Source: Halomonas sp. KG2
GTDB taxonomy: Bacteria > Pseudomonadota > Gammaproteobacteria > Pseudomonadales > Halomonadaceae
DNA: 64,000 bases
Assembly (NCBI GenBank): GCA_030440445.1
Contig: CP098528.1
Location: 2,852,001 to 2,916,000, forward strand
Reading direction: 5' to 3'
Positions within the stretch are counted from its first letter, which is position 1. Each line of letters begins with the position of its first letter. Positions 1 through 64,000 of the stretch are shown here, in pieces. Under the pieces are notes generated by a model. It was not told the DNA's origin. It saw nothing but the letters and a program-made list of their open reading frames with translations, and did not search any database. Both the position numbers and the translations under genes were made by a program.

Positions 1-1219
1 CGGACAGATTCGTTCGCGGCATAAGGACTTGTTCACACTCTGGTATAGCCGCACATAGATCCGCGAGCGTTGGCTTTGGCTCCTCATCAGTTGCTGCTAC
101 TTCTGCTTCCGGCACTGGTTTTGGTACTAGCGTTTGTCCATATGTAGAGGTAGCGCTAAGTGCAGGTTTAGGTGTCTCACTTGTATAGACAAACGTATTT
201 TCTTCCACCAGGAATTTAATTAATTTCTCACCATCAACTGCGATATTAAATGTTAATGCTGTTCGCTTTAGTGTCTTGCCAGCAGAGTTTTGGCGTACTT
301 GTAACACATCATCAGTAATATCCATAAAGGATAGTACGCCATCTGGTAACTTACTCAAATTTGGGGAGATACCATAATACTCACCCAGTAGGCGTTTTAA
401 CCCCATTGCGATAGTTTCTTTTGGGTTCAGCATTACAAAGGGCGTGGTTGCACCTGCATGTTCAATAGGATGTAATCGCACCACACGCAAGAGCGGCCCA
501 CCTACCTTTACTAGCCTTGCAAGCTCTTTTTGTGGATCTTCAATAACAACGGGGGCAACTGGTTGAGGTAATGAAGGTATTTCACATACCTCAACTTTGC
601 TATCAGACGTGCTGTGGCGGCGATAAAAATCTTCCGCTGCATCAAAGATTGGTTTTTGATTTGGTTTTAAGCGTAACTTACTAAATGGAGGTAGCTTAAA
701 GCTCAGCAGTTTAATCTGGTCTACATTTGCTTCAGACAAATTATCTAACGCAGTACAAAACCAACTGGCAATGATAGTTGGCTTTACTTCCATACGCATT
801 AGCTCTAGCTCATAAGGCAAACCAAATCGTTTGACTTCCACGCCTATATTTTTCTTTATCTTTTGGCCAAACGCATCACTTTCTCTAGGATGAAGCAAGT
901 AGATAAAGTCAGCATCTTGGGGAAATTTCTGCCGGATACCTTTAAGCCAGTTAATATAGTGAAACTCTTTTAACCGGTCACGCTCAACAAAAGGAGCCCC
1001 TAGAAAATGAATAAGATTACTATCAGATGGCTTTGCTAGCAACGCCTCTTTTAGCAAGGGTTGACTATTATGGACAACCTTAACACCATTGACTGGAAAC
1101 AAGTCATAAACAGTAAATATGCTTTGGCTCTTAGGGAGGTTCACATGGTTTTTCAGCACCTTCCTGTGCCATAAATGATTATAAGCTCTACGATATAATT
1201 TTTGCACACCAAGCTTCAT
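1..1219 (-). CDS. C-terminal half of a polysialyltransferase-like glycosyltransferase (partial, runs off left edge)
   Basis: An open frame starts with ATG at 1219 (MKLGVQKLYRR) and stays open to the left edge, so at least 406 residues are visible and the stop is outside. The translation has an HPRE motif followed by a KRFGLPYELELM stretch and IIASWFCTALDNLS. That order resembles the C-terminal half of the polysialyltransferase/LOS sialyltransferase type of family (HPxE, then P-E, then S-S/T near the CMP-sugar site). An N-terminal half of that family is missing here but is present in the next upstream gene (1254-2183). After about residue 225 the sequence becomes Pro/Glu-rich and may enter a further domain. 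In-frame sense codons run upstream of the ATG (HFFLKFGDA), so the boundary may be recent. The Shine-Dalgarno sequence is weak. The family call is inferred from motifs only. Confidence 0.55.
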   Translation of the reverse strand, partial: MKLGVQKLYRRAYNHLWHRKVLKNHVNLPKSQSIFTVYDLFPVNGVKVVHNSQPLLKEALLAKPSDSNLIHFLGAPFVERDRLKEFHYINWLKGIRQKFPQDADFIYLLHPRESDAFGQKIKKNIGVEVKRFGLPYELELMRMEVKPTIIASWFCTALDNLSEANVDQIKLLSFKLPPFSKLRLKPNQKPIFDAAEDFYRRHSTSDSKVEVCEIPSLPQPVAPVVIEDPQKELARLVKVGGPLLRVVRLHPIEHAGATTPFVMLNPKETIAMGLKRLLGEYYGISPNLSKLPDGVLSFMDITDDVLQVRQNSAGKTLKRTALTFNIAVDGEKLIKFLVEENTFVYTSETPKPALSATSTYGQTLVPKPVPEAEVAATDEEPKPTLADLCAAIPECEQVLMPRTNLS

Positions 1220-1253
1220 AGCATCACCAAATTTTAGGAAGAAATGTTAATTT

Positions 1254-2183
1254 TTAACGTTTTCTTGATGGATTCACTTTAGCTTTTGCGGGAGCTTTTC
1301 TTCCAGCTGCCGCTCTAGCACCAACTTTCCTTCCTTCGGAAGCTTTAGAGCCTAGTGACTTTCTTGGTACCCCTTTAGTAGAAGAATTTTTATTAATAGC
1401 TTTTCTTGCAGCAGGCTTAGCAGCTCCGGTCTTTTTGATCGCAGCAGTAGATGCCCGAGCTTTAGAAACTGGCTTTTTAGCAATGGCTGTTTTTTTAGAT
1501 GCTACTGCCTTCTTGCCTACTGCAGGTTTCTTAGTTGAAGCCTTAGCTACGGCAGGTTGTTTAGCAGCAGCCGCCTTACTAGCCACTGCTGGTTTCTTAC
1601 CAGCAACCGCCTTACTAGCCACTGCTGGTTTCTTACCAGCAACCGCCTTACTAGCCACTGCTGGTTTCTTACCAGCAACTGCTTTTTTAGCTGCAGCCTT
1701 GGAACGACGCTTCCGCACTTCAGGAGTAAACACCCTCTCCTCTTGCCATAAAAAATAAGAGAGCGTGCCATCTTCTAACCAGATTAGCTCTCTTGCATCT
1801 AAGTAACTAGCTATTACTCTGTTGTCTACTTGGCGATTATGGCAAAGAAAGACAAATTGTACACCTTTCGCAAAATCTAACTTACGCTGCCATTCTCTAA
1901 AAAACTTATACTGCAAATATCTTTTTTTGTTTCCCTTTGCTTTTAAGCGTGGCGGCACAGGAAACGGATCTATCCTTATCACCTCCTTCCACTTGACCAA
2001 TGTTTCTAAAGTGGAGTCGAGCTGTATTTTATCTGTGATTATTTTAAAGACGAGTACACAATTAGCTGTATCTAGCCCCCAGTGATGCGCTGCCTGTAGA
2101 GCATTATATACGTGCAGCGGGGAGTTACAGATAAAAACTGCGTCAGGAGTTTCTGAAAAAGAAGTATTACCAGCATTATTCAC
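1254..2183 (-). CDS. N-terminal glycosyltransferase half fused to a histone-H1-like Lys/Ala/Pro repeat tail
   Basis: This encodes 309 residues in two unlike parts. Residues 1 to about 150 resemble the N-terminal half of polysialyltransferase-like proteins: a VFICNSPLHVYNAL strand-loop-helix near residues 16-29 and LIWLEDGTLSYF near 133-144 (the LEDG motif of the family). From about residue 155 to the end the protein is almost only Lys, Ala, Val, Pro, Ser, Gly and Arg. It has perfect 12-residue repeats (AVAGKKPAVASK) and then looser KKPAV/KAxxK units, like the C-terminal tails of histone H1-like bacterial proteins such as AlgP. The catalytic C-terminal half is absent and seems to be encoded by the next gene. 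The start codon overlaps the stop of the upstream HAD-glycosyltransferase gene (ATGA). The tail could bind nucleic acid or an acidic glycan, or be a by-product of repeat expansion. The function of the whole protein is unknown. Confidence 0.7.
   Translation of the reverse strand: MNNAGNTSFSETPDAVFICNSPLHVYNALQAAHHWGLDTANCVLVFKIITDKIQLDSTLETLVKWKEVIRIDPFPVPPRLKAKGNKKRYLQYKFFREWQRKLDFAKGVQFVFLCHNRQVDNRVIASYLDARELIWLEDGTLSYFLWQEERVFTPEVRKRRSKAAAKKAVAGKKPAVASKAVAGKKPAVASKAVAGKKPAVASKAAAAKQPAVAKASTKKPAVGKKAVASKKTAIAKKPVSKARASTAAIKKTGAAKPAARKAINKNSSTKGVPRKSLGSKASEGRKVGARAAAGRKAPAKAKVNPSRKR
1573..1680 (-). repeat. 36-bp tandem repeat (3 copies) in the H1-like tail
   Basis: Three head-to-tail 36-bp copies begin at 1573, 1609 and 1645 and are nearly identical at the DNA level. 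Each encodes 12 residues (AVAGKKPAVASK). Because 36 is a multiple of three, gain or loss of a unit would change tail length without a frameshift. More diverged Lys/Ala-rich sequence flanks the array on both sides. Confidence 0.9.
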
Positions 2184-4462
2184 AGAACCACCTCTTCTAA
2201 CTTTTTAGCCTGGGCCTTAATAGCAGTTGACAACCGATACCCGATTTCTTTCTCATTTTCATCCAAGTCTAGCTCATAGACCGGTATGCTCGGATCAATA
2301 TATGCATCCAAGTGCGCAAAAAATGAGGCTAATCCCAAGAAAGAAAGGTAGTGCCAAATATCTTCTTTGCTATGAAGCACCCCTGACGCCAATTTATTAA
2401 ATGCACATTCAATATCTTCAGTCGATCTAATTTTATAAATCCCAGGGGCACTTTGATATATAATATTACCTAATACTAAAGCTGGCTTCCCCTTTAGCCA
2501 AGCTTCAAACGCAGCCGTACCAGTGAGCGTAGCGATAGCATTTGACTTTTCTTGCAGCTGATCTGAAGAGTATTTCATACTTATCAAATTAACATTAGTT
2601 GATTTCATTATGTCATTATAAAAATTTACCGGTCGCTCTTCTAATTTTTGATGTGGATGTTCCTTTACTAATAACTTCCAACTTTTTGGCAAATTATCCG
2701 AAATAAATCTAATAGCACGAAGCTGATCGGCAAAAAAACCACCAAGAGGTGAAGAGCTAGCTTCAGGCTGCATATGTAGCGCAAAATAAACAAAGGGTGA
2801 ATCAGGGATTTCGCTAATACAAAGTTCATCGTACTCTTTCTGATTACGTTGCTTAGTTGTGTATGCTTGCTTGACATAAAGAAAATCAAACAATGATTTT
2901 TTATTTATTAAATTATCCTTTATATTCTCCATCAAAGACTTAGATTTTTCTGGTGGCGTATATTGCTTTGGTGGCTGCCCACCTTTTCTCAACAGCACTT
3001 CCTTCGATAACCCACCGAGTGTAAAATCACCTAACACTACTTCCTTATAAATTAGCTCCAAGTCACTTGGCAGTTCATTACCATAGTCTTCATCTCGACT
3101 ATAGCTAATCAGCTCCCCCTCCCGAGTATAAACCTCATCATGATTATAAAGTGATTCAGGAATATAAAGCCGTGCCGAAACACCTGGAACAATTGGCATA
3201 CGGTAGGGAAAAGCCGTTGGTATATTATTGGCCTTACACACACAGTAGCAGGCATAATCATCTGCTAAGTGCGGTACGTTAGAGTTTATATAAAAAGCTA
3301 TATTATCAGTTTTTACACAATCAACCCAAAAAGCTATTTTATTAATTGCAATTTTTCTTACACTACTACTTATTTGATGATTGGGATCAAAAAAAACTTT
3401 CTTTCTGGCTAGCTGATTCCGTTCAATCATTTCCTGAACTGTAGGTAATACAGAATAATATTCTTGTATTTCTGACTCTGAAATTCCAGCAACACTATCA
3501 GCAGCTGTATCCCAGAATGCAACTCTTTGGTTTACACTGTTTACGGAGTCCCAGTTAACATAGTGGCTAGCAGATGATGTAAACAAAATAGCTGATGAGT
3601 TATTCTCTTCAATGAGCTTGCTTACAACCCCTGGCCCAATAGTGTGTCCACCTGTAAAGGTAGATTTTCGTTCTGTTGAAAAAGGAAACCCAAAGAAATA
3701 AGCCTTTCGTTTCTTCTCAACCACCTCTGGAGGCGACTCAGATTCAATTTTCTCCTTCTCAATCAATGCTTTTTGCTCAGCAATTTGAGCAGCGACGCTT
3801 AGAGATGTAAAACTTTCAAATGTTTGAAGACTGTGGCTTTCAACATACTCTTCCCAGCCATCAAAATCGCTGACTGCAGAGAAAAAAATGAAGTCAAGAC
3901 CATTAGCCTTGGCTACTTCATGATCATAGCGGGCATCACCAAAGAAGATACCGGGGTAATCGCTGTCTTTTAAATCCAGATTTTTAACTAACGTCAATTT
4001 ATCAACAGGGTTACCGTAGATGCCGTCAAAAAACGTTGCTAACCCTTTAGCTTCAAGTACCCAACGAACCTCATCCTGTGCCCCACCGGAGACAACAAAT
4101 TTTTTAGCTTGGGCTGGAAGGCTTGTTAAAAACTCAAGTACACCGGGTAATACCTCACAGCGAACAAGCCCTTCGGCTGTCAACTTACCATAATCATTCA
4201 GCGCTTTTTGGTACTTATCTTCTGGCAATTCAGAGAGGTTAAGGATATTCAGAAAGAAGTATTCGAACTTTTTCTGCCTGGAAATACCACCATTGGCTTT
4301 ATGATATTCAGTGAAAGCAAGTGCAGCAGGCTCCCCATAAGGAAGCGCTGCGTGATAAAAGGCTTCCGTTTTGACTCGATTGGAGTCTAATAAAACGCCA
4401 TCGCAATCAAATACATAAGTATTAAATGATTTAATCGGTGTATTTAGCTTGTATTGGGTCAT
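2180..4462 (-). CDS. HAD-family phosphatase fused to a capsule-type glycosyltransferase
   Basis: This encodes 760 residues. Residues 10-215 form a HAD hydrolase: FDCDGVLLDS holds the nucleophile Asp19 and the acid/base Asp21, VVSGG is motif II, and FFGDARYD is the late acidic motif. A charged linker (about 225-250) leads to a 500-residue domain with GGHTIGPGVVSKLIE, a DPNHQ segment, KEHPHQ near residue 600 and ATLTGTAAFEAWLKGKPALVLG. The last two are typical of capsule-synthesis transferases of the KpsS/KpsC type. The gene overlaps the downstream gene by 4 bp and follows a KdsB-like gene by 34 bp. A sugar-phosphate phosphatase followed by a transferase in one chain fits a pathway that makes and then uses a CMP-activated sugar acid. 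The exact substrate is unknown. No signal peptide is seen, so it is probably cytoplasmic. Confidence 0.7.
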   Translation of the reverse strand: MTQYKLNTPIKSFNTYVFDCDGVLLDSNRVKTEAFYHAALPYGEPAALAFTEYHKANGGISRQKKFEYFFLNILNLSELPEDKYQKALNDYGKLTAEGLVRCEVLPGVLEFLTSLPAQAKKFVVSGGAQDEVRWVLEAKGLATFFDGIYGNPVDKLTLVKNLDLKDSDYPGIFFGDARYDHEVAKANGLDFIFFSAVSDFDGWEEYVESHSLQTFESFTSLSVAAQIAEQKALIEKEKIESESPPEVVEKKRKAYFFGFPFSTERKSTFTGGHTIGPGVVSKLIEENNSSAILFTSSASHYVNWDSVNSVNQRVAFWDTAADSVAGISESEIQEYYSVLPTVQEMIERNQLARKKVFFDPNHQISSSVRKIAINKIAFWVDCVKTDNIAFYINSNVPHLADDYACYCVCKANNIPTAFPYRMPIVPGVSARLYIPESLYNHDEVYTREGELISYSRDEDYGNELPSDLELIYKEVVLGDFTLGGLSKEVLLRKGGQPPKQYTPPEKSKSLMENIKDNLINKKSLFDFLYVKQAYTTKQRNQKEYDELCISEIPDSPFVYFALHMQPEASSSPLGGFFADQLRAIRFISDNLPKSWKLLVKEHPHQKLEERPVNFYNDIMKSTNVNLISMKYSSDQLQEKSNAIATLTGTAAFEAWLKGKPALVLGNIIYQSAPGIYKIRSTEDIECAFNKLASGVLHSKEDIWHYLSFLGLASFFAHLDAYIDPSIPVYELDLDENEKEIGYRLSTAIKAQAKKLEEVVL

Positions 4463-4496
4463 CTCGCCATCCGCTGGGGCTTATTTCGATCAATGT

Positions 4497-5219
4497 TTAA
4501 GCTTCTAGCGCCTTAAGCACACGCTCTACATCTTCTGGAGTATCTACTGCAATGGAGCTACCAGAAACTGGCACCATCCTCACTTCATACCCAAGCTCTA
4601 AAAAACGCAGAATTTCTATATCCTCCAATTCCTCTAAAGGAGTTTTTTGCTCTTTAGAAGCGTAGTCGCGTAGTGCCTGCGGTGGAAATGCATAAATACA
4701 AACTTGCTTATTAGCACGCACAAAATCAGCGGTTTTCGTACCAGGAATAGGAGCTCGGCTCATATACAGAAGACGACCATCGGGCCGGAAGACAACCTTT
4801 GGTACGGTTCTACTACTGTAGTCCTGCTCAGTTTCAATAGCACAGTAGGCATTAAGTACCTCACCAGGCGTTTTTTCTGCTAGATCGATCACTTTCTTAA
4901 TATCGTCAGGGTGAATCATCGGCTCATCACCCTGCACATTAATATAGAGGTCTGCCTCTAGTTTTTCTGCTGCTGCCGCTAAGCGATCAGTACCCGTCAG
5001 GCAGGTATCAGGGGTCATTACCCACTGCATTCCGTGCTCTTCACAGTGGTCAATAATCCGCTGGTCATCTGTTGCTATATAGACTTTTTCTTTCCCCAAC
5101 ACAGGAACGCAGCGCTCCCAAACCCGCTTTAGTAGGCTTTTACCTGCAATGTCTACCAATGGCTTACCTGGGTAGCGTGTGGATGCATAGCGTGCAGGTA
5201 TTAGAATAAGTGTCTTCAT
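4497..5219 (-). CDS. KdsB-like CMP-sugar-acid synthetase (3-deoxy-manno-octulosonate cytidylyltransferase family)
   Basis: This encodes 240 residues from the ATG at 5219, chosen because KdsB proteins start right at the nucleotide-binding strand (here MKTLILIPARYASTRYPGKP). A longer upstream frame exists but adds non-conserved residues. Family marks are IPARYxSTRxPGKPL, TGTDRLAAA, NVQGDEPMI, SRAPIPG and VDTPEDVERV. Such enzymes join CTP and a 2-keto-3-deoxy sugar acid (Kdo in the classic case) to give the CMP-sugar used by cytoplasmic transferases. Its neighbours are an aldolase-type gene and a HAD-glycosyltransferase fusion rather than KdsA, KdsC or KdsD. It may be a capsule-specific copy like KpsU, or it may activate a different ulosonic acid. 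An unusual perfect hairpin lies just upstream. Confidence 0.82.
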   Translation of the reverse strand: MKTLILIPARYASTRYPGKPLVDIAGKSLLKRVWERCVPVLGKEKVYIATDDQRIIDHCEEHGMQWVMTPDTCLTGTDRLAAAAEKLEADLYINVQGDEPMIHPDDIKKVIDLAEKTPGEVLNAYCAIETEQDYSSRTVPKVVFRPDGRLLYMSRAPIPGTKTADFVRANKQVCIYAFPPQALRDYASKEQKTPLEELEDIEILRFLELGYEVRMVPVSGSSIAVDTPEDVERVLKALEA

Positions 5220-5249
5220 ATCGATCATTTGCTCCAAATTAAATAAATT

Positions 5250-5272
5250 GCGCATGCAGTATCTGCATGCGC
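5250..5272 (-). other. Perfect intercistronic hairpin between aldolase and KdsB-like genes
   Basis: Ten-base arms GCGCATGCAG (5250-5259) and CTGCATGCGC (5263-5272) are separated by TAT. It sits in the 73-bp gap between the aldolase stop and the cytidylyltransferase start. No U-run follows on the minus strand, so a processing or mRNA-stability element is more likely than a full terminator. The arm is also an SphI-like palindrome, so a protein-binding site is possible. Confidence 0.6.
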
Positions 5273-5292
5273 ACGTAATACATCGCCTGCTA

Positions 5293-6966
5293 TTAAGCGG
5301 ACATTCTTTGGGCAAAGATCTCTTTCTCCACACCCTGATACACAGCTTCAGAGAAGGGAGAAACGGTAGCGATAGAGAGGCTAGTAGGAGTAATTGAGGT
5401 TAACGGCAGGACACCAGGTTGCTCGTTATACAGGCCTAGTGCGTTTTCCATCTGTTTATGGCGAGGATCTTCACTTGTGTAGCCATCAAAGCCAGCAAGA
5501 TAAAGATTAGAGGCACCACCAGCATTTACTGCCGCGATGGCATAAATTGCTGAAAGCGCGTGGGGAATGGTTGCGTTTTCAGCCATCACCTTCAATTCAC
5601 CACTTTCGACGCTGACGCCGTAGTCTTGAATTGTCCAGTGGTTCCAGGTGTCTTTATCTACATACTGGAGCAAAGCATTTGGTGCTAATAGCAGCCCCTG
5701 ATTTTTCGCATAAAAGTCTTTATCTAACATCAGGCGGTCAGGGTTACATGCGGCCCATGAGTCGATTAAGTGGCTGGGAATCCAAGGGTTGATATTGATA
5801 CAAATAACGTAAGGTTTTTTCTTTTCAATAAAGTATTCAAGCGCTTCCAGGTGGTTTTTCACCTCTTCGCCTGGCCCTACCAACAGCACATCACGACCTT
5901 CAAGCCAACCAGTGGCATCCCACGTACCAACACTCACTAGTGGCTCGCTTTCAGTTACATCTTTTAAACGATCCCGCGAGAACCCGCTGGCACCCGCTGC
6001 CCCCAAACGCTTCAGCGCTTTGACAATAGCGACAGGCTTGTAGCGCTCATCGGATAGCATTTCCTGAACATAGGTTGGGTGAACACCATAGGTCGCGGAA
6101 AGGTGGTAATAAATACTTGGGCCCCAACCACACTCCCGTTGCACGGGCTCAAACTCTTCAATGACCAGGCTCATTAATGCATCGAGCTCGGTTTCACGCA
6201 TCCCTTGTTTAGACAGCTCCAGCAACAGGTACTCCATGCGTACGTTACCAGCACCACGCCCCATGCCAGTTACCGTACCATCAATCCACGTTACACCTTC
6301 TTTAATAGCGGCCAGCGCATTAACCAGCCCCATGCCCATATTGTCGTGTGCATGGAAGCCCATAGGACCTTTCCAAGCTTCACGCAGTGCACTCACGATA
6401 AAGCTGATATCGTCGGGCAACATGTTGCCAAGGGAGTCGGCAAAATAGAGTGAGTCAATGGGCCAAGCCGCTGCAATTTCGGCCTTCTTGATTAATTCAT
6501 CGCGGCTGCGACCACTGGATTGCATTAAGTTAAAGCCAGTGACATAGCCTAGCTTATGCAGCTCTTCCATGATCTCGCCGCAGTTATCCACTTCATTGAA
6601 GTGAGCAGCAACACGCACCAATGTGACGGGGGAGTCTTCAGCTTTACAAAATAGCTGGGAAACAGTTTCCTTTGGATTTCCGTACTTTAGAAGATCTTTC
6701 GCATTACACATTACACCGATCTTCAAATCGTGGGGAACGTCGAGGCGCTTAATCCAGGAATCAGGGGTGTAGGCGTAAGGACCTTCGAAAGAGCTAGATT
6801 CCAACGCTCGAAAGCCAAGTTCTACATAGTCTATACCAGAGTCTGACATTACTTGTAGATAGCGGTTTGCCAACTCAGTGGAATAGTCCCAGTTATTGTA
6901 GTAACCGCCATCACGGAAAGTACAATCTAGAACCACCAGATCCTGGCATTCATTTTGGTTCATCAT
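5293..6966 (-). CDS. HMGL/DRE-TIM-type aldolase fused to an MptE-like (DUF115-type) domain
   Basis: This encodes 557 residues. The N-terminal 300 residues are an HMGL-like TIM barrel: LDCTFRDGG (Arg18, Asp19), VELGFR, and the metal-binding HAHDNMG loop near residue 205. This family makes or breaks C-C bonds with pyruvate or acetyl-CoA enolates (4-hydroxy-2-oxovalerate aldolase, homocitrate synthase). The C-terminal 220 residues (WLEGRDVLLVGPGEEVKNH..., ICININPWIPSH, YLAGFDGYTSEDPRHKQME) resemble the Rossmann-like MptE/DUF115 domain seen in some sugar-transfer and flagellar glycosylation proteins. With the downstream KdsB-like and HAD-containing genes it could build a 2-keto-3-deoxy sugar acid by aldol addition. 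The Shine-Dalgarno sequence AAGGGG lies 8 nt before the ATG. It is the first gene of the leftmost module and has a plausible promoter upstream. The substrate is not known. Confidence 0.72.
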   Translation of the reverse strand: MMNQNECQDLVVLDCTFRDGGYYNNWDYSTELANRYLQVMSDSGIDYVELGFRALESSSFEGPYAYTPDSWIKRLDVPHDLKIGVMCNAKDLLKYGNPKETVSQLFCKAEDSPVTLVRVAAHFNEVDNCGEIMEELHKLGYVTGFNLMQSSGRSRDELIKKAEIAAAWPIDSLYFADSLGNMLPDDISFIVSALREAWKGPMGFHAHDNMGMGLVNALAAIKEGVTWIDGTVTGMGRGAGNVRMEYLLLELSKQGMRETELDALMSLVIEEFEPVQRECGWGPSIYYHLSATYGVHPTYVQEMLSDERYKPVAIVKALKRLGAAGASGFSRDRLKDVTESEPLVSVGTWDATGWLEGRDVLLVGPGEEVKNHLEALEYFIEKKKPYVICININPWIPSHLIDSWAACNPDRLMLDKDFYAKNQGLLLAPNALLQYVDKDTWNHWTIQDYGVSVESGELKVMAENATIPHALSAIYAIAAVNAGGASNLYLAGFDGYTSEDPRHKQMENALGLYNEQPGVLPLTSITPTSLSIATVSPFSEAVYQGVEKEIFAQRMSA

Positions 6967-7000
6967 TTCTCACACCCCTTATCATGTTTACTCTGCTAAG

Positions 7001-7029
7001 CAGATATTTAGTAAACTAATACATGACAA
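7001..7029 (-). promoter_or_regulatory. Candidate sigma-70 promoter for the aldolase-kdsB-glycosyltransferase module
   Basis: On the minus strand, TTGTCA (7029-7024) and TATCTG (7006-7001) are separated by exactly 17 bp. This places a transcript start near 6994, about 28 nt before the ATG at 6966, leaving room for the AAGGGG ribosome site. The -10 is only a 4/6 match, so this is a candidate. From 7030 to 7364 no gene or other clear element is seen. Confidence 0.4.
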
Positions 7030-7461
7030 GCTAAGCACCTGATAGTGTTAGCTTTTGTTACGAGGTGAGCTTTTTTGGCGTGAATTACTGTTTTTGTTAG
7101 CGTTGCTGGACTACGCCAGCTTGTTGATTCTTGGCACTGCGCATACGGAGCCATGATTCTTGCCTGTGATCATTAGCACTTCACGAATACATCGTATACC
7201 AATAGGGATAACCATGGCAGAGTTGGCAATATTTGTGAAGAAAAAAGTGTCTCGCTGTCGTGCCCTAAATTATCTGAACCAGCGAACCACCACAAATTGC
7301 TTTCCCCCTCAGGTTGCGCTTTATTTAACGCGGCACCGCACTATCATTCCCGAGTCACCGCACCGTCATTCCCGAGAGGGGTTATCGGGAATCCACCTTG
7401 ACCTTGGCCTACAGCAGCCCGAAGTCCCAGGTCAACATGGATTCCCGCTAAGGGCATGCGG

Positions 7462-7642
7462 GAATGACGGGGGCGGCTCGGAACCTGTGGGAATGACGGG
7501 GGCGGATCGGAGTCTGTGGGAATGACGAGGGCGGATCGGAGTCTGTGGGAATGACGAGGGCGGATCGGAGCCTGTGGGAATGACGAGGGCGGATCGGAGC
7601 CTGTGGGAATGACGAGGGCGGATCGGAGCCTGTGGGAATGAC
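7462..7642. repeat. 29-bp tandem repeat array
   Basis: GAATGAC recurs at 7462, 7491, 7520, 7549, 7578, 7607 and 7636, exactly 29 bp apart, with the intervening GGGCGGATCGGAGCCTGTGG-type sequence nearly constant. The unit includes the right half of the palindrome end, so the array probably grew from the edge of the composite element. There are no unique spacers, so this is not a CRISPR. Confidence 0.9.
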
Positions 7643-8158
7643 AGAATAGAAAGTGTCATTCCCGAGCCACCGCACCGTCATTCCCGAATGGGGTTATCGG
7701 GAATCCACCTTGCCCTTGCCCTTGACCTTGACCTGCAGCAGCCCGAAACCCCAAGTCAGAATGGATTCCCGCTAAGGGCGTGCGGGAATGACGAAGTGGC
7801 AGAGCCTGCGGGAATGACGGAGGCGGCTCGGAGGGCTGGGGTGGAGTCATCGTCAGGCACTTATTAAACAAAAAACCCAGCCCATCGTCTAATGCCCGTC
7901 ACCGCACTTCATTCCCGAATCAGCCTCAAACCTGTCATTCCCGAATGGGGTAATCGGGAATCCACCTTGACCCTTTCCGCTGCAGCCCGAAAACCAAGGT
8001 CAAAATGGATTCCCGCTAAGGGCATGCGGGAATGACGAAGTAGCAGGGCCTGCGGGAATGACGAAGTGGTAGGGCCTGCGGGAATGACGGAGGTGGCTCG
8101 GTGGGCTGGGGTAGAGCCATCGTCAGGCACTTATTAAACAAAAAAACCAGCCCATCGG

Positions 8159-8192
8159 CTAATGCCAGTCAGCCTTAATTGACTGGCATTAG
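8159..8192 (-). terminator. Stem-loop downstream of the glycosyltransferase at 8251-9324
   Basis: Perfect 13-base arms CTAATGCCAGTCA (8159-8171) and TGACTGGCATTAG (8180-8192) enclose an 8-nt loop. It lies 58 bp past the stop of the minus-strand gene. A run of seven T's follows on the minus strand (8147-8141), about a dozen bases beyond the stem rather than directly after it. It could be a weak terminator or an end of the repeat cluster. Confidence 0.45.
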
Positions 8193-8250
8193 CTCTTGAA
8201 GAGCCGGTTTTTATCTAAGCAACGGTTATAAAAATCACTTAATAGGGGCG

Positions 8251-9324
8251 CTAGCTCGTTCGTGCATGCCAAAACTCAAATGCGTGCTGGTGATGACCAA
8301 TAGAGGCAGCTTTTTTTGCTGCGTTTTTTGCCATAGCGAGGGTTTGGGCAGGGTTATTCAGCAAGGTTTTCATGCACTGTAACCAGTCGTTGGGGTCATC
8401 GTTCGCGAGCATGCCATCAACGCCGTGCTCAACGACCTCATTGTATGGGTAGCGGTTACTATAAATACCCACTCCGCCCATGGCTGCAATATCCAGAAAC
8501 TTAATGTACGACTTACCGGCGTTAAACTCTGTTGGCCATAACGGTGCCAAACCAATATGGATACGTTGCTGGCTCTGGTATTCACGGAAGGCATCCCAGG
8601 GCAGTGGCGCAGGCGTATAACAGCGCGCCAGCGAGCTTAGAGCCTTGGGTGTGTACTGCCCCAGCATAATTTCAAAAGCGACATCTTTACGCTGATGATG
8701 AAGATCAACCATCGCCGGCGCGATATGCTCTAAATCCGCCACATGGGCTCGTGTGCCATAAAAGCCAACCATCCAGGGCGTTTTGCTAGAGGGTGGTGCG
8801 TCAAAATGCGCAAAGCCTGGTAAAGACGCTAGCAAAGGCGGCGTCAACACTGACACCTTCGAGTGCTGAGTCTTTAGCGTATCCGCCAGTTGCTGGCTGG
8901 AAGCCACCACTTCATCGGTTAGTGCCAATATAGCTGGTTGATAATGAACCACATCCTTCATACGTCGACGATAAGAATCAGGCAGTGTCTTGTCGTGCAC
9001 CGCTGCCTTTACGTTATCGTCAATCAAATAAACAATGTGGCCCAGCTTATGTTTGTGACGAGCTAACCATTTCAGCCATACGGTAGGTAGCGACCGGCAA
9101 ACCAGTACATTCGCCTCTTCAAACATGGCTGGCAAAGCCCTGGTGTACCGCCATGGAAACCAGTGACTACGCGTTTGAACCTCATCAACCTCAATACCTA
9201 GCTTCTTTAACTCTGGTGCTGCTGACACTAAAAAATAGATATCTTCTGTTGGGTAAGCTCGGTCCCGCAACATTACCCATCGGTGCTGGCGTTTTCGCGG
9301 TATCTTCCGCTCAATCATGCTCAA
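8251..9324 (-). CDS. Glycosyltransferase (GT4-like fold)
   Basis: This encodes 357 residues. The C-terminal half has the layout of GT-B retaining transferases: VGFYGTRAHVADLEHIAPAM at the start of the second Rossmann domain, then FNAGKSYIKFLDIAAMGGVGIYSN and YNEVVEHGVDGMLA, which match the E/K-containing nucleotide-sugar loop and the GxxG-x-L end. The N-terminal half is less conserved. The called start is a TTG at 9324 with AAGGAG seven bases upstream; an ATG two codons later (9318) is the alternative. It follows the next gene by about 110 bp and ends beside the palindrome cluster, so it is the last gene of the glycosyltransferase block. The donor and acceptor sugars cannot be told. Confidence 0.7.
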   Translation of the reverse strand: MSMIERKIPRKRQHRWVMLRDRAYPTEDIYFLVSAAPELKKLGIEVDEVQTRSHWFPWRYTRALPAMFEEANVLVCRSLPTVWLKWLARHKHKLGHIVYLIDDNVKAAVHDKTLPDSYRRRMKDVVHYQPAILALTDEVVASSQQLADTLKTQHSKVSVLTPPLLASLPGFAHFDAPPSSKTPWMVGFYGTRAHVADLEHIAPAMVDLHHQRKDVAFEIMLGQYTPKALSSLARCYTPAPLPWDAFREYQSQQRIHIGLAPLWPTEFNAGKSYIKFLDIAAMGGVGIYSNRYPYNEVVEHGVDGMLANDDPNDWLQCMKTLLNNPAQTLAMAKNAAKKAASIGHHQHAFEFWHARTS

Positions 9325-9432
9325 TCCAATACTCCTTCACTTCCTAACTCCATATTTTTAAGTATATTTCCTAGCATCACAGGATAACGGTAGCAATGAA
9401 CCAGCCATGGTATTGATGGTCGTCGCGGTGTA

Positions 9433-11703
9433 TCACCTAAGTGAGAAATCCTCGTGCGCTAAGGTCAAGTTAGGGTTGTAGGCGGGGTCTCTATCGAGCA
9501 ACGGCCCCCACTGTTCTCGCATATAGCGTGCTTCTTTCAAGGCACGGGCACGTTTTTTAGGCGTATCATCAGCCCCGCGCGAAATAGATTCATGGTGGTA
9601 GAGCTCTGCATAAGGCGTCCATAAATTACGCAGCCCCAGCTTATGAACCTTTAAGCACAAATCGACATCGTTGTAGGCGACAGCCAGGTCGGGTTCGTTA
9701 AGGCCATCCACTTTCTCAAACACTTCACGACGAACCAACAAACACGCTGCTGTCACGGCCGTTAGGTTTTGGACAAGCTGCAAACGGCCAGCATAGCCCT
9801 CTTCATTGTGTTGGAAAAAACGATGCGCATGACCAGCCACACCACCTACGCCCAATACAACGCCGCCATGCTGAATGGTTCCATTGGGGTAATACAGCTT
9901 CGCGCCCACACACCCTACTTCTGGGCGGGATGCCTGGCTGACCATTTCTGTTAACCATTCGCCATCAATAGGCTCAACATCATTATTAATCAGGCCAATG
10001 ATGTCGCCATTTGAATGCTTAGCACCGAAATTATTTATCGCAGAATAATTAAACTCATGGTTCCAACGAAGCACCTTTACCCGTGCATCGCGTTGCTCTA
10101 CTTCGTCCATGTAAGCCAGCGTTTTAGCACAGCTAGACTGGTTATCCAGAATCAGTAATTCAAAGTGCCGATAGTCGGTTCGCTCCAAAATAGCATCCAC
10201 GCACGGCTTAAGTATTTCGACACCATCACGGGTAGGTACCAACAAACTAACCAGTGGCTGCGGAGAAGGTACAGGCCACTTGACCCGCGCAGAATTAACT
10301 ACACGCCCAGGAATCACCTGAGCAGAGCACTGCATTTCTTGGAGGCTAAGGCGCACTAGCGAAGCGTAATCGCCAGTTGGTGACAGCGTAAACGGAGACG
10401 CCCGATGGAACAGTATCCTGCTAATGTGCTTAACGTTGACTGCGCCAGCTTCAGAACCAATCGATAACGCATTTAGCGCCAGCTTAGCCTGCCAGTTACC
10501 TACAGAGGTGGCGCAAGGCAAGCCACCGGCAGGCATTAGCGCTGGTAGCTTATCTCCGCGAACCCATACAGCGCAGCCAATATACGGCTGAGAAAGAAGT
10601 AAGTCCGGATTCCATTGTGGCTTGAAAAGCGGCGAGTGACGCATTCCATCCGCATCTGTTTCATCTTCATCACTATAAATTAAGTCAGCACCCGCACTGC
10701 CCGCCAACGAGTAAAGTGCATGGGCTGCAAGCCTGTCGCCAGGACACAGAAGTGACACCCACGCCGATGAAGACAGCACCGTTTGGTGAGGCTCTACCTG
10801 TGGCGCTGACACCGTGATACGCGGGTCTTGTGCAACACGTGTTTCGATGTGCTGCCGAACCTCCGCCGCACACGCTTCTGCAGGCAACAAGATTGCTTTC
10901 CAATTGCCCAGGGATTGGTCTTGAAGGCTTGAAAGCGTGGTATCAAGAGCCTCTACAGTATGGGTACCCGCGATAGGGATATAAAAATGGTAAACGCCAG
11001 CCGACTCACTTGCTGTCTCAAGTACTGTCTCAGCGACGCCCTGACGCGCCTGAATGTCCGCCCGTATCTTCGCTGGGTCAGTCTTCGCAGGGTCAGGCGT
11101 CTCCTCAAACTTACGCACCCAAAGCCGGTAGTTTCGGCGTGAACATAAGCTAATATAGGTAGACTCATATTCACGAATCACCGTTCTACGCCACGACTCC
11201 CCCCGCTCTCGGGCGCGCTCACGGATAATGCCAGCCGCCTCTTTTTGGGTGATATCGCGATAATCCTGATGAATATTAATCAAACGCTGTAATAAGCGGT
11301 CACGCGCAAACGCTGGCGTTACCCACACAAGACGGAAATGCGGTATTGAAAAATGCCCCTTCGCGTTCATTGGCCTGAAAGCAATACGCTTTACGCCCCA
11401 GGGCACATACACCAACCGCTTACTCAATTTGCCAACGCGTAGAGGCATATCAATATTGAAAGTGCGCTTGCCTGCTTCAAAGCGAAAGCTGGCCGCTACC
11501 GAGGTGACCGAACGATCTACCATCAGCTCAATCATATACCAGCCAGGTAAATAGACATTACGCTGGGTGATAAACTCCATCGACTCGTCTAAAGCTTCCC
11601 AGCGATGGTGAAAGGCATCCCACACAACATTATCTTTAGGCTGTAGAACTTGCTGAAATGACAGCGTGCCCAGCACCACTTGCATATTGGCTGTTATCGT
11701 CAC
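9433..11703 (-). CDS. Large GT2-family glycosyltransferase (rhamnan/O-antigen RfbC-like)
   Basis: This encodes 756 residues with a GTG start that overlaps the previous stop (GTGA). The C-terminal 270 residues are a clear GT-A domain: VSLLVPTRDGVEILKPCVDAIL, LILDNQSS, GLINNDVEPIDGEWL (the acidic metal-binding loop), VGAKLYYPNGTIQHGG and YNDVDLCLKVHKLG. This is the pattern of large O-antigen transferases. Residues 230-480 look like a second, degenerate transferase domain (HTVEALDTTLSSLQDQSLGNWKAILL, LIYSDEDETDADG, FKPQWNPDLLLSQPYIG), which keeps a D-E-D motif. Residues 1-200 resemble no family I know. A role in adding sugars to a lipid-linked glycan at the inner membrane is likely; specificity is unknown. 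Confidence 0.78.
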   Translation of the reverse strand: MTITANMQVVLGTLSFQQVLQPKDNVVWDAFHHRWEALDESMEFITQRNVYLPGWYMIELMVDRSVTSVAASFRFEAGKRTFNIDMPLRVGKLSKRLVYVPWGVKRIAFRPMNAKGHFSIPHFRLVWVTPAFARDRLLQRLINIHQDYRDITQKEAAGIIRERARERGESWRRTVIREYESTYISLCSRRNYRLWVRKFEETPDPAKTDPAKIRADIQARQGVAETVLETASESAGVYHFYIPIAGTHTVEALDTTLSSLQDQSLGNWKAILLPAEACAAEVRQHIETRVAQDPRITVSAPQVEPHQTVLSSSAWVSLLCPGDRLAAHALYSLAGSAGADLIYSDEDETDADGMRHSPLFKPQWNPDLLLSQPYIGCAVWVRGDKLPALMPAGGLPCATSVGNWQAKLALNALSIGSEAGAVNVKHISRILFHRASPFTLSPTGDYASLVRLSLQEMQCSAQVIPGRVVNSARVKWPVPSPQPLVSLLVPTRDGVEILKPCVDAILERTDYRHFELLILDNQSSCAKTLAYMDEVEQRDARVKVLRWNHEFNYSAINNFGAKHSNGDIIGLINNDVEPIDGEWLTEMVSQASRPEVGCVGAKLYYPNGTIQHGGVVLGVGGVAGHAHRFFQHNEEGYAGRLQLVQNLTAVTAACLLVRREVFEKVDGLNEPDLAVAYNDVDLCLKVHKLGLRNLWTPYAELYHHESISRGADDTPKKRARALKEARYMREQWGPLLDRDPAYNPNLTLAHEDFSLR

Positions 11704-13982
11704 GCGCTAAACCACCCTTCCGGAAGACAGTCATTCCATTTATCCACCCCCCAGCCCGCTAAAGCAGTTTGTTCAGCGGGCATACGTTGAGCAAACGCAG
11801 CGGTATGTTCTTCCATGCTTACGCCTTCTGTTTTTTCAAGAATGGTATCTTGCAAAGACCACGTCACTTGCGGTGCCGCGACCATAAAACGTGCATTTGT
11901 CTGCACTAACACTACCTGGGCAGCGACAGAATGAACCAGTGACACATCAACATTACCGGCGCTATGTACAAATACCACGCGCCGGAATACCCGCACTAAA
12001 AACGGAAACATCATATAGCTAGAAGAAGCGCCCATCACCAAACAACACTGATCAAGAAACGCATCGCTATTTTCCCACACAATGACACGCCCAAAGTTAG
12101 GCAGGCCATTGTCGTAGCGTTTAAGTTCCCGATGATCAAACGAATTCAGTCGCGGAGTAGCCGCCCTGCGCACGGGGTTTAACTTACTTCCCAAATCTCC
12201 ACGCACCTGCACAACTTTATACTGATCCTCAGCAAACCAACGTTCGGCATCTTCCAACGCGGCCAGCCCTAATCGACTCACCGCCTCGCAGGTAACACGC
12301 ATGGCAGCTTGCTGGGTCCAATGGGTATCCGTCACGTGGTAAGCGTCATCACCCATCTGTTTCAACAAAGCTTCAGGATACAAACAAAAAGCATCTGGTA
12401 ATACTTCAACGACTTGATCAACCGGTGTAACGGCGCCCATTGGGTAAGGATGATAAGCGTGCATCACCCTCTCCTTGCTAGGAGCAACCACCATCAAGAC
12501 GTTTGCGTTTGCCTGGACAGAAAGCGTTGTTAGCTCCTCCGCATAAGCAACCCAATTATCGAGAGCTTCCTGCCGTAACGATATATAGCCAAGGTGCTGG
12601 TACAGGCTTGCATTAGTATCCTGATCAAGAAACAGCCAGCCCTGTTGGCCAATCAATGCACTGGCCTGAAGCTCCTGCACTGAAGCATCAGGCATCAGCG
12701 TTAAACGCTCTAGTGGAATACGCAGCTCGCCTGCTTCAGTGGTTAGCACAGCAGACAACGTTACATTCCCAGCCCGAACCGGCAGCTCAACACGGAAATG
12801 AACAGTACCGCTTGTACTTTCGCCGTCAGTAAATTCAAAGCGAGTAACAGGAAGCACGCATTCGACGCCCTCTTGCCAACAACAGACAAGCTGCACATTG
12901 CCATTAACAGGCGATAAACCGGCAACACTCAGGCTAGCCTGAAGCAATACACCTCGCTGGGTAAGCAGCCCCCGCGACTGTTGTGGCCACGTTCGTTTCC
13001 AAGCCGTAATAGGTGGTTTTAGTGGCGCAGAGCGAGAGTGCACAAAAGCATAACGGGCATGCCTCCACCAGGATAAGGAAGCCGAAAGCGTTTTACGCCA
13101 CCATGACTGCCTAGGCGCATAAAAAGGCACAGCAAATGCGCTTGTGCTGGGTAGCGACAGTGCCTGCAAGTAAACATAACTGGCCCAGGCCTTAGCTACG
13201 GAACTCTTCCGGGTATTTCGATCAAAGCGAGAGAAGTAAGCATCACCTTGCGTAGCTGTTAACGCGCTGCCTGCACGTTGCTTTACGCGGCTAAGCACAA
13301 ACTCTTCCACGGATTTAACCGCGTAGTGGTTGATCCGCGCCCCCTGCCAGCACACGCGGCGGCTGACACCGGGCCGTCCATCAACCACTTGTAGCGGCTT
13401 ACCTTCACCATCAACGTAATGCCCCGTTTTTAGCGTCGCATGGCGCTCGTTATCGAAATGACGTACCCGCGAAGGTCTCACAACACTCTTGTAGAATCGA
13501 TTGTAGCGAAACGTGCGTGAAGAGCGTTGCGTAAAACGCTCTATCACCAAGCCATCGCCCCGAAAACGCTCACCAGAAGAGCCAAAACATGCAGAATTAA
13601 GCGCCAAGGCACTCACTTCTGGATCACTGAATATCTCGCCAAGCCAATTAGGCAGTCGTTTTGGATTAGGCTTGTTGGCAATCATGGTCTGAGCACCATG
13701 CTCATCTAGCGGCAATAAAAATTCGTCGACACCAATGAAGGCAACGATATCTAACGTCGCGGGGCACGCGGCTAATAGCGAGTGGTAAACGAAGGGTTCA
13801 CTTGAGAACGGCTCACTTGACGTATCATCCACACCCGATGGACGTACTAATGTCACTAAACCAAGGCGTTTAAGCTCACGTAGATAGGCATAAGAACCAT
13901 CGCTACTACCAATGTCTGCAATAATAAAATGCTCGACGCCTACCGCCAGATGGAAAGCAATCCACTCTTGCAGTGCATCCAA
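11700..13982 (-). CDS. GT92-like glycosyltransferase fused to an AlgX/AlgJ-like SGNH domain; start codon problematic
   Basis: The called frame (760 residues, TTG at 13982) begins inside a conserved block. The frame continues open upstream to 14066 and reads GVAAVIKNELDALQEWIAFHL, whose VxKNE is the usual first strand of GT92/Glyco_tranf_2_4 domains. The true protein therefore probably starts upstream, but no ATG, GTG or TTG with a ribosome site exists there. The frame is directly in phase with the preceding gene across one TAG (14069-14067). The domain order is GT92-like 1-270 (IADIGSSDGS, FIGVDEFLLP), a linker and beta-rich region 290-445, then an AlgX/AlgJ-like part 450-760 (GQQGWLFL, APSKERV, VTDTHWT with the DxHW pair, GASSSY). 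AlgX-type domains O-acetylate polysaccharides in the periplasm, but no signal peptide is visible here. Confidence 0.7.
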   Translation of the reverse strand: MDALQEWIAFHLAVGVEHFIIADIGSSDGSYAYLRELKRLGLVTLVRPSGVDDTSSEPFSSEPFVYHSLLAACPATLDIVAFIGVDEFLLPLDEHGAQTMIANKPNPKRLPNWLGEIFSDPEVSALALNSACFGSSGERFRGDGLVIERFTQRSSRTFRYNRFYKSVVRPSRVRHFDNERHATLKTGHYVDGEGKPLQVVDGRPGVSRRVCWQGARINHYAVKSVEEFVLSRVKQRAGSALTATQGDAYFSRFDRNTRKSSVAKAWASYVYLQALSLPSTSAFAVPFYAPRQSWWRKTLSASLSWWRHARYAFVHSRSAPLKPPITAWKRTWPQQSRGLLTQRGVLLQASLSVAGLSPVNGNVQLVCCWQEGVECVLPVTRFEFTDGESTSGTVHFRVELPVRAGNVTLSAVLTTEAGELRIPLERLTLMPDASVQELQASALIGQQGWLFLDQDTNASLYQHLGYISLRQEALDNWVAYAEELTTLSVQANANVLMVVAPSKERVMHAYHPYPMGAVTPVDQVVEVLPDAFCLYPEALLKQMGDDAYHVTDTHWTQQAAMRVTCEAVSRLGLAALEDAERWFAEDQYKVVQVRGDLGSKLNPVRRAATPRLNSFDHRELKRYDNGLPNFGRVIVWENSDAFLDQCCLVMGASSSYMMFPFLVRVFRRVVFVHSAGNVDVSLVHSVAAQVVLVQTNARFMVAAPQVTWSLQDTILEKTEGVSMEEHTAAFAQRMPAEQTALAGWGVDKWNDCLPEGWFSA

Positions 13983-14066
13983 TTCATTTTTAATAACTGC
14001 CGCAACACCTAGCCGGGGCAGCCTCTTCGAGGTTGAAATAGTCCCTAACTCCCAGTCGTTGCTAAT

Positions 14067-15608
14067 CTAATCACACTTCGTTTGATTGACGTTCGTGGTG
14101 ACAGCAGGAAAGAGGCGGCTTAAAGCATTCGCCATGGCGGCTTGATGCGCCGGGGTACCAAAGAGAGCGTTGGCTCGTTGGCGGCCAGCATTTCCCATAG
14201 AGACAAGCAACGCGGGGTCATTGGCCAGTGTTTCAATCCATTGCGCCACCCGCTGCACATCTCCCAAGGGAGCTAAAAACCCTGTCTTTCCATGTGCCAC
14301 CAGTTCAGGCAGCGCGCCCCACTCATAGGCCACCACCGGCCTTGCAGCGGCCATCGCTTCTAATACAGTACGGCCAAAAGACTCCTGAAAACGGGAGAGG
14401 TTCACCACAATATCAAGATTCGCCAGCGCATCCTTAGGCTCTTGCACATAGCCTTTATGGAATATACTGCCCTGGCTACCTAACGCTTCACCCACTTCAC
14501 GCCGCTGATCAAGCAAGTCATCTAAATCTGGGGTTTTCGCCCCGTACAAACAACACTCTACTGCAACGCCCTTACGTGCCAAGGCATCGGCAAGTGCCAC
14601 AAAGTCTGCCAACCCTTTTTTATAGATCAAGCTTCCCAGTAGCCCAACCCTTAGTGGGCGCTGCGCATCAGGCTGAAAAGCAGGAACCGCCTGCCAAACA
14701 CACATATCAATTGTATTAGGCACAACCGCCATTGGCACGCCGGTTTCTTGGAACGCTTTCGCCGTGCACTGAGAGTTCACAATTAAAAGGTCTGAATGAG
14801 CAGCCGCATGAGCCACTACCCCTTGCGCCGAGCTGTTTAATGCCTGGCAAAGGGCAGGGTCATGCGCAGGTAACTCACGAACGTGCGTCATCACAGGCAA
14901 GCCTAACCGCTTGGCCACTACCGAAGGGGCTTGAAGCGTTAATGTATTCACATAAACCGCATTTACACCCGCCGCTTCAAGCAGTGACTGCATAGACGCA
15001 AGCGTTTCAGGGTGGTCCGCTTCCCCCTCTCTCCACCAGCCATACGGTATAACACACACGGAGCAACTAACCCGAAGCAATGCATCTAGGTAGCTTGGGT
15101 TGCTAGCGTTAGGCACCACCACCACAGTAGCGACACCCAGCGTTTCCAGGGTGGAAAGTGCATCCAATAAACTACGTTCCGCCCCATATAACCGAGAACC
15201 AACGCTATGGGCAAACACCGCTAAACAACGCTGCCCACCCCGGCCTGCTTGTATACCGCTGCCCGTAAAACAGGGCAACGGGCTCAGCCCCCGCCAACGG
15301 CCCCACCACCAGTAATGGATAACGGAATGGTAAGGCTCCCACGCCTGATTCCCACTATAACGAACGCCATAACCGGTGATACTGAAACGCGGCGCAAGCT
15401 CACGGCCTTCAGCAAGCCCATATAGCAAGCAGTGGGCGAAGGCATTTCCCCCGCCAGCGGCCACATCGGGGTAATGCTGCAAATACCACTGTTCGTTAAA
15501 CAAGCGGGCTACCGCCCAACACAAAAAAGGGTAGCGCCAGCCATGCTGCCGCCACCCCTTCTCGTGATGCGCCCACCCCAGGCTTCTAACCGCCTGCCAT
15601 GCTGTCAT
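14067..15608 (-). CDS. GT4-family glycosyltransferase with N-terminal YPDV motif
   Basis: This encodes 513 residues. The N-terminus (30-110) carries the FNEQWYLQHYPDVAAGGGNAFAH...G..EGRELAPRF pattern, a module common before polysaccharide transferase domains. Residues 130-500 are a retaining GT-B enzyme: SVGSRLYGAERSLLDAL, VVPNTID, RVGLLGSLIYKKGLADFVALADAL, FGRTVLEAMAAARPVVAYEWGALPELV (the E-x7-E donor-binding motif) and HGKTGFLAPLGDV. The start overlaps the upstream stop by 4 bp (ATGA). It ends in TAG, and the next frame continues in phase without a normal start codon. It probably extends a lipid-linked glycan. Confidence 0.85.
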   Translation of the reverse strand: MTAWQAVRSLGWAHHEKGWRQHGWRYPFLCWAVARLFNEQWYLQHYPDVAAGGGNAFAHCLLYGLAEGRELAPRFSITGYGVRYSGNQAWEPYHSVIHYWWWGRWRGLSPLPCFTGSGIQAGRGGQRCLAVFAHSVGSRLYGAERSLLDALSTLETLGVATVVVVPNASNPSYLDALLRVSCSVCVIPYGWWREGEADHPETLASMQSLLEAAGVNAVYVNTLTLQAPSVVAKRLGLPVMTHVRELPAHDPALCQALNSSAQGVVAHAAAHSDLLIVNSQCTAKAFQETGVPMAVVPNTIDMCVWQAVPAFQPDAQRPLRVGLLGSLIYKKGLADFVALADALARKGVAVECCLYGAKTPDLDDLLDQRREVGEALGSQGSIFHKGYVQEPKDALANLDIVVNLSRFQESFGRTVLEAMAAARPVVAYEWGALPELVAHGKTGFLAPLGDVQRVAQWIETLANDPALLVSMGNAGRQRANALFGTPAHQAAMANALSRLFPAVTTNVNQTKCD

Positions 15609-17593
15609 AACACCACTCGGCCACCACCAGCGAAATACGCCATTAATGCGTCTGTTTGAGCAGCCGGAAGTGGTTTACCTATCAGATCACGCACGCCTTC
15701 CCGCGTGGTAAGCTGCAGCACGCTATCTGGCCAGCTAAGCGCGGGCGCAAGCGACTGCACACGCACTTCACCACAGCGCAGCTTGATACCACCATGGGCA
15801 ACAGCTATGCCCTCTTCATGACACAGTTCCCACATATCATCCGCTAGCCAACGCGTATTAAAATCATCTGGCTTGCTCCAGGGGCAAACGACAACGCGGT
15901 AGCCTTCATGACGTAGTCGCAGCAACGTATTCAACAACTGCAAAAGCTCAGGGTTTCGAGAAGAAACATCTGCGACGACGGCAATATCAAAGTGCAAACA
16001 GGGCTGTGGTTGGTTACCAAGAGGCGTTGGGAAAAGCCGGCGAAGCCCATCATTAGACATTACCGGCACTACTTGACGCTTTCGCCACCACGCTGCAGCT
16101 TGATGATATAAATGCCGCACACCACAATGAATGCTGCGCACATGAGTCGTTTTGCGCTGGGTTAACGACGCTGCCTGCACTAATGAAAACGCCAACGGCA
16201 CATCGGTAGCCACCTTAAATAGCGCATCAGCGCCATAATGCTTCTGAAGCCGCTCTACAAACTCATTATCTGCCGCTACCGCCACCTCATCCCACAGCCC
16301 CAGAGTATCAAGCACTTCACGACGCACCATGACAGACGCAGGATTAGGCTCCAACCAATCTGTACATAAATGCCACGGCCCCAGCGGCTGTAAGTGCTCA
16401 TCTACCCGCACCCAAAACGACTGGGTAGCCATCACACTGGCACGCTGAATAAGTGCGAGCACTTGGCGTTCAATCTTTTGCGGATGCGACCAGTCATCGC
16501 TGTCATGCACCGTAATAAATGCCCCTTTGGCCGCCTTAACACCGGTATTTCTAGCGCTGTAAGCTCCTTGGTTTTTCTCATGCTGAATCAGTGTGAGTTT
16601 AGGTTCTAAACGCGCTCTCTTTTCTACTCGTTTAACCGTGCCATCGGTACTAGCATCATCTACTACGATAATTTCAATATTGGGCCAGCTCTGCGCCAAC
16701 AATGACTTCAACGCCACATTAATCGTGTTTTCAGCGTTATAGGCAGGCACTACCACCGATACCAACGGCATACGTCGACGCACCTTAGCTCTCACTCGGC
16801 GTGTTTTTAATCGTCCTAAGCCACCTTTAGACTCTAACGGCAGCAACGGTACCAGCTTACGCCGAACAAGCCACTGATTTAACGGGGCTAACCGCTGATC
16901 CAAAGGTAGATTAACCGACGCCAATTGCAGCATCGCCTCATCCAGGCCATTGCCTGAAAAATGCTGTTTATCACGCAGCGCTTCAAACTCAGCTTGCTTA
17001 CCCAAGCGTACATAACATTTCAACAGCGCCTGTGGGATCCACTGCTGGTAACGTTCAGCATCACCTTCCGCAAGCGTTTGTAAATGCGTCAACGCCTCTT
17101 CATAGCGGGATTGACCATAATACCAGCCTGCTAAGTACCACAGCGCCGCCGGTTGCCCCTGAGCAGCCAACACCTGCAATTTAGGAATAGCCACCCCCGC
17201 GTGGCCATGCCAAGCCTGGTGATGCAACCAAACCGCTTGCTCCTGGAAAAGAGGGAAATCACTAATATGGCCCTCGGGGGAAGGCAAGCGCCCTTCATAA
17301 ATGCCATAGCGCAGAAAGTGCACCAGGGGATTAACGTTAGCTCGCCGAACATCTACATAACGAGAGGTGTACCACCGGGAATCAAACCGAGAGCTAGGGG
17401 TTAACCCCCCACGCCAACCTAAGCGTAAAAAATGCAGCTCTGGCCTTACCCATAGCCACCGCTGCCAAACTGGCAATTGCTGTTTATAGTAGCCTTGCTC
17501 AAACACCTCGTGGTGATTTAGCAACCCAATATCGCCCTGCTCTTTGGCGCTAGCAAACGGTAAAAGCGCTTTCAAATACGAGATAATAGCCAC
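15605..17593 (-). CDS. GT2-family glycosyltransferase with N-terminal YxDV and helical-repeat region
   Basis: This encodes 662 residues with a GTG start and no strong ribosome site; no better start is visible and a stop lies just upstream. Residues 25-110 hold two copies of the sugar-transferase accessory motif (FEQGYYKQ..., then SRWYTSRYVDVRRANVNPLVHFLRYGIYEGRLPSP). Residues 120-250 look helical and TPR-like (ALWYLAGWYYGQSRYEEALTHLQTLAEG). Residues 270-510 are a GT-A domain: PLVSVVVPAYNAENTINVALKSLLAQSW, IIVVDDASTDGT, ARNTGVKAAKGAFITVHDSDDWSHP (DSDD is the metal-binding DxD). The C-terminal 130 residues are Rossmann-like and of unknown use. It overlaps the following gene by 4 bp. Confidence 0.82.
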   Translation of the reverse strand: MAIISYLKALLPFASAKEQGDIGLLNHHEVFEQGYYKQQLPVWQRWLWVRPELHFLRLGWRGGLTPSSRFDSRWYTSRYVDVRRANVNPLVHFLRYGIYEGRLPSPEGHISDFPLFQEQAVWLHHQAWHGHAGVAIPKLQVLAAQGQPAALWYLAGWYYGQSRYEEALTHLQTLAEGDAERYQQWIPQALLKCYVRLGKQAEFEALRDKQHFSGNGLDEAMLQLASVNLPLDQRLAPLNQWLVRRKLVPLLPLESKGGLGRLKTRRVRAKVRRRMPLVSVVVPAYNAENTINVALKSLLAQSWPNIEIIVVDDASTDGTVKRVEKRARLEPKLTLIQHEKNQGAYSARNTGVKAAKGAFITVHDSDDWSHPQKIERQVLALIQRASVMATQSFWVRVDEHLQPLGPWHLCTDWLEPNPASVMVRREVLDTLGLWDEVAVAADNEFVERLQKHYGADALFKVATDVPLAFSLVQAASLTQRKTTHVRSIHCGVRHLYHQAAAWWRKRQVVPVMSNDGLRRLFPTPLGNQPQPCLHFDIAVVADVSSRNPELLQLLNTLLRLRHEGYRVVVCPWSKPDDFNTRWLADDMWELCHEEGIAVAHGGIKLRCGEVRVQSLAPALSWPDSVLQLTTREGVRDLIGKPLPAAQTDALMAYFAGGGRVVL

Positions 17594-17654
17594 TATAAGT
17601 CAACGACTCTCGAATGGGTTGAACACATATCACACGTAATCCTTGCGCCAAGAT

Positions 17655-19025
17655 TTAAAGGGTTTGAAATACTTTGAAGCCTGAATGGGAAAGCTTGCGG
17701 TTGTACGGGGCTACCGACATTTTTGCAACTGTGGCCTTACGCGGCCCAAAGTGGAGCTTACCCAACAACTGCTCTACTTCCGAACGCTTACCTTTCAGCG
17801 CTGCTTGCAGCGTTCCATCTTGACGATAGCGCACCCACCCTTCAACGTTTAGTGTTACCGCTTCACGACGCAGCCACTTACGAAATCCTACCCCCTGCAC
17901 TTTACCTTCAATAGACACCAACCGCTGGCAACGGGCTGGAAGCGCTGCCGGGATAGGGACGATAGAAAACGTGCTTGATAACGCTTTCTGCTTTTCATAA
18001 GCCCGCCGCCACACCGCTGTAGCAACATCGCGAGGCTTACCGCGCATTGGGAAGTGGTGCCCACCTAGGCCGGGACAAGTATTAACTTCAATGACATACA
18101 CCTCGCCCTGCTCATTGCAGGGGTCAGATAACATTACATCTACTCCAGCCCAATCTAGTCCGGGCAAAGCCTTTACAGCTGCAACAGCAACGGCCTTAGC
18201 TCGTTCTGACACTAGATCGGTAGCATCAAAAGTATCGGCCCCCTTTGAAATATTGGCTTCCTGTCGCAAAACCACATGTTGCTCAGCATCGGGTACACTC
18301 TGCCAGTTTAAACCCTGCCGAGCCAAGTTCTGAAAAGCAATTTCATCCAGTGGGATCAAACTTGTCATCAAGCGTGGATTCATAGAGCGTAGGCTATTTT
18401 TTTCTTCAACTAAGGCTTCCACAGTGGAGATACCATCGCCGATAACATGCGCAGATTCCTTCCCCAACACAGCCAAAACATCATCGCCCAATACAAAAAA
18501 ACGATATTCGCTGCCATGCACTTGCTCTTCTACTAACGCACCGACGCTAGAGCGGGCTTGGTGAAAAGCTATATTGATTGAGGATTCATCATTTAAGTTA
18601 AGCGCCACTGCGCGCCCACGAGTGCCTCTAAGTGGCTTAACAACCACCGGTTTACCAAGCACCTTCCAAAAACGAACAGCCGACTCAGCATCCATTACTT
18701 GTCTGGCAGACGGTGTTGATACCGCTGCACGCTTAAGAAAACTGTGAGTGTATCCCTTGTGGGTTGCCAGTTTAGCACCCACCGCGGATTCGTTAGATCG
18801 CACATCCCAAAAAAATAGTTGGACACCATTATGTTGAATCAAAATCATTTGACGATTTAGCCAAACTACTTCAGCGCCTTCAAATGCCGCCGCTCTGGCT
18901 ATCAACCACGGCCCAAACAAATGATATTGGGGTACGCATCTAGCCATTTGGCTAAAGGGGTCTTCGTAATAATTTTGGTCATTTTTTAAAACAGGGTCAG
19001 GTAAAACTGCCGAATCAACTTGCAT
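17655..19025 (-). CDS. Cyanophycin-synthetase-like ATP-grasp ligase with C-terminal acylphosphatase-like domain
   Basis: This encodes 456 residues. Residues 75-350 are an ATP-grasp domain close in motif style to the central domain of cyanophycin synthetase: GKPVVVKPLRGTRGRAVAL (ATP-binding Lys and loop), EEQVHGSEYRFFVLGDDVLAVLGKESAHVIGDGISTVEALV, and YVIEVNTCPGLGGHHFP with the metal-binding Glu and Asn. Such enzymes form amide bonds through an acyl-phosphate. Residues 365-456 are an acylphosphatase fold: SIEGKVQGVGFRKWLRREA keeps the catalytic Arg, but GWVRY has Tyr where the catalytic Asn normally sits, so hydrolysis is probably lost. AGGAAG lies 5 bases before the ATG. It is the last gene of the amide-ligase block. 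A role attaching an amino acid to a glycan or peptide acceptor is inferred. Confidence 0.8.
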   Translation of the reverse strand: MQVDSAVLPDPVLKNDQNYYEDPFSQMARCVPQYHLFGPWLIARAAAFEGAEVVWLNRQMILIQHNGVQLFFWDVRSNESAVGAKLATHKGYTHSFLKRAAVSTPSARQVMDAESAVRFWKVLGKPVVVKPLRGTRGRAVALNLNDESSINIAFHQARSSVGALVEEQVHGSEYRFFVLGDDVLAVLGKESAHVIGDGISTVEALVEEKNSLRSMNPRLMTSLIPLDEIAFQNLARQGLNWQSVPDAEQHVVLRQEANISKGADTFDATDLVSERAKAVAVAAVKALPGLDWAGVDVMLSDPCNEQGEVYVIEVNTCPGLGGHHFPMRGKPRDVATAVWRRAYEKQKALSSTFSIVPIPAALPARCQRLVSIEGKVQGVGFRKWLRREAVTLNVEGWVRYRQDGTLQAALKGKRSEVEQLLGKLHFGPRKATVAKMSVAPYNRKLSHSGFKVFQTL

Positions 19026-19061
19026 AAAAACTTCCTACTAGAGCCAAGCAGGCTAAAGGCA

Positions 19062-19955
19062 TCACTCTAAACAACTCGCCAGTTCAAAAAATGCTCCAAG
19101 GTAAGTATCGGCCTGATCACTAAAGGCATGATAAGTCCCAGGCACCGCTGTTAACTCGCCTAACACCACACCTTGATAAGTTTCGTAAAGATCAATTCGG
19201 CAAAAAGGTACCGACAGACTAGCAGAAACTCTTTCTGCAACAGCTAACAAAGCCCGTGGGTTACGTGGGGGGAGCAGGGTAGCGTCTAAGGCACCATCGT
19301 ATTTACCAGTATCTATTGGGCACCAATCACGATCATACCAGCGATAACGCTGCCCGTGCTGCCCCCGTGCTACTTGCAATATCATTGCGGCATGCCCACG
19401 GAAAGCATAGAACTTAAAATCATCAACAGGGCGTAATAAACCAGAAGGCGGAAGCAGCAGTTCTTCTAATTGCCAATGATTGGGAAACTGATGCTCGCGC
19501 ATTTCAGCATAAAGATGTTCGAGAATCTCAACTAACCGTATTGGCCGGCGTAACTGCAAGCAGTTAAAAGTAATCGCGTCCATCCGTTTAAGCGAAAGCA
19601 CACCTCGGGAGCTATGCGCCTGACGAGGCTTGATTACACAAGCATCAATTCCCTCTAATGCATCACGCAGGTGTTGTAGGGGAAAGTCTTCACGCAACAG
19701 GCGCGCTGTGGCCACGCCCTTTGCCTGCATTTGCGCATTTACCCAAGCACGATCCACTGAAAGCCGCTCAAAGGAAGTCCCTTTTGGCTGAAGCGCTTCA
19801 CGCTGGTAACGCCGTACTAGCGCATCTAAACCAGCCCGGAACGAAGGTAAAGTGGATGGCGAGCCCTTACGAGCTGGATGGGAAGCCTGAACCCACGCCA
19901 GAGACGCAGGATTTGATATATAGGCATGAAAGGGTGGCATATCAGAAAGCAGCAT
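19062..19955 (-). CDS. TupA-like ATP-grasp protein
   Basis: This encodes 297 residues. Its core reads DACVIKPRQAHSSRGVLSL (ATP-binding Lys), WQLEELLLPPSGLLRPVDDFKFYAFRGHAAMILQVARG, RYRWYDRDWCPID and CRIDLYETYQGVVLGELTAVPG. The DDFKFYxFxGxxxxI...YDxDW signature is that of TupA-like ATP-grasp proteins, named after the teichuronopeptide gene of an alkaliphilic Bacillus, where a peptide polymer is attached to a uronic-acid polymer. Here it lies between two other ligase genes, 36 bp from one and 141 bp from the other, in a capsule region that also has a UDP-glucose dehydrogenase. The acidic motif ending in GELT differs from the usual E-x-N, so activity is likely but not certain. The ribosome site is weak. 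Confidence 0.75.
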   Translation of the reverse strand: MLLSDMPPFHAYISNPASLAWVQASHPARKGSPSTLPSFRAGLDALVRRYQREALQPKGTSFERLSVDRAWVNAQMQAKGVATARLLREDFPLQHLRDALEGIDACVIKPRQAHSSRGVLSLKRMDAITFNCLQLRRPIRLVEILEHLYAEMREHQFPNHWQLEELLLPPSGLLRPVDDFKFYAFRGHAAMILQVARGQHGQRYRWYDRDWCPIDTGKYDGALDATLLPPRNPRALLAVAERVSASLSVPFCRIDLYETYQGVVLGELTAVPGTYHAFSDQADTYLGAFFELASCLE

Positions 19956-20024
19956 TTTTACAGCCCAAAATAGTAGACAAGCAGCAACCCTAAGTCAGAT
20001 AGCGATATTACAGTGTTAAATAGT

Positions 20025-20082
20025 GGGCATACCAATTGCTATGCCTAAAGTCCTTTTAACTCATAAGAACAAAGGTATGCCC
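20025..20082 (-). other. Inverted repeat in the gap between the TupA-like and MurF-fusion genes
   Basis: Arms GGGCATACC (20025-20033) and GGTATGCCC (20074-20082) are perfect 9-mers with a 40-nt loop. The structure sits just past the stop of the carboxypeptidase-MurF fusion in a 141-bp gap. It might attenuate transcription into the TupA-like gene. There is no T-tract directly after it. Confidence 0.35.
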
Positions 20083-20096
20083 CATCAAGAGCTAAT

Positions 20097-22658
20097 CTAA
20101 ACTGAAACCGCTTTGTATCGTAAAAAATCTTTATCTTTTAACTCACGTGTCCAGTTTTCCGTAACCAGTTCAGTCACATCAGCTTTTTCCGGCCCCTGTC
20201 GCATTAACGTAAGCATCTCATCTAACGTCGTTTGCGCACAGAACAACACTGCTTCTACCGCGCCATCCGAACGGTTACGTACGAAACCTTGCACAGCACG
20301 AGCACGAGCTTCACGCTGGAGCCAAACTCTATAGCCAACGCCTTGAACCTTATTACCACTGACAACAACCCTGATTGGATGTGTAGGGAATTGTGATGTA
20401 TTTGCTGGCTCAACCTCGATCGACCACCGATAATCTTGCCGCACGCGTGCATCACGGGAACCTAGAATTGCCATTACCACAGTAACAAGGCTCATTCCAT
20501 TTGATCCCTTGACTGCGATCAGATCGCGGTCTTGCAGCAAGAAACGAATTTTTTTGGCCGCTGATTTCGCATCCTTAAATTTAATAGTTTCAATGTTTTG
20601 AACAGCATCGGCAACCATTGCAGCCTTAGGGCCGACAGTAATTAGCAGATCTATACCCGCTTCTTCTATTTTTGGAGCAAGTTCAAGATGATGACGGACC
20701 TCATCAGGCCCCAGCTCTAGCATGTCACCTAAAACTAGAATCTTTCGCTTTACTTTCTCTCTGAGCTTTAACAGCTCAAGAAGAGCAACAACTGAGTCGG
20801 GCGCAGCATTATAAGCATCATCAATGAGTTCGATAGTGCAGCCAGCTTTTGGTATAGCTCGAAAACGCTCAACTCGACGTGCGGTTGGGGTGTAAGCTGT
20901 CAGCCCTGCCAACGCTAATGAGCTACCACCGACCGCCAGCAAAACCCCTGCTACGAGAAGCGAATTCATAACAAAGTGTGCACCGGGCTGGCCAATTAAA
21001 TAATCTACACGTGTATCACCAACCATTATCGTAACTTCGGAGCAAGTGGGGCGAAGCTTAGCATCAAGCAGACGCACATCATCTGAGTCACGCTTGCCAC
21101 ATGAAATAATTCTTCCAACTCTCCCACTTTCTGATGCCCGCGCTACCATTTGCTCATAGCGAGCGTCACCGGATGGTAGAACAGCCGTTCCACCATGCGC
21201 TAGCTCGAAGAACATCTCGGTTTTTCCAATTAAGATAGAATCAGCACCACCTTCGGCATGATGACTCCCATGACTGAGGCCGATGCTGGTAATTACCGCC
21301 ACGTCAGGCTTAACCACAGCTGATTTACGTCTTACGGCACCTTGGTCCATCATTGCAATTTCAAGAACAGAATAGGCCGCATTTATGGGGAGGCTAGCCA
21401 CCGCCGCAAGGTTTGCATTTCCAGAATTGAGATTAGCGGTGGTGTGGTTAGTAGATCCACAGTATGAAAGTACAAGTGCGATCATGTCCTTTGTAGTAGT
21501 TTTACCCACACTTCCAGTGACACCGATCACCTTCCCTTTAAACTCTGAGCGTGCAAGTGTTGCAAGCTCGCGAAGCGCATGATCCAGGCGTGGAACTTCA
21601 ATTATCGGAAAGTCACCCTCAATATTGCCGGAAGACATAACAGCAACAGCCCCTCTCTCGACCGCTCGTTCAGCAAGAGCTTGTCTTCTACTTTTCGCGG
21701 CAGATATAGGAACATAAATGTCCCCAGGGTTAACGTTAACTGCGGATGTAATTATGCGGCTTACAAGAAGCTGGCCAGATTCGTTACCAATAATTTTTGC
21801 CCCAAGGAATTCTGCGATCCCTTCAACGGTACCTAACAACGGTCTAGTTTGAAGTCCCATCGTTTCCTCTTCCTCAAGATGCCTTACTGATGACACGCTG
21901 CTTTTTGGCGCAGCACTCAATACTTTAGAGTTTTCTTGCTGCAGTCTTTCCAAAGCAAAATCGATGGTCGTAACCATCGTATTGTCTCTCTCAGCCTTGT
22001 CCGCAGCATTTAATACAACGGCAAATACGGTTTTCCCATCTCTTTGAACCACTGTAGCCAGATTACGGCGTAAACCAGCGGTCGTGCCGGTTTTCATTCC
22101 GAGCACTCCAGAGACGTTAGACAGTAACTCGTTTGTGTTACGACGAGTTTTTCCATTAAAAACAAACGAGCCAATTGAGAAAAAACTGCGATACGCAGGA
22201 TAATCTTGCCACAGGCGCCTAGCCAATAGCGCCATGTCTCGCGCTGTCGTTGTACCTTTGCCTATACCCGAGGGGGTGGCGAAGTGTGTTGACTTCAACC
22301 CAAGCTTAGCGGCTTCTTTATTTAGTTGTGAGACAAAATCATCAGCACCGAAATGATGAGCAATCGTAACAGCTGCATCATTCGCTGAAGGCAAAATCAT
22401 GCCTAGCACTAAATCCGCTACCGAGACTACTTGCCCCTCTCTTAACCCCATATTCGTTTGCGGCACCCGCCCTGGCACTCGATTTACTACGGCAGCTTTA
22501 GGCACCGTTATCATCGTAGATAAAGGTAGTCTGCGAAAGGCCAAATAAAGCACCATCATCTTGGTCAGTGAGGCTGGGTTGAACGGTGTGTCAGCGTGCT
22601 CAGCCAACAGCACATTTCCCTCTTGATCCGTTACTAGGCGTGCGACTTCGTTTGTCAA
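20097..22658 (-). CDS. Triple fusion: S11 DD-carboxypeptidase-like + MurF-like ligase + acylphosphatase
   Basis: This encodes 853 residues from a TTG start with AGGA nine bases upstream. Residues 1-240 are a D,D-carboxypeptidase (PBP5/peptidase S11) with all three active-site motifs: SLTK (Ser30-Lys33), SAN (91-93) and KTG (189-191). There is no signal peptide although the family is normally periplasmic. Residues 265-740 are a Mur ligase closest to MurF: IGVTGSVGKTTTKDM (P-loop), TTANLNSGNANL, LEIAMMDQGAV, SIGLSHGSHH, IDDAYNAAPDSVVALLELL and ILVLGDMLELG. Residues 765-853 are an acylphosphatase with catalytic Arg (VQGVGYR) and Asn (GFVRN) both kept. The next upstream gene is a D-Ala-D-Ala ligase, 17 bp away. 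MurF normally adds D-Ala-D-Ala and PBP5 removes terminal D-Ala, so this chain could add and trim D-Ala on a non-murein acceptor (inference). Confidence 0.85.
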   Translation of the reverse strand: MTNEVARLVTDQEGNVLLAEHADTPFNPASLTKMMVLYLAFRRLPLSTMITVPKAAVVNRVPGRVPQTNMGLREGQVVSVADLVLGMILPSANDAAVTIAHHFGADDFVSQLNKEAAKLGLKSTHFATPSGIGKGTTTARDMALLARRLWQDYPAYRSFFSIGSFVFNGKTRRNTNELLSNVSGVLGMKTGTTAGLRRNLATVVQRDGKTVFAVVLNAADKAERDNTMVTTIDFALERLQQENSKVLSAAPKSSVSSVRHLEEEETMGLQTRPLLGTVEGIAEFLGAKIIGNESGQLLVSRIITSAVNVNPGDIYVPISAAKSRRQALAERAVERGAVAVMSSGNIEGDFPIIEVPRLDHALRELATLARSEFKGKVIGVTGSVGKTTTKDMIALVLSYCGSTNHTTANLNSGNANLAAVASLPINAAYSVLEIAMMDQGAVRRKSAVVKPDVAVITSIGLSHGSHHAEGGADSILIGKTEMFFELAHGGTAVLPSGDARYEQMVARASESGRVGRIISCGKRDSDDVRLLDAKLRPTCSEVTIMVGDTRVDYLIGQPGAHFVMNSLLVAGVLLAVGGSSLALAGLTAYTPTARRVERFRAIPKAGCTIELIDDAYNAAPDSVVALLELLKLREKVKRKILVLGDMLELGPDEVRHHLELAPKIEEAGIDLLITVGPKAAMVADAVQNIETIKFKDAKSAAKKIRFLLQDRDLIAVKGSNGMSLVTVVMAILGSRDARVRQDYRWSIEVEPANTSQFPTHPIRVVVSGNKVQGVGYRVWLQREARARAVQGFVRNRSDGAVEAVLFCAQTTLDEMLTLMRQGPEKADVTELVTENWTRELKDKDFLRYKAVSV

Positions 22659-22675
22659 AATAAGCTTTCCTAATG

Positions 22676-23590
22676 CTAGCGATTTAACGAGGCATCTTCG
22701 ATTAACCCTGCCACCAGTTGTGAAAAGGAAATTCCCCGCATCTGTGCAATTTCAGGCAGAAGAGAGGTTTGAGTCATGCCAGGCTGGGTATTCACCTCAA
22801 GCCAAATTAATTCATTACGTTCTGGGTCAAAGCGATAGTCTGACCGACTCGCGCCTCGGCAGCCAAGTGCACGGTGCGCAGCCAGCGACAAGTCAAGTAT
22901 GCGCTGCTCAACTTCTGGAGGTAATTCAGCTGGGCATATATGGCGAGACCCACCGGCGACATATTTGGATTCATAATCATAGAAATCTTGACCCTGAGTA
23001 AAGATTTCAGAGATACCAAGGGCACCATCATCCAGCACTGCGCAGGTTAACTCTCGACCAGGCACAAAGCGCTCAACCATTAGCTTTTCGCCAAAACGAG
23101 CAATATCGGGCGAAAGACTTGGGGCTTCGTCTCCCTCATATACGGCGGTTATCCCGAAAGATGAACCTTCAGCGATGGGCTTGACAATATAAGGCGGGGC
23201 CATGACATGGCCAGCCGAAATTTCCTCTGGCGTAGCTAAAACGTGTTCCGCCACTGGAATCCCATTGGCAGCAGCAACATGTTTGGCATTAACCTTATGC
23301 ATCGCTAACGCCGAAGCAAGCACACCTGAGTGGGTATAAGGAATGTGCAGCAGCTCTAGAAGCCCCTGAATTATGCCGTCTTCACCACCCGGCCCGTGCA
23401 GCGCATTGAAAACCTTATCAGGGCGGATCTGCATGAGACGCTCGGCAATATCATCTTGAACATCAACACGTTCGACAAGATAGCCAGCCTCTTCCAAGCC
23501 AAGTGCGCAAGCCTCTCCTGTCCTAAGGCTAACATCACGTTCGGAGGAAAGTCCGCCCATTAATACTGCGACCAAAGGTTTGCGTGTCAT
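22676..23590 (-). CDS. ddl: D-alanine--D-alanine ligase
   Basis: This encodes 304 residues, the normal DdlB length. Motifs are VAVLMGGLSSERDVSLRTG, NALHGPGGEDGIIQGLLELLHIPYTHSG, PYIVKPIAEGSSFGI (ATP-grasp loop), CRGASRSDYRFD and WLEVNTQPGMT with the metal-binding Glu and Asn. It makes D-Ala-D-Ala from two D-Ala with ATP in the cytoplasm. The usual chromosomal ddl lies in the division/cell-wall cluster. This copy sits inside a capsule-region ligase block, 17 bp before a MurF-like fusion, which suggests a dedicated supply of dipeptide. Whether it is a second copy cannot be seen from this window. It is the first gene of a sub-operon after a 325-bp gap. Confidence 0.93.
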   Translation of the reverse strand: MTRKPLVAVLMGGLSSERDVSLRTGEACALGLEEAGYLVERVDVQDDIAERLMQIRPDKVFNALHGPGGEDGIIQGLLELLHIPYTHSGVLASALAMHKVNAKHVAAANGIPVAEHVLATPEEISAGHVMAPPYIVKPIAEGSSFGITAVYEGDEAPSLSPDIARFGEKLMVERFVPGRELTCAVLDDGALGISEIFTQGQDFYDYESKYVAGGSRHICPAELPPEVEQRILDLSLAAHRALGCRGASRSDYRFDPERNELIWLEVNTQPGMTQTSLLPEIAQMRGISFSQLVAGLIEDASLNR

Positions 23591-23915
23591 ATTAAAGATA
23601 TCCTATAGTTAATTTCAGTACCGTTACAGTGGGTATTAGCATAACAGGCCAAGGCTTGAACCACTTACAGCACGGGCGATTCCCCCTTAACGGGGCCAAT
23701 CACTGCCATTAAAAAATATTCAGCTATATTGAATTTTATTAACAGTCCGGCCAGGGAGGCGAATGAGCATTTATTATTGAGAAACCGCAACATGTACCCG
23801 GCCGGAAGGAGCCTAAAACTTCCACTAACCTGTGCCAAATTTTTATTAAATTGTCAACTTCGACAAAGTCCGTGGAAAAACAGCAACTTGCCTACTATTA
23901 GCATAAACAGCCAAA
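23591..23915 (-). promoter_or_regulatory. 325-bp intergenic region upstream of ddl
   Basis: No gene is seen here. On the minus strand TTATGCTAATA occurs twice (about 23896-23906 and 23634-23644). It resembles a -10 core or an operator; the second copy lies about 45 bases before the ddl ATG. TTGACA occurs at 23857-23852 without a fitting -10. A CCGGCC-rich inverted pair (about 23745-23754 and 23798-23807) encloses some 45 nt and could form a leader structure. A promoter for ddl is expected in this stretch, but I cannot place it exactly. Confidence 0.35.
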
Positions 23916-24917
23916 TCAAATAGAGGCAGCCGCATGCTTCCATATTTGTTGTGCAATATTGCTTTGCTTCCCTTCGCCTGGGTAGTGATAGACTGCAATA
24001 TTAGGGTCGCATGAAACATCGAGTACATACGGCACAGCATCATTACCTTTTGAGCTAATCACCACATCAACACTGGCAACTTCTAACCCCGGAATGCTAG
24101 CTACCGCTTGTATTGCAATTTCTTCAAGCGCTGGCGTTAAATCGTCAGTAGCATCAACAAATTCTGCCCCTGCAGCCAATGCAAGGCTACTTCTTACTTC
24201 AAAGGAATCACCCTCAGACAAGATACTGTCAACGGTTAACCCGCGTTCTTGCATATCAGATTCAGTATTTCGTCCAAACCGGATCGGCTTGTTTCGGTAG
24301 CAAGGGTTAAGGTCACGGGCTTGGTTTTTTATTTCTATTAATTCTTGAATTGTAGAATTTCCATCACCGATCAGGGTAGCCGGTCGTCTGGATAGAGCCG
24401 CAACTACTTTATCGCCTACCACCATAACTCTATATACGGAGCCTTCGATATGCTCCTCAGTTAAAACAGATGAATTCGTCTCTAGATGTTTCTCTAACTC
24501 ACGCTCAAGACGCCTTTCTGAAGAAACCTTGCCAATATTAATATTTTTTGCACTTGCACTAGTCGACCATAGGCTTAAAGTGCCACCGAAAGCTTTTCTT
24601 GCTCGCTTTGCCGCATTCAAGCTTTTTACAATGCGAGCCTTGGGAACATTAACACCAGCATGCTTCAGCAGTTTCCTAAGCAACACTCTTCTATCAGTGA
24701 CTGAGTTAGCGGCATAGGAGTCAGCGCCTCTTACGTCATGAAAAAGGATTTTTTTTCCTGCTTTCTCGCACAGGAAAACATACTTAGAAATCCACGTTAC
24801 CGTAGCTTCATCCAATTCAGCTTCATAAGCTATTAACTGGGGACCGACACCGTATCTGCCCATCTTCTCAATGATGGCTTCAGATGAAATATCGAGCGAG
24901 CTAGCTTCAGTAAACAT
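23916..24917 (-). CDS. ATP-grasp paralogue with degenerate catalytic residues
   Basis: This encodes 333 residues. The overall layout matches the ATP-grasp core of the 17655-19025 protein (LLRKLLKHAGVNVPKARIV, TEEHIEGSVYRVMVVGDKVVAALSRRPATLIGDGNSTIQELI, GAEFVDATDD, IPGLEVASVDVVIS, YHYPGEGK). Two key sites differ: the Lys-containing VVVKPLRGTRG loop is replaced by LSLWSTSASAKN, and the metal-binding EVNTCPGLG is replaced by DVSCDPNIA. It also lacks the acylphosphatase tail. I infer a non-catalytic partner or a binding subunit rather than a working ligase. AAAGGGA lies five bases before the ATG. The gene ends at a 325-bp gap, so it closes its sub-operon. Confidence 0.75.
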   Translation of the reverse strand: MFTEASSLDISSEAIIEKMGRYGVGPQLIAYEAELDEATVTWISKYVFLCEKAGKKILFHDVRGADSYAANSVTDRRVLLRKLLKHAGVNVPKARIVKSLNAAKRARKAFGGTLSLWSTSASAKNINIGKVSSERRLERELEKHLETNSSVLTEEHIEGSVYRVMVVGDKVVAALSRRPATLIGDGNSTIQELIEIKNQARDLNPCYRNKPIRFGRNTESDMQERGLTVDSILSEGDSFEVRSSLALAAGAEFVDATDDLTPALEEIAIQAVASIPGLEVASVDVVISSKGNDAVPYVLDVSCDPNIAVYHYPGEGKQSNIAQQIWKHAAASI

Positions 24918-24931
24918 AAAAGTCCCTTTAG

Positions 24932-24979
24932 TTAAGGTTTAAGGTTTAAGGTTTAAAATTTAAGGCTTAAGCTTAAAAT
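24932..24979. repeat. Heptanucleotide repeat (TTAAGGT) filling an intergenic gap
   Basis: Three perfect TTAAGGT units (24932-24952) are followed by four decayed 7-mers up to the stop of the preceding gene. The array fills almost the whole 62-bp gap upstream of the degenerate ATP-grasp gene's ribosome site. Copy number could vary by slipped pairing and would change the distance between the upstream stop and the next ribosome site. Confidence 0.8.
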
Positions 24980-26194
24980 TCAAAAAACATCTATTGACAT
25001 TGGCCTGACTGAAACGCCATGACCACAAGATAACGAATTCAAGAAACTGCTAACTTCGCTAGTACCTCCTTTTAAAATAAAATCCATCTGGCCTTTAATG
25101 GCATCAGATGCTTGCCATTCCAGAACCAACCCTGAATTTTTAGTGCTATAGAATTTGTCAACTTCTTCTTTAAATTTATCACAGTCGACTAAGCCTTTAG
25201 CTTTACAAGGAGTCGTCACCGATCTATTGAAAAAAGCCATGTTTTTTTGCGCAGCAAATTTAACATAAGAAACCTCGTTTTCAACAATGCTACTAGCTAT
25301 TTTCTTAGCCAAACGTGCTGATGGGAAAAGAACATTATGAAGATGCAGCCTTTCACTCACCTCAACGATGCAGCATTGCTGCTCTGACACATCCCCAGCT
25401 GTATTGTCAACCACAATATCAATACATAGGGTACGTACTCCTGGTAGTGCATCCATAACTTTTTCGGCAACACGTTGGTATCTATGAGGCATTTTTAACA
25501 AATTGTAACCATCATATCCAGTATTTTCTGGCTTCGATAATGCACACACCACGCTACCATGAACAACTATTAATCTTACTTTGTTACCCGGCACATGCTG
25601 TTCTACTAGGAATCTGTGTTTTTCATTTTTTAATTCGATTCCATCCTCTGCAGTGACCGTAGGAAGCAGACCCGTTATTGCATACGCTGAGTTTTTGTAA
25701 TCAGCTTGCGGTGAAAACATTCTTTCATCCACCACGCGAAGGCGCTTAATTACAGCATCAAATTCTTGGGCGTTGTTAACAACAACCCCCCTTTCTCCTA
25801 ACTCCTGCGCCATCGCCTCTTTGATAACGACGGGGTAACCAATTCTGCGAATATACTTCACTACTTCTAGCTTTGACTCATAAGAAAAAGTGGCTCCTTC
25901 AGGCACCTTCATTCCATGCTTTTGAAGGAGCGCCCTCCTTACTCGCCGATCTGAAAGAAAAGTAACGCCTGCTAGCGAGGAACTTCCTGGCACACCATGA
26001 GTAAAGCCTACGGAGCTGATAGGCCCTGATGGTAAATATCCCACAACCATTTGTCTTGGTAGCAGCTGCAATGGCAGCCTTATTTTAAGTAACGCTTCCG
26101 TTATTAACACACCATCTATGAGCTCAGATGGAAAGTCAGCATAGGTACCCTCATATCTTTTTTCGGGTATTAATTTTTCATATAAATGTTTCAT
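24980..26194 (-). CDS. ATP-grasp ligase with degenerate acylphosphatase-like C-terminus
   Basis: This encodes 404 residues. The ATP-grasp region (about 70-310) includes RRALLQKHGMKVPEGATF, YPVVIKEAMAQELGERGVVV (candidate ATP-binding Lys), FLVEQHVPGNKVRLIVVHGSVVCALSK, LPGVRTLCIDIVVD and CIVEVSERLHLHN. The metal-binding E-x-N is altered to EVS, so catalysis is doubtful. Residues 325-404 follow the acylphosphatase pattern at low similarity (AKGLVDCDKFKEEVDKFY..., MDFILKGGTSEVSSFLNSLSCGHGVSV). There Asp/Lys replace the catalytic Arg loop, and the Asn is not recognisable. The start overlaps the upstream stop by 4 bp, so it is co-translated with the 631-residue ligase. Confidence 0.7.
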   Translation of the reverse strand: MKHLYEKLIPEKRYEGTYADFPSELIDGVLITEALLKIRLPLQLLPRQMVVGYLPSGPISSVGFTHGVPGSSSLAGVTFLSDRRVRRALLQKHGMKVPEGATFSYESKLEVVKYIRRIGYPVVIKEAMAQELGERGVVVNNAQEFDAVIKRLRVVDERMFSPQADYKNSAYAITGLLPTVTAEDGIELKNEKHRFLVEQHVPGNKVRLIVVHGSVVCALSKPENTGYDGYNLLKMPHRYQRVAEKVMDALPGVRTLCIDIVVDNTAGDVSEQQCCIVEVSERLHLHNVLFPSARLAKKIASSIVENEVSYVKFAAQKNMAFFNRSVTTPCKAKGLVDCDKFKEEVDKFYSTKNSGLVLEWQASDAIKGQMDFILKGGTSEVSSFLNSLSCGHGVSVRPMSIDVF

Positions 26195-28086
26195 AACTTA
26201 CCACCCAACAATCTGAAACCCACTGGTTTCTCGCCTTCATAGTGAATTGTATTTACCGAAGTAGGCTTCGCATTAGCAGGACCTAAAACTAACGCGGTTA
26301 CCAGGTAGGATGCTGGCAGCAAATCACCGTAAATCCGAACCTCTACTGTTCTGCGGTCTACTTGTCGTATCCAGCCGGATAGACCAAATTTCTTTGCTCT
26401 TTCCATAACCCATTCGACATATCCCGTCTTGGCTAAAGTACCTTTTACGGTTGAATGTAGATGAAGTGTATCGAGTGGCGCAGTCAAAAAACTCAACCCT
26501 TCTTGATTTGCTGCACTGATTAATAGCTTCTTTGCGACTTCTTTAGGCTCACCAAAAAGAGGATATTCGCAATTACCAATCGCGGCATGAGCATTTAGCT
26601 CACAGATACCACTATCTTGCTCGCTTAATGGCTTTGTGTGATCCTCTAATAAGAAATCAACGCCGCAGTAGTTTAGACCTGGAATCACCTTAACCGATTC
26701 CACACAAGCCTTTTTTATATCTTCATGTAGCTCGTCATAGACGCTGATACTATCCCCGCCTTGGGAAATATTACTGGAAGAAGAAAGCCTTACCAACTCA
26801 CCTGCTGCGGGAACACTCTCTAAAGAGAGACCCAGCCTATCAAGTTGGAACATCATAGTGTCATTGAACTTTATCGGCCTCCTCCAAAGATGGGGGTTAC
26901 TTTTTCGGAACTGATTTTTAAGAAGCACAAGTTCAGCGATACTATTTTCTCCATCGCCTACTACACATGCAGGCAACCTCATGATTGCCGCAATCACTTT
27001 GCCATCTAATACCAGTATTCGGTAATCTTCACCGCTAACATGTTTTTCAATGATAACATCTTGCTTACCCAGCTGTGAGGACTGACTTATATTCAGAGCA
27101 TCCCTCAGTTCTTTAGCTGTTCGCAAGTTTGCAAAAACACCTATCCCACCAACACCTGCCACGGGTTTACATACAACCGGGTAACCAATCAGTTCTGCGT
27201 ACTGCTCAGCCATCCATAAATCATCTTTTTTAAACAGTCTACCTTCTGGCACGGGCAAACCTAGGCGTTGCAAACATGCTCGCGTTGCCTCTTTATGGCT
27301 AGTTAAAGCATGAGACATACTGCTTGAAACTATGGTTCTACTCCACTTGAACGGGAGTTTTTTATTACTCTCATCATAGATGACATAGGAGCCTTTCGTG
27401 AACCTTAGGCTATTCAGACCTAAGCTAAGCGCATGCCTTTCTACTAAGTGCCCTTTTGTTCCGTTTATACCTAATGGTTTAGCAAGCTCAACATCTGAAT
27501 AATGCTGCGCCGATTTCCCAAGCATATCAGGTACATTTAACTCAGGGAGTTTCCAGAAAAACAGTATATTTTCAAGCAAGTCGCTAAACCGACTATTTGG
27601 CCAAGCTACATTGCTGAAGGTCTGCACATCATCGTGCGCTGTAGAACTCCGGCTTTTTAAAGCATGGCGTATCAAAGAACAAATAGCATATACAATCTTA
27701 TCTTTATATTTTTTAAGAAACTTATCTAGCTCAGGACTACCATCTCGATTTAATTTTCTGAATATCTTCTTATCTTTTATTGCTTCTATGGACCACGCTT
27801 CAATCAATGCTTCTAACTCATCACCTTCATTTAACGAGAATGAGTGATTAACCAGACGCTTAATTACCTCCTTTAACAAGTCCTGGGCTCTTGAAGGGTA
27901 TCCCTGGCCTGATAAGGATGGCATTTGAAACTCTACCGCTGCGGTTTCTATGCCACTGTTACCTTCTATTTCTATACTAACCCACGCATTTGCGGCGTAG
28001 CGGGGGTCTGCATCCTTCCATATCCCGCCCTGTACTGGTGCTTTTAAACCACCAGCACTTACTTTGCTTACCTTAATACTCATCAA
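26191..28086 (-). CDS. Cyanophycin-synthetase-like ATP-grasp ligase with inactive acylphosphatase-like tail
   Basis: This encodes 631 residues. Residues 1-215 form an N-terminal region similar in position to that of cyanophycin synthetase (NAWVSIEIEGNSGIETAAVEFQ). Residues 255-520 are an ATP-grasp domain: RACLQRLGLPVPEGRLF, YPVVCKPVAGVGGIGVFANL, VIIEKHVSGEDYRILVLDGKVIAAIMRLPACVVGDGENSIAELV, GVDFLLED and GICELNAHAAIGNCEYPLFG. ATP Lys, Glu and Asn are all kept, so this looks catalytic. Residues 540-631 match the acylphosphatase fold, but the Arg loop reads LAKTGYVEW and the Asn position reads GWIRQ. Both catalytic residues are lost, leaving a probable binding domain. It is likely an amino-acid/peptide ligase acting on an unknown acceptor. 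Confidence 0.78.
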   Translation of the reverse strand: MMSIKVSKVSAGGLKAPVQGGIWKDADPRYAANAWVSIEIEGNSGIETAAVEFQMPSLSGQGYPSRAQDLLKEVIKRLVNHSFSLNEGDELEALIEAWSIEAIKDKKIFRKLNRDGSPELDKFLKKYKDKIVYAICSLIRHALKSRSSTAHDDVQTFSNVAWPNSRFSDLLENILFFWKLPELNVPDMLGKSAQHYSDVELAKPLGINGTKGHLVERHALSLGLNSLRFTKGSYVIYDESNKKLPFKWSRTIVSSSMSHALTSHKEATRACLQRLGLPVPEGRLFKKDDLWMAEQYAELIGYPVVCKPVAGVGGIGVFANLRTAKELRDALNISQSSQLGKQDVIIEKHVSGEDYRILVLDGKVIAAIMRLPACVVGDGENSIAELVLLKNQFRKSNPHLWRRPIKFNDTMMFQLDRLGLSLESVPAAGELVRLSSSSNISQGGDSISVYDELHEDIKKACVESVKVIPGLNYCGVDFLLEDHTKPLSEQDSGICELNAHAAIGNCEYPLFGEPKEVAKKLLISAANQEGLSFLTAPLDTLHLHSTVKGTLAKTGYVEWVMERAKKFGLSGWIRQVDRRTVEVRIYGDLLPASYLVTALVLGPANAKPTSVNTIHYEGEKPVGFRLLGGKL

Positions 28087-28163
28087 ATACGCCCTGTATT
28101 GTCATCAAACACTAGTATCAGAAATTTTATTTCCTGTTTACAAATAGCCCCAAGCGACATGAG

Positions 28164-29339
28164 CTAAACAGCCAATCCTTCAGCCAGAAGAAATCGTCTA
28201 TAAGTGGCATCGCCAAGTAACGGCTCATGCATCTGAAAAAGACGCACTTGACTGTAGCTGTTGCCTTCTAGCACTACAAAGTCGTGGTCACGTAGAATCA
28301 GATCGAAACCGCAATACTTTAGATACGGTAGCTTGCTGAACAGGGCCTTAAGTTTGTACTTGTGTTCTTGCCAGTTGGGAATACTAGCCCCTGTTAGTGT
28401 CTCGCCCGTATCTGGGTGGGCATGCCACACTTGACCACTAAAACGGCCCGCCGCAGCTACAGCATTACCAAGTCTTCCCGTTTCCAAATCAATTTCAATG
28501 CTTAGTCCACCCCGCGAAAAATTATCGATAGGGTACGATTCGCTATTACCTACACGCAGTACGGCTCGCACTATGTATGGCTCACCGCTTTGCACGTCGC
28601 GCATTATGAGCACACGCACCGTATTAACCGTAAGAGGATAAAGACGGCGTGAGAATTCACCTTGCTGTACGTATTCATTAATAATAAATGGAACCCGTTG
28701 ACTGGTGAATAATTCACTTAATGCGTCGCTTCGCAAGCTAAAGCGCGGGTTAATTGCGTCGTTGGTTTCCACCACGGCATGGCGTTTATCTATACGAATA
28801 AAGTAAACACTACCACCGCCACCGCCACCTAAGGGCTTGGCCACTAACATTCGCGACTCAGATTCGCCGCGCGCTATCTGCAGCCATAGATCGGTGTGTG
28901 GGATTACACGGCCTTGCCGGCATACCGCGACAGTATGTGGCACATTACAATATTGGCCGAACACTTGGTCAAACAATATTTTATTATTAAAAACAACACT
29001 ATAATGACCATTGACTAGCCGGGTAAGCCAGCGTTGGACATCACTTAGGTAACTGTCGATATTGTCGCGGTTGAGCCCATATAGCCTTGCCTTTTCAGGC
29101 AAAAAGCCGCGCTCGTAAAAGAATTGCGCCTCTTCTTCGCTGAGACTCGGCAAGTCTGAGTCGGCGTGAAAATCCAACGTAAAGCGTTTTAATAGCGCAA
29201 GCTGCTCTGTTTCCTGCAGGCTATCCATCAAGCGTTTATGATGATCTTTCGATAGCGCATCTGCCACTACCGCCTCCTGGCTGCCTGTGAGGTTCTTTGA
29301 AGAGTGCCTCATTTCGTGGTAGGTGGTATCAAGTTTCAT
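28164..29339 (-). CDS. Sugar-transfer-associated ATP-grasp protein (apparently intact member of a triplet)
   Basis: This encodes 391 residues. The layout is that of the ATP-grasp family often found with polysaccharide transferases: FFYERGFLPEKARLYGLNRDNIDSYLSDVQ, then MLVAKPLGGGGGGSVYFI (ATP loop with Lys), INEYVQQGEFSRRLYPLTVNTVRVLIMRD, RGGLSIEIDLETGRLG, HPDTGETLTGASIPNW, YCGFDLILRDHDFVVLEGNSYSQVRLFQMHEPLL. Of the three tandem paralogues only this one keeps the glycine-rich loop and the EGN metal-binding motif. It overlaps the upstream gene by 4 bp. It probably attaches an amino acid or similar group to a sugar or glycan (family-level inference; substrate unknown). Confidence 0.8.
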   Translation of the reverse strand: MKLDTTYHEMRHSSKNLTGSQEAVVADALSKDHHKRLMDSLQETEQLALLKRFTLDFHADSDLPSLSEEEAQFFYERGFLPEKARLYGLNRDNIDSYLSDVQRWLTRLVNGHYSVVFNNKILFDQVFGQYCNVPHTVAVCRQGRVIPHTDLWLQIARGESESRMLVAKPLGGGGGGSVYFIRIDKRHAVVETNDAINPRFSLRSDALSELFTSQRVPFIINEYVQQGEFSRRLYPLTVNTVRVLIMRDVQSGEPYIVRAVLRVGNSESYPIDNFSRGGLSIEIDLETGRLGNAVAAAGRFSGQVWHAHPDTGETLTGASIPNWQEHKYKLKALFSKLPYLKYCGFDLILRDHDFVVLEGNSYSQVRLFQMHEPLLGDATYRRFLLAEGLAV

Positions 29340-30556
29340 ATTCCAAACTCACGCATAAAGTCGATGGCTGTTTGGTTTTGCATTAATGGGCCGTGTACCT
29401 GAAAGTCTTCCACCGTAGGGGTGGCTGCAAGGCGAATCAACATTGGAGTCGGCGTCGAAATATCAATATCTACCTGGATAAAAGAGTAAAGCGACTCTTT
29501 TTGAATGGGATAAATAATGTCTTTATTAGCTTGTTGCCAAGCAGCTTTGTAGCGGTATTTTTCCCAAGGAACCGGTCTTCTAGGGCCCACGACAGTGCCG
29601 CTAGTATTAAACCGTGCAACGCTCCGGGTGCGGCCACTACCGGGCGATAACTGCATGCTAAGCGCCATACCCACGGTGGCAGCCGTCGCTTTTTTAGTAG
29701 CAACCACCGAGAGCGGCACCAGTCCAGCACCTGCTGGATCCATGATTAAAATAACTTTAAGAACCGGCCCTGTAGGCGGTTCCTGCTTGGTTAGCATAGG
29801 GTTAGCAATCATGGGTATGCGCTGGTTATAGAGCTGCCACTGTAGCTCTGTATTTTCCAGCAACGGTTGCATTGGCCCATTGGTTTGGGCTAGCAGGCTC
29901 GCTTGTAGATCGCTGATATAAGCATCTATCCGCGTGTCTGGCAGCTTATAAAGGCGTTTGCGGTTGGGCAGAAAACCACGGTTATGTAGGTATTCTGCGT
30001 CCTGCTGGGCAAGACTTCCTTGCTGTGCTCTAAACGAGTGGCTAAATTCTCGCCAAATTTGTACGCCTTCACTATGATTCAGCCTTTTTATTCGACCAAC
30101 GTGACTTAAATCTGCACTTCTGCGTGTTTTATAAATAACACGATGGTTTTTTGCGCCTCCCTGTTTGTGCATCATGCTCTGTACACCGCCCAGAAAAGGC
30201 GTTGGCCTGCGGTCTTCTTCACGGCCGAAACGTAAATAGTGCAGTAACGGGTTCATGGAAGCGTTACGTACGTCGTCGTACTCTTCCAGATACCATTGAG
30301 TATGAAACCCTGGACCAGGGTTGTGACCTTGCTGTATTCCGCGAGACAGATAATAACCTAACGGATCTTTTACGGCGCTTGGCTCATTGAGTAGTTCTGG
30401 ATAGTTGGCTAGGTACCATTCTGAATGGAAGTAGCCGCTCTGCTCTATTTCTGCCCGTATCTTGGCGTCTTGGTAACCTAGCCACTTTCTGAGACGCCAT
30501 TCGAACGTCTTCAATAGCGTTGGCATAAATTGCGTTGGCACGAGTTGCGTTGGCAT
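29336..30556 (-). CDS. Sugar-transfer ATP-grasp paralogue, catalytic loops lost, with N-terminal YPxx/YxDV module
   Basis: This encodes 406 residues. Residues 40-130 carry two copies of the polysaccharide-transferase accessory motif (FHSEWYLANYPELLNEP...YYLSRGIQQGHNPGPGF, then QWYLEEYDDVRNASMNPLLHYLRFGREEDRRPTPF), also seen in the transferases at 14067-17593. Residues 165-406 align with the intact neighbour (AEYLHNRGFLPNRKRLYKLPDTRIDAYISDLQASL at the start, DFQVHGPLMQNQ at the end). The AKPLGGGGGG loop and the EGN motif are gone. It is probably a non-catalytic binding or scaffold partner. The ribosome site AGGTGAG lies within the 3' end of the upstream gene. The first codons are a tandem repeat. 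Confidence 0.72.
   Translation of the reverse strand: MPTQLVPTQFMPTLLKTFEWRLRKWLGYQDAKIRAEIEQSGYFHSEWYLANYPELLNEPSAVKDPLGYYLSRGIQQGHNPGPGFHTQWYLEEYDDVRNASMNPLLHYLRFGREEDRRPTPFLGGVQSMMHKQGGAKNHRVIYKTRRSADLSHVGRIKRLNHSEGVQIWREFSHSFRAQQGSLAQQDAEYLHNRGFLPNRKRLYKLPDTRIDAYISDLQASLLAQTNGPMQPLLENTELQWQLYNQRIPMIANPMLTKQEPPTGPVLKVILIMDPAGAGLVPLSVVATKKATAATVGMALSMQLSPGSGRTRSVARFNTSGTVVGPRRPVPWEKYRYKAAWQQANKDIIYPIQKESLYSFIQVDIDISTPTPMLIRLAATPTVEDFQVHGPLMQNQTAIDFMREFGI
30517..30556 (-). repeat. 15-bp repeat spanning alternative start codons
   Basis: GCGTTGGCA begins at 30517, 30532 and 30547 (15-bp period). On the coding strand each copy starts with a possible initiation codon (ATG, GTG, ATG) followed by CCAACGC, so the protein begins with repeated MPTxx units. 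Copy changes would add or remove start sites in frame. Confidence 0.75.
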
Positions 30557-30558
30557 AG

Positions 30559-31614
30559 CTAGCCGCTCACCTTGTTCAAGTGATTGGTAATGCCTGGGTG
30601 CTCAAGTAGCGGTTGATGCATTTGATGTGCTGCCATGACGTCCGTGTTGGTTCCGAAAAACGATACGCCTGTTTCGGTAACCACAAAGCTTAGACTGCAA
30701 ACGTGCAAATATGATGATTCATCAAAGAAGCGCAGCAGGGCTTTTCTAATAGCAGCCCAGTTGGGTAGGTGCTCACCGACTAGGGTTTGGGCGGTGTCAG
30801 GGTGTTGCAAATAGGTGTCTATAACGCCCTGCTGGTTAAGCCCGCGGCATGCTGTAATTAAGCCAGTTTGTGGATTGATACTGGCACTAAGCGCGCCTTC
30901 TTCTACCCGCATTGGTGTGTTTGATGAGGTTGCCATGCTGCCCACCGTTAAGCTAGCAGCGGCTATTTCAGGCAGTCCTTCATCGGGTTCACGTACCAGT
31001 AATACGTGCAGCAGATGGTAGCCATCAGGGCTTATTTTAGTTAACCAACTATGTTGAACCGGCGCTGTGGAAATGATCAACGCCTCGTTGTGCTCTTGTG
31101 CTTCTTCAACTAACTGATTAACAAATGCTTTTTGAAACGTTTGCGAGTCACTGCTCTCTACCAGCTTTATTTTGCGGTACTGCGCGTGGTTATCCGGTGC
31201 TAGTGAATGCACGTGCACTTCGCTAGGCGCTGTATTTCCGTTCGTCCACCACGGTGGTTCTAACCACTGAGCACCGTTTTTAGAAATCATGCAGATGTTT
31301 TTTTCAACGCCGAAGTAATTGGCCAACACATGGCCACATAGCACTCGATCGGAGAGGACGGTTTGGTACTTTTGATTAATTGATTGCAACCTAAGAGACT
31401 GGTAATCACTCAAGTAGGCATTAAGGTCGTTTTCAGTTAAATCGTACAGGCCTGCTCGGCTTCTGTAGAACCCGCTGTGAAATAGCTGGCGGCTTTGCTC
31501 TTCTTTTATGGTTGGCGCGTTATCTTCCCAGAACCTGAGCGTAAAGTCTTTCCAGGCTTGCAGGGAGGCGATGTCGTCGGCGTGCGCGATGCTTTCTTTA
31601 TGTGTTGAGAACAT
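30559..31614 (-). CDS. Sugar-transfer ATP-grasp paralogue, probably non-catalytic
   Basis: This encodes 351 residues. It shares the N-terminal signature with its two neighbours (SRQLFHSGFYRSRAGLYDLTENDLNAYLSDYQSLRL) and the C-terminal layout (HPDTAQTLVGEHLPNWAAIRKALLRFF...CSLSFVVTETGVSFFGTNTDVMAAHQMHQPLLEHPG). The ATP-binding Lys and glycine loop are not present, and EGN is replaced by GTN. It is the first of the three paralogues to be translated and lies two bases before the next gene, so the three are almost certainly coexpressed and may form one complex. Confidence 0.7.
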   Translation of the reverse strand: MFSTHKESIAHADDIASLQAWKDFTLRFWEDNAPTIKEEQSRQLFHSGFYRSRAGLYDLTENDLNAYLSDYQSLRLQSINQKYQTVLSDRVLCGHVLANYFGVEKNICMISKNGAQWLEPPWWTNGNTAPSEVHVHSLAPDNHAQYRKIKLVESSDSQTFQKAFVNQLVEEAQEHNEALIISTAPVQHSWLTKISPDGYHLLHVLLVREPDEGLPEIAAASLTVGSMATSSNTPMRVEEGALSASINPQTGLITACRGLNQQGVIDTYLQHPDTAQTLVGEHLPNWAAIRKALLRFFDESSYLHVCSLSFVVTETGVSFFGTNTDVMAAHQMHQPLLEHPGITNHLNKVSG

Positions 31615-31640
31615 AGTGTTTAATAGCCACCTATAAAAAT

Positions 31641-32522
31641 CTATTCGTCGTCGCTGGCTTCTTGAAGCGATTTCAACACCGCCAGATCTTTGCGCAATAT
31701 TTTGAGCTTCTCTTCCATATCGCCTTTTAGCTCTGCTAACTCTTCCGGCGACACGCTATTATTGCCTTTCGCTGCTAGATAAAGGGCTTTTGCTTCTTTG
31801 TGTATTTTCCTTGCTGCTCTGACATCTTGACGGGTTTTTTTAAGCTTTTCTGCTTCATGTATACCAAATGCCTTATGGTAGGCATCAATCGCATCGTCGA
31901 TATCATCAAACCAAGTAGCTTCGCCTTTATTGATAAAAATGCCTGCCTGGCAAAGCTCTCTGAGTATGCCTTCGCTATGCGAGACCATAATAAGACTGGC
32001 CTTGCCGGTTTTTTCCCGAAAGGCAGCTTTTGCTTTGGCTTTAAAGTTTTTATCACCCACTGCCGTGGCTTCATCAGAAATGTAGACGTCGAAATCAAAC
32101 GCAAGCGATAGGCCAAACGAGATACGCGAGCGCATCCCTGAGGAGAAGGTTCTGACAGGTTCATCGAAGGCAGTGCCTATTTCCGCGAAGTCTTCTACAT
32201 ATTTGATGACTCGCTTTACATCTTCGCTAGAACTACCGTGAACCCGGGCAACAAACTTGACGTTTTGCCGGGCTGTCATGTTTTTTTGCATGCCGCCTGA
32301 AAGACCGACTGGCCAAGAAACCTTGGTGTGGCGAATCACTTCGCCTCTTTCGGGCTTATCCATACCGGCAATTAAGCGTAGTAACGTTGATTTGCCTGCA
32401 CCGTTCGCCCCTATCAGACCCACGCTCACCTTGGGGGGAATGGTAAGGTTGATATTTTTCAATACCCAGTCGCTACCGTGGTGGTTGTGGTAGCGCTTGT
32501 AGAGGTTACGAATTTCGATCAT
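31641..32522 (-). CDS. Capsule/O-antigen ABC exporter ATPase (KpsT/Wzt type) with C-terminal coiled coil
   Basis: This encodes 293 residues. Walker A is GANGAGKST (near residue 38), the signature is TFSSGMRSRISFG, Walker B is FDVYISDEATAVGD, and the switch His lies in MVSHSE. The family length for KpsT is about 220. The extra 70 residues (EAEKLKKTRQDVRAARKIHKEAK...LKGDMEEKLKILRKDLAVLKSL) look like a charged coiled coil. Together with the KpsM-like permease at 41479-42288 it should drive export of a finished, lipid-linked polysaccharide across the inner membrane. It is unusual that the ATPase gene lies about 9 kb from the permease. Directly downstream come the ATP-grasp ligase genes, tying the exporter to the modification block. 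Confidence 0.9.
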   Translation of the reverse strand: MIEIRNLYKRYHNHHGSDWVLKNINLTIPPKVSVGLIGANGAGKSTLLRLIAGMDKPERGEVIRHTKVSWPVGLSGGMQKNMTARQNVKFVARVHGSSSEDVKRVIKYVEDFAEIGTAFDEPVRTFSSGMRSRISFGLSLAFDFDVYISDEATAVGDKNFKAKAKAAFREKTGKASLIMVSHSEGILRELCQAGIFINKGEATWFDDIDDAIDAYHKAFGIHEAEKLKKTRQDVRAARKIHKEAKALYLAAKGNNSVSPEELAELKGDMEEKLKILRKDLAVLKSLQEASDDE

Positions 32523-32525
32523 GTG

Positions 32526-33074
32526 CTACCTAAAGCATGGTGCATCAATAAATAATAGGCCCTGCTGATCTTTGCTTGAGAGCTGCGGCGGCTGATTACT
32601 GACCAGAGGCCATTGGATATTGAGCGTGGGGTCGTTCCAGCACAGCGTTATTTCATCACCTGGGGCGTAATAATCAGTGCATTTGTATTGGAACTCGGCT
32701 TCTTCACTGGCGACATAAAAGCCGTGGGCAAAGCCGGGAGGAACCCAAAGCATTTGTTTGTTCTGTTCGCTGAGCGTTACGCCCACCCACTGACCAAAGG
32801 TTGGCGAGCTTTGGCGCATATCCACCGCAACATCGAAAACTTCGCCACGGGTTACCCGCACTAGTTTGCCCTGGGGCTGTTGGTACTGGTAGTGCAGGCC
32901 ACGCAGAATGCCACGGGCAGATTTACTGTGATTATCTTGTACAAAGGTGTAGTGGCCACAGTGGGCTTCAAATTCGCTTTGGCGAAAGGTTTCCATAAAG
33001 AAACCGCGCTCATCGCCGAAGACTTGGGGGGTCATTAACACTACATCGGGAATGGCGAGTTTTTCGTATTGCAT
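32526..33074 (-). CDS. rfbC: dTDP-4-dehydrorhamnose 3,5-epimerase
   Basis: This encodes 182 residues from the ATG at 33074, chosen because AAAGGA lies 8 bases upstream and the family starts with the MxxxKLxIPDVxLxxP strand. An ATG six codons earlier is possible. Marks are FGDERGFFMETF, QDNHSKSARGILRGLHYQ (catalytic His in the GLH loop), GEVFDVAVDMR and WVPPGFAHGFYV. It is the third step of dTDP-L-rhamnose synthesis. It lies 3 bp from the ABC ATPase gene and just after rfbA. Confidence 0.95.
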   Translation of the reverse strand: MQYEKLAIPDVVLMTPQVFGDERGFFMETFRQSEFEAHCGHYTFVQDNHSKSARGILRGLHYQYQQPQGKLVRVTRGEVFDVAVDMRQSSPTFGQWVGVTLSEQNKQMLWVPPGFAHGFYVASEEAEFQYKCTDYYAPGDEITLCWNDPTLNIQWPLVSNQPPQLSSKDQQGLLFIDAPCFR

Positions 33075-33121
33075 TAAACATCCTTTAGCCATTGCCGAGT
33101 TTGTTTAGCCAATCTTGGCTT

Positions 33122-34024
33122 CTACTTTTTATCTTTCGCCTTCAATAGGCGCTGTAGGTATTGGCCGTATTGGGTTTTTGCTAGTGGCTGGGCTAGTTTA
33201 GCTAGGTGTTCGTCGCTAATCCACTGCTGCTGCCAGGCGATCTCTTCTAGGCAGGCGATTTTAAGGCCTTGGCGGTGTTCAATGGTTTGCACGTATTGGC
33301 TGGCTTCTAGCAAGCTGTCGTGGGTGCCGGTGTCTAGCCAAGCAAAGCCGCGGCCTAGGCGTTCTACGCGTAAATCACCACGCTTTAGATAGGCATTATT
33401 CACACTGGTAATTTCTAGCTCGCCACGCTCTGAAGGCAGTACGTTTTTGGCGATTTCAACAACATCGTTATCGTAGAAATACAGTCCGGTCACGGCGTAG
33501 GCAGATTTTGGCTCTTCTGGCTTCTCTTCAATAGAAATAGCTTTGCCCTGCTCATCAAATTCCACTACGCCGAAGCGCTCAGGGTCTTTCACCAAATAGC
33601 CAAATACCGTCGCGCCTGACGTGTGTGAACTGGCGCGCTTTAGCTGATCGGAAAAATGCTGCCCATGGAAAATGTTGTCGCCCAGCACCAAGCAAACGGG
33701 GCTTTCGCCGATAAACGCTTCCCCAATGATAAACGCTTGGGCTAGGCCATCGGGGCTCGGCTGCTCTGCGTACTCTAGGCGAATGCCAAAGTCTTCGCCG
33801 GTGCCTAGTAGGTTTTGGTACTGGGGAAGGTCTTCCGGCGTTGAGATGACCAGAATATCGCGGATACCTGCCAGCATAAGGACCGAGATCGGGTAGTAGA
33901 TCATCGGCTTGTCGTAAATCGGCAGGAGTTGCTTGGATACACCACGGGTAATGGGGTGTAACCGCGTGCCCGAGCCACCGGCCAAAATAATGCCTTTTCT
34001 TTGTGAGCTTTGGCTCATAGTCAT
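33122..34024 (-). CDS. rfbA: Glucose-1-phosphate thymidylyltransferase
   Basis: This encodes 300 residues. It has [63 protein letters not shown] and [18 protein letters not shown], all classic for RmlA. It makes dTDP-glucose from dTTP and glucose-1-phosphate, the first step of dTDP-rhamnose synthesis. AGAAGG lies 7 bases before the start. It is separated from rfbD by the palindrome array and the GIY-YIG gene, so what was probably one rml operon is interrupted. Confidence 0.96.
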
Positions 34025-34040
34025 CCATTAACCTTCTGTC

Positions 34041-34700
34041 CTGTCATTCCCGCATGCTTTTAGCGGGAATCCAGTTTGAGTTTAGTACATCGGCCTCAGC
34101 GGGTAAGGTCAAGGTGGATTCCCGATAAACCCGCTCGGGAATGACACCTTACTCCTCGTCATTCCCGCATGCCCTTAGCGGGAATCTATTTTGATGTTAG
34201 TACTTCGGCTTCAGTGGGTAAGGTCAAGGTGGATTCCCGATAAACCCGCTCGGGAATGACACCTTACTCCTCGTCATTCCCGCATGCCCTTAGCGGGAAT
34301 CTATTTTGATGTTAGTACTTCGGCTTCAGTGGGTAAGGTCAAGGTGGATTCCCGATTACCCCACTCGGGAATGACGTGGGTGTGGTTTGTCGGGAATGAT
34401 GCCTACTGACTGTCACTCCCCGCGTGCCTGCCGCTCTGTCATTCCCGCGTGCCCTTAGCGGGAATCCAGTTTGATTTTAGTACTCTGACCTCAGCGGGTA
34501 AGGTCAAGGTGGATTCCCGATAAACCCGCTCGGGAATGACGTGGGTGTGGTTTGTCGGGAATGATGCCTACTGACTGTCACTCCCGCCATGCCCGCCGCC
34601 TTGTCATTCCCGCGTGCCCGCCGCCTTGTCATTCCCGCGTGCCTGCCGCCTTGTCATTCCCGCGTGCCTGCCGCTCCGTCATTCCCGCATGCTTTTAGCG
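34041..34700. repeat. Second array of nested-palindrome (dRS3-like) elements
   Basis: Four composite copies start near 34042, 34158, 34273 and 34438. Each is a CATTCCCGC...GCGGGAAT palindrome, a core with AGTAC and a GGGTAAGGTCAAGG block, and an ATTCCCGATAAACCCGCTCGGGAAT palindrome. Copies two and three repeat with a period of exactly 115 bp and are almost identical. The sequence belongs to the same family as the 7365-8192 cluster. It lies between rfbA and the GIY-YIG gene. No gene is seen in this stretch. Confidence 0.88.
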
Positions 34701-34702
34701 GG
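34577..34702. repeat. 25-bp tandem repeat at the edge of the palindrome array
   Basis: GTCATTCCCG-type units begin at 34577, 34603, 34628, 34653 and 34678, 25-26 bp apart, with CGTGCCTGCCGCCTT between. The last unit runs into an intact ATTCCCGC...GCGGGAAT palindrome that ends 28 bp before the stop of the GIY-YIG gene. Confidence 0.88.
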
Positions 34703-34728
34703 AATCCATTGTGGTTCTGCTAGTTAGG

Positions 34729-35019
34729 CTAAAGTATGTCAGGGTAGAGGTCTTTCCAGTGTGGGTTGTGGTTTTCGATTAACTGAATTTTCCACGCTCT
34801 GTTCCATTTTTTGAGTTGCTTCTCGCGTTTTATAGCCGCTTCCATATCACTTGCTTGTTCAAAGTATACGAGTTGGTTGGTTACATACCTTGCTGTGAAA
34901 CCGTCGTATGAGTGTTGCTTGTGCTGCCATGCTCGCTGGACTAAGTCGCTGGTCACACCGATATAAAGTGTGCCGCGTTTTCCGCTGGCCATTATGTATA
35001 CGCAAGGCTGTTTTTGCAT
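34729..35019 (-). CDS. GIY-YIG nuclease family protein (small, YhbQ/URI-like)
   Basis: This encodes 96 residues, the usual size for free-standing GIY-YIG proteins. CVYIMASGKRGTLYIGVTSDLVQRAWQHK has the YI-x-YIG-like strand pair and the catalytic Arg; EAAIKREKQLKKWNRAWKIQLIE carries the catalytic Glu region (REKQLK). It sits between rfbD and the palindrome array, inside an rml gene set where it has no metabolic role. The family can cut DNA, but cellular roles of the small members are poorly known. Its tight placement beside the repeats suggests a link to them (inference). Confidence 0.9.
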   Translation of the reverse strand: MQKQPCVYIMASGKRGTLYIGVTSDLVQRAWQHKQHSYDGFTARYVTNQLVYFEQASDMEAAIKREKQLKKWNRAWKIQLIENHNPHWKDLYPDIL

Positions 35020-35037
35020 GACTTGTTAACGACCGGG

Positions 35038-35931
35038 CTATTGATCCAGATATTCACGCAATGTCAGCCCCAACTGGCTTTGCCAGGATGGCATGGTGAT
35101 GCCTAGTGCTTTTTCCAGCTTGCCCAGCGCCATGCGTGAATTCAGCGGGCGTTGGGCGGGCGTTGGGTATTCTGCCGAGGGGATGCCGACGGTATTTTCA
35201 GGCGTAATCGCCAGTGCTTCCTCTGCTTCACGCGCCTGGTTGAAAATTTCGCTGGCGAAGCCGTGCCAGCTGGTTTCACCGCGTGGGGCGAGATGATAAA
35301 CCCCTGGCGGGATATTAATAGTCAGTGGTGAGCCTTGAGTGGTGAATGCCTGTGCGGTGACTTGAGCGATTAGCCGTGCTGGCGTAGGCGCGCCGATTTG
35401 ATCATTAACGATGCTCAATGCATCCCGTTCGCGGCCCAGGCGCAGCATGGTTTTCATAAAGTTGTTGCCACGGGCAGCGTACACCCAGCTCGTGCGGAAA
35501 ATCAGGTGGCTGGCACCGCTTTCAGACACCGCGTTGTCCCCTTCCAGCTTGGTTTGGCCGTAAACGCTTAGCGGGCCGGTGAGGCTATCTTCCTGCCAGG
35601 GGGTTTCGCCGTTGCCTGGGTAGACGTAATCCGTTGAGTAATGCACCAGGGGAATGCCCTGCTTCGCGGCGTAGCCAGCCAGTTGCGCGGGCAATTCGGC
35701 GTTTAGGCGTTTCGCCTGCTCTGGTTCACTCTCAGCGTTATCAACAGCTGTGTAGGCAGCGGCATTGAGAATCAGGTCAGGCCGGTGTTTTTCAAGATAA
35801 ACATTGACGGCTTCGGCGTTGGCTAGGTCGAGTTCTTGGCGCACTGGGGCCAGGATAGTGCCAAACGGCGCAAACTGTCGCTGGAGTTCAAAGCCGGCCT
35901 GGCCGTTACCACCGGTGATGAAGATGTTCAT
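35038..35931 (-). CDS. rfbD: dTDP-4-dehydrorhamnose reductase
   Basis: This encodes 297 residues. [16 protein letters not shown] is the NAD(P)-binding loop (Ala where Leu is usual), [16 protein letters not shown] is present, [14 protein letters not shown] is followed by YGQTKLEGD with the catalytic Tyr-x3-Lys, and FRTSWVY follows. It is the last step of dTDP-L-rhamnose synthesis. It overlaps rfbB by 4 bp. Confidence 0.95.
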
Positions 35932-36995
35932 GAAATACTACCCAATCGCTGGCCTTGGTAGCTGCCGTCTTGTACGCGCTTCCACCAGGTTTCGTTGGCG
36001 AGATACCATTTAACGGTTTTGCGTAAGCCGGTTTCAAAGGTTTCTTCTGGCTTCCAGCCGAGCTCGCGTTCGATTTTGCTGGCATCAATAGCATAACGTA
36101 CGTCGTGGCCTGGGCGATCAGTCACAAACGTGATCAGCTCACGGTATGAACTCTCTTGCGGCACTAGCTCTTGCAACAGATCACACAGCGTTTCAACGAC
36201 GGTTAGATTGGCTTTTTCATTATGCCCGCCGATATTGTAGGTATCACCTATTGCACCTTCGGTGGCGACTTTGATCAGGGCGCGGGCGTGGTCTTCTACA
36301 TAGAGCCAGTCACGGATTTGCTGTCCATCGCCATATACCGACAGCGGCTTGCCTGCCAGGGCGTTGAGGATCATCAACGGAATTAGCTTTTCCGGAAAGT
36401 GGTATGGCCCGTAGTTGTTAGAGCAGTTGGTGACCAATGTGGGCAAGCCGTAGGTACGTTGCCAAGCGCGCACCAGATGGTCTGAACTGGCTTTACTCGC
36501 CGAGTATGGAGAGCTGGGCGCGTAGTGAGTGTCTTCTGTGAAAAGATCGTCTGTGCCTTTTAGGTCGCCATACACTTCATCAGTGCTGATGTGATGAAAC
36601 CGAAACGCTTCTGCTTTGTCAGCATCTTGCTGCTGCAGGTCTTTCCAGTAAGCGCGGGCGGCTTCTAGCAAGACAGCCGTACCAACCACGTTGGTTTGAA
36701 TAAATGCGGCGGGGCCATCAATAGAACGATCTACATGGCTTTCTGCTGCGAGATGCATCACTACGTCGGGCTGGTGCTGTTCAAACAGATGCTGCATCGC
36801 AGGGGCATCGCAAATATCTGCTTGCACAAACGTGTAGCGTTCGCTGTCGGAGATACTTTCCAGCGATTCTAGGTTGCCTGCATAGGTGAGTTTATCGACA
36901 TTCACGACACGGTGGCCGGTGTTATGGATTAACTCACGAATAACGGCAGAGCCGATGAAGCCTGCACCACCGGTAATTAAAAATTGCATGGGCAC
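35928..36995 (-). CDS. rfbB: dTDP-glucose 4,6-dehydratase
   Basis: This encodes 355 residues. It has [42 protein letters not shown], the active-site [15 protein letters not shown] and [20 protein letters not shown]. It converts dTDP-glucose to the 4-keto-6-deoxy sugar, the second step of dTDP-rhamnose synthesis. An ATG two codons downstream (36989) would also fit the family start. It is the first gene of the rml set and lies 65 bp after ugd. Confidence 0.96.
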
Positions 36996-37060
36996 TTTTA
37001 TAAAGACCTTGAACTGATGACTAATACCGGCAAATCGTAATTGAGTAGCACGCTTAATAC

Positions 37061-38230
37061 TTAATCATTACCGAACAGGTCACGGGTGTAGACTTTTTCA
37101 GAGACATCGTCTAACTCACTGTTCATTCGGTTACTTAAAATCAAGTCTGCTTCTTGCTTGAACGCGGCTAGATCATTAATGACTCGGGAGTTATAGAAAT
37201 CTTCTTCGTGAAGCGTTGGCTCATACACGATGACTTCGATCCCTCTTGCTTTAAGACGCTTCATCACGCCTTGCATAGCACTGGCTCGGAAGTTATCAGA
37301 CCCAGCTTTCATGATCAGTCGATAAACGCCCACTACTTTGGGGTTACGCTTCAAAACGGCTTTGGCAATGAAATCTTTGCGGGTGCGGTTTGCATCCACA
37401 ATGGCTTGAATCATATTGTTCGGTACGTCTTGATAGTTGGCAAGCAGTTGCTTGGTGTCTTTGGGGAGACAATATCCCCCATAGCCAAAGCTTGGGTTGT
37501 TGTAGTGTTTGCCAATTCGTGGGTCCAACCCCACCCCTTCAATGATTTGCCGAGCGTCTAAGCCATGCGTTTCTGCGTAAGTATCCAACTCATTAAAGTA
37601 GGCAACTCGCATTGCTAAATAGGTGTTGGCGAACAGTTTAATCGCTTCTGCTTCTGTGCTGTTGGTTAGTAGAATGGGGGCATCTTTTTCGATAGCTCCT
37701 TGCTTGAGCATATTGGCAAATTGCTCTGCCCGCTCAGAACGCTCGCCTACAATAATTCGTGATGGATGAAGGTTGTCGTAAAGCGCTTTGCCTTCACGCA
37801 GAAACTCTGGCGAGAATATCAGGTTCTTAGTATTAAATTTTTCGCTAGCGCTCGCGGTATACCCTACCGGCACAGTTGATTTAATCACCATTAACGCATG
37901 GGGATTAACCTTTATAACTTGCTGTATCACCGCCTCAACACTTTGGGTATTAAACGTGTTGGTCATGGGATCGTAGTCGGTAGGCGTAGCAATGATGACA
38001 ATGTCAGCATTGGCATAGGCGCTTTCAGCATCATGCGTGGCGGTAAAATGTAGATCATCGCGATTAAGAAAATGGCTAATTTCGCTGTCTTCAATCGGCG
38101 ATTGCTTTAAGTTGAGTTTGTCTACTTTTTCTTTAACGATGTCTACTGCTGTGACACTGTTGTTCTGCGCTAGCAGCATAGCGTTAGAAAGACCTACGTA
38201 ACCTGTACCTGCTACAGCAATGTTTTTCAT
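37061..38230 (-). CDS. ugd: UDP-glucose 6-dehydrogenase
   Basis: This encodes 389 residues. It has [20 protein letters not shown] (NAD loop), [51 protein letters not shown] with the catalytic Cys, and a C-terminal UDP-binding domain. It oxidises UDP-glucose to UDP-glucuronate, which predicts an acidic sugar in the exported polymer and a carboxyl group that an amide ligase could use. It stands between the beta-CASP/toxin-like cassette and rml. Confidence 0.95.
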
Positions 38231-38340
38231 GCGTTCTCGGTTATCGATGTTGGGGTTGCCTATTATGGCGACACTTGCCTTACGGGGCGGCTGCGCCGCT
38301 GTTGCGGGTGCAGCTAATCATAGGTGCGGCGTTAGACTTC

Positions 38341-38532
38341 TCAGGCAGCTTGACTTTTTAAAAGCGGCCATGCCCCTTGCTTGGAGGCATCTAAAATAAC
38401 GATTTCAGTGATTGTCCCGTCTTCTGCATAGCTAATATGCGTATTCCAGTCCTGAGACACTTCTTTGACGGTCGTTTTTTCTGAGAGGTGCAGCACTAAA
38501 ATATCATCTGCCTCATCGTAAGTAGTACGCAT
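38341..38532 (-). CDS. DUF2283-like small protein
   Basis: This encodes 63 residues from the ATG at 38532, chosen for GGAG eight bases upstream and because the family begins at MxxxYDxxxD. A GTG five codons earlier is the alternative. MRTTYDEADDILVLHLS and VSQDWNTHISYAEDGTITEIVILDAS match the DUF2283 pattern. It overlaps the DUF4258-like gene by three bases at most and is probably its partner. Confidence 0.7.
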   Translation of the reverse strand: MRTTYDEADDILVLHLSEKTTVKEVSQDWNTHISYAEDGTITEIVILDASKQGAWPLLKSQAA

Positions 38533-38537
38533 TACTT

Positions 38538-38879
38538 TTACTCCCACTCAAAATGATGCATTACTGTTTTCACTACAACTTTTTCTTCCAGGACGGCTGC
38601 AACACATAAGAGGTTGTCTTGCCTATTATCAAAATGTTTTGCCACCCAGACTCGCACATCATCTTTATGCTTCACCGTACCTTCTTCTATCAATTCGATT
38701 AACTCGCCATCATTTATGTTTCTAGTAGCCATTCTTTCGCTAGCATGACGAGTGATGTGTATTTCTGAATTAAATCGGTGGCTATACATAGTTAAGGCTA
38801 GCGCATTTTTCAAATCAGGTGGTGTAACTCGAAACAGTCCTGGGGCTGCGAGCAATACCATTGGCTCGTTACACCGCAT
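38538..38879 (-). CDS. DUF4258-like small protein (possible toxin-like partner)
   Basis: This encodes 113 residues as called. SEIHITRHASERMATRNINDGELIELIEEGTVKHKDDVRVWVAKHF resembles DUF4258 (HAxxRMxxRxI followed by an I-x2-G). The first 30 residues are not conserved, and the true start may be the internal ATG at 38789. The called ATG overlaps the previous stop as TAATG, which supports coupling. The pair with a DUF2283 protein recalls small toxin-antitoxin-like modules; no function is shown. Confidence 0.62.
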   Translation of the reverse strand: MRCNEPMVLLAAPGLFRVTPPDLKNALALTMYSHRFNSEIHITRHASERMATRNINDGELIELIEEGTVKHKDDVRVWVAKHFDNRQDNLLCVAAVLEEKVVVKTVMHHFEWE

Positions 38880-40288
38880 TACGTATTGATATTTAGCGGT
38901 TTGCTTTTGCGCTGATACAGCGCGTCCAGTTCATCTTTGAGCGCGGTTTTGGCGGTTTGTTCACCGTGCACAAGGTGTATGGTGTGGGGCCAACGTCGCA
39001 TACATTTTACAAAATTAAGCAGGTCTTTTTGGTCTGCATGGGCAGAGTAGCCGCTAATAGTGGTAATGCCAGCGTGAATATCGATTCGCTGACCCTCAAT
39101 TTCCACCCAACCGCCCTGTGGGCCATATTGCTGTATCGCTCGCCCTGGCGTGCCTGCGCCTTGATACCCCACGAACAATACCTGGTGGCACTCATCGCCT
39201 AGCATGGTTTTTAGGTAGTTCATGATACGCCCACCCGCACACATGCCACTGGCAGCAATGACAACTGCCGGACGGCCGGTTTTCGCAAGGTATTGGACAG
39301 TTTGCTCGTGGGCTTCGTGGCTTTCTACGGTGTAGAGATTTTCGAAGTTGAGCGGGTGGCGGCCACTGTGTAGGCGGCGCTGGGCTTCCTTGTCCCAGTA
39401 GGGTTTAAGCTGGCGGTACACACGGGTAAAGCGCGCTGCCAAGGGGGAGTCGACGATAATCTCTAGCTGCTGCCACTGGCTGTTTTTGTTGCGCTTGGCT
39501 TCATGAATAATGCCTTCTAGCTCGTATAACAGCTCTTGTGTACGGCCTATACTGAAGGCTGGCACCATCACCGTACCGCCGTTACCAAGGGCTTTTTCTA
39601 TGGCATTTCTAAGCGTGGCACGGCGCGTGCGACGGCCTACGTGCTGTCGGTCGCCGTAGGTACTCTCTAGCACTAGCTGGTCGCAGCTGTAGGGCGATTT
39701 TGGTGCGGGTAGCAAAGGTGCGTAGGGTGCACCGAGATCGCCACTGAAGACAACGCGCTCTTTGCTGCCATCGTTATGTTGGTGGGCCACTTCAACATAG
39801 CTTGAGCCAAGGATGTGCCCTGCCCGCTTCAGCTTGATGCGAGTGGTGATACTTTGATTGGCTTCTTTACTTTCATCTACCACGGTGTGCCACTTTCCGT
39901 AGGGCACACCGATGATTTGCGATTCGAGCTGAGCCTGGAAACGTTGGATGAGCTCCGCATTACGTGTGAAACCGATCTTTAGAGCGTCTTCAATCACTAG
40001 CGGTAGCAGTATGGCCGAAGGAACCGAGCAGATAATGGGGCCTTTATAACCCGCCGCCAGCAAGTAAGGCAGCCGCCCCACGTGGTCAATATGTACGTGT
40101 GTGATAACCAGTGCTTTAACGGTACTGATATCAAATTCAATTTGCAGCTGTTGGAAGCTGTCTTCTAGTGCATCTTCGCCTTGAAAGAGGCCACAATCTA
40201 CCAACAGTGAGTGTTTACTGTTGAGAATGAGCTGGTGACAACTACCTGTTACGCCTGTTGCGCCACCGTGATGAATAATATCTAGCAT
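38879..40288 (-). CDS. MBL-fold beta-CASP hydrolase (RNA exonuclease/CPSF-like)
   Basis: This encodes 469 residues from the ATG at 40288, with AAGGA about 6 bases upstream. Metallo-beta-lactamase motifs are GATGVTGSCHQL, DCGLFQG, THVHIDHVGRLPYL and FSGDLGAP. The beta-CASP part has VPAFSIGRTQELLYEL, DSPLAARFT, AASGMCAGGRIMNYL and SGYSAHADQKDLL (the terminal His). Family members act on RNA. Why it lies between the capsule export genes and ugd is unclear; it may be a passenger with the small gene pair that follows it. Confidence 0.88.
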   Translation of the reverse strand: MLDIIHHGGATGVTGSCHQLILNSKHSLLVDCGLFQGEDALEDSFQQLQIEFDISTVKALVITHVHIDHVGRLPYLLAAGYKGPIICSVPSAILLPLVIEDALKIGFTRNAELIQRFQAQLESQIIGVPYGKWHTVVDESKEANQSITTRIKLKRAGHILGSSYVEVAHQHNDGSKERVVFSGDLGAPYAPLLPAPKSPYSCDQLVLESTYGDRQHVGRRTRRATLRNAIEKALGNGGTVMVPAFSIGRTQELLYELEGIIHEAKRNKNSQWQQLEIIVDSPLAARFTRVYRQLKPYWDKEAQRRLHSGRHPLNFENLYTVESHEAHEQTVQYLAKTGRPAVVIAASGMCAGGRIMNYLKTMLGDECHQVLFVGYQGAGTPGRAIQQYGPQGGWVEIEGQRIDIHAGITTISGYSAHADQKDLLNFVKCMRRWPHTIHLVHGEQTAKTALKDELDALYQRKSKPLNINT

Positions 40289-40377
40289 CGAAATTCCTTT
40301 TTCGGTGGCGTTATAAGACAACTAGGCCAATGTTTTGCACGGAATGAAAGCCCTTCTCACTCTTCCACTCTCACTCA

Positions 40378-41475
40378 TCAATCCCTGTGGTCTTTCACGA
40401 TCATCATGATCATGCTGAGAATAAAAGCCAGGAAGATAGTGATGATGGCGAACACACTGCTGTTATAAAGGCGGTTTGGTTCGGTTGGGTATTCTGGGAA
40501 TAGCGGGCTTTGTAGCACACTCACCTGCTTGAGCTGGCGGGCAGCTTCTAAGCGAGTATTTTCCAGCGCAGCTAATGCGCTTGAATAGGTTTCTTGAGCA
40601 AACTGGGCTTGAAGCTCTAGCGTTTCATATTCAGCAGATACACGGTTGAGCGAGTTGCCCGTTGCTTGGGCTAGGCGATCCCGCTGCTCAACGATTTGGT
40701 CGCGCAATGCGGTGATGCTGCGTTCGACTTGGCGCAGCTCGGCTGACTGCGAGCTTTGGAAGCTTGCCAATGCATTGCGTTGCGCTTGCAGACGGGCTAA
40801 GTCGCCTTCTAGCGTAGCGACAACTTGGTTGATACTTTCTACCGTTGAGGTGGGCGATACTAGACCATACTCGTTTTGAAATTCGAGCAGCTCAGTACGC
40901 GTCTCACGAAAACGATCTTCCAGACGAATCATCTGCTGCTCTAAAAAGCGAACCTGCTCTTCGGCTAAGCGATGGCCCATCGTATTCATATGGTTTTCGC
41001 CTGCCTCAAGCAGCAATGCAGCCATATCATGAGCAAATTCGGGTGTGTAACCTTGGACGTGAATATTTAGAACACCAGCATACTCATCCAGTTCTACTTC
41101 TACCCGGCGTAGGTAATATTTGTGCAAGTCTTCAATGGGGACATTAGGGTCGCGTAACTTGGCAAAAATATCGCCGTGTTCGCTGTAGTGCTGGCGAATA
41201 TCGAGCTGTTCATCCAATAAACGTAGCATATCGACTGAAAGCAAATGCTCACGCAGCAACAGAAGATCATGGGTATTACCACCGCCACCACTCATAAGCG
41301 AAGAAAGGCTGAATTCAGGTGTGGCGACTTGTGGGCTTTCTAGCACTACCGTAGCACGGGACACATAGCGCTCTTCTGCCCAGACAAACCAATAAAAAGA
41401 CACAAGCAGAATAGCAACAAATGCTACTGCCCAGTGAGGCGATGTTTTTACGAATCGGCGTAGGGAAGCTTGCAT
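40378..41475 (-). CDS. kpsE: Capsule polysaccharide export inner-membrane protein (KpsE/CtrB type)
   Basis: This encodes 365 residues. One N-terminal membrane segment (WAVAFVAILLVSFYWFVW) is followed by a long periplasmic coiled coil (about 150-290) and a C-terminal membrane segment (NSSVFAIITIFLAFILSMIMMIV). This is the PCP-3 layout that bridges the ABC exporter and the outer-membrane channel. It lies three bp after the KpsM-like gene. Confidence 0.88.
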   Translation of the reverse strand: MQASLRRFVKTSPHWAVAFVAILLVSFYWFVWAEERYVSRATVVLESPQVATPEFSLSSLMSGGGGNTHDLLLLREHLLSVDMLRLLDEQLDIRQHYSEHGDIFAKLRDPNVPIEDLHKYYLRRVEVELDEYAGVLNIHVQGYTPEFAHDMAALLLEAGENHMNTMGHRLAEEQVRFLEQQMIRLEDRFRETRTELLEFQNEYGLVSPTSTVESINQVVATLEGDLARLQAQRNALASFQSSQSAELRQVERSITALRDQIVEQRDRLAQATGNSLNRVSAEYETLELQAQFAQETYSSALAALENTRLEAARQLKQVSVLQSPLFPEYPTEPNRLYNSSVFAIITIFLAFILSMIMMIVKDHRD

Positions 41476-41478
41476 GAA

Positions 41479-42288
41479 TTATTTTGCCTTTAACTTATCA
41501 ACAAAGCGCAGGTGCATTAGAAGGCCTAGCGATATGGTGGTGAGAGTAAATAACCAGAAATAAAGCATGCTGGTACCGTGAACCACCTGATAGTTCTCAA
41601 AGAAGCCTAACCGGAGCACTTCTAGTCCATGGGGAATGGGGTTCAACATCAGATATTCGAGTAACCAGTGAGGCAAACTATTCAAGGGAATAATAACCCC
41701 AGATACGATCATGAGCGGTAATGAGAGCATTCGAATCACTTTGCCCACTTCAGGCACCAAGGTTGCGGCAACGGATGTCAAAAGCCCCAAGCCTAGCCCT
41801 AGGCTCCACAATGATAGCCAAGCAGCCATGACGCGCACGGCGTTGTCGGGATACATATCCAATCCCAGTAGCAGCCCGCCAGCAATAAAGATCAGAAACA
41901 CTAAACTACGTAGCGCACCCTCAAGAAAATTGCGGACAATCACGGGGTCTACTGGCTGTACTTGGCGGTAGGCAAACAGCGAACTGTTACCTTCTATTGC
42001 CCCCATCCCGCGTAGCATGCCCTCTCGTACCAGCATAAACCCCATAAGGCCGGCGATTAACCAAGGAATAAACTCGGCATTTACGACTAACTTACCACCG
42101 CGGATAAAGCTACGTACGGATACCATAATGCCGACAAACGCCACTGGTTCGAAAATCATCCAGAACCAGCCCATACGGTCGGCCATCGTGCGGGAAAGTG
42201 CTTCCCGCATGAACATGGCATACCAAACGCTGCGGGTAACTTGCCAAGGCGTACGGGCACCCTTCGGCGCGCCTTTTACATTTGCCAT
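41479..42288 (-). CDS. kpsM: Capsule polysaccharide ABC transporter permease (KpsM/CtrC type)
   Basis: This encodes 269 residues and about six membrane segments with the ABC-2 layout (MFMREALSRTMADRMGWFWMIFEPVAFVG, FIPWLIAGLMGFMLVREGM, RQVQPVDPVIVRNFLEGALRSLVFLIFIAGGLLLG, LMIVSGVIIPLNSLPHWLLEYLMLNPIPHGLEVLR). It should pair with the ATPase encoded at 31641-32522. Confidence 0.92.
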   Translation of the reverse strand: MANVKGAPKGARTPWQVTRSVWYAMFMREALSRTMADRMGWFWMIFEPVAFVGIMVSVRSFIRGGKLVVNAEFIPWLIAGLMGFMLVREGMLRGMGAIEGNSSLFAYRQVQPVDPVIVRNFLEGALRSLVFLIFIAGGLLLGLDMYPDNAVRVMAAWLSLWSLGLGLGLLTSVAATLVPEVGKVIRMLSLPLMIVSGVIIPLNSLPHWLLEYLMLNPIPHGLEVLRLGFFENYQVVHGTSMLYFWLFTLTTISLGLLMHLRFVDKLKAK

Positions 42289-42423
42289 AGCTCTACTTTT
42301 TGAAAGTGAAATAAGTTATGCGGCTTTTAATTTGCCACGGACACTCACTGAAAACACGGACAAAGTCAAAAGAATAGCATTTGGTTTTATCCGTGCTTTC
42401 CGTGTCGTCTGTAGCTAGAGCCG

Positions 42424-44148
42424 TTACAGATCAACTGCAACGCGAGTGGCGACAGCAATTTGGAACAATATCTGCGTGAGCGTAGAAGCTAGCTGCAGGT
42501 TGTGGGTAGGTGCAGCGGGCATGACCAGAATTTCATCGCCTGGGCGCAGGTTAACGTTGCGGGCATTTTCTACCGCGCCGTTCTGGCGGACCACTAGTAT
42601 GTGGTCTTCATCGGCGCGGTTGGTGAGGCCTCCAGCGCTTTCGATGTAGTCAATCACATTCATGCCAGGGCGATAAACAGCTGCTTGGGGCACAAGCACT
42701 TCACCGCTAATGAGCATCGAATCGCTCAACTCAGGAATGGTAATGATGTCGCCGTCCTGCAAACGGATATCGGAAATTTGGTCGTTGTAGGAGACCACTA
42801 AACGGCCACTGGGCTCTAACTCACGGGCACGTTCAATGAAGTTTTGGATAAGCTCGGCCTCTTGGGCGCGAATTTTCGCTTCTTCATTTGTGCTGGATTC
42901 GGCGCCGAGGTAGGTAGTTTCTAAGCGGCGTAAGCTGTCTTCCATGGATTGCTGTTGCTGCTCCCTAACGCTTTCACGCTGTAGTGAAATGCTTTCCACG
43001 GCGGTCATGTTTTCCGGCACAGGAATGGCATCTAGCAGTTCGCTTAAGCGGGCATCACGAGGTAACGCGTAACGTGAGGGTCCGTAGTAGCTACCTTCTA
43101 TTTCCACCACGATCGTTTCACTGCGCTTGTCAGCGCTGAACAAAACTTCATCGCCACTACGGATGGTTTGACCGTAGAACATATCAATGGGGAAGTATTG
43201 AGCAATGGGGCCATCCTCCCGGTTACCGCGTAGCAGCACATGGGAAACACCACTTCTCAAGCGCGCCAAATTAACTAACTCGGCACCGCTTAATTGGTTG
43301 CCCAGCAATTCATAACGGTGCTCACGGTGTACATCGCCTCCCACCGCAATCGCGGGGCCGCGCTCTTCGACCACGATGGTGTCGCCATCTTGAAACTGCG
43401 GACGGGCAATAGAGCCATTGATAAGGAAGTCGTAGAGGTCGACCGTGGCAACCGTACGATCATTACGCATCACGCGAATTTGCCGGTAACTGCCAAGGTC
43501 TTGATCGATGCCACCTGCTTGATCGAGGAAATAGAGTACAGAATCGTTCGGCGTGCCTGCGAAACGACCAGGATTTTCAACGTAGCCGGTCACGAAAACA
43601 GCAACGGGCTGAACACCTTGTACGTTGGTATAGACCTGTACGTTTTCTGGGTAAACCGACGTAATGGCACCGCGCACGCTGCTATCTACTTGCTGGCTAT
43701 TTTGGCCCTCTACATTTAATGGCCCTGAGCCAGGAATAAAGATATTGCCTTGGGCATCCACCGGTAGCACGCGATCAAATTCAAATGCCCCCCAGGCGCG
43801 CACGGTAATTTGATCACCGGGCTTTACTTGATAGTCAGCATTCAGGCCATCGCCCATCGCGCCACGAAATCCACCGCTAAACAGGTTAGCCCCGAATGGC
43901 GGTAGCGCATCGGGGTTTTGCGGCGGAGCGCTAACCGGGCCGTAAGTGCCGCTACGCCAATCGGCGCGGGGCGTATCATCTACCTGCTCTTGCTGCTCGC
44001 GGGTTTGCTCTTCCGGCAAAATAGTATTGGGCAAACTAATGCTTTGTGCCCAGCCCGTCGTGCTGACGGCACTACTCATAATGACCAAAGAGACAACGGC
44101 AAGAGGGCGTTTAAACGAAAACTGTTTAAGGAGACGAATAGTGTTCAT
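42424..44148 (-). CDS. Outer-membrane polysaccharide export protein (Wza/KpsD/CtrA type)
   Basis: This encodes 574 residues. An N-terminal signal-like stretch (AVVSLVIMSSAVSTTGWAQ) is followed by a Poly_export domain (NADYQVKPGDQITVRAWGAFEFDRVLPVDAQGNIFIPGSGPLNVEGQN) and several SLBB-type repeats (VAVFVTGYVENPGRF, SMLISGEVLVPQAAVYRPGMNVIDYIESAGGLTNRADEDHILVV). It forms or gates the outer-membrane exit channel. It starts two bases after the small lipoprotein gene. A 135-bp gap to kpsM contains a short CCACGGACA/TGTCCGTGG-like inverted stretch of no clear role. Confidence 0.9.
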   Translation of the reverse strand: MNTIRLLKQFSFKRPLAVVSLVIMSSAVSTTGWAQSISLPNTILPEEQTREQQEQVDDTPRADWRSGTYGPVSAPPQNPDALPPFGANLFSGGFRGAMGDGLNADYQVKPGDQITVRAWGAFEFDRVLPVDAQGNIFIPGSGPLNVEGQNSQQVDSSVRGAITSVYPENVQVYTNVQGVQPVAVFVTGYVENPGRFAGTPNDSVLYFLDQAGGIDQDLGSYRQIRVMRNDRTVATVDLYDFLINGSIARPQFQDGDTIVVEERGPAIAVGGDVHREHRYELLGNQLSGAELVNLARLRSGVSHVLLRGNREDGPIAQYFPIDMFYGQTIRSGDEVLFSADKRSETIVVEIEGSYYGPSRYALPRDARLSELLDAIPVPENMTAVESISLQRESVREQQQQSMEDSLRRLETTYLGAESSTNEEAKIRAQEAELIQNFIERARELEPSGRLVVSYNDQISDIRLQDGDIITIPELSDSMLISGEVLVPQAAVYRPGMNVIDYIESAGGLTNRADEDHILVVRQNGAVENARNVNLRPGDEILVMPAAPTHNLQLASTLTQILFQIAVATRVAVDL

Positions 44149-44150
44149 TA

Positions 44151-44573
44151 TTAGCGCCCTTGTGCTGCAGTGGATGTCGCGGAAGTGCTTTGACTCAACA
44201 CTCGCTGATTAACCCAGCCATTGGGGGTCTCACAGGTGAGCGCGATGCGTGCAGCGCCACTTCCTGATTCTACTACCTGCAGCTGTCGACACGCTCTACC
44301 ACTGGCCGCGAGGTAAGGGGCGTCTGCAACGATTTCGACGTTATCACCCCAAGGGCTGCGCGCCAGGTTCATAACTGCCCCAGCAGGTGCTTGAGATAAA
44401 AAGCCATTGAGGTTGTCGTCACTCAGCAATTTGGCTGAGTCGGTATTCAGCACATACTGCGCTTGCTGTTGTGTGCTGTTGGGATAGGTAGCGCAGCCGC
44501 TTACTACGGCAACGCTTAACGCTGCCAGCAGCATGCGAGCTGGCCGCGTTAGAGAAAATGGGCTATTTGACAT
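44151..44573 (-). CDS. Small lipoprotein (DVU3141-like) at the head of the capsule export operon
   Basis: This encodes 140 residues. A lipobox-like LSVAVVSGCATYP follows a short basic and hydrophobic N-terminus, so Cys27 is the likely lipid site. The rest (GAVMNLARSPWGDNVEIVADAPYLAASGRACRQLQV...CETPNGWVNQRVL) matches small envelope proteins of the DVU3141 type by memory of the family. The role is unknown; the position suggests capsule export or assembly. It is preceded by the ops element. Confidence 0.75.
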   Translation of the reverse strand: MSNSPFSLTRPARMLLAALSVAVVSGCATYPNSTQQQAQYVLNTDSAKLLSDDNLNGFLSQAPAGAVMNLARSPWGDNVEIVADAPYLAASGRACRQLQVVESGSGAARIALTCETPNGWVNQRVLSQSTSATSTAAQGR

Positions 44574-44593
44574 GATATTTTCCAGTAAAAAGG

Positions 44594-44605
44594 CACGCTA
44601 CCGCC
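44594..44605 (-). promoter_or_regulatory. ops (operon polarity suppressor) element, RfaH recruitment site
   Basis: The minus strand reads GGCGGTAGCGTG followed by CC and a T-run (to 44587), the core of the enterobacterial ops site. It lies 21 bases before the ATG of the lipoprotein gene. RfaH binds paused polymerase at this site and suppresses termination over long polysaccharide operons. The promoter should lie between here and the terminator at 44776; weak -35-like TTGTCA is seen at 44725-44720, but no confident -10. Confidence 0.85.
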
Positions 44606-44775
44606 CAGGGATTCTAACGGGCGTATTCCCTTGCCCTACGCTGTGCGGCTTAAAAAGTGGTTAACCTGTGCTATCAAAGCGGTGCCATTGTAAGGGATTA
44701 ACTGGCGAGGCTCTACATTGACAAACCTTATACAGTTAATTCATTAAATTTTGCTACATTACCCATGAAACACAT

Positions 44776-44810
44776 AAAAAAAGCCAGATCTGTAAGAACT
44801 GGCTTTTTTT
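44776..44810 (-). terminator. Rho-independent terminator (bidirectional) after the O-antigen-ligase-like gene
   Basis: Twelve-base arms AAAAAAAGCCAG (44776-44787) and CTGGCTTTTTTT (44799-44810) leave an 11-nt loop, with A/T runs on both sides. It separates the Wzy-type cluster from the capsule export operon so that the latter uses its own promoter. Confidence 0.9.
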
Positions 44811-44834
44811 GTTACGGGATCAACGACTTAAAAG

Positions 44835-46106
44835 TTAACTTTGGGACTTGGTATGACTTGCTTCTCTCGTAAGATTTGCATAGACACCCCAAAACGAGGC
44901 TAGTAAAAAAGCATACATCATCACACCGCTGTTATGAGTTAAGAACGCTTGAGACAGGCCAAAGTCGATATAAGTGACTGGGAGCAGCACGCCTGCGGTA
45001 GCAATAGACCGAATTGCCAAGTTGTCGGCGCCTATCTGCCTGGCGAACAAGCGCATTGGAATGATGTAGAGCGCTAATAAAACAAACAAGCCAATCAAAC
45101 CGCGCTTGGCAAAAGCATCTATAAATTCATTGTGTGCGTGGCCGTACGAAGCGGCCTCTTGGTCAATCACGCCTTCTTCTCCCAGTGCTGCCATCGCCTG
45201 CTCGTAACCATTACTTCCCCAGCCTATTAACGGCTTCTCTTGAATTAACAGCGTTGCCCCACGCCACATTTCAAACCTAGAACCCACCGAGGTGGAACGG
45301 CTCTCACCAGAGATATACAAACTGACATCATTAAACGCTTGATGGACGCGGCTTTGCACACCAAGCTGAGGAACCGCGTAGACGGCAACACCACCAATTA
45401 ATACCGCACTAATAGCCGCGACTTTTAGCTTTGGTGAGAACCCCGCCCCATAAGCGCGATATAGCACCAGCAATACGATAGGAAAGCCTACCCACCCCCC
45501 TCGACTGCCTGAAAATAGCGAGCCCAGTATGCCGCCCATCGCCCCCAGCAGCATGAAAGCCACCCACACGTTGCGCTGTCGCTGAACAGCGGCCCATCCA
45601 AGCCCCGCCAAACAAAGCACCCCGAGTAACATACTTAGGTTGCCGAATTGGATAACGTGGGTGTGACCACCCGCTCGAGCGACGCCTTCAACTAGTTTTT
45701 GCCACCCAGCCCAACTACCAGCGGATATCGCCCCAACGGCAATGCCCCCCCACAAAAAAGCGAGTTTAGGGGGGTAGGCAATCACCCACCACATAGCAGG
45801 CACGGCGAGTATAAAGCGGATGGGTTTATCGATCCCCCGGCTACCTTGTGCATCCCACCAGGCTTCAGCAAGACTAACAAGTGCATAGGCCACTAAAGTG
45901 GCGATGACCCATCGATCCTGGACAGTGAGCTGCGGCAAGCGCCTCATTATCAAAAGACCAACGCCCGCCAAAAACAGCACCACCGCCCCCAGCGAGTAGC
46001 CACTGGGAATCACCAGCGCCAAGGCGCCTAACAGAAAAATCGCCACACTAGTTAACCAGTGTGGCGCGTATCGTGAGCCGTTTGCAGGCAAATTTTGAGA
46101 CACCAT
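44835..46106 (-). CDS. O-antigen ligase/polymerase-like membrane protein (Wzy_C domain)
   Basis: This encodes 423 residues from the ATG at 46106 (AGGA upstream); the longer frame starts at a GTG with no ribosome site. About eleven membrane segments are seen. The large periplasmic loop has SVGSRFEMWRGATLLIQEKPLIGWGSNGYE and YGHAHNEFIDAFAKRGLIGL, the H-N-x-F/Y region of the WaaL/Wzy_C family. It either ligates a polysaccharide to lipid A-core or polymerises repeats. A terminator follows. Confidence 0.85.
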   Translation of the reverse strand: MVSQNLPANGSRYAPHWLTSVAIFLLGALALVIPSGYSLGAVVLFLAGVGLLIMRRLPQLTVQDRWVIATLVAYALVSLAEAWWDAQGSRGIDKPIRFILAVPAMWWVIAYPPKLAFLWGGIAVGAISAGSWAGWQKLVEGVARAGGHTHVIQFGNLSMLLGVLCLAGLGWAAVQRQRNVWVAFMLLGAMGGILGSLFSGSRGGWVGFPIVLLVLYRAYGAGFSPKLKVAAISAVLIGGVAVYAVPQLGVQSRVHQAFNDVSLYISGESRSTSVGSRFEMWRGATLLIQEKPLIGWGSNGYEQAMAALGEEGVIDQEAASYGHAHNEFIDAFAKRGLIGLFVLLALYIIPMRLFARQIGADNLAIRSIATAGVLLPVTYIDFGLSQAFLTHNSGVMMYAFLLASFWGVYANLTREASHTKSQS

Positions 46107-46235
46107 CAAAGCAAGGTTCCTGATGACTGTTGAACACTCGCAAAAGCTATAAGCCTTCACACAGATTTACATTATTACAGGGCTTATACTGTCGAGCCAA
46201 CCGACACCTTGAAAACGCGCTTCGATATCATTCTA

Positions 46236-47630
46236 TTAATAGGCGTTTTTATTGATAAAACCTTTAAAAATAGTCATTACAATAATCTTTAGATCCAGCC
46301 ATAAAGACCAGTTATCGATATACCAAAGATCATACTCAACGCGCCTCTGCATTTTTTGCAGAGTGTCAGTCTCCCCGCGCAATCCGTTGACTTGCGCCCA
46401 GCCAGTAATTCCCGGCTTTACCTTATGGCGTCGCATATAAGATTCCACCAGCTCTTTATACTGCTCGTTATGAGCCAATGCGTGAGGGCGCGGCCCCACT
46501 ATCGACATTCTCCCCTGCAGTACATTAAAAAACTGCGGTAACTCATCTAACGATGTACGCCTTAAGAACGCACCGATCGTTGTAATGCGGCTATCATTTT
46601 TCTTTGCTTGGGTAACTTGCCCATCATTTTCATTGTGCACGTGCATGGAGCGGAATTTATAGACTTTAAAGTGCCGCCCATTGGAGCCTTCCCGGTACTG
46701 CTTAAAAAGCACTGGCCCTGGTGATGTGAACTTAATGGCTAACGCAATCGCCGCACATACCGGCAATATAAGCAGAGAAATTAGCGCCCCGATCACAATA
46801 TCTTCAGAACGTTTAATAAAACGTGACATGCCGCTCATTGGGGAAACGCTTAAGTCTATCGCGTAATGGCCTGCCACTTCCGACATGCGATGATTCAGCA
46901 GGTGCATATCTTGAAAAGCGGGAATAAAACGTACTTCTGCAGTGTGGTTACGCAGCGCGTAAAATAACGCCCGCACTACCTCACCCATCTCAAAAGGTAC
47001 GCAGATCCACACTTCCCGAGCATTAGATTCATTGATACGTCGCGCGATGCGATCTATGCAGGCATTGTTTAGTGGCGCTTTAATACGCTCAACACCGGCA
47101 ATCGTGTGGCCTTCCCAGGAGGCACTGCGAATCCCCTTGGCAACATCAAGTACGTTTTGACTTGGACCGATTAGAAATACTGGCCGACGTGCGCCACCTC
47201 GTAAACGCACATGCCGCAGCCCTAACTGGACCAACAACCGCGCCCCTCCCGCCATTAGAAACGATGCCATCAGCGTTAATCCTATCCAAAGCCGTGAGTA
47301 ACGCTCTGCGGCGTGAGCAAAATAGATAAGCGATGCGGCGGTAATTCCAACGACTAACCAGACCAACGAGAGCTTTGCCAACATGTGATAGATGGGCGTG
47401 ATACGCCAACGTTTATAGCTCTCTGACATGCTGTTGATTACTAGCACTAATAAAGCGATGCAGATTAGCGCCAACACATATCGTTCGTGAAGCTGGAATG
47501 AGCCAAAGCGCATGAAGTGTGCCAGCCACCCGCCAACGAAAATAGAGAACACATCAAAAAACGGAAAGACCACCTGCGGCGGGTAACGCTCCGAAAACGT
47601 CATTGTTTTAGGATTACCCATTGTTGTCAT
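46236..47630 (-). CDS. Undecaprenyl-phosphate glucose phosphotransferase-like initiating enzyme (WcaJ/CpsB type)
   Basis: This encodes 464 residues. Four or five N-terminal membrane segments and a CoA-binding-like middle are followed by the bacterial sugar transferase domain: IKFTSPGPVLFKQYREGSNGRHFKVYKFRSMHV, RRTSLDELPQFFNVLQGRMSIVGPRPHALAHNEQY, and KPGITGWAQVNGLRGETDTLQKMQRRVEYDLWYIDNWSLWLDLKII. It starts the Wzy-type glycan by moving hexose-1-phosphate to undecaprenyl phosphate. It overlaps the upstream GT4 gene by 4 bp. Confidence 0.93.
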   Translation of the reverse strand: MTTMGNPKTMTFSERYPPQVVFPFFDVFSIFVGGWLAHFMRFGSFQLHERYVLALICIALLVLVINSMSESYKRWRITPIYHMLAKLSLVWLVVGITAASLIYFAHAAERYSRLWIGLTLMASFLMAGGARLLVQLGLRHVRLRGGARRPVFLIGPSQNVLDVAKGIRSASWEGHTIAGVERIKAPLNNACIDRIARRINESNAREVWICVPFEMGEVVRALFYALRNHTAEVRFIPAFQDMHLLNHRMSEVAGHYAIDLSVSPMSGMSRFIKRSEDIVIGALISLLILPVCAAIALAIKFTSPGPVLFKQYREGSNGRHFKVYKFRSMHVHNENDGQVTQAKKNDSRITTIGAFLRRTSLDELPQFFNVLQGRMSIVGPRPHALAHNEQYKELVESYMRRHKVKPGITGWAQVNGLRGETDTLQKMQRRVEYDLWYIDNWSLWLDLKIIVMTIFKGFINKNAY

Positions 47631-48751
47631 CCTTTGCTACTGGCTTGTTGGTGGTCAGCCTGCTGCCTGCTCAGAATACTTTCAACACCTAAGCTAAAGA
47701 CATTGTGAAAGCTAAACTTCTGTCGCACCTTTTTGGCTTCTTCCGACATATCTGCTTTGGCAACTGGAGACATCGCGTAGTAACTTTTAAGCGCCCGAGA
47801 CAGCCCTTCAGCTTCATCGCTATAAAAATAGCCATTCCTATTATTATCTAGGTACTCGCTGGCTGCTTTCAGTTGATGGTTGGCAATTACCGGCGTACCA
47901 CAAGCGAGCGCTTCCAATGCAACTAAACCAAAACTTTCTGTCTCCGACACCGAAGGAAACACGAACACGTCAAACGTGGCCATGATAGCTGGGAGCTGTT
48001 CCCGGGCTAACGCACCCTTAAATTCCACTTCTTCTGCAACACCCAATCGCTCGGCAAGAGCTTCTAAGGCTGATCGCTGTGAACCATCGCCCACGATAGT
48101 CAATTTGGCGCCAGGTATACCCAGCTTTGAAAAGGCTTCAATTAGCTCGTGACAGTTTTTCACCGTCTCTAGCCGAGATACAAACCCAATACTAAAGGTA
48201 TCACCATCATTCTGCAGTTCTTGTTTATCAACATCTCCTCTGGCGAAGAACTCCTCTCCGACACAGTCAGGAAACACCTTTATCACTTTTTCGATAGGAA
48301 GCTTCAGTTCATCACTTACTTTTTCCCGATAGTAATCAGAAGGAACAACGTAAAGGTCAACATCTTCTTTAATAGCATTAAATAGGGCTGTAAAAAAACG
48401 TGACCCTGTTATTTTTTTGAGATCAGAACCATGAAAACGCAACACTGTATATCTCTTCTTACCCAGCAGCTTACTTAAAAAAAGCACTGGCAGAAAATAT
48501 ACTGGATAGTGAATTTCTAACATTGCACTCTTAGGCTGCGAAAAAACCGAGAAAACACAACGGATTATTAAATCCGCATAAAGCATTACTTTAGACAACT
48601 TACCAGTTGGCTTTTTTCTAATCGCAACCAGCATCACATTGTTCTCACCGATAACCTGCTTCCATGCACGCTCAGTAGAGCGTACGAATGTACCATAAAA
48701 TGGTGCACAGTTTGTCGGGTACATGTTAGTCCATAACAATAGCCGTTTCAT
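47627..48751 (-). CDS. GT4-family glycosyltransferase
   Basis: This encodes 374 residues. It has LLLWTNMYPTNCAPFYGTFVRS at the N-terminus, FSIGFVSRLETVKNCHELIEAFSKL, LTIVGDGSQRSALEALAERLG, FVFPSVSETESFGLVALEALACGTPVIA (E-x7-E) and NNRNGYFY. It is part of a tightly packed cluster with 4-bp overlaps on both sides. Sugar specificity is unknown. Confidence 0.9.
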   Translation of the reverse strand: MKRLLLWTNMYPTNCAPFYGTFVRSTERAWKQVIGENNVMLVAIRKKPTGKLSKVMLYADLIIRCVFSVFSQPKSAMLEIHYPVYFLPVLFLSKLLGKKRYTVLRFHGSDLKKITGSRFFTALFNAIKEDVDLYVVPSDYYREKVSDELKLPIEKVIKVFPDCVGEEFFARGDVDKQELQNDGDTFSIGFVSRLETVKNCHELIEAFSKLGIPGAKLTIVGDGSQRSALEALAERLGVAEEVEFKGALAREQLPAIMATFDVFVFPSVSETESFGLVALEALACGTPVIANHQLKAASEYLDNNRNGYFYSDEAEGLSRALKSYYAMSPVAKADMSEEAKKVRQKFSFHNVFSLGVESILSRQQADHQQASSKG

Positions 48752-49260
48752 TCGTTAACACTCCCTAACCCCAAGTAAGCACCAATACGTCGCCCTAGAG
48801 TGTTGTCGCTAGCGTTGTCGACAGCCGCGATGGGAATGCCATTAGCAGCCTGGGCCACACAGGTATCTAACGCTGCGTGAAAAGCATTTCTGTCAAAGCA
48901 AAATGTTAGTGAAGGGTATTGATTAGCAAACGCATTGGCGGTATCTAGCTGATGGTCATTTCGGTGTTCAGAATACGCAAGCTCTCGCGGCAGAAACACG
49001 CCTCTTTTTTGGTTATCTAGGCATGATAGAATGCTTCCCATACCTGCGTGAGAAACGACAACTTCCGCTTGGGAAAACAATTGGTAATATTGATCGCTTG
49101 ACAATGTTTTATAAATAACCATGCTATCGCTTTCAAAATGACTCTCTTCCCCTACTTGAGCCACCACATTCCCTGTATACCCTGACTTTTCTAACCATTG
49201 TGCAATATAGGTTAACATACGGTCAAAAGGCAGCTGTGTACCTACCGTAATAAAGATCAT
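48748..49260 (-). CDS. PssE/EpsF-like glycosyltransferase subunit (Alg13-like)
   Basis: This encodes 170 residues. MIFITVGTQLPFDRMLTYI, EVVVSHAGMGSILSCL and FLPRELAYSEHRNDHQLDTANAF are the GT28 C-terminal motifs of the Alg13/PssE half, which holds the catalytic donor site. It works with the membrane-anchoring PssD-like protein encoded just upstream (4-bp overlap). Confidence 0.9.
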   Translation of the reverse strand: MIFITVGTQLPFDRMLTYIAQWLEKSGYTGNVVAQVGEESHFESDSMVIYKTLSSDQYYQLFSQAEVVVSHAGMGSILSCLDNQKRGVFLPRELAYSEHRNDHQLDTANAFANQYPSLTFCFDRNAFHAALDTCVAQAANGIPIAAVDNASDNTLGRRIGAYLGLGSVNE

Positions 49261-49718
49261 AAAACTTTTCCCCAGAAAGAAAGGCGCTTATCCTGCTCTG
49301 CCAAGTGCTCCCATTGTGTTAAACATACATCGCAGAATAGTTTAGCTATTTTCCCTGAAAACGATAAGGTTTGATAATTTGCCATACTATCTACCCAAAT
49401 CACTTTTTTACCGAGCACCTTCCCGATAACACAAAACAGAAGCCCCGGTAAAGCACCCGTTGATATGACAACATCTGGGCGCGATTTTTTTATCACGCCA
49501 AACACCTCTCGAGCAACTTTAAGCAGTTTCTTTATACCACTTTCGCGATGAATATTAGTAATTTCGTAAACAATACAACTATTAATGGTGACATTTGGCT
49601 CACTTACGCCAAACATAAATTCAACACCGCTACAATCAGATGTTTTTTTAATTTGCTGATACAATCGCTTTAGCTGAACAAAATGGCCACCAAAAGAAGC
49701 TACCATTAAAATTTTCAT
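49257..49718 (-). CDS. PssD/EpsE-like glycosyltransferase subunit (Alg14-like)
   Basis: This encodes 153 residues. MKILMVASFGGHFVQLKRLY, RPDVVISTGALPGLLFCVIGKVLGKKVIWVDSMA and LTQWEHLAEQDKRLSFWGKVL fit the Alg14/PssD partner that recruits PssE to the membrane. It is short, as usual for this half. Confidence 0.9.
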   Translation of the reverse strand: MKILMVASFGGHFVQLKRLYQQIKKTSDCSGVEFMFGVSEPNVTINSCIVYEITNIHRESGIKKLLKVAREVFGVIKKSRPDVVISTGALPGLLFCVIGKVLGKKVIWVDSMANYQTLSFSGKIAKLFCDVCLTQWEHLAEQDKRLSFWGKVL

Positions 49719-49720
49719 GT

Positions 49721-50950
49721 TTAAACGCCCCTAGCTTCCAGTAATTCTATTCTCAGCATGTATAGATAGGCTATCAATAACGCTGTAGCGCTTGATGCAA
49801 TTCCAGAATTAACAACATGACCTGCTGTAAGACTTACTCCAACCATCACGCCTATGAGCAGTAAAAAACATATACTACTATTTGCATGGCGCTTGAAAAT
49901 GCTTATCGCGTAACCAGTGCCTAATAACCAGGGGAAATAAAATAGTATAGGCCCAACGACGCCGAAAGCGACCCATACATCAATAACATCAATTTCCACA
50001 ATGGAACCAGTTGCAGCGCGCAGCTTGTCAACACCCACGCCTAACAGGACGTCCAAAAAACTAAAATTCACAATAACGCTGCTATATGCGGCATGCACAA
50101 AGGTAGTCCGCCCACTAAGTAACGCCCCCCAGATACCGCCGTGAAGACTATAAAGATATAAAATTCTATCAAGCAAGCCAGTTGCTTGAATAAATTGATA
50201 GCCCAGCATCAACATAACAAGCGTACCAACAAGACCCAATATATAGATAACAGGAATACGCTTTACATTGAAGTAGCCACCGCGGATCAAAGCACACAAA
50301 TAGGCAAGACAGATTCCAATCATGGCGACCTTAGTGGCCTTCATTAAGAAAAAAAACAGCAGCACCAGAAACACTCCGGAAAGCACCCAAACGTTTCTAT
50401 TTTCAGCGATATAAAAAAGAACGATGCTTGCGGAAGCGAGCATTAAATAGCTCATTTCGTTACCAGCAATAATAAAACCCTTACCGCCTATTCCACCAGC
50501 GTACTGAGACTCTCCAATGCCAAAAATACCTAGAGCAACATTCGCCGCCATAGCAACAAAGTATAGAAGCATTAATGAAGCTATCTTTCTTCTACTCCAA
50601 AAGCCGCCTTTAGCACTTTCACCTATTAGATAAAACAGTAGAGCAAGTGTTAAAAGCCCTCTTACAGCCCAGGTAATACTTTCCGTCACCGCACCATAGA
50701 CAATCATTTGATAACAAATGCTAACTACTACCAACGCGATCATAATCAGTAGCCGAAAAAAACGCCAAGGGTGGTACACCAGCAACATGAGCACAATACC
50801 TATGAAGCCTAAGGCTTTATAGGGAGCAGATATACTTGGTATTGCCGCCTCCTGATAATAGAAGTAGCCATTCAAGGTATCTACTGCTGGCCATAACACC
50901 AGAAACATCAACAGTGTGATATCAAGGCAAGTCTTAACCTTTACATCCAT
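49721..50950 (-). CDS. Polysaccharide polymerase-like membrane protein (Wzy type)
   Basis: This encodes 409 residues with about eleven hydrophobic segments (TCLDITLLMFLVLWPAVDTL, LGFIGIVLMLLVY, LMLASASIVLFYIA, VFLVLLFFFLMKATKVAMIGI) and a periplasmic-type loop with HGGIWGALLSGRTTFVHAAYSSV, similar in style to the arginine loop of Wzy proteins. It follows the Wzz-like gene by two bases. The assignment comes from topology and context, since Wzy proteins share little sequence. Confidence 0.7.
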   Translation of the reverse strand: MDVKVKTCLDITLLMFLVLWPAVDTLNGYFYYQEAAIPSISAPYKALGFIGIVLMLLVYHPWRFFRLLIMIALVVVSICYQMIVYGAVTESITWAVRGLLTLALLFYLIGESAKGGFWSRRKIASLMLLYFVAMAANVALGIFGIGESQYAGGIGGKGFIIAGNEMSYLMLASASIVLFYIAENRNVWVLSGVFLVLLFFFLMKATKVAMIGICLAYLCALIRGGYFNVKRIPVIYILGLVGTLVMLMLGYQFIQATGLLDRILYLYSLHGGIWGALLSGRTTFVHAAYSSVIVNFSFLDVLLGVGVDKLRAATGSIVEIDVIDVWVAFGVVGPILFYFPWLLGTGYAISIFKRHANSSICFLLLIGVMVGVSLTAGHVVNSGIASSATALLIAYLYMLRIELLEARGV

Positions 50951-50952
50951 GA

Positions 50953-51759
50953 CTAATCGCCACGCCGATAGGCAACGCGCACTCTTGTCGCAAAAATACT
51001 CATTACCGCAGCAATGGGTGCGAACAGAAACGCCAGTAACAAGCCTACTGCAACAATGAAGCCTCTTCCCAACCCAACTGGCTCCAAGCTTCTCACCGCA
51101 AGCTGGGATGCCTCGCCTTCATTAATACTGTCGATACGGCGCTCTAGTAAAAATACCTTTTCAAAATAGGCGGCCTCAAGCTCACCAACCGTTTCACTAT
51201 TGCTGGTGCGAGCAGCCTCTAATGCTTCTGAATACGCTTCAAATTGATATTGAAGATTATTTTTAAGCATATCAACAAAATTGCTTTGATCATCTTCTAT
51301 TGTTTGAACAAGGCCATCATGAAAGCGCTCTATAAGCGGTTGAAACTTCTCCTCCGATGCACTGGTCACTTTTAGCAGAAGAGTATTCCGCGGATTATTA
51401 ATATTGACTTCAAAAGGCAGTTCTGAAACACTACTATCTGACAATATATTGCGTTGCTGCTGCTCTAAAAAAACATTATTAATTTTTGCAATAACTTCCT
51501 CCGGCGTCTCCAACCCTCGCTTCACGCCTTCAACCGTTTCATAGGAAGCGATACTATACATTGTTGTAAATTCATACTTAACTGGCTTTAAAAAAACAAC
51601 TAGCATGGTAATCGCCAGTACCATCATGATACAGCTCAGCATCACCCTCCACTGCCTGAGCAAGAGCACCACAAAGTCAACCAGTGTTACGTCACTTGCT
51701 TTATACATATCTTCGCTATCCATACACTTACTCTTGCCCCTCATTGGAATTTTAAGCAT
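50953..51759 (-). CDS. Wzz-type chain-length determinant protein
   Basis: This encodes 268 residues. Two membrane segments (VMLSCIMMVLAITMLVVFL and GFIVAVGLLLAFLFAPIAAVMSIF) flank a periplasmic helical domain, the PCP/Wzz layout. The ATG at 51723 (MDSEDMYKASDVTLVDFVVLLLRQWR) looks closer to the family start than the called one, but neither has a strong ribosome site. It is first in the Wzy-type operon. Confidence 0.82.
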   Translation of the reverse strand: MLKIPMRGKSKCMDSEDMYKASDVTLVDFVVLLLRQWRVMLSCIMMVLAITMLVVFLKPVKYEFTTMYSIASYETVEGVKRGLETPEEVIAKINNVFLEQQQRNILSDSSVSELPFEVNINNPRNTLLLKVTSASEEKFQPLIERFHDGLVQTIEDDQSNFVDMLKNNLQYQFEAYSEALEAARTSNSETVGELEAAYFEKVFLLERRIDSINEGEASQLAVRSLEPVGLGRGFIVAVGLLLAFLFAPIAAVMSIFATRVRVAYRRGD

Positions 51760-52146
51760 AACTTACGTATAACGGTCATTATTTCTAATTATTAATTATC
51801 AACATTAACTGACTAAGCACAGACATTCTCTAGACTCTTTTTACCATTACGCTGAATAGCCGTGATCGATAATGACAGCATTCTGCTTACACACTCTCTT
51901 TTTCCCATAATAAAAAGCGCTGCTAATTCCCAGTACCATCATACCCACTTACCAGCGGCCATGTAACTAAACGTAGCCAAGGCTTCCTCAAACTCTCTTC
52001 ATTTTGGCCCACAATACGCTTAGTCGCGACCTCAAAATTTTAATACTTTCAGGATAGTGTCCCATCAAAGCGATCTATCCTGTAGCGCAGATTTTAAACC
52101 TAGCGTCGGATACAGAGACTCTTTCAGCATTACATATTGAGACCAT
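51760..52146. promoter_or_regulatory. Intergenic region upstream of the wzz-led operon
   Basis: No gene is seen in this 390-bp AT-rich gap. It must hold the promoter of the minus-strand wzz-wzy cluster; TTGATA and several TAAT-rich sites occur at 51785-51815 but no convincing -35/-10 pair can be named. No ops element is seen in this leader. Confidence 0.35.
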
Positions 52147-52176
52147 AAAAAAACCGGCCTCGCGATGAGGCCGGTT
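52147..52176 (-). terminator. Rho-independent terminator of the porin gene
   Basis: Ten-base arms AACCGGCCTC (52152-52161) and GAGGCCGGTT (52167-52176) have a 5-nt loop, followed by T7 on the minus strand. It lies about 50 bp past the porin stop. Confidence 0.93.
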
Positions 52177-52226
52177 CTATTTCTACTTACAGGGGTTACC
52201 TGCTAAGCATGGCGATAGAGCCAAGC

Positions 52227-53312
52227 TTAGAAGTGGTAACGCGCGCCTGTCAGGTAGTATACGTCGTCGCCATCAGAGTTGACTTCAGAGTCAAGGCCGT
52301 CAAGAGTAACGTTGACTGACTGCTGGTCAGCTTGGTTCAACTCAACGAATACGTCGAAGTTGCTGGAAACTTTGTAGTAAGTACCCAGAGCCCAAGCAGT
52401 ACGGTCATCGTCTTGACCATCAGGATCTACATTGTAGATATCTGCAGCGAATGCCCAAGGACCAGTGGTGTAAGTACCACCCAGACCTACGGTGTCGTAG
52501 CCGCCGCCACGCGTATCGCTGTTTTCACGACCTTCATAGCCTAAACGAACAGATAGCTGGTCGTTAATGGCGTAAGAACCGATCAAACCGCCCATGATTT
52601 CGCCATTGCCGCCGCCACGTACTACGTCGTCAACAAAACCCAGACCTACAGTGACCGGGCCTTGCTCATAGCGTACACCACCTTGTGCAGCAATTACGCT
52701 GTCAGGATCGTTGTTACCAGTCTCAACCTGGCCACGCGTGCTGTAGTGTTTCAGCTGCAGGAAGGCAGTCCAGCCTTGAAGATCAGGCGTGTAGTAACCG
52801 ATAGAGTCGCCACGTGACTGCTTGGTGTGACCAGAGAACTCTAAACCACGATCAATTTCCCAGTCGAACGGCAGGGAGACGAATTGGTTGTAGAAGGCGT
52901 CGAAGTTACCAGCCTGGAAGGTACCGTACTGCTTGCTCTGTACGCCCAGGTAGCTTTGACGAACTTCAGTGAAACCAGACTCGGTGTAACGCTCGTCGCC
53001 CTTGAAGCGCCACTCTAGACGACCGAAAGCGGTCAGGTCAGAGTTAACTTCGTGGCTCATGCGCAGGCCAAGACGAGAATAGACGTCAACAAATTCTGCG
53101 CTGTTATCTAATGAAACATTCTTACCAGCGCCATTTGCACGCTCTTCTGCTGTTGAAGCACGGTACTCGGGACCGCCGCCAGCGATACCCATGGCGATAC
53201 GGCCATAGACGTCGAGCTTGGTACCATCTTGGTCATAAACGGTAGCTGCTTGAGCGGCAGCAGAGGCACCTAGGGCGCCAATGATAGCAGTCGCTAAAAG
53301 TGTCTTTTTCAT
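52227..53312 (-). CDS. Gram-negative porin (OmpC/PhoE-like)
   Basis: This encodes 361 residues. The signal peptide is MKKTLLATAIIGALGASAAAQA, followed by alternating beta-strands (KLDVYGRIAMGIAGG, FGRLEWRFKGDE, YLGVQSKQYGTFQAGNFDAFYNQF, the last typical of the constriction-loop region) and a terminal aromatic (GARYHF). It forms outer-membrane trimers for small solutes. AAGGA lies 9 bases before the ATG. The 263-bp gap upstream (53313-53575) holds its promoter, not resolved here, and no gene. Confidence 0.92.
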   Translation of the reverse strand: MKKTLLATAIIGALGASAAAQAATVYDQDGTKLDVYGRIAMGIAGGGPEYRASTAEERANGAGKNVSLDNSAEFVDVYSRLGLRMSHEVNSDLTAFGRLEWRFKGDERYTESGFTEVRQSYLGVQSKQYGTFQAGNFDAFYNQFVSLPFDWEIDRGLEFSGHTKQSRGDSIGYYTPDLQGWTAFLQLKHYSTRGQVETGNNDPDSVIAAQGGVRYEQGPVTVGLGFVDDVVRGGGNGEIMGGLIGSYAINDQLSVRLGYEGRENSDTRGGGYDTVGLGGTYTTGPWAFAADIYNVDPDGQDDDRTAWALGTYYKVSSNFDVFVELNQADQQSVNVTLDGLDSEVNSDGDDVYYLTGARYHF

Positions 53313-53575
53313 GATGTAGGTTCCTTAACTAGCTTACTGTTTCGATCGTTACCGCAAACTTATTGTGAAGTCTGCAGCTGGCTTGCGGGCCATGCTCTTT
53401 ATGCCATCCTCCGGTTTTTCCCGGTGGTATGCGGCACGTCCTCAACTAAGCCTTGTTATAGTCCAATGCTCGCAGGTCAAACTCTATACTGGGATTCCAG
53501 TGAACGCAATAGAAAAAAACAGTGTTTTTTTACGATTTGCATTTTTTTAAGGAACCCATGGGCAACTGATTGGTC

Positions 53576-54361
53576 TCAGCGGCCTGTAAATTTTTGCTGA
53601 AGCCCTCTTAATTTATCCTCTAAGCTAAGTGGCTTTGTTGTTTCAAACGCTTCCGTCTTCTCACCTTCCCCTCTATGCTCATGCGCCTTTATAGGCGTGG
53701 GGACAGCATCTTTTGGCACTTGTCTCGATGCTTGTTGTGATGTCTGCCTTGATGATTGCTGCGGTTTTCGATGATCTGAAGACGGTGCTTGCTTTGATGC
53801 ATTGCTGTCTAACTTATCTTTTCGCCGATCGCTAGCATGTCGCGCCGCTTCTTTATCGACTTTACCTGCAGGATTGCCATCCAAGTCAATTCGCTCAGCA
53901 CCTTCTCGCATGGATTTTACATAGCGGGGCAAATTCACATAGTTAGCTAATGCTCGGCGTATCAATTTCCCTGACCAGGGTTCTCGCTGAGCCAAATCTT
54001 GATGAATACCCACTTTCAGCGGTTTAGTATGGCCAGTGAAAAAAGCGTGCGGGTAGCGTTTATACCACTGATTCAACAGCGCTTGAGGTGAAGGCGGCTG
54101 TGGCGCTGTTTCTGTGGCGTCGGCTTCGCTGATCACTTGTGAGTCGGAAGGCTTTACATCTGCTGCCGACGGCTCAGCAGCAGATGTATCAGACTGAGCC
54201 GGGTCCTGTAGCGGCTGCGAAGGTGGCTGGGTCTGTGGCTCTTGGTTTGCCAACCGCCGTTTGAGCATTTCGTTCTCTTCACGCAACGCGTTCAGTGCGG
54301 CTCTGGTCTGCTCAAAGCGCGTTTCCAATGTTTCTAGCAGATCCAGTACTGTTGCGGCCAT
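53576..54361 (-). CDS. ProQ/FinO-domain RNA-binding protein
   Basis: This encodes 261 residues. A short N-terminal coiled coil (LLETLETRFEQTRAALNALREENEMLKRRL) and a Pro/Ser/Glu-rich linker precede the ProQ/FinO domain at about 88-180 (LLNQWYKRYPHAFFTGHTKPLKVGIHQDL, SGKLIRRALANYVNLPRYVKSM, RIDLDGNPAG). The tail is Gln/Arg/Lys-rich and disordered. Such proteins bind structured RNAs and small RNAs. It lies 23 bp after folA. Confidence 0.88.
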   Translation of the reverse strand: MAATVLDLLETLETRFEQTRAALNALREENEMLKRRLANQEPQTQPPSQPLQDPAQSDTSAAEPSAADVKPSDSQVISEADATETAPQPPSPQALLNQWYKRYPHAFFTGHTKPLKVGIHQDLAQREPWSGKLIRRALANYVNLPRYVKSMREGAERIDLDGNPAGKVDKEAARHASDRRKDKLDSNASKQAPSSDHRKPQQSSRQTSQQASRQVPKDAVPTPIKAHEHRGEGEKTEAFETTKPLSLEDKLRGLQQKFTGR

Positions 54362-54384
54362 AACCCCCTCCTTCTTTGCGCTGA

Positions 54385-54924
54385 TCAGTCGGCGATCCGC
54401 TCATAGACTACAAAGTCGTATTGCGGCTGCCCTTCTGCTGGCTTGCCCGCTACACGCTGAACTTCCTGCCACTCTTCCATAGAGAGTTCGGGGAAAACAG
54501 CATCACCATCGACATCAATATCTACTTCAGTGATATAGAGACGCTGAGCATGAGGAAGCGCTTGTCGATAAATCTCCCCCCCTCCCATCACCATAATTTC
54601 TTCGGCGGCTTCAATGGTGGCCTGCTGGTCGGCCAATACCAATGCTGCTGGTAGCTCATGACATATCCGCACGCCTTCGGCGGCAAAGTTTGTATCACGG
54701 GTTACTACAATATTGAGCCGATTGGGCAGCGGTTTGCCTATTGATGCGTAGGTTTTGCGCCCCATCACAAGCGGCTTGGCTTGAGTCATGCGTTTAAAGA
54801 ACTTTAGATCTTCAGGCAGGTACCAAGGTAACTTACCTTCGACCCCAATCACCCGGTTTTTGGCCATCGCCACAATCATCGCTATCGGCACCAGGGGGTC
54901 ATAAGCATGTTGCTGCTGACTCAT
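54385..54924 (-). CDS. folA: Dihydrofolate reductase
   Basis: This encodes 179 residues. It has [74 protein letters not shown] and FVVYERI. It reduces dihydrofolate with NADPH and regenerates the cofactor used by the neighbouring thymidylate synthase. It overlaps thyA by 4 bp. Confidence 0.97.
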
Positions 54925-55751
54925 ACCGCCACCTCCGCTTTGATATGGGGGTGCGATTCATACTCTTCGATGCTGATGTCGTCAAAGGTGAAATCAAACA
55001 GATTGGTTACCTGAGGATTAAGCGCCAGACGCGGTGGCGCTTTAGGCGTGCGACTCAACTGCTCCTGAGCCTGCTCTAGGTGATTGCTATAAAGATGGGC
55101 ATCACCCAACGTATGTACAAACTCGCCAGGCTCCAGGCCAGTTACCTGCGCCACCATACTGAGCAGTAACGCATAGCTTGCAATATTAAACGGCACGCCT
55201 AAGAAAATATCCGCACTGCGTTGGTAAAGCTGACACGAGAGACGCCCATTGGCCACATAAAACTGGAACAAACAGTGGCAAGGTGGCAATTTCATTTCAT
55301 CAACTTGACCTGGATTCCAGGCTGAAACAATCAGTCGCCGTGACTGAGGCGCCGTACTAATCTGCTCCAACACATTCGCAATCTGGTCGACACTACCGCC
55401 ATTGGGGCTCGGCCAACTGCGCCACTGATAACCATAGACCGGACCAAGATTACCGTTTTCATCGGCCCACTCGTCCCAGATGCGTACGCCATGCTCTTTG
55501 AGATACCCGATATTGGTATCACCTTTAAGAAACCACAGCAGCTCATGAATAATAGAGCGCAGGTGCAGCTTTTTAGTGGTTAGCAGCGGAAAACCACGAG
55601 AGAGGTCGAAACGCATTTGATGACCAAACACTGAGCGTGTACCAACACCAGTGCGATCATCCCGATCAACGCCTTGCTCCATCACGGTGCGCATTAGGTC
55701 GAGATACGGCTGTTCTAGCGCTTCTTTCGGCATGGGCGTTATTGCAGTCAC
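54921..55751 (-). CDS. thyA: Thymidylate synthase
   Basis: This encodes 276 residues. It has [61 protein letters not shown] with the catalytic Cys, [20 protein letters not shown] and HLYSNHLEQ. It methylates dUMP to dTMP. The lgt-thyA-folA order is common in gammaproteobacteria. Confidence 0.97.
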
Positions 55752-55837
55752 AGAAATTCCAGATTAAAAATCAATTTGGGTAGATATTCTATACGCGTAA
55801 GCATCAGGCAGCCAGAAGCATTCCTGCCACTCACTCT

Positions 55838-56629
55838 TCACAACTTGGCATCAATAGGTTGATTACGCGACCAGGCGATAAAAACGAGGCCTAACGCGAT
55901 CATCGGAAGCGTGAGCAGCATACCCATGGTGAACCAGCCAAAGGCGAGATAGCCAATGTGGGCATCCGGCATACGTACAAATTCAACCATAAAGCGGAAA
56001 ACGCCGTAGCCTAACAGGAACAAACCCGAGACCAACCCTCTGGCGCGCGGCTTGGCAGATACCCACCACAGAATGGCAAACAGCACGATACCTTCCAGAA
56101 GGGCTTCGTAAAGCGCTGAAGGGTGGCGTGGCTCTGGCCCCATACCAGGAAATGGCATACCCCAGGGTAGCGACGTTACCCCGCCCGGCAACTCATGGTT
56201 GATAAAATTACCAATCCGCCCAGCACCTAAACCAATGGGTACCAGCGGGGCGATGAAGTCGGCGAGGGTGAAAAACGCCAGTTGTTTACGACGTGCAAAT
56301 AGCCATGCCGCCAACAGCACCCCTAATAAACCGCCATGGAAACTCATGCCGCCATCCCATACGCGGAACACCCATAGCGGGTCAGCCGTCCACTGCCCTA
56401 GGCCGTAAAACAGTGCGTACCCTAATCGCCCCCCCACCACCACACCAATGGCGCAGTAAAAAAGCAAATCACCGATATCATCTTTTGTAAGCCCAATACG
56501 TGGCGCCCGTTTACATCCTAGCCACCATGCCGCCACAAACCCCACCACATACATTAAGCCGTACCAATGAACCTGCAGCGGCCCAAGTGAAATCGCTACC
56601 GGATCGATCGTTGGATAATTAATCATCAA
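55838..56629 (-). CDS. lgt: Prolipoprotein diacylglyceryl transferase
   Basis: This encodes 263 residues and seven membrane segments. It has [40 protein letters not shown] (the Lgt signature) and [13 protein letters not shown]. It adds diacylglycerol to the lipobox Cys of prelipoproteins. Confidence 0.97.
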
Positions 56630-56677
56630 GAATCTCTAAAGCAAACAGGAAGAAAACAGCAGCGTGGCATCAGTGAA

Positions 56678-57475
56678 TTACGCCAATATGAAGCGCAAGC
56701 CCACTACGGCCAACAGCGTTGCAAATGAAAACCTCAACACAGTGGCTGGGAGCACATGAGCCAAACGAACGCCAAGCCGTGCACAAGGCACACTGGTTAG
56801 CACAATGCCGATAAAGGCGGGCCACATAACAAAGCCGGTCGCCCATTGGGGAAGAAGTGGATTACCCCACCCCACAACAATAAACGTTAACGCACCAACC
56901 ATCGCTATTGGTAAGCCACAGGCGGCAGAGGTTCCCACCGCTTGGGTCATGCTTGCACCACATCGTGAAAGCCAAGGCACTGTCATTGCGCCTCCACCAA
57001 TACCAAATAGTGCTGATATAACGCCCACTACGCCGCCAGCAATGGTCATTGCAACATTCCCTGGCGGCGAACTACCGGGCTTTGGCGAAAGGCCAAACAC
57101 CATTCTGGTGGCTAGTAGCAATACAAACACCCCGAATAACGTTCCCAAAACGGTGCCCGAAAGGTTATCCGCGATAAACACACCACCGATAGCCCCCAGC
57201 ATAAGTCCGGGTAATAGCGCCATGAACCATGGCTTATGAATACTGCCTTTTCGGAAGTGCCCTAATGCTGACGAAGCCCCGGTGACGACGATCGTCGCCA
57301 GTGAGGTGCCTACGGCAAGATGCATGGCAATTTCAGGAGCAACTCCCTGTAGGCCAAATGCAAAGACAAGCGCAGGCACAATAATTAAACCGCCCCCTAC
57401 TCCAAACAGGCCAGCCATAGTGCCTGCCACTGCGCCTAGCAACAAATACCCTGCTAAAATACTCAATACGGTCAT
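56678..57475 (-). CDS. TauE/SafE-family sulfite/anion exporter-like protein
   Basis: This encodes 265 residues and about eight membrane segments. It has AGTMAGLFGVGGGLIIVPALVFAFG and its internal repeat GVISALFGIGGGAMTVPWLSRCG, the paired GxGGG motifs of the family. Substrate is unknown. It overlaps the upstream receiver-domain gene by 4 bp. Confidence 0.9.
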   Translation of the reverse strand: MTVLSILAGYLLLGAVAGTMAGLFGVGGGLIIVPALVFAFGLQGVAPEIAMHLAVGTSLATIVVTGASSALGHFRKGSIHKPWFMALLPGLMLGAIGGVFIADNLSGTVLGTLFGVFVLLLATRMVFGLSPKPGSSPPGNVAMTIAGGVVGVISALFGIGGGAMTVPWLSRCGASMTQAVGTSAACGLPIAMVGALTFIVVGWGNPLLPQWATGFVMWPAFIGIVLTSVPCARLGVRLAHVLPATVLRFSFATLLAVVGLRFILA

Positions 57476-58635
57476 TTATTCTGCACTTGGTTATTCGCGC
57501 TGGGCACCCACTTAGTAATCATACTGAGCAGTGTTTCGGGCTTGTAGGGCTTCGCTAGCACGTCATCTATACCGGCAGCGTTATAAGCGCCATGACCAGC
57601 GCTATCAACGTTCGCGGTGAGAGCAATCAAGACACTACGTCGCTGACCGCCACTAAGACGCTCAAAGGTTCGCCAACGACGTGCTGTTTCTAGCCCATCT
57701 AAGGTCGGCATAAAGATATCCATAAACACGAGATCATAAGAAACCGTTCGCTGGCAGTCCAAAGCCTGCTCCCCACTGCTGACGCCATCTACCTGAAGCC
57801 CCTGGGTTTCGAGCATTTGGCGCGCCAGCATTAAATTAACGGGGCCATCATCTACCACCAGAATACGCAACTTGCGGTCAGCCGGTAGCAATTGCTCATA
57901 AACATCTGTTTCATCAGCGCTTTGCTGAACAAAATTAGTAAGCAATGCGCGTATATCCGCCAGACGCTCCCGCACGTGAGTAATATTCTGAAAACATGTT
58001 TCTGTATTATCCATCTGCAACATATCGCCCAAATGATCAAACAGACTATCGGCTTCACGCTGAAGGAGCGTTAGGTAACCAGACTTCAAACGTGACTCTT
58101 CCCGCGCACGGTCGCGCCCAGCGATGAGGTGCTTCAACTGTTTTTGCTGGTGATGCAGGTCATCAAGCAAGGTTTGATCAGATCGAAATGGCTCGCTTGA
58201 AGAAGCTAGATACTGATTATCCTCGCCTGCGCGAATGACATCCGCCAACCGCTGATTGACTATCGCTAAGCGGTTAAGTGGCAGCCCTTCACTGGCGTCT
58301 TCCGTCTGTGAATGAGCATGCTCCGCTTGTCGATTAACCAATTGGGCGGCTTGGCGTTCTAACTCGGCCAGCTCTTGCATGCAACTGGTGTCTTCTTGCT
58401 TTGCGCGACTTTTAACCAGCATCAAAAAAACGCCAACATTCAAACAACTACCCAGCAGCAACGCAAGAGTCAACCATAGGGTGGTGCTCCATGACGTTTG
58501 ACTAGGGGAAAGCCCCCAGACCACCAGCCCTACCAGCACACAAAGCAGTACCAAGGCCGCCTGAACGAGTAAAAGAGGCCACAGAGTAGGCCAGACAATC
58601 GCATTCCAGAAGTGCTCTCGCTGATAGCGTTGCAT
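57472..58635 (-). CDS. Membrane-anchored response regulator (receiver domain, no kinase)
   Basis: This encodes 387 residues. Two membrane segments lie near the N-terminus (LLLVQAALVLLCVLVGLVVWGL and LTLALLLGSCLNVGVFLMLV), followed by a long helical/coiled-coil middle (90-255) and a C-terminal receiver domain: RILVVDDGPVNLMLARQML, DLVFMDIFMPTLDG (phospho-acceptor Asp), LIALTAN and AKPYKPETLL. No HisKA or HATPase domain is present, though the layout mimics BarA-like hybrid kinases with the kinase part lost. It needs an outside kinase or has another role. Confidence 0.82.
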   Translation of the reverse strand: MQRYQREHFWNAIVWPTLWPLLLVQAALVLLCVLVGLVVWGLSPSQTSWSTTLWLTLALLLGSCLNVGVFLMLVKSRAKQEDTSCMQELAELERQAAQLVNRQAEHAHSQTEDASEGLPLNRLAIVNQRLADVIRAGEDNQYLASSSEPFRSDQTLLDDLHHQQKQLKHLIAGRDRAREESRLKSGYLTLLQREADSLFDHLGDMLQMDNTETCFQNITHVRERLADIRALLTNFVQQSADETDVYEQLLPADRKLRILVVDDGPVNLMLARQMLETQGLQVDGVSSGEQALDCQRTVSYDLVFMDIFMPTLDGLETARRWRTFERLSGGQRRSVLIALTANVDSAGHGAYNAAGIDDVLAKPYKPETLLSMITKWVPSANNQVQNK

Positions 58636-58800
58636 AGTATGCGCCTTCCTAGGTGGCTTCTTTAATGTTGCGCCTTAACATGTTGGCAGCCATAGCATGG
58701 CTAAGCATATTTATATTAATGTTAAGTGTATGTCTACGCCTCAATACTGTCATGCCAAACTGGCTAATTGGGTTTCCGTTACTCTTCGTGAGCCTTACCT

Positions 58801-59580
58801 ATGTGCTTAATTACCTTTTCTTGGTCCCCTGGCTCTTCTACACCGTTACGCTTGGCAGGCAACCGAGATGAATTCCACCAGCGGCCCACTGCGCCTCTTG
58901 CTCATTGGGAAGGACACACCGCCGTACTGGGTGGGCGCGACTTAGAAGCCGGTGGTACGTGGCTAGCCGCCAACTCCCAAGGCGTTGTCGCAGCATTGAC
59001 CAATGTGCGTGACCCCGCACTGGCAACACCAATCAACGCGCCCAGCCGAGGCGAACTTGTTGCTAGCGTGTTACAAAGTGACGATGTCGAAGCATGGCTT
59101 AAAGCGAAAGAGCGCATGACCGCGCATCGCTATGCCGGGTTTAATCTATTGGTTGCGACACCACATCGCATGTGGCATCTGCACCGTGGTCGCCATGGGG
59201 TATTACTGACCAGCGTGCCCCCTGGAGTTCATGGCTTGTCCAATGCCACTCTGAATACCCCCTGGCCAAAACTGAACCTGGTTCGCGACGCCTTGTTAAA
59301 CAGCGCCGACGAACAGTGGCAGAGCGCGACGCAACATGCGCTGCATAATTCGCAAACCGCACCTGATGAAGAATTACCGGATACCGGGGTGGGCTTAACG
59401 CTGGAGCGCCAGCTCTCTGCCGCGTTTATTGTTGGTGAACACTACGGCACCCGGGCAACCACTTGGTTAACGCTAAACAACCAAGGGGAAGTGGAGATAA
59501 CCGAGCAGCGGTTTGGGCCACTCGGTCATTTTGAGGGAGAAACTACGCTGACGACACCATCTTCTCTGTCAATAAATTAG
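58801..59580 (+). CDS. NRDE-family (TANGO2-like) protein
   Basis: This encodes 259 residues. MCLITFSW, LRLAGNRDEFHQRPTAPLAHW and AVLGGRDLEAGGTWLAANSQGVVAALTNVRDP are the family's defining motifs (NRDE at 25-28), with Cys2 as possible N-terminal nucleophile. Role is not established; heme and metabolite handling have been proposed for eukaryotic members. It is divergent from the receiver gene across a 165-bp gap that should hold both promoters. Confidence 0.92.
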   Translation: MCLITFSWSPGSSTPLRLAGNRDEFHQRPTAPLAHWEGHTAVLGGRDLEAGGTWLAANSQGVVAALTNVRDPALATPINAPSRGELVASVLQSDDVEAWLKAKERMTAHRYAGFNLLVATPHRMWHLHRGRHGVLLTSVPPGVHGLSNATLNTPWPKLNLVRDALLNSADEQWQSATQHALHNSQTAPDEELPDTGVGLTLERQLSAAFIVGEHYGTRATTWLTLNNQGEVEITEQRFGPLGHFEGETTLTTPSSLSIN

Positions 59581-59588
59581 CCACGGCA

Positions 59589-61850
59589 TTAATCTCGTGG
59601 CGGCATTAAGTGCGAGAGCTGCCACTCATCCATACGCTGATTGAGATGCTCATGTACTAACGCTGGAGTATCCAAATCCATGATCTCTTCAAGCAGCGTT
59701 TGTGCATCGTGCATCGGCACTCGGCGGATAGCGGCCCGCACTCTGGGCAAACTAGGAGCATTCATAGACAGGCTGGTAAATCCCATCGCCATTAATAGCA
59801 GCGCACCAGCGGGGTCGCCCGCTAATTCACCGCAAAGCGATATAGGCTTTTCTAGCCGAGTGGCATCCTGAGCGAGCTCTTGCAGCGCGCCCAGCAGCGC
59901 TGGGTGCAGCGCATCGTACAGGCTAGATACGCGAGGATTATTGCGATCCACCGCGAGCAAATACTGCGTTAGGTCGTTACTGCCCACCGAGAAGAAATCG
60001 ACCCGTTTCGCCAGCGCATCCATTTGATAAATAGTCGCAGGCACTTCAATCATCACGCCCACTTTAGGCCGTTCGACGCCAATACCCTCTTCGCCAAGCT
60101 CTAAAATGGCACGATCCAACAGACGAATCGCTTCGTCCACCTCTTCCACATTGGTAATCATTGGGAAGAGCACATAGAGATTATTCAAGTCATGCGATGC
60201 TTTCAGCATGGCACGCAGCTGTACCATCAATACCTCTGGATGATCGAGAGTGACTCGCATTCCCCGCCAACCCAAGAATGGATTAGCTTCCTCAATGGGA
60301 AAATAGGGAAGGTCTTTATCGCCACCGATATCCAGCGTTCGCATCACCACCGGCAGTGGCGCAAAGCCTTCTAACTGCTCGCGGTACATGCGCATTTGTT
60401 CTTTCTCACCGGGGAAGCGCTCGGTAATCATAAAGGGCACTTCGGTGCGGTACAGGCCTACGCCGCCGATACGGCTTTTCAGCAACGCCGAAGCATCAAC
60501 CGCCAGCCCAGTATTAACCATCAGCGGCATGGCATGGCCATCTGGCGTTTCGCTGGGCAAGTCTTGCTCGTGCTCCAGTAACTCACTCAGCGCTGCTTCT
60601 TCAGCAATCAGGCTTTCATAACGAGTTCTTAACTCTGGCGCTGGCCGCACGAACAATCGCCCCCGATGGCCATCAAGCACTACCGGGGCGCCATTTAAGC
60701 GCGGCAGCGGGAGATCCATCATCCCAAGCACCGTCGGAATTCCCATAGCCCGGGCAACAATAGCAACATGCGAGGTACTCGAACCACGCACGGAGACCAA
60801 GCCCTTTAGCTTGTCTCTTGGCACTTCTCCCAGCATGGCAACGCTAATTTCATCACCTACCAAAATGGCGTTTTCTGGGTAGGTTTCTGGGGTGGAGGGC
60901 GTGTCTTCTTGAAGGTGCGCCAGCACACGGCGACCAAGATCGCGAATATCCGCCGCGCGCTCACGCAAATAATCGTCGTCGACGCGCTCAAGGTATTGCA
61001 CATGGCGGCGCACTACGTCGGCCAACGCGCCAGGTGCCCACTGCCCTTCACGTATACGCTTTTCCACTTCTTCGGAGAGCGCCGCTTCGCCAAGCATTTG
61101 CTGATAAACATCAAACAGCGCCAGCTCTTGGGAAGAAATACGGTTAACCAAGCGCTCTGCCGCTGCGCGGATTTCATCGCGCGTTTTGCCAATGGCTTCT
61201 TTTAGCCGTGCGACTTCATAGTCTTGATCGCTGGGAATAAGGTCAGGCACGCTGTTCAGGTCAGCGGGCGGCGTGATCACCACCGCCTCCCCCATCGCCA
61301 TTCCTGGGGAAGCCGCCACGCCTTTAAACATGGCCTGGCCACCTGGAAGCGCAGGGCGAGCCAGATTGCCGGTAGCGAGCGCGTGAGCCAGCACGCCTGC
61401 CAACTGAGCAGCCATGGTGACCAGAAAAGCTTCATCTTCGTCGTCGTACTGACGTTTTTCGGCTTGCTGCACGACCAAAACGCCCAGCATGAGGCGCTGA
61501 TGGATAATCGGCACCCCTAAGAAGCTTGAGTAGCGCTCTTCGCCAGTTGCTTCAAAATAGCGAAAATGAGGATGAGTTTGCGCATCTTCTAAATTAAGCG
61601 GCTCGCTGCGCTTAGCCACTAGACCTACCAGGCCCTCGCCTAGCGGTAGCACAACGCGGCCTACCGCTTGCGTGCGAAGGCCAATCGTCTCCATCAATAC
61701 AAGTGACTCAAGCTCCTTATCGTATAAATAGAAGGAGCACACATCCGTCTGCATGGCCTTTCGTATGCGGCGTACCATCGTTGACAGCGCGGCGTCGAGG
61801 TTTCGTGCGCCATTCACTTCTTGAATAACGCGTCGCAGCACCTCAAGCAT
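59589..61850 (-). CDS. ptsP: Phosphoenolpyruvate-protein phosphotransferase PtsP (EI-Ntr)
   Basis: This encodes 753 residues from the ATG at 61850, chosen because the family begins MLxxLRRIxQEV and AGGA lies 8 bases upstream; a GTG six codons earlier is also possible. The GAF domain is at 10-160, the PEP-utiliser N domain at 170-300, the phospho-His segment is GSSTSHVAIVARAMGIPTV, and the PEP-binding barrel has VMRTLDIGGDKDLPYFP, FSVGSNDLTQYLLAVDRNN and SLCGELAGD (active Cys). It begins the nitrogen-PTS relay to NPr and EIIA-Ntr. It follows rppH, the usual gammaproteobacterial order. Confidence 0.96.
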   Translation of the reverse strand: MLEVLRRVIQEVNGARNLDAALSTMVRRIRKAMQTDVCSFYLYDKELESLVLMETIGLRTQAVGRVVLPLGEGLVGLVAKRSEPLNLEDAQTHPHFRYFEATGEERYSSFLGVPIIHQRLMLGVLVVQQAEKRQYDDEDEAFLVTMAAQLAGVLAHALATGNLARPALPGGQAMFKGVAASPGMAMGEAVVITPPADLNSVPDLIPSDQDYEVARLKEAIGKTRDEIRAAAERLVNRISSQELALFDVYQQMLGEAALSEEVEKRIREGQWAPGALADVVRRHVQYLERVDDDYLRERAADIRDLGRRVLAHLQEDTPSTPETYPENAILVGDEISVAMLGEVPRDKLKGLVSVRGSSTSHVAIVARAMGIPTVLGMMDLPLPRLNGAPVVLDGHRGRLFVRPAPELRTRYESLIAEEAALSELLEHEQDLPSETPDGHAMPLMVNTGLAVDASALLKSRIGGVGLYRTEVPFMITERFPGEKEQMRMYREQLEGFAPLPVVMRTLDIGGDKDLPYFPIEEANPFLGWRGMRVTLDHPEVLMVQLRAMLKASHDLNNLYVLFPMITNVEEVDEAIRLLDRAILELGEEGIGVERPKVGVMIEVPATIYQMDALAKRVDFFSVGSNDLTQYLLAVDRNNPRVSSLYDALHPALLGALQELAQDATRLEKPISLCGELAGDPAGALLLMAMGFTSLSMNAPSLPRVRAAIRRVPMHDAQTLLEEIMDLDTPALVHEHLNQRMDEWQLSHLMPPRD

Positions 61851-61990
61851 GGACGTTTTCCTATTCACTATTATTTGCCTCGCTGAGGGATTTTCGGCCA
61901 GCTGTCACTGTGTCCTTCAAACCGTTTCCTTTGAACTGTTTCTTTTAAACAGTTTACCTAGCACAGTTTCCTAGAACAGTGGAGCGCGCG

Positions 61991-62488
61991 TTATCCATCG
62001 TGATCTTGTTGCGCCAAGCGCTGAACGCGAGGAGAAAGCTCCCGTAGCGCGCGCCGATACACCTCTCGTTTGAACGGCACCACTTGCCCCAGTGGATACC
62101 AGTAACTTACCCACCGCCAACCATCGAACTCGGGTTTAGGCGTTGCCGTCATACAGATTCGATTTTCTTGGCAGCGAATCTTGAGTAAAAACCACTTCTG
62201 CTTCTGGCCGATACAAACCGGCCGCGAGTGGGTGCGAATCATGCGTCGTGGCAGACGGTAGCGCAGCCATCCCCGGGTACAGGCGACAATATCGACATCG
62301 TCGGCGGTTAGACCGATCTCCTCAAAAAGCTCACGAAAAAGCGCTTGATGTGGTGTTTCGTTTGCCTTGATGCCTCCCTGGGGAAACTGCCACGCATTTT
62401 GCCCTACACGACGCGCCCAAAGCAGCTGCCCCTGGCTATTGGCAATAATGATGCCAACATTGGGGCGAAAGCCGTCAGCGTCGATCAC
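61991..62488 (-). CDS. rppH: RNA pyrophosphohydrolase (Nudix)
   Basis: This encodes 165 residues from the GTG at 62488, which gives the conserved [14 protein letters not shown] start and has AAGGTG six bases upstream; an ATG two codons earlier (62494) is the alternative. Nudix box: [22 protein letters not shown]. It has [10 protein letters not shown] and [28 protein letters not shown]. It removes pyrophosphate from mRNA 5' ends to start decay. Confidence 0.95.
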
Positions 62489-62677
62489 GGACATCACCTT
62501 ATAAATTTTCAGTTGTCCCCATTTTTCCACAAGGGAGACAAGCGTATCAATACAATATCACCCTAAGTGGTTAAACCATGGTGACTCTGCGATAATCCGC
62601 CGCTTTGTAAGCCGTTACTGACGTTCATTACTGAGCTAACGAGCAGCACAATTAACCAACACCATAAGGGGAGCGCC

Positions 62678-63334
62678 GTGAGTCTGGCCATTTTCGATTT
62701 GGATAATACGCTGATATCCATCGACAGCGATCATGCCTGGGGCGAGTTTTTGCTCGAACAGGGGGCCGTTGACCCAGTTGCCTACCGCGAGGCCAATGAG
62801 CGCTTTATGGCGGACTACAATGCGGGCACGTTAGACATGGCGGCATTTTTGGAAATGGCATTGAAGCCACTGGCTGAAAATACGCCGGAACAGTTAGCCG
62901 CTTGGCATCAGCAATTTATGGTCAGCAAAATCGAACCGAATATTTTACCTAAAGCCGAAGAGTTGCTGGCTCGGCACCGCACGAAAGGCGATACGTTGCT
63001 GATCATTACCGCCACTAATCGCTTTATTACCGCCCCCATCGCCAGTCGTTTGGGCGTGGACGACTTGATTGCAGTTGACCCAGAAATAGTAGACGGCCGC
63101 TACACCGGACGAGTGACGGGTACTCCCAGCTACCGCGAAGGCAAAGTGACTCGCTTAAAGCAATGGCTTGAGGGCCAAGAGTTCACCATGGACGGCGCAT
63201 GGTTTTACAGCGATTCACACAACGACCTTCCCTTGCTTGAACAGGTAGAACACCCGGTGGCCGTCGACCCCGATGACACCCTGCGCAAGGTGGCCGAAGA
63301 ACGCCAATGGCGCATTATGAGCCTGCGAGATTGA
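62678..63334 (+). CDS. HAD-IB family phosphatase (SerB-like)
   Basis: This encodes 218 residues with a GTG start and GGGGAG about six bases upstream. It has LAIFDLDNTLIS with both Asp residues, LLIITATNRFIT (motif II), GKVTRLKQWL and WFYSDSHNDLPLL (motif IV). The order matches HAD-IB phosphoserine/phosphosugar phosphatases. The substrate is not certain. Confidence 0.88.
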   Translation: MSLAIFDLDNTLISIDSDHAWGEFLLEQGAVDPVAYREANERFMADYNAGTLDMAAFLEMALKPLAENTPEQLAAWHQQFMVSKIEPNILPKAEELLARHRTKGDTLLIITATNRFITAPIASRLGVDDLIAVDPEIVDGRYTGRVTGTPSYREGKVTRLKQWLEGQEFTMDGAWFYSDSHNDLPLLEQVEHPVAVDPDDTLRKVAEERQWRIMSLRD

Positions 63335-63462
63335 GCCAGCTGATCCGCGGGTGCGCTGACGCTTACACCGCGCTACAAATCCGTTAATTCAATACGTTAA
63401 CCGTAGCGCGTGGTAACGTATCTTTCGAAATGAGGCACTCGCGAACGGCGCAGCCGCCCAAT

Positions 63463-63496
63463 AAAAAACCCCGCAAGCTTAGTGCTTGCGGGGTTT
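63463..63496 (-). terminator. Rho-independent terminator of mdh
   Basis: Thirteen-base arms AAACCCCGCAAGC (63466-63478) and GCTTGCGGGGTTT (63484-63496) are followed on the minus strand by a T-run. It sits between convergent genes and may also serve the plus-strand HAD gene. Confidence 0.93.
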
Positions 63497-63561
63497 CGTA
63501 TTACTGAGCATTGTTCTAAGAACAGTTTTTAGAACAGCTCAAAGAACGCCAGTCAGCGTGC

Positions 63562-64000
63562 TTAGCCGAGCAGGTGCTCAACGGCTGCGCGCTCTTCACG
63601 CAGTTCTTTCTCGGTGGCCTGCATCTTCTCTTTGCTGAACGCGTCCAACTCAAAGCCTTGAACGATTTCATACTTGCCACCCTGACAACGCACTGGGTAG
63701 GAGTAGATGATGCCTTCTTCAATGCCGTAGCTGCCGTCAGACGGGATCGCCATGCTAACGATACCATCGCAACCCAGCGCCCAATCACGCATGTGATCAA
63801 TCGCTGAAGACGCCGCAGATGCTGCAGAAGACGCGCCACGGGCTTTGATAATCGCCGCACCGCGCTGCTGTACTGTCGGGATAAAGTCGTTTTCGTACCA
63901 GTCACGCTCGACCAGATCGAAGGCGGCTTTGCCGTCTACTTTGCACTGCGCCAGATCAGGGTACTGAGTAGCACTGTGGTTGCCCCAGATAATCATGCTG
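63562..64000 (-). CDS. mdh: Malate dehydrogenase, C-terminal part (cut by right edge)
   Basis: The frame is open to the window's right end, so the start lies outside. Visible residues include [14 protein letters not shown] (the active-site His is in WGNHS), [48 protein letters not shown] and [29 protein letters not shown], typical of the approximately 326-residue MDH type. It oxidises malate to oxaloacetate in the TCA cycle. Confidence 0.95.

Follow-up and report, generated by a model that had tools for sequence, protein, structure and literature searches.

A ten-gene block within a capsule-type locus

The window, that is, the whole 64,000-nucleotide stretch of Halomonas sp. KG2 that was analysed, carries ten minus-strand open reading frames at 17655..31614 (g1 to g10) between glycosyltransferase genes and a gene for a KpsT-type ATPase. 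The block had been described in a first-pass annotation of the sequence. Its place and strand were confirmed, as were its flanks, with the ATPase, rml and ugd at one end and glycosyltransferases at the other. The features are as follows.

8251..15608, minus strand: other glycosyltransferase genes belonging to the conserved frame (GT4, GT92/AlgX-like, GT2, GT)
15605..17593, minus strand: GT2 glycosyltransferase
17655..19025, minus strand: g1, cyanophycin-type ATP-grasp ligase with intact catalytic residues and a fused acylphosphatase
19062..19955, minus strand: g2 (TupA), TupA-like ATP-grasp (PF14305), predicted amidoligase for a sugar carboxylate
20097..22658, minus strand: g3, S11 (PBP-type) domain, MurF ligase and acylphosphatase
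22676..23590, minus strand: g4, D-Ala-D-Ala ligase (Ddl), the genome's second (379 bits, cut-off 243)
23916..24917, minus strand: g5, cyanophycin-type ATP-grasp with Lys, Glu and Asn lost, probable pseudoenzyme
24980..26194, minus strand: g6, ATP-grasp and acylphosphatase domains, both degenerate; locus marker
26191..28086, minus strand: g7, ATP-grasp ligase whose catalytic residues are intact; N-terminal 240 residues without a family; acylphosphatase domain without catalytic residues
28164..29339, minus strand: g8 (ST8), sugar-transfer-associated ATP-grasp (ATPgrasp_ST, PF14397), with the Gly-rich loop and metal-site motif preserved
29336..30556, minus strand: g9 (ST9), probable pseudo-ATP-grasp of the ST8 family, N-terminal repeat common to neighbouring glycosyltransferases
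30559..31614, minus strand: g10 (ST10), probable pseudo-ATP-grasp of the ST8 family (ATPgrasp_ST, PF14397)
31641..32522, minus strand: ABC exporter ATPase (KpsT/Wzt type)
32526..36995, minus strand: rmlC, rmlA, rmlD, rmlB (dTDP-rhamnose synthesis)
37061..38230, minus strand: ugd, UDP-glucose 6-dehydrogenase
40378..44148, minus strand: KpsE-, KpsM- and KpsD-like export proteins, KpsE being named from position and shape only

The locus encodes candidates for a Kps (group 2-3) type export set, namely an ABC ATPase, an ABC2 permease and a Poly_export/SLBB protein, alongside glycosyltransferases. KpsM scored 122 of the 300 bits set as the cut-off of NF050053, the ATPase also fell below the cut-offs of the Wzt/TagH-type models, and the KpsE-like protein had no Pfam family above cut-off.

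A search of the whole genome with the Ddl model (E ≤ 0.001) gave 13 matching places, of which five, spread over four genes, lie in the 14-kb block, so the clustering is above chance. The Ddl and MurF of the block are second copies, the other Ddl and four Mur-ligase matches being grouped at 2.62-2.63 Mb. Since the Mur ligases there are separate and the Ddl scores higher, the block was ruled out as the housekeeping murein genes. A promoter and terminator scan was uninformative (21 promoter-like and 27 terminator-like sites vs. shuffle means of 25.9 and 21.5).

Intact and degenerate domains

The catalytic residues of the ATP-grasp are intact in g1, in g7 and in 39 of the 45 cyanophycin-type domains found in nine related loci. 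The g2 protein belongs to the TupA family (79.4 bits against a Pfam cut-off of 25); its residues were judged by conservation alone because the TupA profile matched no solved structure (best E 0.33). The only Mur ligase of the block is in g3, where MurF was the best-scoring model and the P-loop is intact. The S11 domain of the same protein has the SxxK, SAN and KTG motifs and lacks a signal peptide. Both catalytic residues are present in the g3 acylphosphatase, and that of g1 retains the Arg with the Asn replaced by Tyr; the acylphosphatase match of g7 is weak in Pfam and NCBIfam. An enolase-type domain was considered for the g7 N-terminus and rejected, the profile comparison giving a probability of only 9.8%.

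All ten genes had been related to ATP-dependent bond formation in the first-pass annotation. The domain relationship holds; catalysis by all ten is not supported, and ten bond-forming genes is an overcount, because g5, g6, g9 and g10 lack catalytic residues. Judged by these residues, the four are probably pseudoenzymes that have been retained across species. The match of g6 to the cyanophycin-type ATP-grasp is weak (Pfam/NCBIfam). No Pfam family was found for ST9; profile-profile comparison tied it to the family of ST8 with 98.5% probability, as opposed to 0.1 and 0.4% for unrelated controls. Its N-terminal repeat also occurs in two flanking glycosyltransferases (BLAST E 5e-12 and 2e-5). The structure model of ST9 was modest (mean pLDDT 69, pTM 0.56), and the 50 PDB matches listed for it were ATP-grasp-type enzymes going by their titles, with E ≤ 0.001 for only one and query-normalised TM-scores of 0.13-0.26. 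The conservation of dead ATP-grasps suggests a multi-subunit machine.

A fixed frame around variable cargo

High-scoring TupA, full-length ST9 and g6 were searched separately in 275 genomes of the family and were found in the same nine genomes each time. Thus, the co-occurrence in other genomes, whose absence the first-pass annotation said would count against a common system, is conserved. The gene order in all nine is ST9-ST8, g7-type ATP-grasp/acylphosphatase, g6, variable cargo, TupA and GT2, the GT2 gene lying directly after TupA in two loci and one gene further in seven. The block is the variable middle part of a fixed locus. Weaker TupA homologues occur in ten genomes, and in each of the five examined (L060-L062, G172 and G261) a TupA gene is directly beside a GT2 gene; G261 has two TupA-like genes, one without a recognised GT2 neighbour.

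The first-pass annotation drew on Ugd as the source of UDP-glucuronate. Six of the nine genomes have a Ugd of the window's type (E ≤ 1e-60), the copies of G004 and G129 being on another contig of the draft assembly; the remaining three have multiple proteins of the broad NDP-sugar dehydrogenase family. A constant place for Ugd is not supported, and the acidic sugar could be one other than GlcA.

The cargo between g6 and TupA differs among the loci and consists of Ddl/S11/MurF, enolase-type, CapA-type or PrpD domains and additional ATP-grasps. Only two of the nine loci, close relatives of each other at 94-95% DNA identity, have Ddl and S11. The four with a Mur domain form two closely related pairs, so a murein-like end is not general. 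Around the cassette, Halomonas sp. JB37 and this strain share 94-95% identity, but they are set apart by a 5-kb insertion containing MurF-enolase-acylphosphatase. Sequenced environmental strains with the locus include V. nigrificans, V. zhaodongensis, H. stenophila and H. maura. CapA-type domains were detected in five loci, two confirmed by Pfam and three by 28-32-bit phmmer matches only. Intact cyanophycin-type ligase domains number two to seven per locus. Because their metal ligands are gone, the standalone enolase-type proteins in four genomes (G004, G233, G198 and G188) are not counted as epimerases.

The possibility was considered that the cargo makes a free peptide or small metabolite, such as an osmolyte, antimetabolite or signalling molecule, and that its location in a capsule locus is accidental. 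ATP-grasp and Mur ligases are the makers of many soluble metabolites, and the cargo varies as in a metabolite cluster. However, polysaccharide genes make up the frame to either side of the variable part in eight of the nine loci, and the frame on the glycosyltransferase side in all nine, the contig of G004 starting at ST9. Moreover, TupA, ST8 and ST9 are ATP-grasps of the polysaccharide type or similar to it, and the ST9 repeat is shared with glycosyltransferases. A free product is considered unlikely.

Outside the family, g6 was found only in its own genome among 390 sampled genomes of the order. A class-wide search for the ATP-grasp/acylphosphatase fusion (E ≤ 1e-25) matched 51 of 369 genomes, but the acylphosphatase part was covered by just two of the matches, both from the own genome; up to five candidates per genome were scored, and absence is not proven by this search. 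The fusion is carried by a Microbulbifer protein (P0142). On plasmids, g7 matched one record (limit E 1e-30; 32% identity over 53%), and ST9 matched 80 records, in each case over less than 80% of the query, with the five listed rows confined to residues 22-152.

The predicted product and related systems

The balance of evidence tips modestly towards a locus that directs synthesis of an exported, capsule-type polysaccharide in which a carboxyl-bearing sugar would carry an amino acid or short peptide bound through an amide. The first-pass annotation had similarly pictured capsule uronic acids bearing amino acids or a peptide. That part gains from an experimental precedent in Campylobacter jejuni; the constancy of Ugd and the participation of all ten genes in bond formation are not supported. 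None of the results ties the block to haloalkaliphily, for which the first-pass annotation had thought it perhaps useful. According to passages of PMC11800379, capsular GlcA in C. jejuni is amidated by the TupA-like domain of Cj1438, and this happens before the chain is extended. In both cases a TupA-like ATP-grasp accompanies a GT2 enzyme in an exported-polysaccharide locus, as a fused C-terminal amidoligase domain in Cj1438 and as a gene adjacent or one gene apart here. The system described in those passages, however, has one ligase and one amine, whereas variable ATP-grasp, Mur, Ddl, S11 and acylphosphatase domains and conserved pseudoenzymes are found here.

The logic of the locus is best explained as resembling that of the murein stem peptide, with TupA amidating a carboxyl-bearing sugar and acyl-phosphate ligases extending a locus-specific peptide. 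GT2 would add the acidic sugar to the chain, and TupA would convert the sugar carboxylate to an acyl phosphate and couple the first amine. The new carboxyl end would then be activated in turn by g7, g1 and perhaps ST8 as residues are added. In this strain, Ddl would make D-Ala-D-Ala and the MurF domain would add it, as at the end of the murein stem peptide, and the cytoplasmic S11 domain may trim or transfer it. The dead paralogues g5, g6, ST9 and ST10 may be scaffold or docking subunits, ST9 acting through the repeat it has in common with glycosyltransferases, and the product would be exported by the Kps-type machinery. Gene content, domain families, residue states, joint inheritance and variability are observed; the chemical steps, the substrates, the D-residue and the link to sugar are inferred, and none of the ligases has a confidently predicted substrate. 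Acylphosphatase is repeatedly fused to acyl-phosphate-forming enzymes, which raises the idea of editing, in which these domains would clear or bind stray acyl phosphates. This role is weakened in this strain because the g7 acylphosphatase is inactive and the g1 domain has lost the Asn. In the passages available on murein and archaeal pseudomurein (MurC-F and Ddl; Mur alpha-delta and the ATP-grasp OG0001014), stepwise peptide-extending ligases of Mur and ATP-grasp families likewise occur together (PMC11915815). In contrast, no MraY/MurG-type gene is among the annotated genes of the block, and the second, diverged MurF is fused to S11 and acylphosphatase.

Alternatively, each ligase may serve its own position in the repeat unit and place only a single amino acid or amine there, so that no peptide arises. 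The C. jejuni case involves one amide, and the uronic-acid amides named in the passages at hand, known from surface glycans (PMC10609480) and including D-Ala on the Microbulbifer capsule (PMC3210612), bear single amino acids or amines. Against this stand the up to seven intact cyanophycin-type ATP-grasps in one locus, besides TupA and ST8. Ddl and MurF together join a dipeptide to the carboxyl of a pre-existing peptide, which also argues against single residues. Little weight is given to this alternative.

It also appears improbable that the glycan bears, in place of a defined short peptide, a polyamide chain of polyglutamate or cyanophycin type like those of teichuronopeptide or haloarchaeal glutaminylglycan. 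The TupA link to teichuronopeptide, which is composed of poly-gamma-Glu and polyglucuronate (PMC8153356), favours such a chain, as do the cyanophycin-type ATP-grasps and the CapA-type domains of five loci. The Bacillus halodurans polymer (tupA) shares the TupA name and family, through the Pfam family name, and the proposed combination of peptide and acidic polysaccharide; it is, however, a Gram-positive wall polymer, and the passages on it mention no MurF/Ddl/acylphosphatase block. Although cyanophycin synthetase CphA has the same ATP-grasp subfamily (7lgm, E 7e-36), g1, g5 and g7 match its ATP-grasp part only, far below the cut-offs, the fused domain in g1 and g7 being acylphosphatase instead. 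With TIGR02068, the cyanophycin synthetase equivalog, whose cut-off is 850 bits, g1 scored 216.7 and g7 203.2. The ten genes include none for a full-length CphA, which rules out cyanophycin storage polymer for the block. Furthermore, CapA-type PF09587 had no match among the ten proteins, so the CapB-CapA pair of poly-gamma-glutamate capsules is not found, the Mur domain is MurF-like, and export is probably of the ABC/Kps type. Two to seven intact ligase domains in a locus are more in keeping with ordered addition than with a single polymerase.

No description of this locus was found among the literature matches listed, nor anything joining cyanophycin synthetase with an acylphosphatase domain; matches on Halomonas, ATP-grasp and polysaccharide were off-topic, judged by title and abstract. 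The amidoligase survey of Iyer et al. (2009) may describe parts of such a system.

A more elaborate form of the capsule-peptide reading is offered tentatively, and with more doubt than conviction. It is a capsule "peptide-code" in which a fixed frame (ST10-ST9-ST8, g7-g6, TupA and glycosyltransferases) would hold exchangeable acyl-phosphate ligases along with modules that invert residues (enolase-type epimerase-like, CapA/MslH-like, PrpD-like or Ddl-MurF-S11). These would work on a scaffold of conserved dead paralogues, and the outcome would be a species-specific capsule peptide containing D-residues, made without ribosome or NRPS, with the acylphosphatase fusions editing or binding acyl phosphates.

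If amide-linked capsule peptides are made in this way, they represent a route besides ribosomes and NRPSs for placing defined peptides on a surface polymer, with species-specific variation resembling capsule serotypes and a candidate enzyme for each step. The question of the Halomonas sp. TGOS-10 exopolymer could then become testable; the passages available report it as an amino-acid-rich 'glycoprotein' in which many peptide signals remain after protease digestion (PMC11132480).

The ligase block and its surroundings

The first-pass annotation had placed ten consecutive minus-strand genes between glycosyltransferases and the KpsT ATPase, and the open reading frames, domain families and flanks all bear this out. 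The window occupies 2852001-2916000 on contig 1 of a 4.57-Mb genome. Named close homologues of its proteins belong to Halomonas or Vreelandella, and two other carriers of the locus, V. nigrificans (G004) and V. zhaodongensis (G068), were placed in the window's genus. The host thus belongs to the Halomonadaceae and is most likely a Vreelandella. The block is flanked on one side by a KpsT-type ATPase, rmlCADB, ugd and the remaining export genes, and on the other by a row of glycosyltransferases. Ddl (g4) and the MurF domain (g3) are themselves the second copies of the genome.

Genes of the ligase block, domains by profile families
17655-31614, minus strand: g1-g10, ten open reading frames, intergenic gaps of -4 to 325 bases
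g1 (17655), minus: ATP-grasp and acylphosphatase
g2, minus: TupA
g3, minus: S11-MurF-acylphosphatase
g4, minus: Ddl
g5, g6, g7, minus: cyanophycin-type ATP-grasps; g6 match weak, g7 with a weak acylphosphatase
g8, g10 (g10 at 30559), minus: ATPgrasp_ST
g9, minus: no family match

In profile comparison, g9 and g10 grouped with g8 (98.5% and 99.9%; controls 0.1% and 0.4%). Compared with PDB structures, the AlphaFold2 prediction for g9 (mean pLDDT 69) matched enzymes of the ATP-grasp type, at weak scores. Residues 1-240 of g7 (gene 26191-28086) form an N-terminal domain without a family match in Pfam or profile comparison.

The surroundings hold further features. The rmlA-rmlD gap (34025-35037) is about 1 kb without an open reading frame of at least 100 residues, unusual in a compact gene row. 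A metallo-beta-lactamase/beta-CASP nuclease-type gene (38879-40321) lies amid the export genes, as it does in Halomonas sp. JB37 (G012), G021 and G068. Genes for an HMGL-like aldolase/synthase, a CMP-Kdo-synthetase-like protein and a HAD/capsule-synthesis protein follow the glycosyltransferases (2180-6966); the trio recurs in that position in G004 and G068, which suggests that the polymer contains an activated acid of an unusual kind.

A constant frame with variable cargo

The block is an exchangeable cassette in a fixed, lineage-restricted capsule-type locus, with conserved pseudoenzymes and recurrent acylphosphatase fusions. A TupA query of 275 family genomes (E<=1e-10) gave matches in 19, nine at 592-624 bits and ten at 77 bits or less. 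The g9-type (ST9) query (E<=1e-15) matched 61, nine at or near full length; in the other 52 no alignment went beyond position 163 of 393, and most covered the N-terminal repeat. The g6 query matched nine of the 275. The high-scoring TupA, near full-length ST9 and g6 sets are identical, comprising the window genome (G000), G012, G021, G004, G068, Halomonas sp. 328 (G129), H. heilongjiangensis (G188), H. maura (G198) and H. stenophila (G233). The lack of conserved co-occurrence that was to refute the earlier idea was not observed. Because the query alignments drew on some of these nine loci and the three genes are neighbours, the shared set reflects inheritance of a block and not independent events. 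Two pairs are closely related, G000/G012 (94-95% DNA identity) and G198/G233 (97-98%). Beyond the family, g6 was found in one of 390 genomes sampled from the order, the window genome itself, and in no other. Among 5.8 billion proteins ST9 had 30 matches, 25 covering more than half of it; organism names, attached to seven, were all Halomonas.

All nine loci share, in this order, ST9, the g8-type gene (ST8), a g7-type ATP-grasp/acylphosphatase gene, g6, a variable part, TupA and the GT2 glycosyltransferase of 15605. An enolase-type gene precedes the g7-type gene in four. GT2 directly follows TupA in two loci, G021 and G004, and is separated from it in the remaining seven by a single ATP-grasp gene, of g1 type or, in G129, an enolase-ATP-grasp. 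The g10-type gene was called in seven of nine loci (the contig end cuts the G004 locus and the G188 call is unclear). KpsT is present in seven, and export or sugar genes lie on the ST side in eight. Of the ten genomes whose TupA homologues scored lower, five were inspected (stretches L060-L062, genomes G172 and G261), and all five have a TupA gene adjoining a GT2; one of the two TupA-like genes of G261 is without this neighbour.

The cargo was assigned in part by Pfam and otherwise by phmmer with domains of the window and its relatives, some gene ends coming from a simple ORF caller.

Cargo of the nine loci
G000: g5, Ddl, S11-MurF-acylphosphatase
G012: as G000 (S11 part of S11-MurF-acylphosphatase shortened), plus MurF-enolase-acylphosphatase and a separate S11
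G021: two enolase-type/ATP-grasp genes (one interrupted by a transposase gene), acylphosphatase-PrpD, four more ATP-grasp genes including g5 type
G004: enolase, CapA-ATP-grasp, 1386-residue double ATP-grasp-acylphosphatase-PrpD, enolase-ATP-grasp
G068: ATP-grasps and CapA
G233, G198: enolase, ATP-grasp-CapA-Mur, double ATP-grasp-acylphosphatase, one ATP-grasp
G188: enolase, ATP-grasp-CapA-ATP-grasp, more ATP-grasps
G129: ATP-grasps and enolase-ATP-grasp

Transposase genes or remnants (HTH_38 and rve by Pfam), which we take to be IS30-like, lie inside the cassettes of G021, G012, G233 and G198; none was found in those of the other five loci. Compared with G000, G012 carries about 5 kb extra, flanked by an S11 repeat and with a transposase remnant inside.

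Intact and degenerate catalytic sites

The ATP-grasp alignment comprised 56 domains from ten loci (the nine carriers and G041) and three CphA controls; the residues scored were presumed catalytic from general knowledge. Both g1 and g7 retain the lysine of the ATP site and all three metal ligands (Asp, Glu, Asn). The earlier count of ten amide-ligase genes is probably too high, since g5, g6, g9 and g10 look degenerate. In g5, Trp replaces Lys, Asp replaces Glu and Ser replaces Asn; the G012 and G021 counterparts are degenerate too. The g6 glycine loop is broken in all nine loci and the Asn is gone in eight (kept in G021). Neither g9 nor g10 keeps the loop and metal site present in g8; this holds for the window copies and for three relatives each. 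Across the nine loci 39 of 45 cyanophycin-type domains were intact by residues, two to seven per locus, one G021 domain with an unclear alignment column being scored as not intact.

The S11 motifs SLTK, SAND and KTG, the Mur P-loop GVTGSVGKTTTK and the acylphosphatase Arg and Asn are all present in g3. Before its TTG start the reading frame continues open over 20 codons or more, with no ATG, GTG or TTG among them. Since this start lies 17 bases past ddl and the S11 domain has no hydrophobic leader, the domain is probably cytoplasmic. By residues, the g7 acylphosphatase is dead and the g1 one is missing its Asn; the end of g6 resembles a decayed one (profile comparison 77%, E 2e-5). Judged by eye, both presumed catalytic residues are kept in 13 of 22 acylphosphatase domains from the ten loci.

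A proposed scheme and other ligase genes

Mur and ATP-grasp ligases convert a carboxylate to an acyl phosphate and then couple an amine; in murein, the first activated carboxylate belongs to a sugar acid. In the simplest reading, for which we infer every chemical step, a peptide would likewise grow on a sugar carboxyl, and the cargo would set its sequence. The amide- or peptide-bearing capsule suggested earlier gains partial support from the position of TupA, at most one gene from GT2 in all nine loci, and from the Campylobacter jejuni capsule, where, according to one report, a TupA-like domain amidates glucuronate, a step that has to precede addition of the following sugar (PMC11800379). Its Ugd component fares less well, the window's Ugd type (E<=1e-60) being present in only six of nine carriers. 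The broad NDP-sugar dehydrogenase family is represented by several members in the other three, and therefore an acidic sugar in the polymer is possible. The ST9 pseudo-ATP-grasp could tether the ligases at the glycosyltransferase complex through its N-terminal repeat, a possible docking module. This repeat (residues 21-130 of g9, 29336-30556; '..YL..Y.DV...NPL.HYL..G...R.P') is shared with glycosyltransferases; it has matches in 52 further family genomes and in polysaccharide genes on plasmids.

Inversion of amino-acid stereocentres is known from members of several cargo families, which offers D-residues as a lead. Ddl produces D-Ala-D-Ala, and an epimerase is among the relatives of PrpD. The best models for the enolase-type domains were muconate cycloisomerase and the N-acetyl-D-Glu racemase DgcA, far below cut-off; L-Ala-D/L-Glu epimerase models were weaker, also far below. 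All five fused enolase-type domains retain the metal ligands; of the three lysine positions two are conserved and the first is Arg. For the G068 CapA-type protein the best-scoring model was MslH, a lasso-peptide epimerase (49.8 bits, cut-off 700) described as having a calcineurin-like fold (PMC10406935). Against the D-residue idea stand these low scores, CapA relatives with other functions and the degenerate standalone enolase-type proteins of G004, G233, G198 and G188.

Other ligase-type genes lie outside the block. The window genome encodes another Mur-ligase protein (L157:6191-9418, 1075 residues) with two C-terminal Mur domains (726-1058) and no Pfam match in its first 700 residues. On G041 contig 27 (L043/L044), an 819-residue double ATP-grasp-acylphosphatase lies near a polysaccharide lyase, a rhamnosyltransferase, ugd and similar glycosyltransferases; no TupA was found in the fetched stretch. 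In G021, a 1786-residue protein (L038:9858-15218) with a YheC/D-type and two more ATP-grasp domains and an acylphosphatase, on the same contig as the capsule locus and far from it, appears by its domains to be another ligase-acylphosphatase system.
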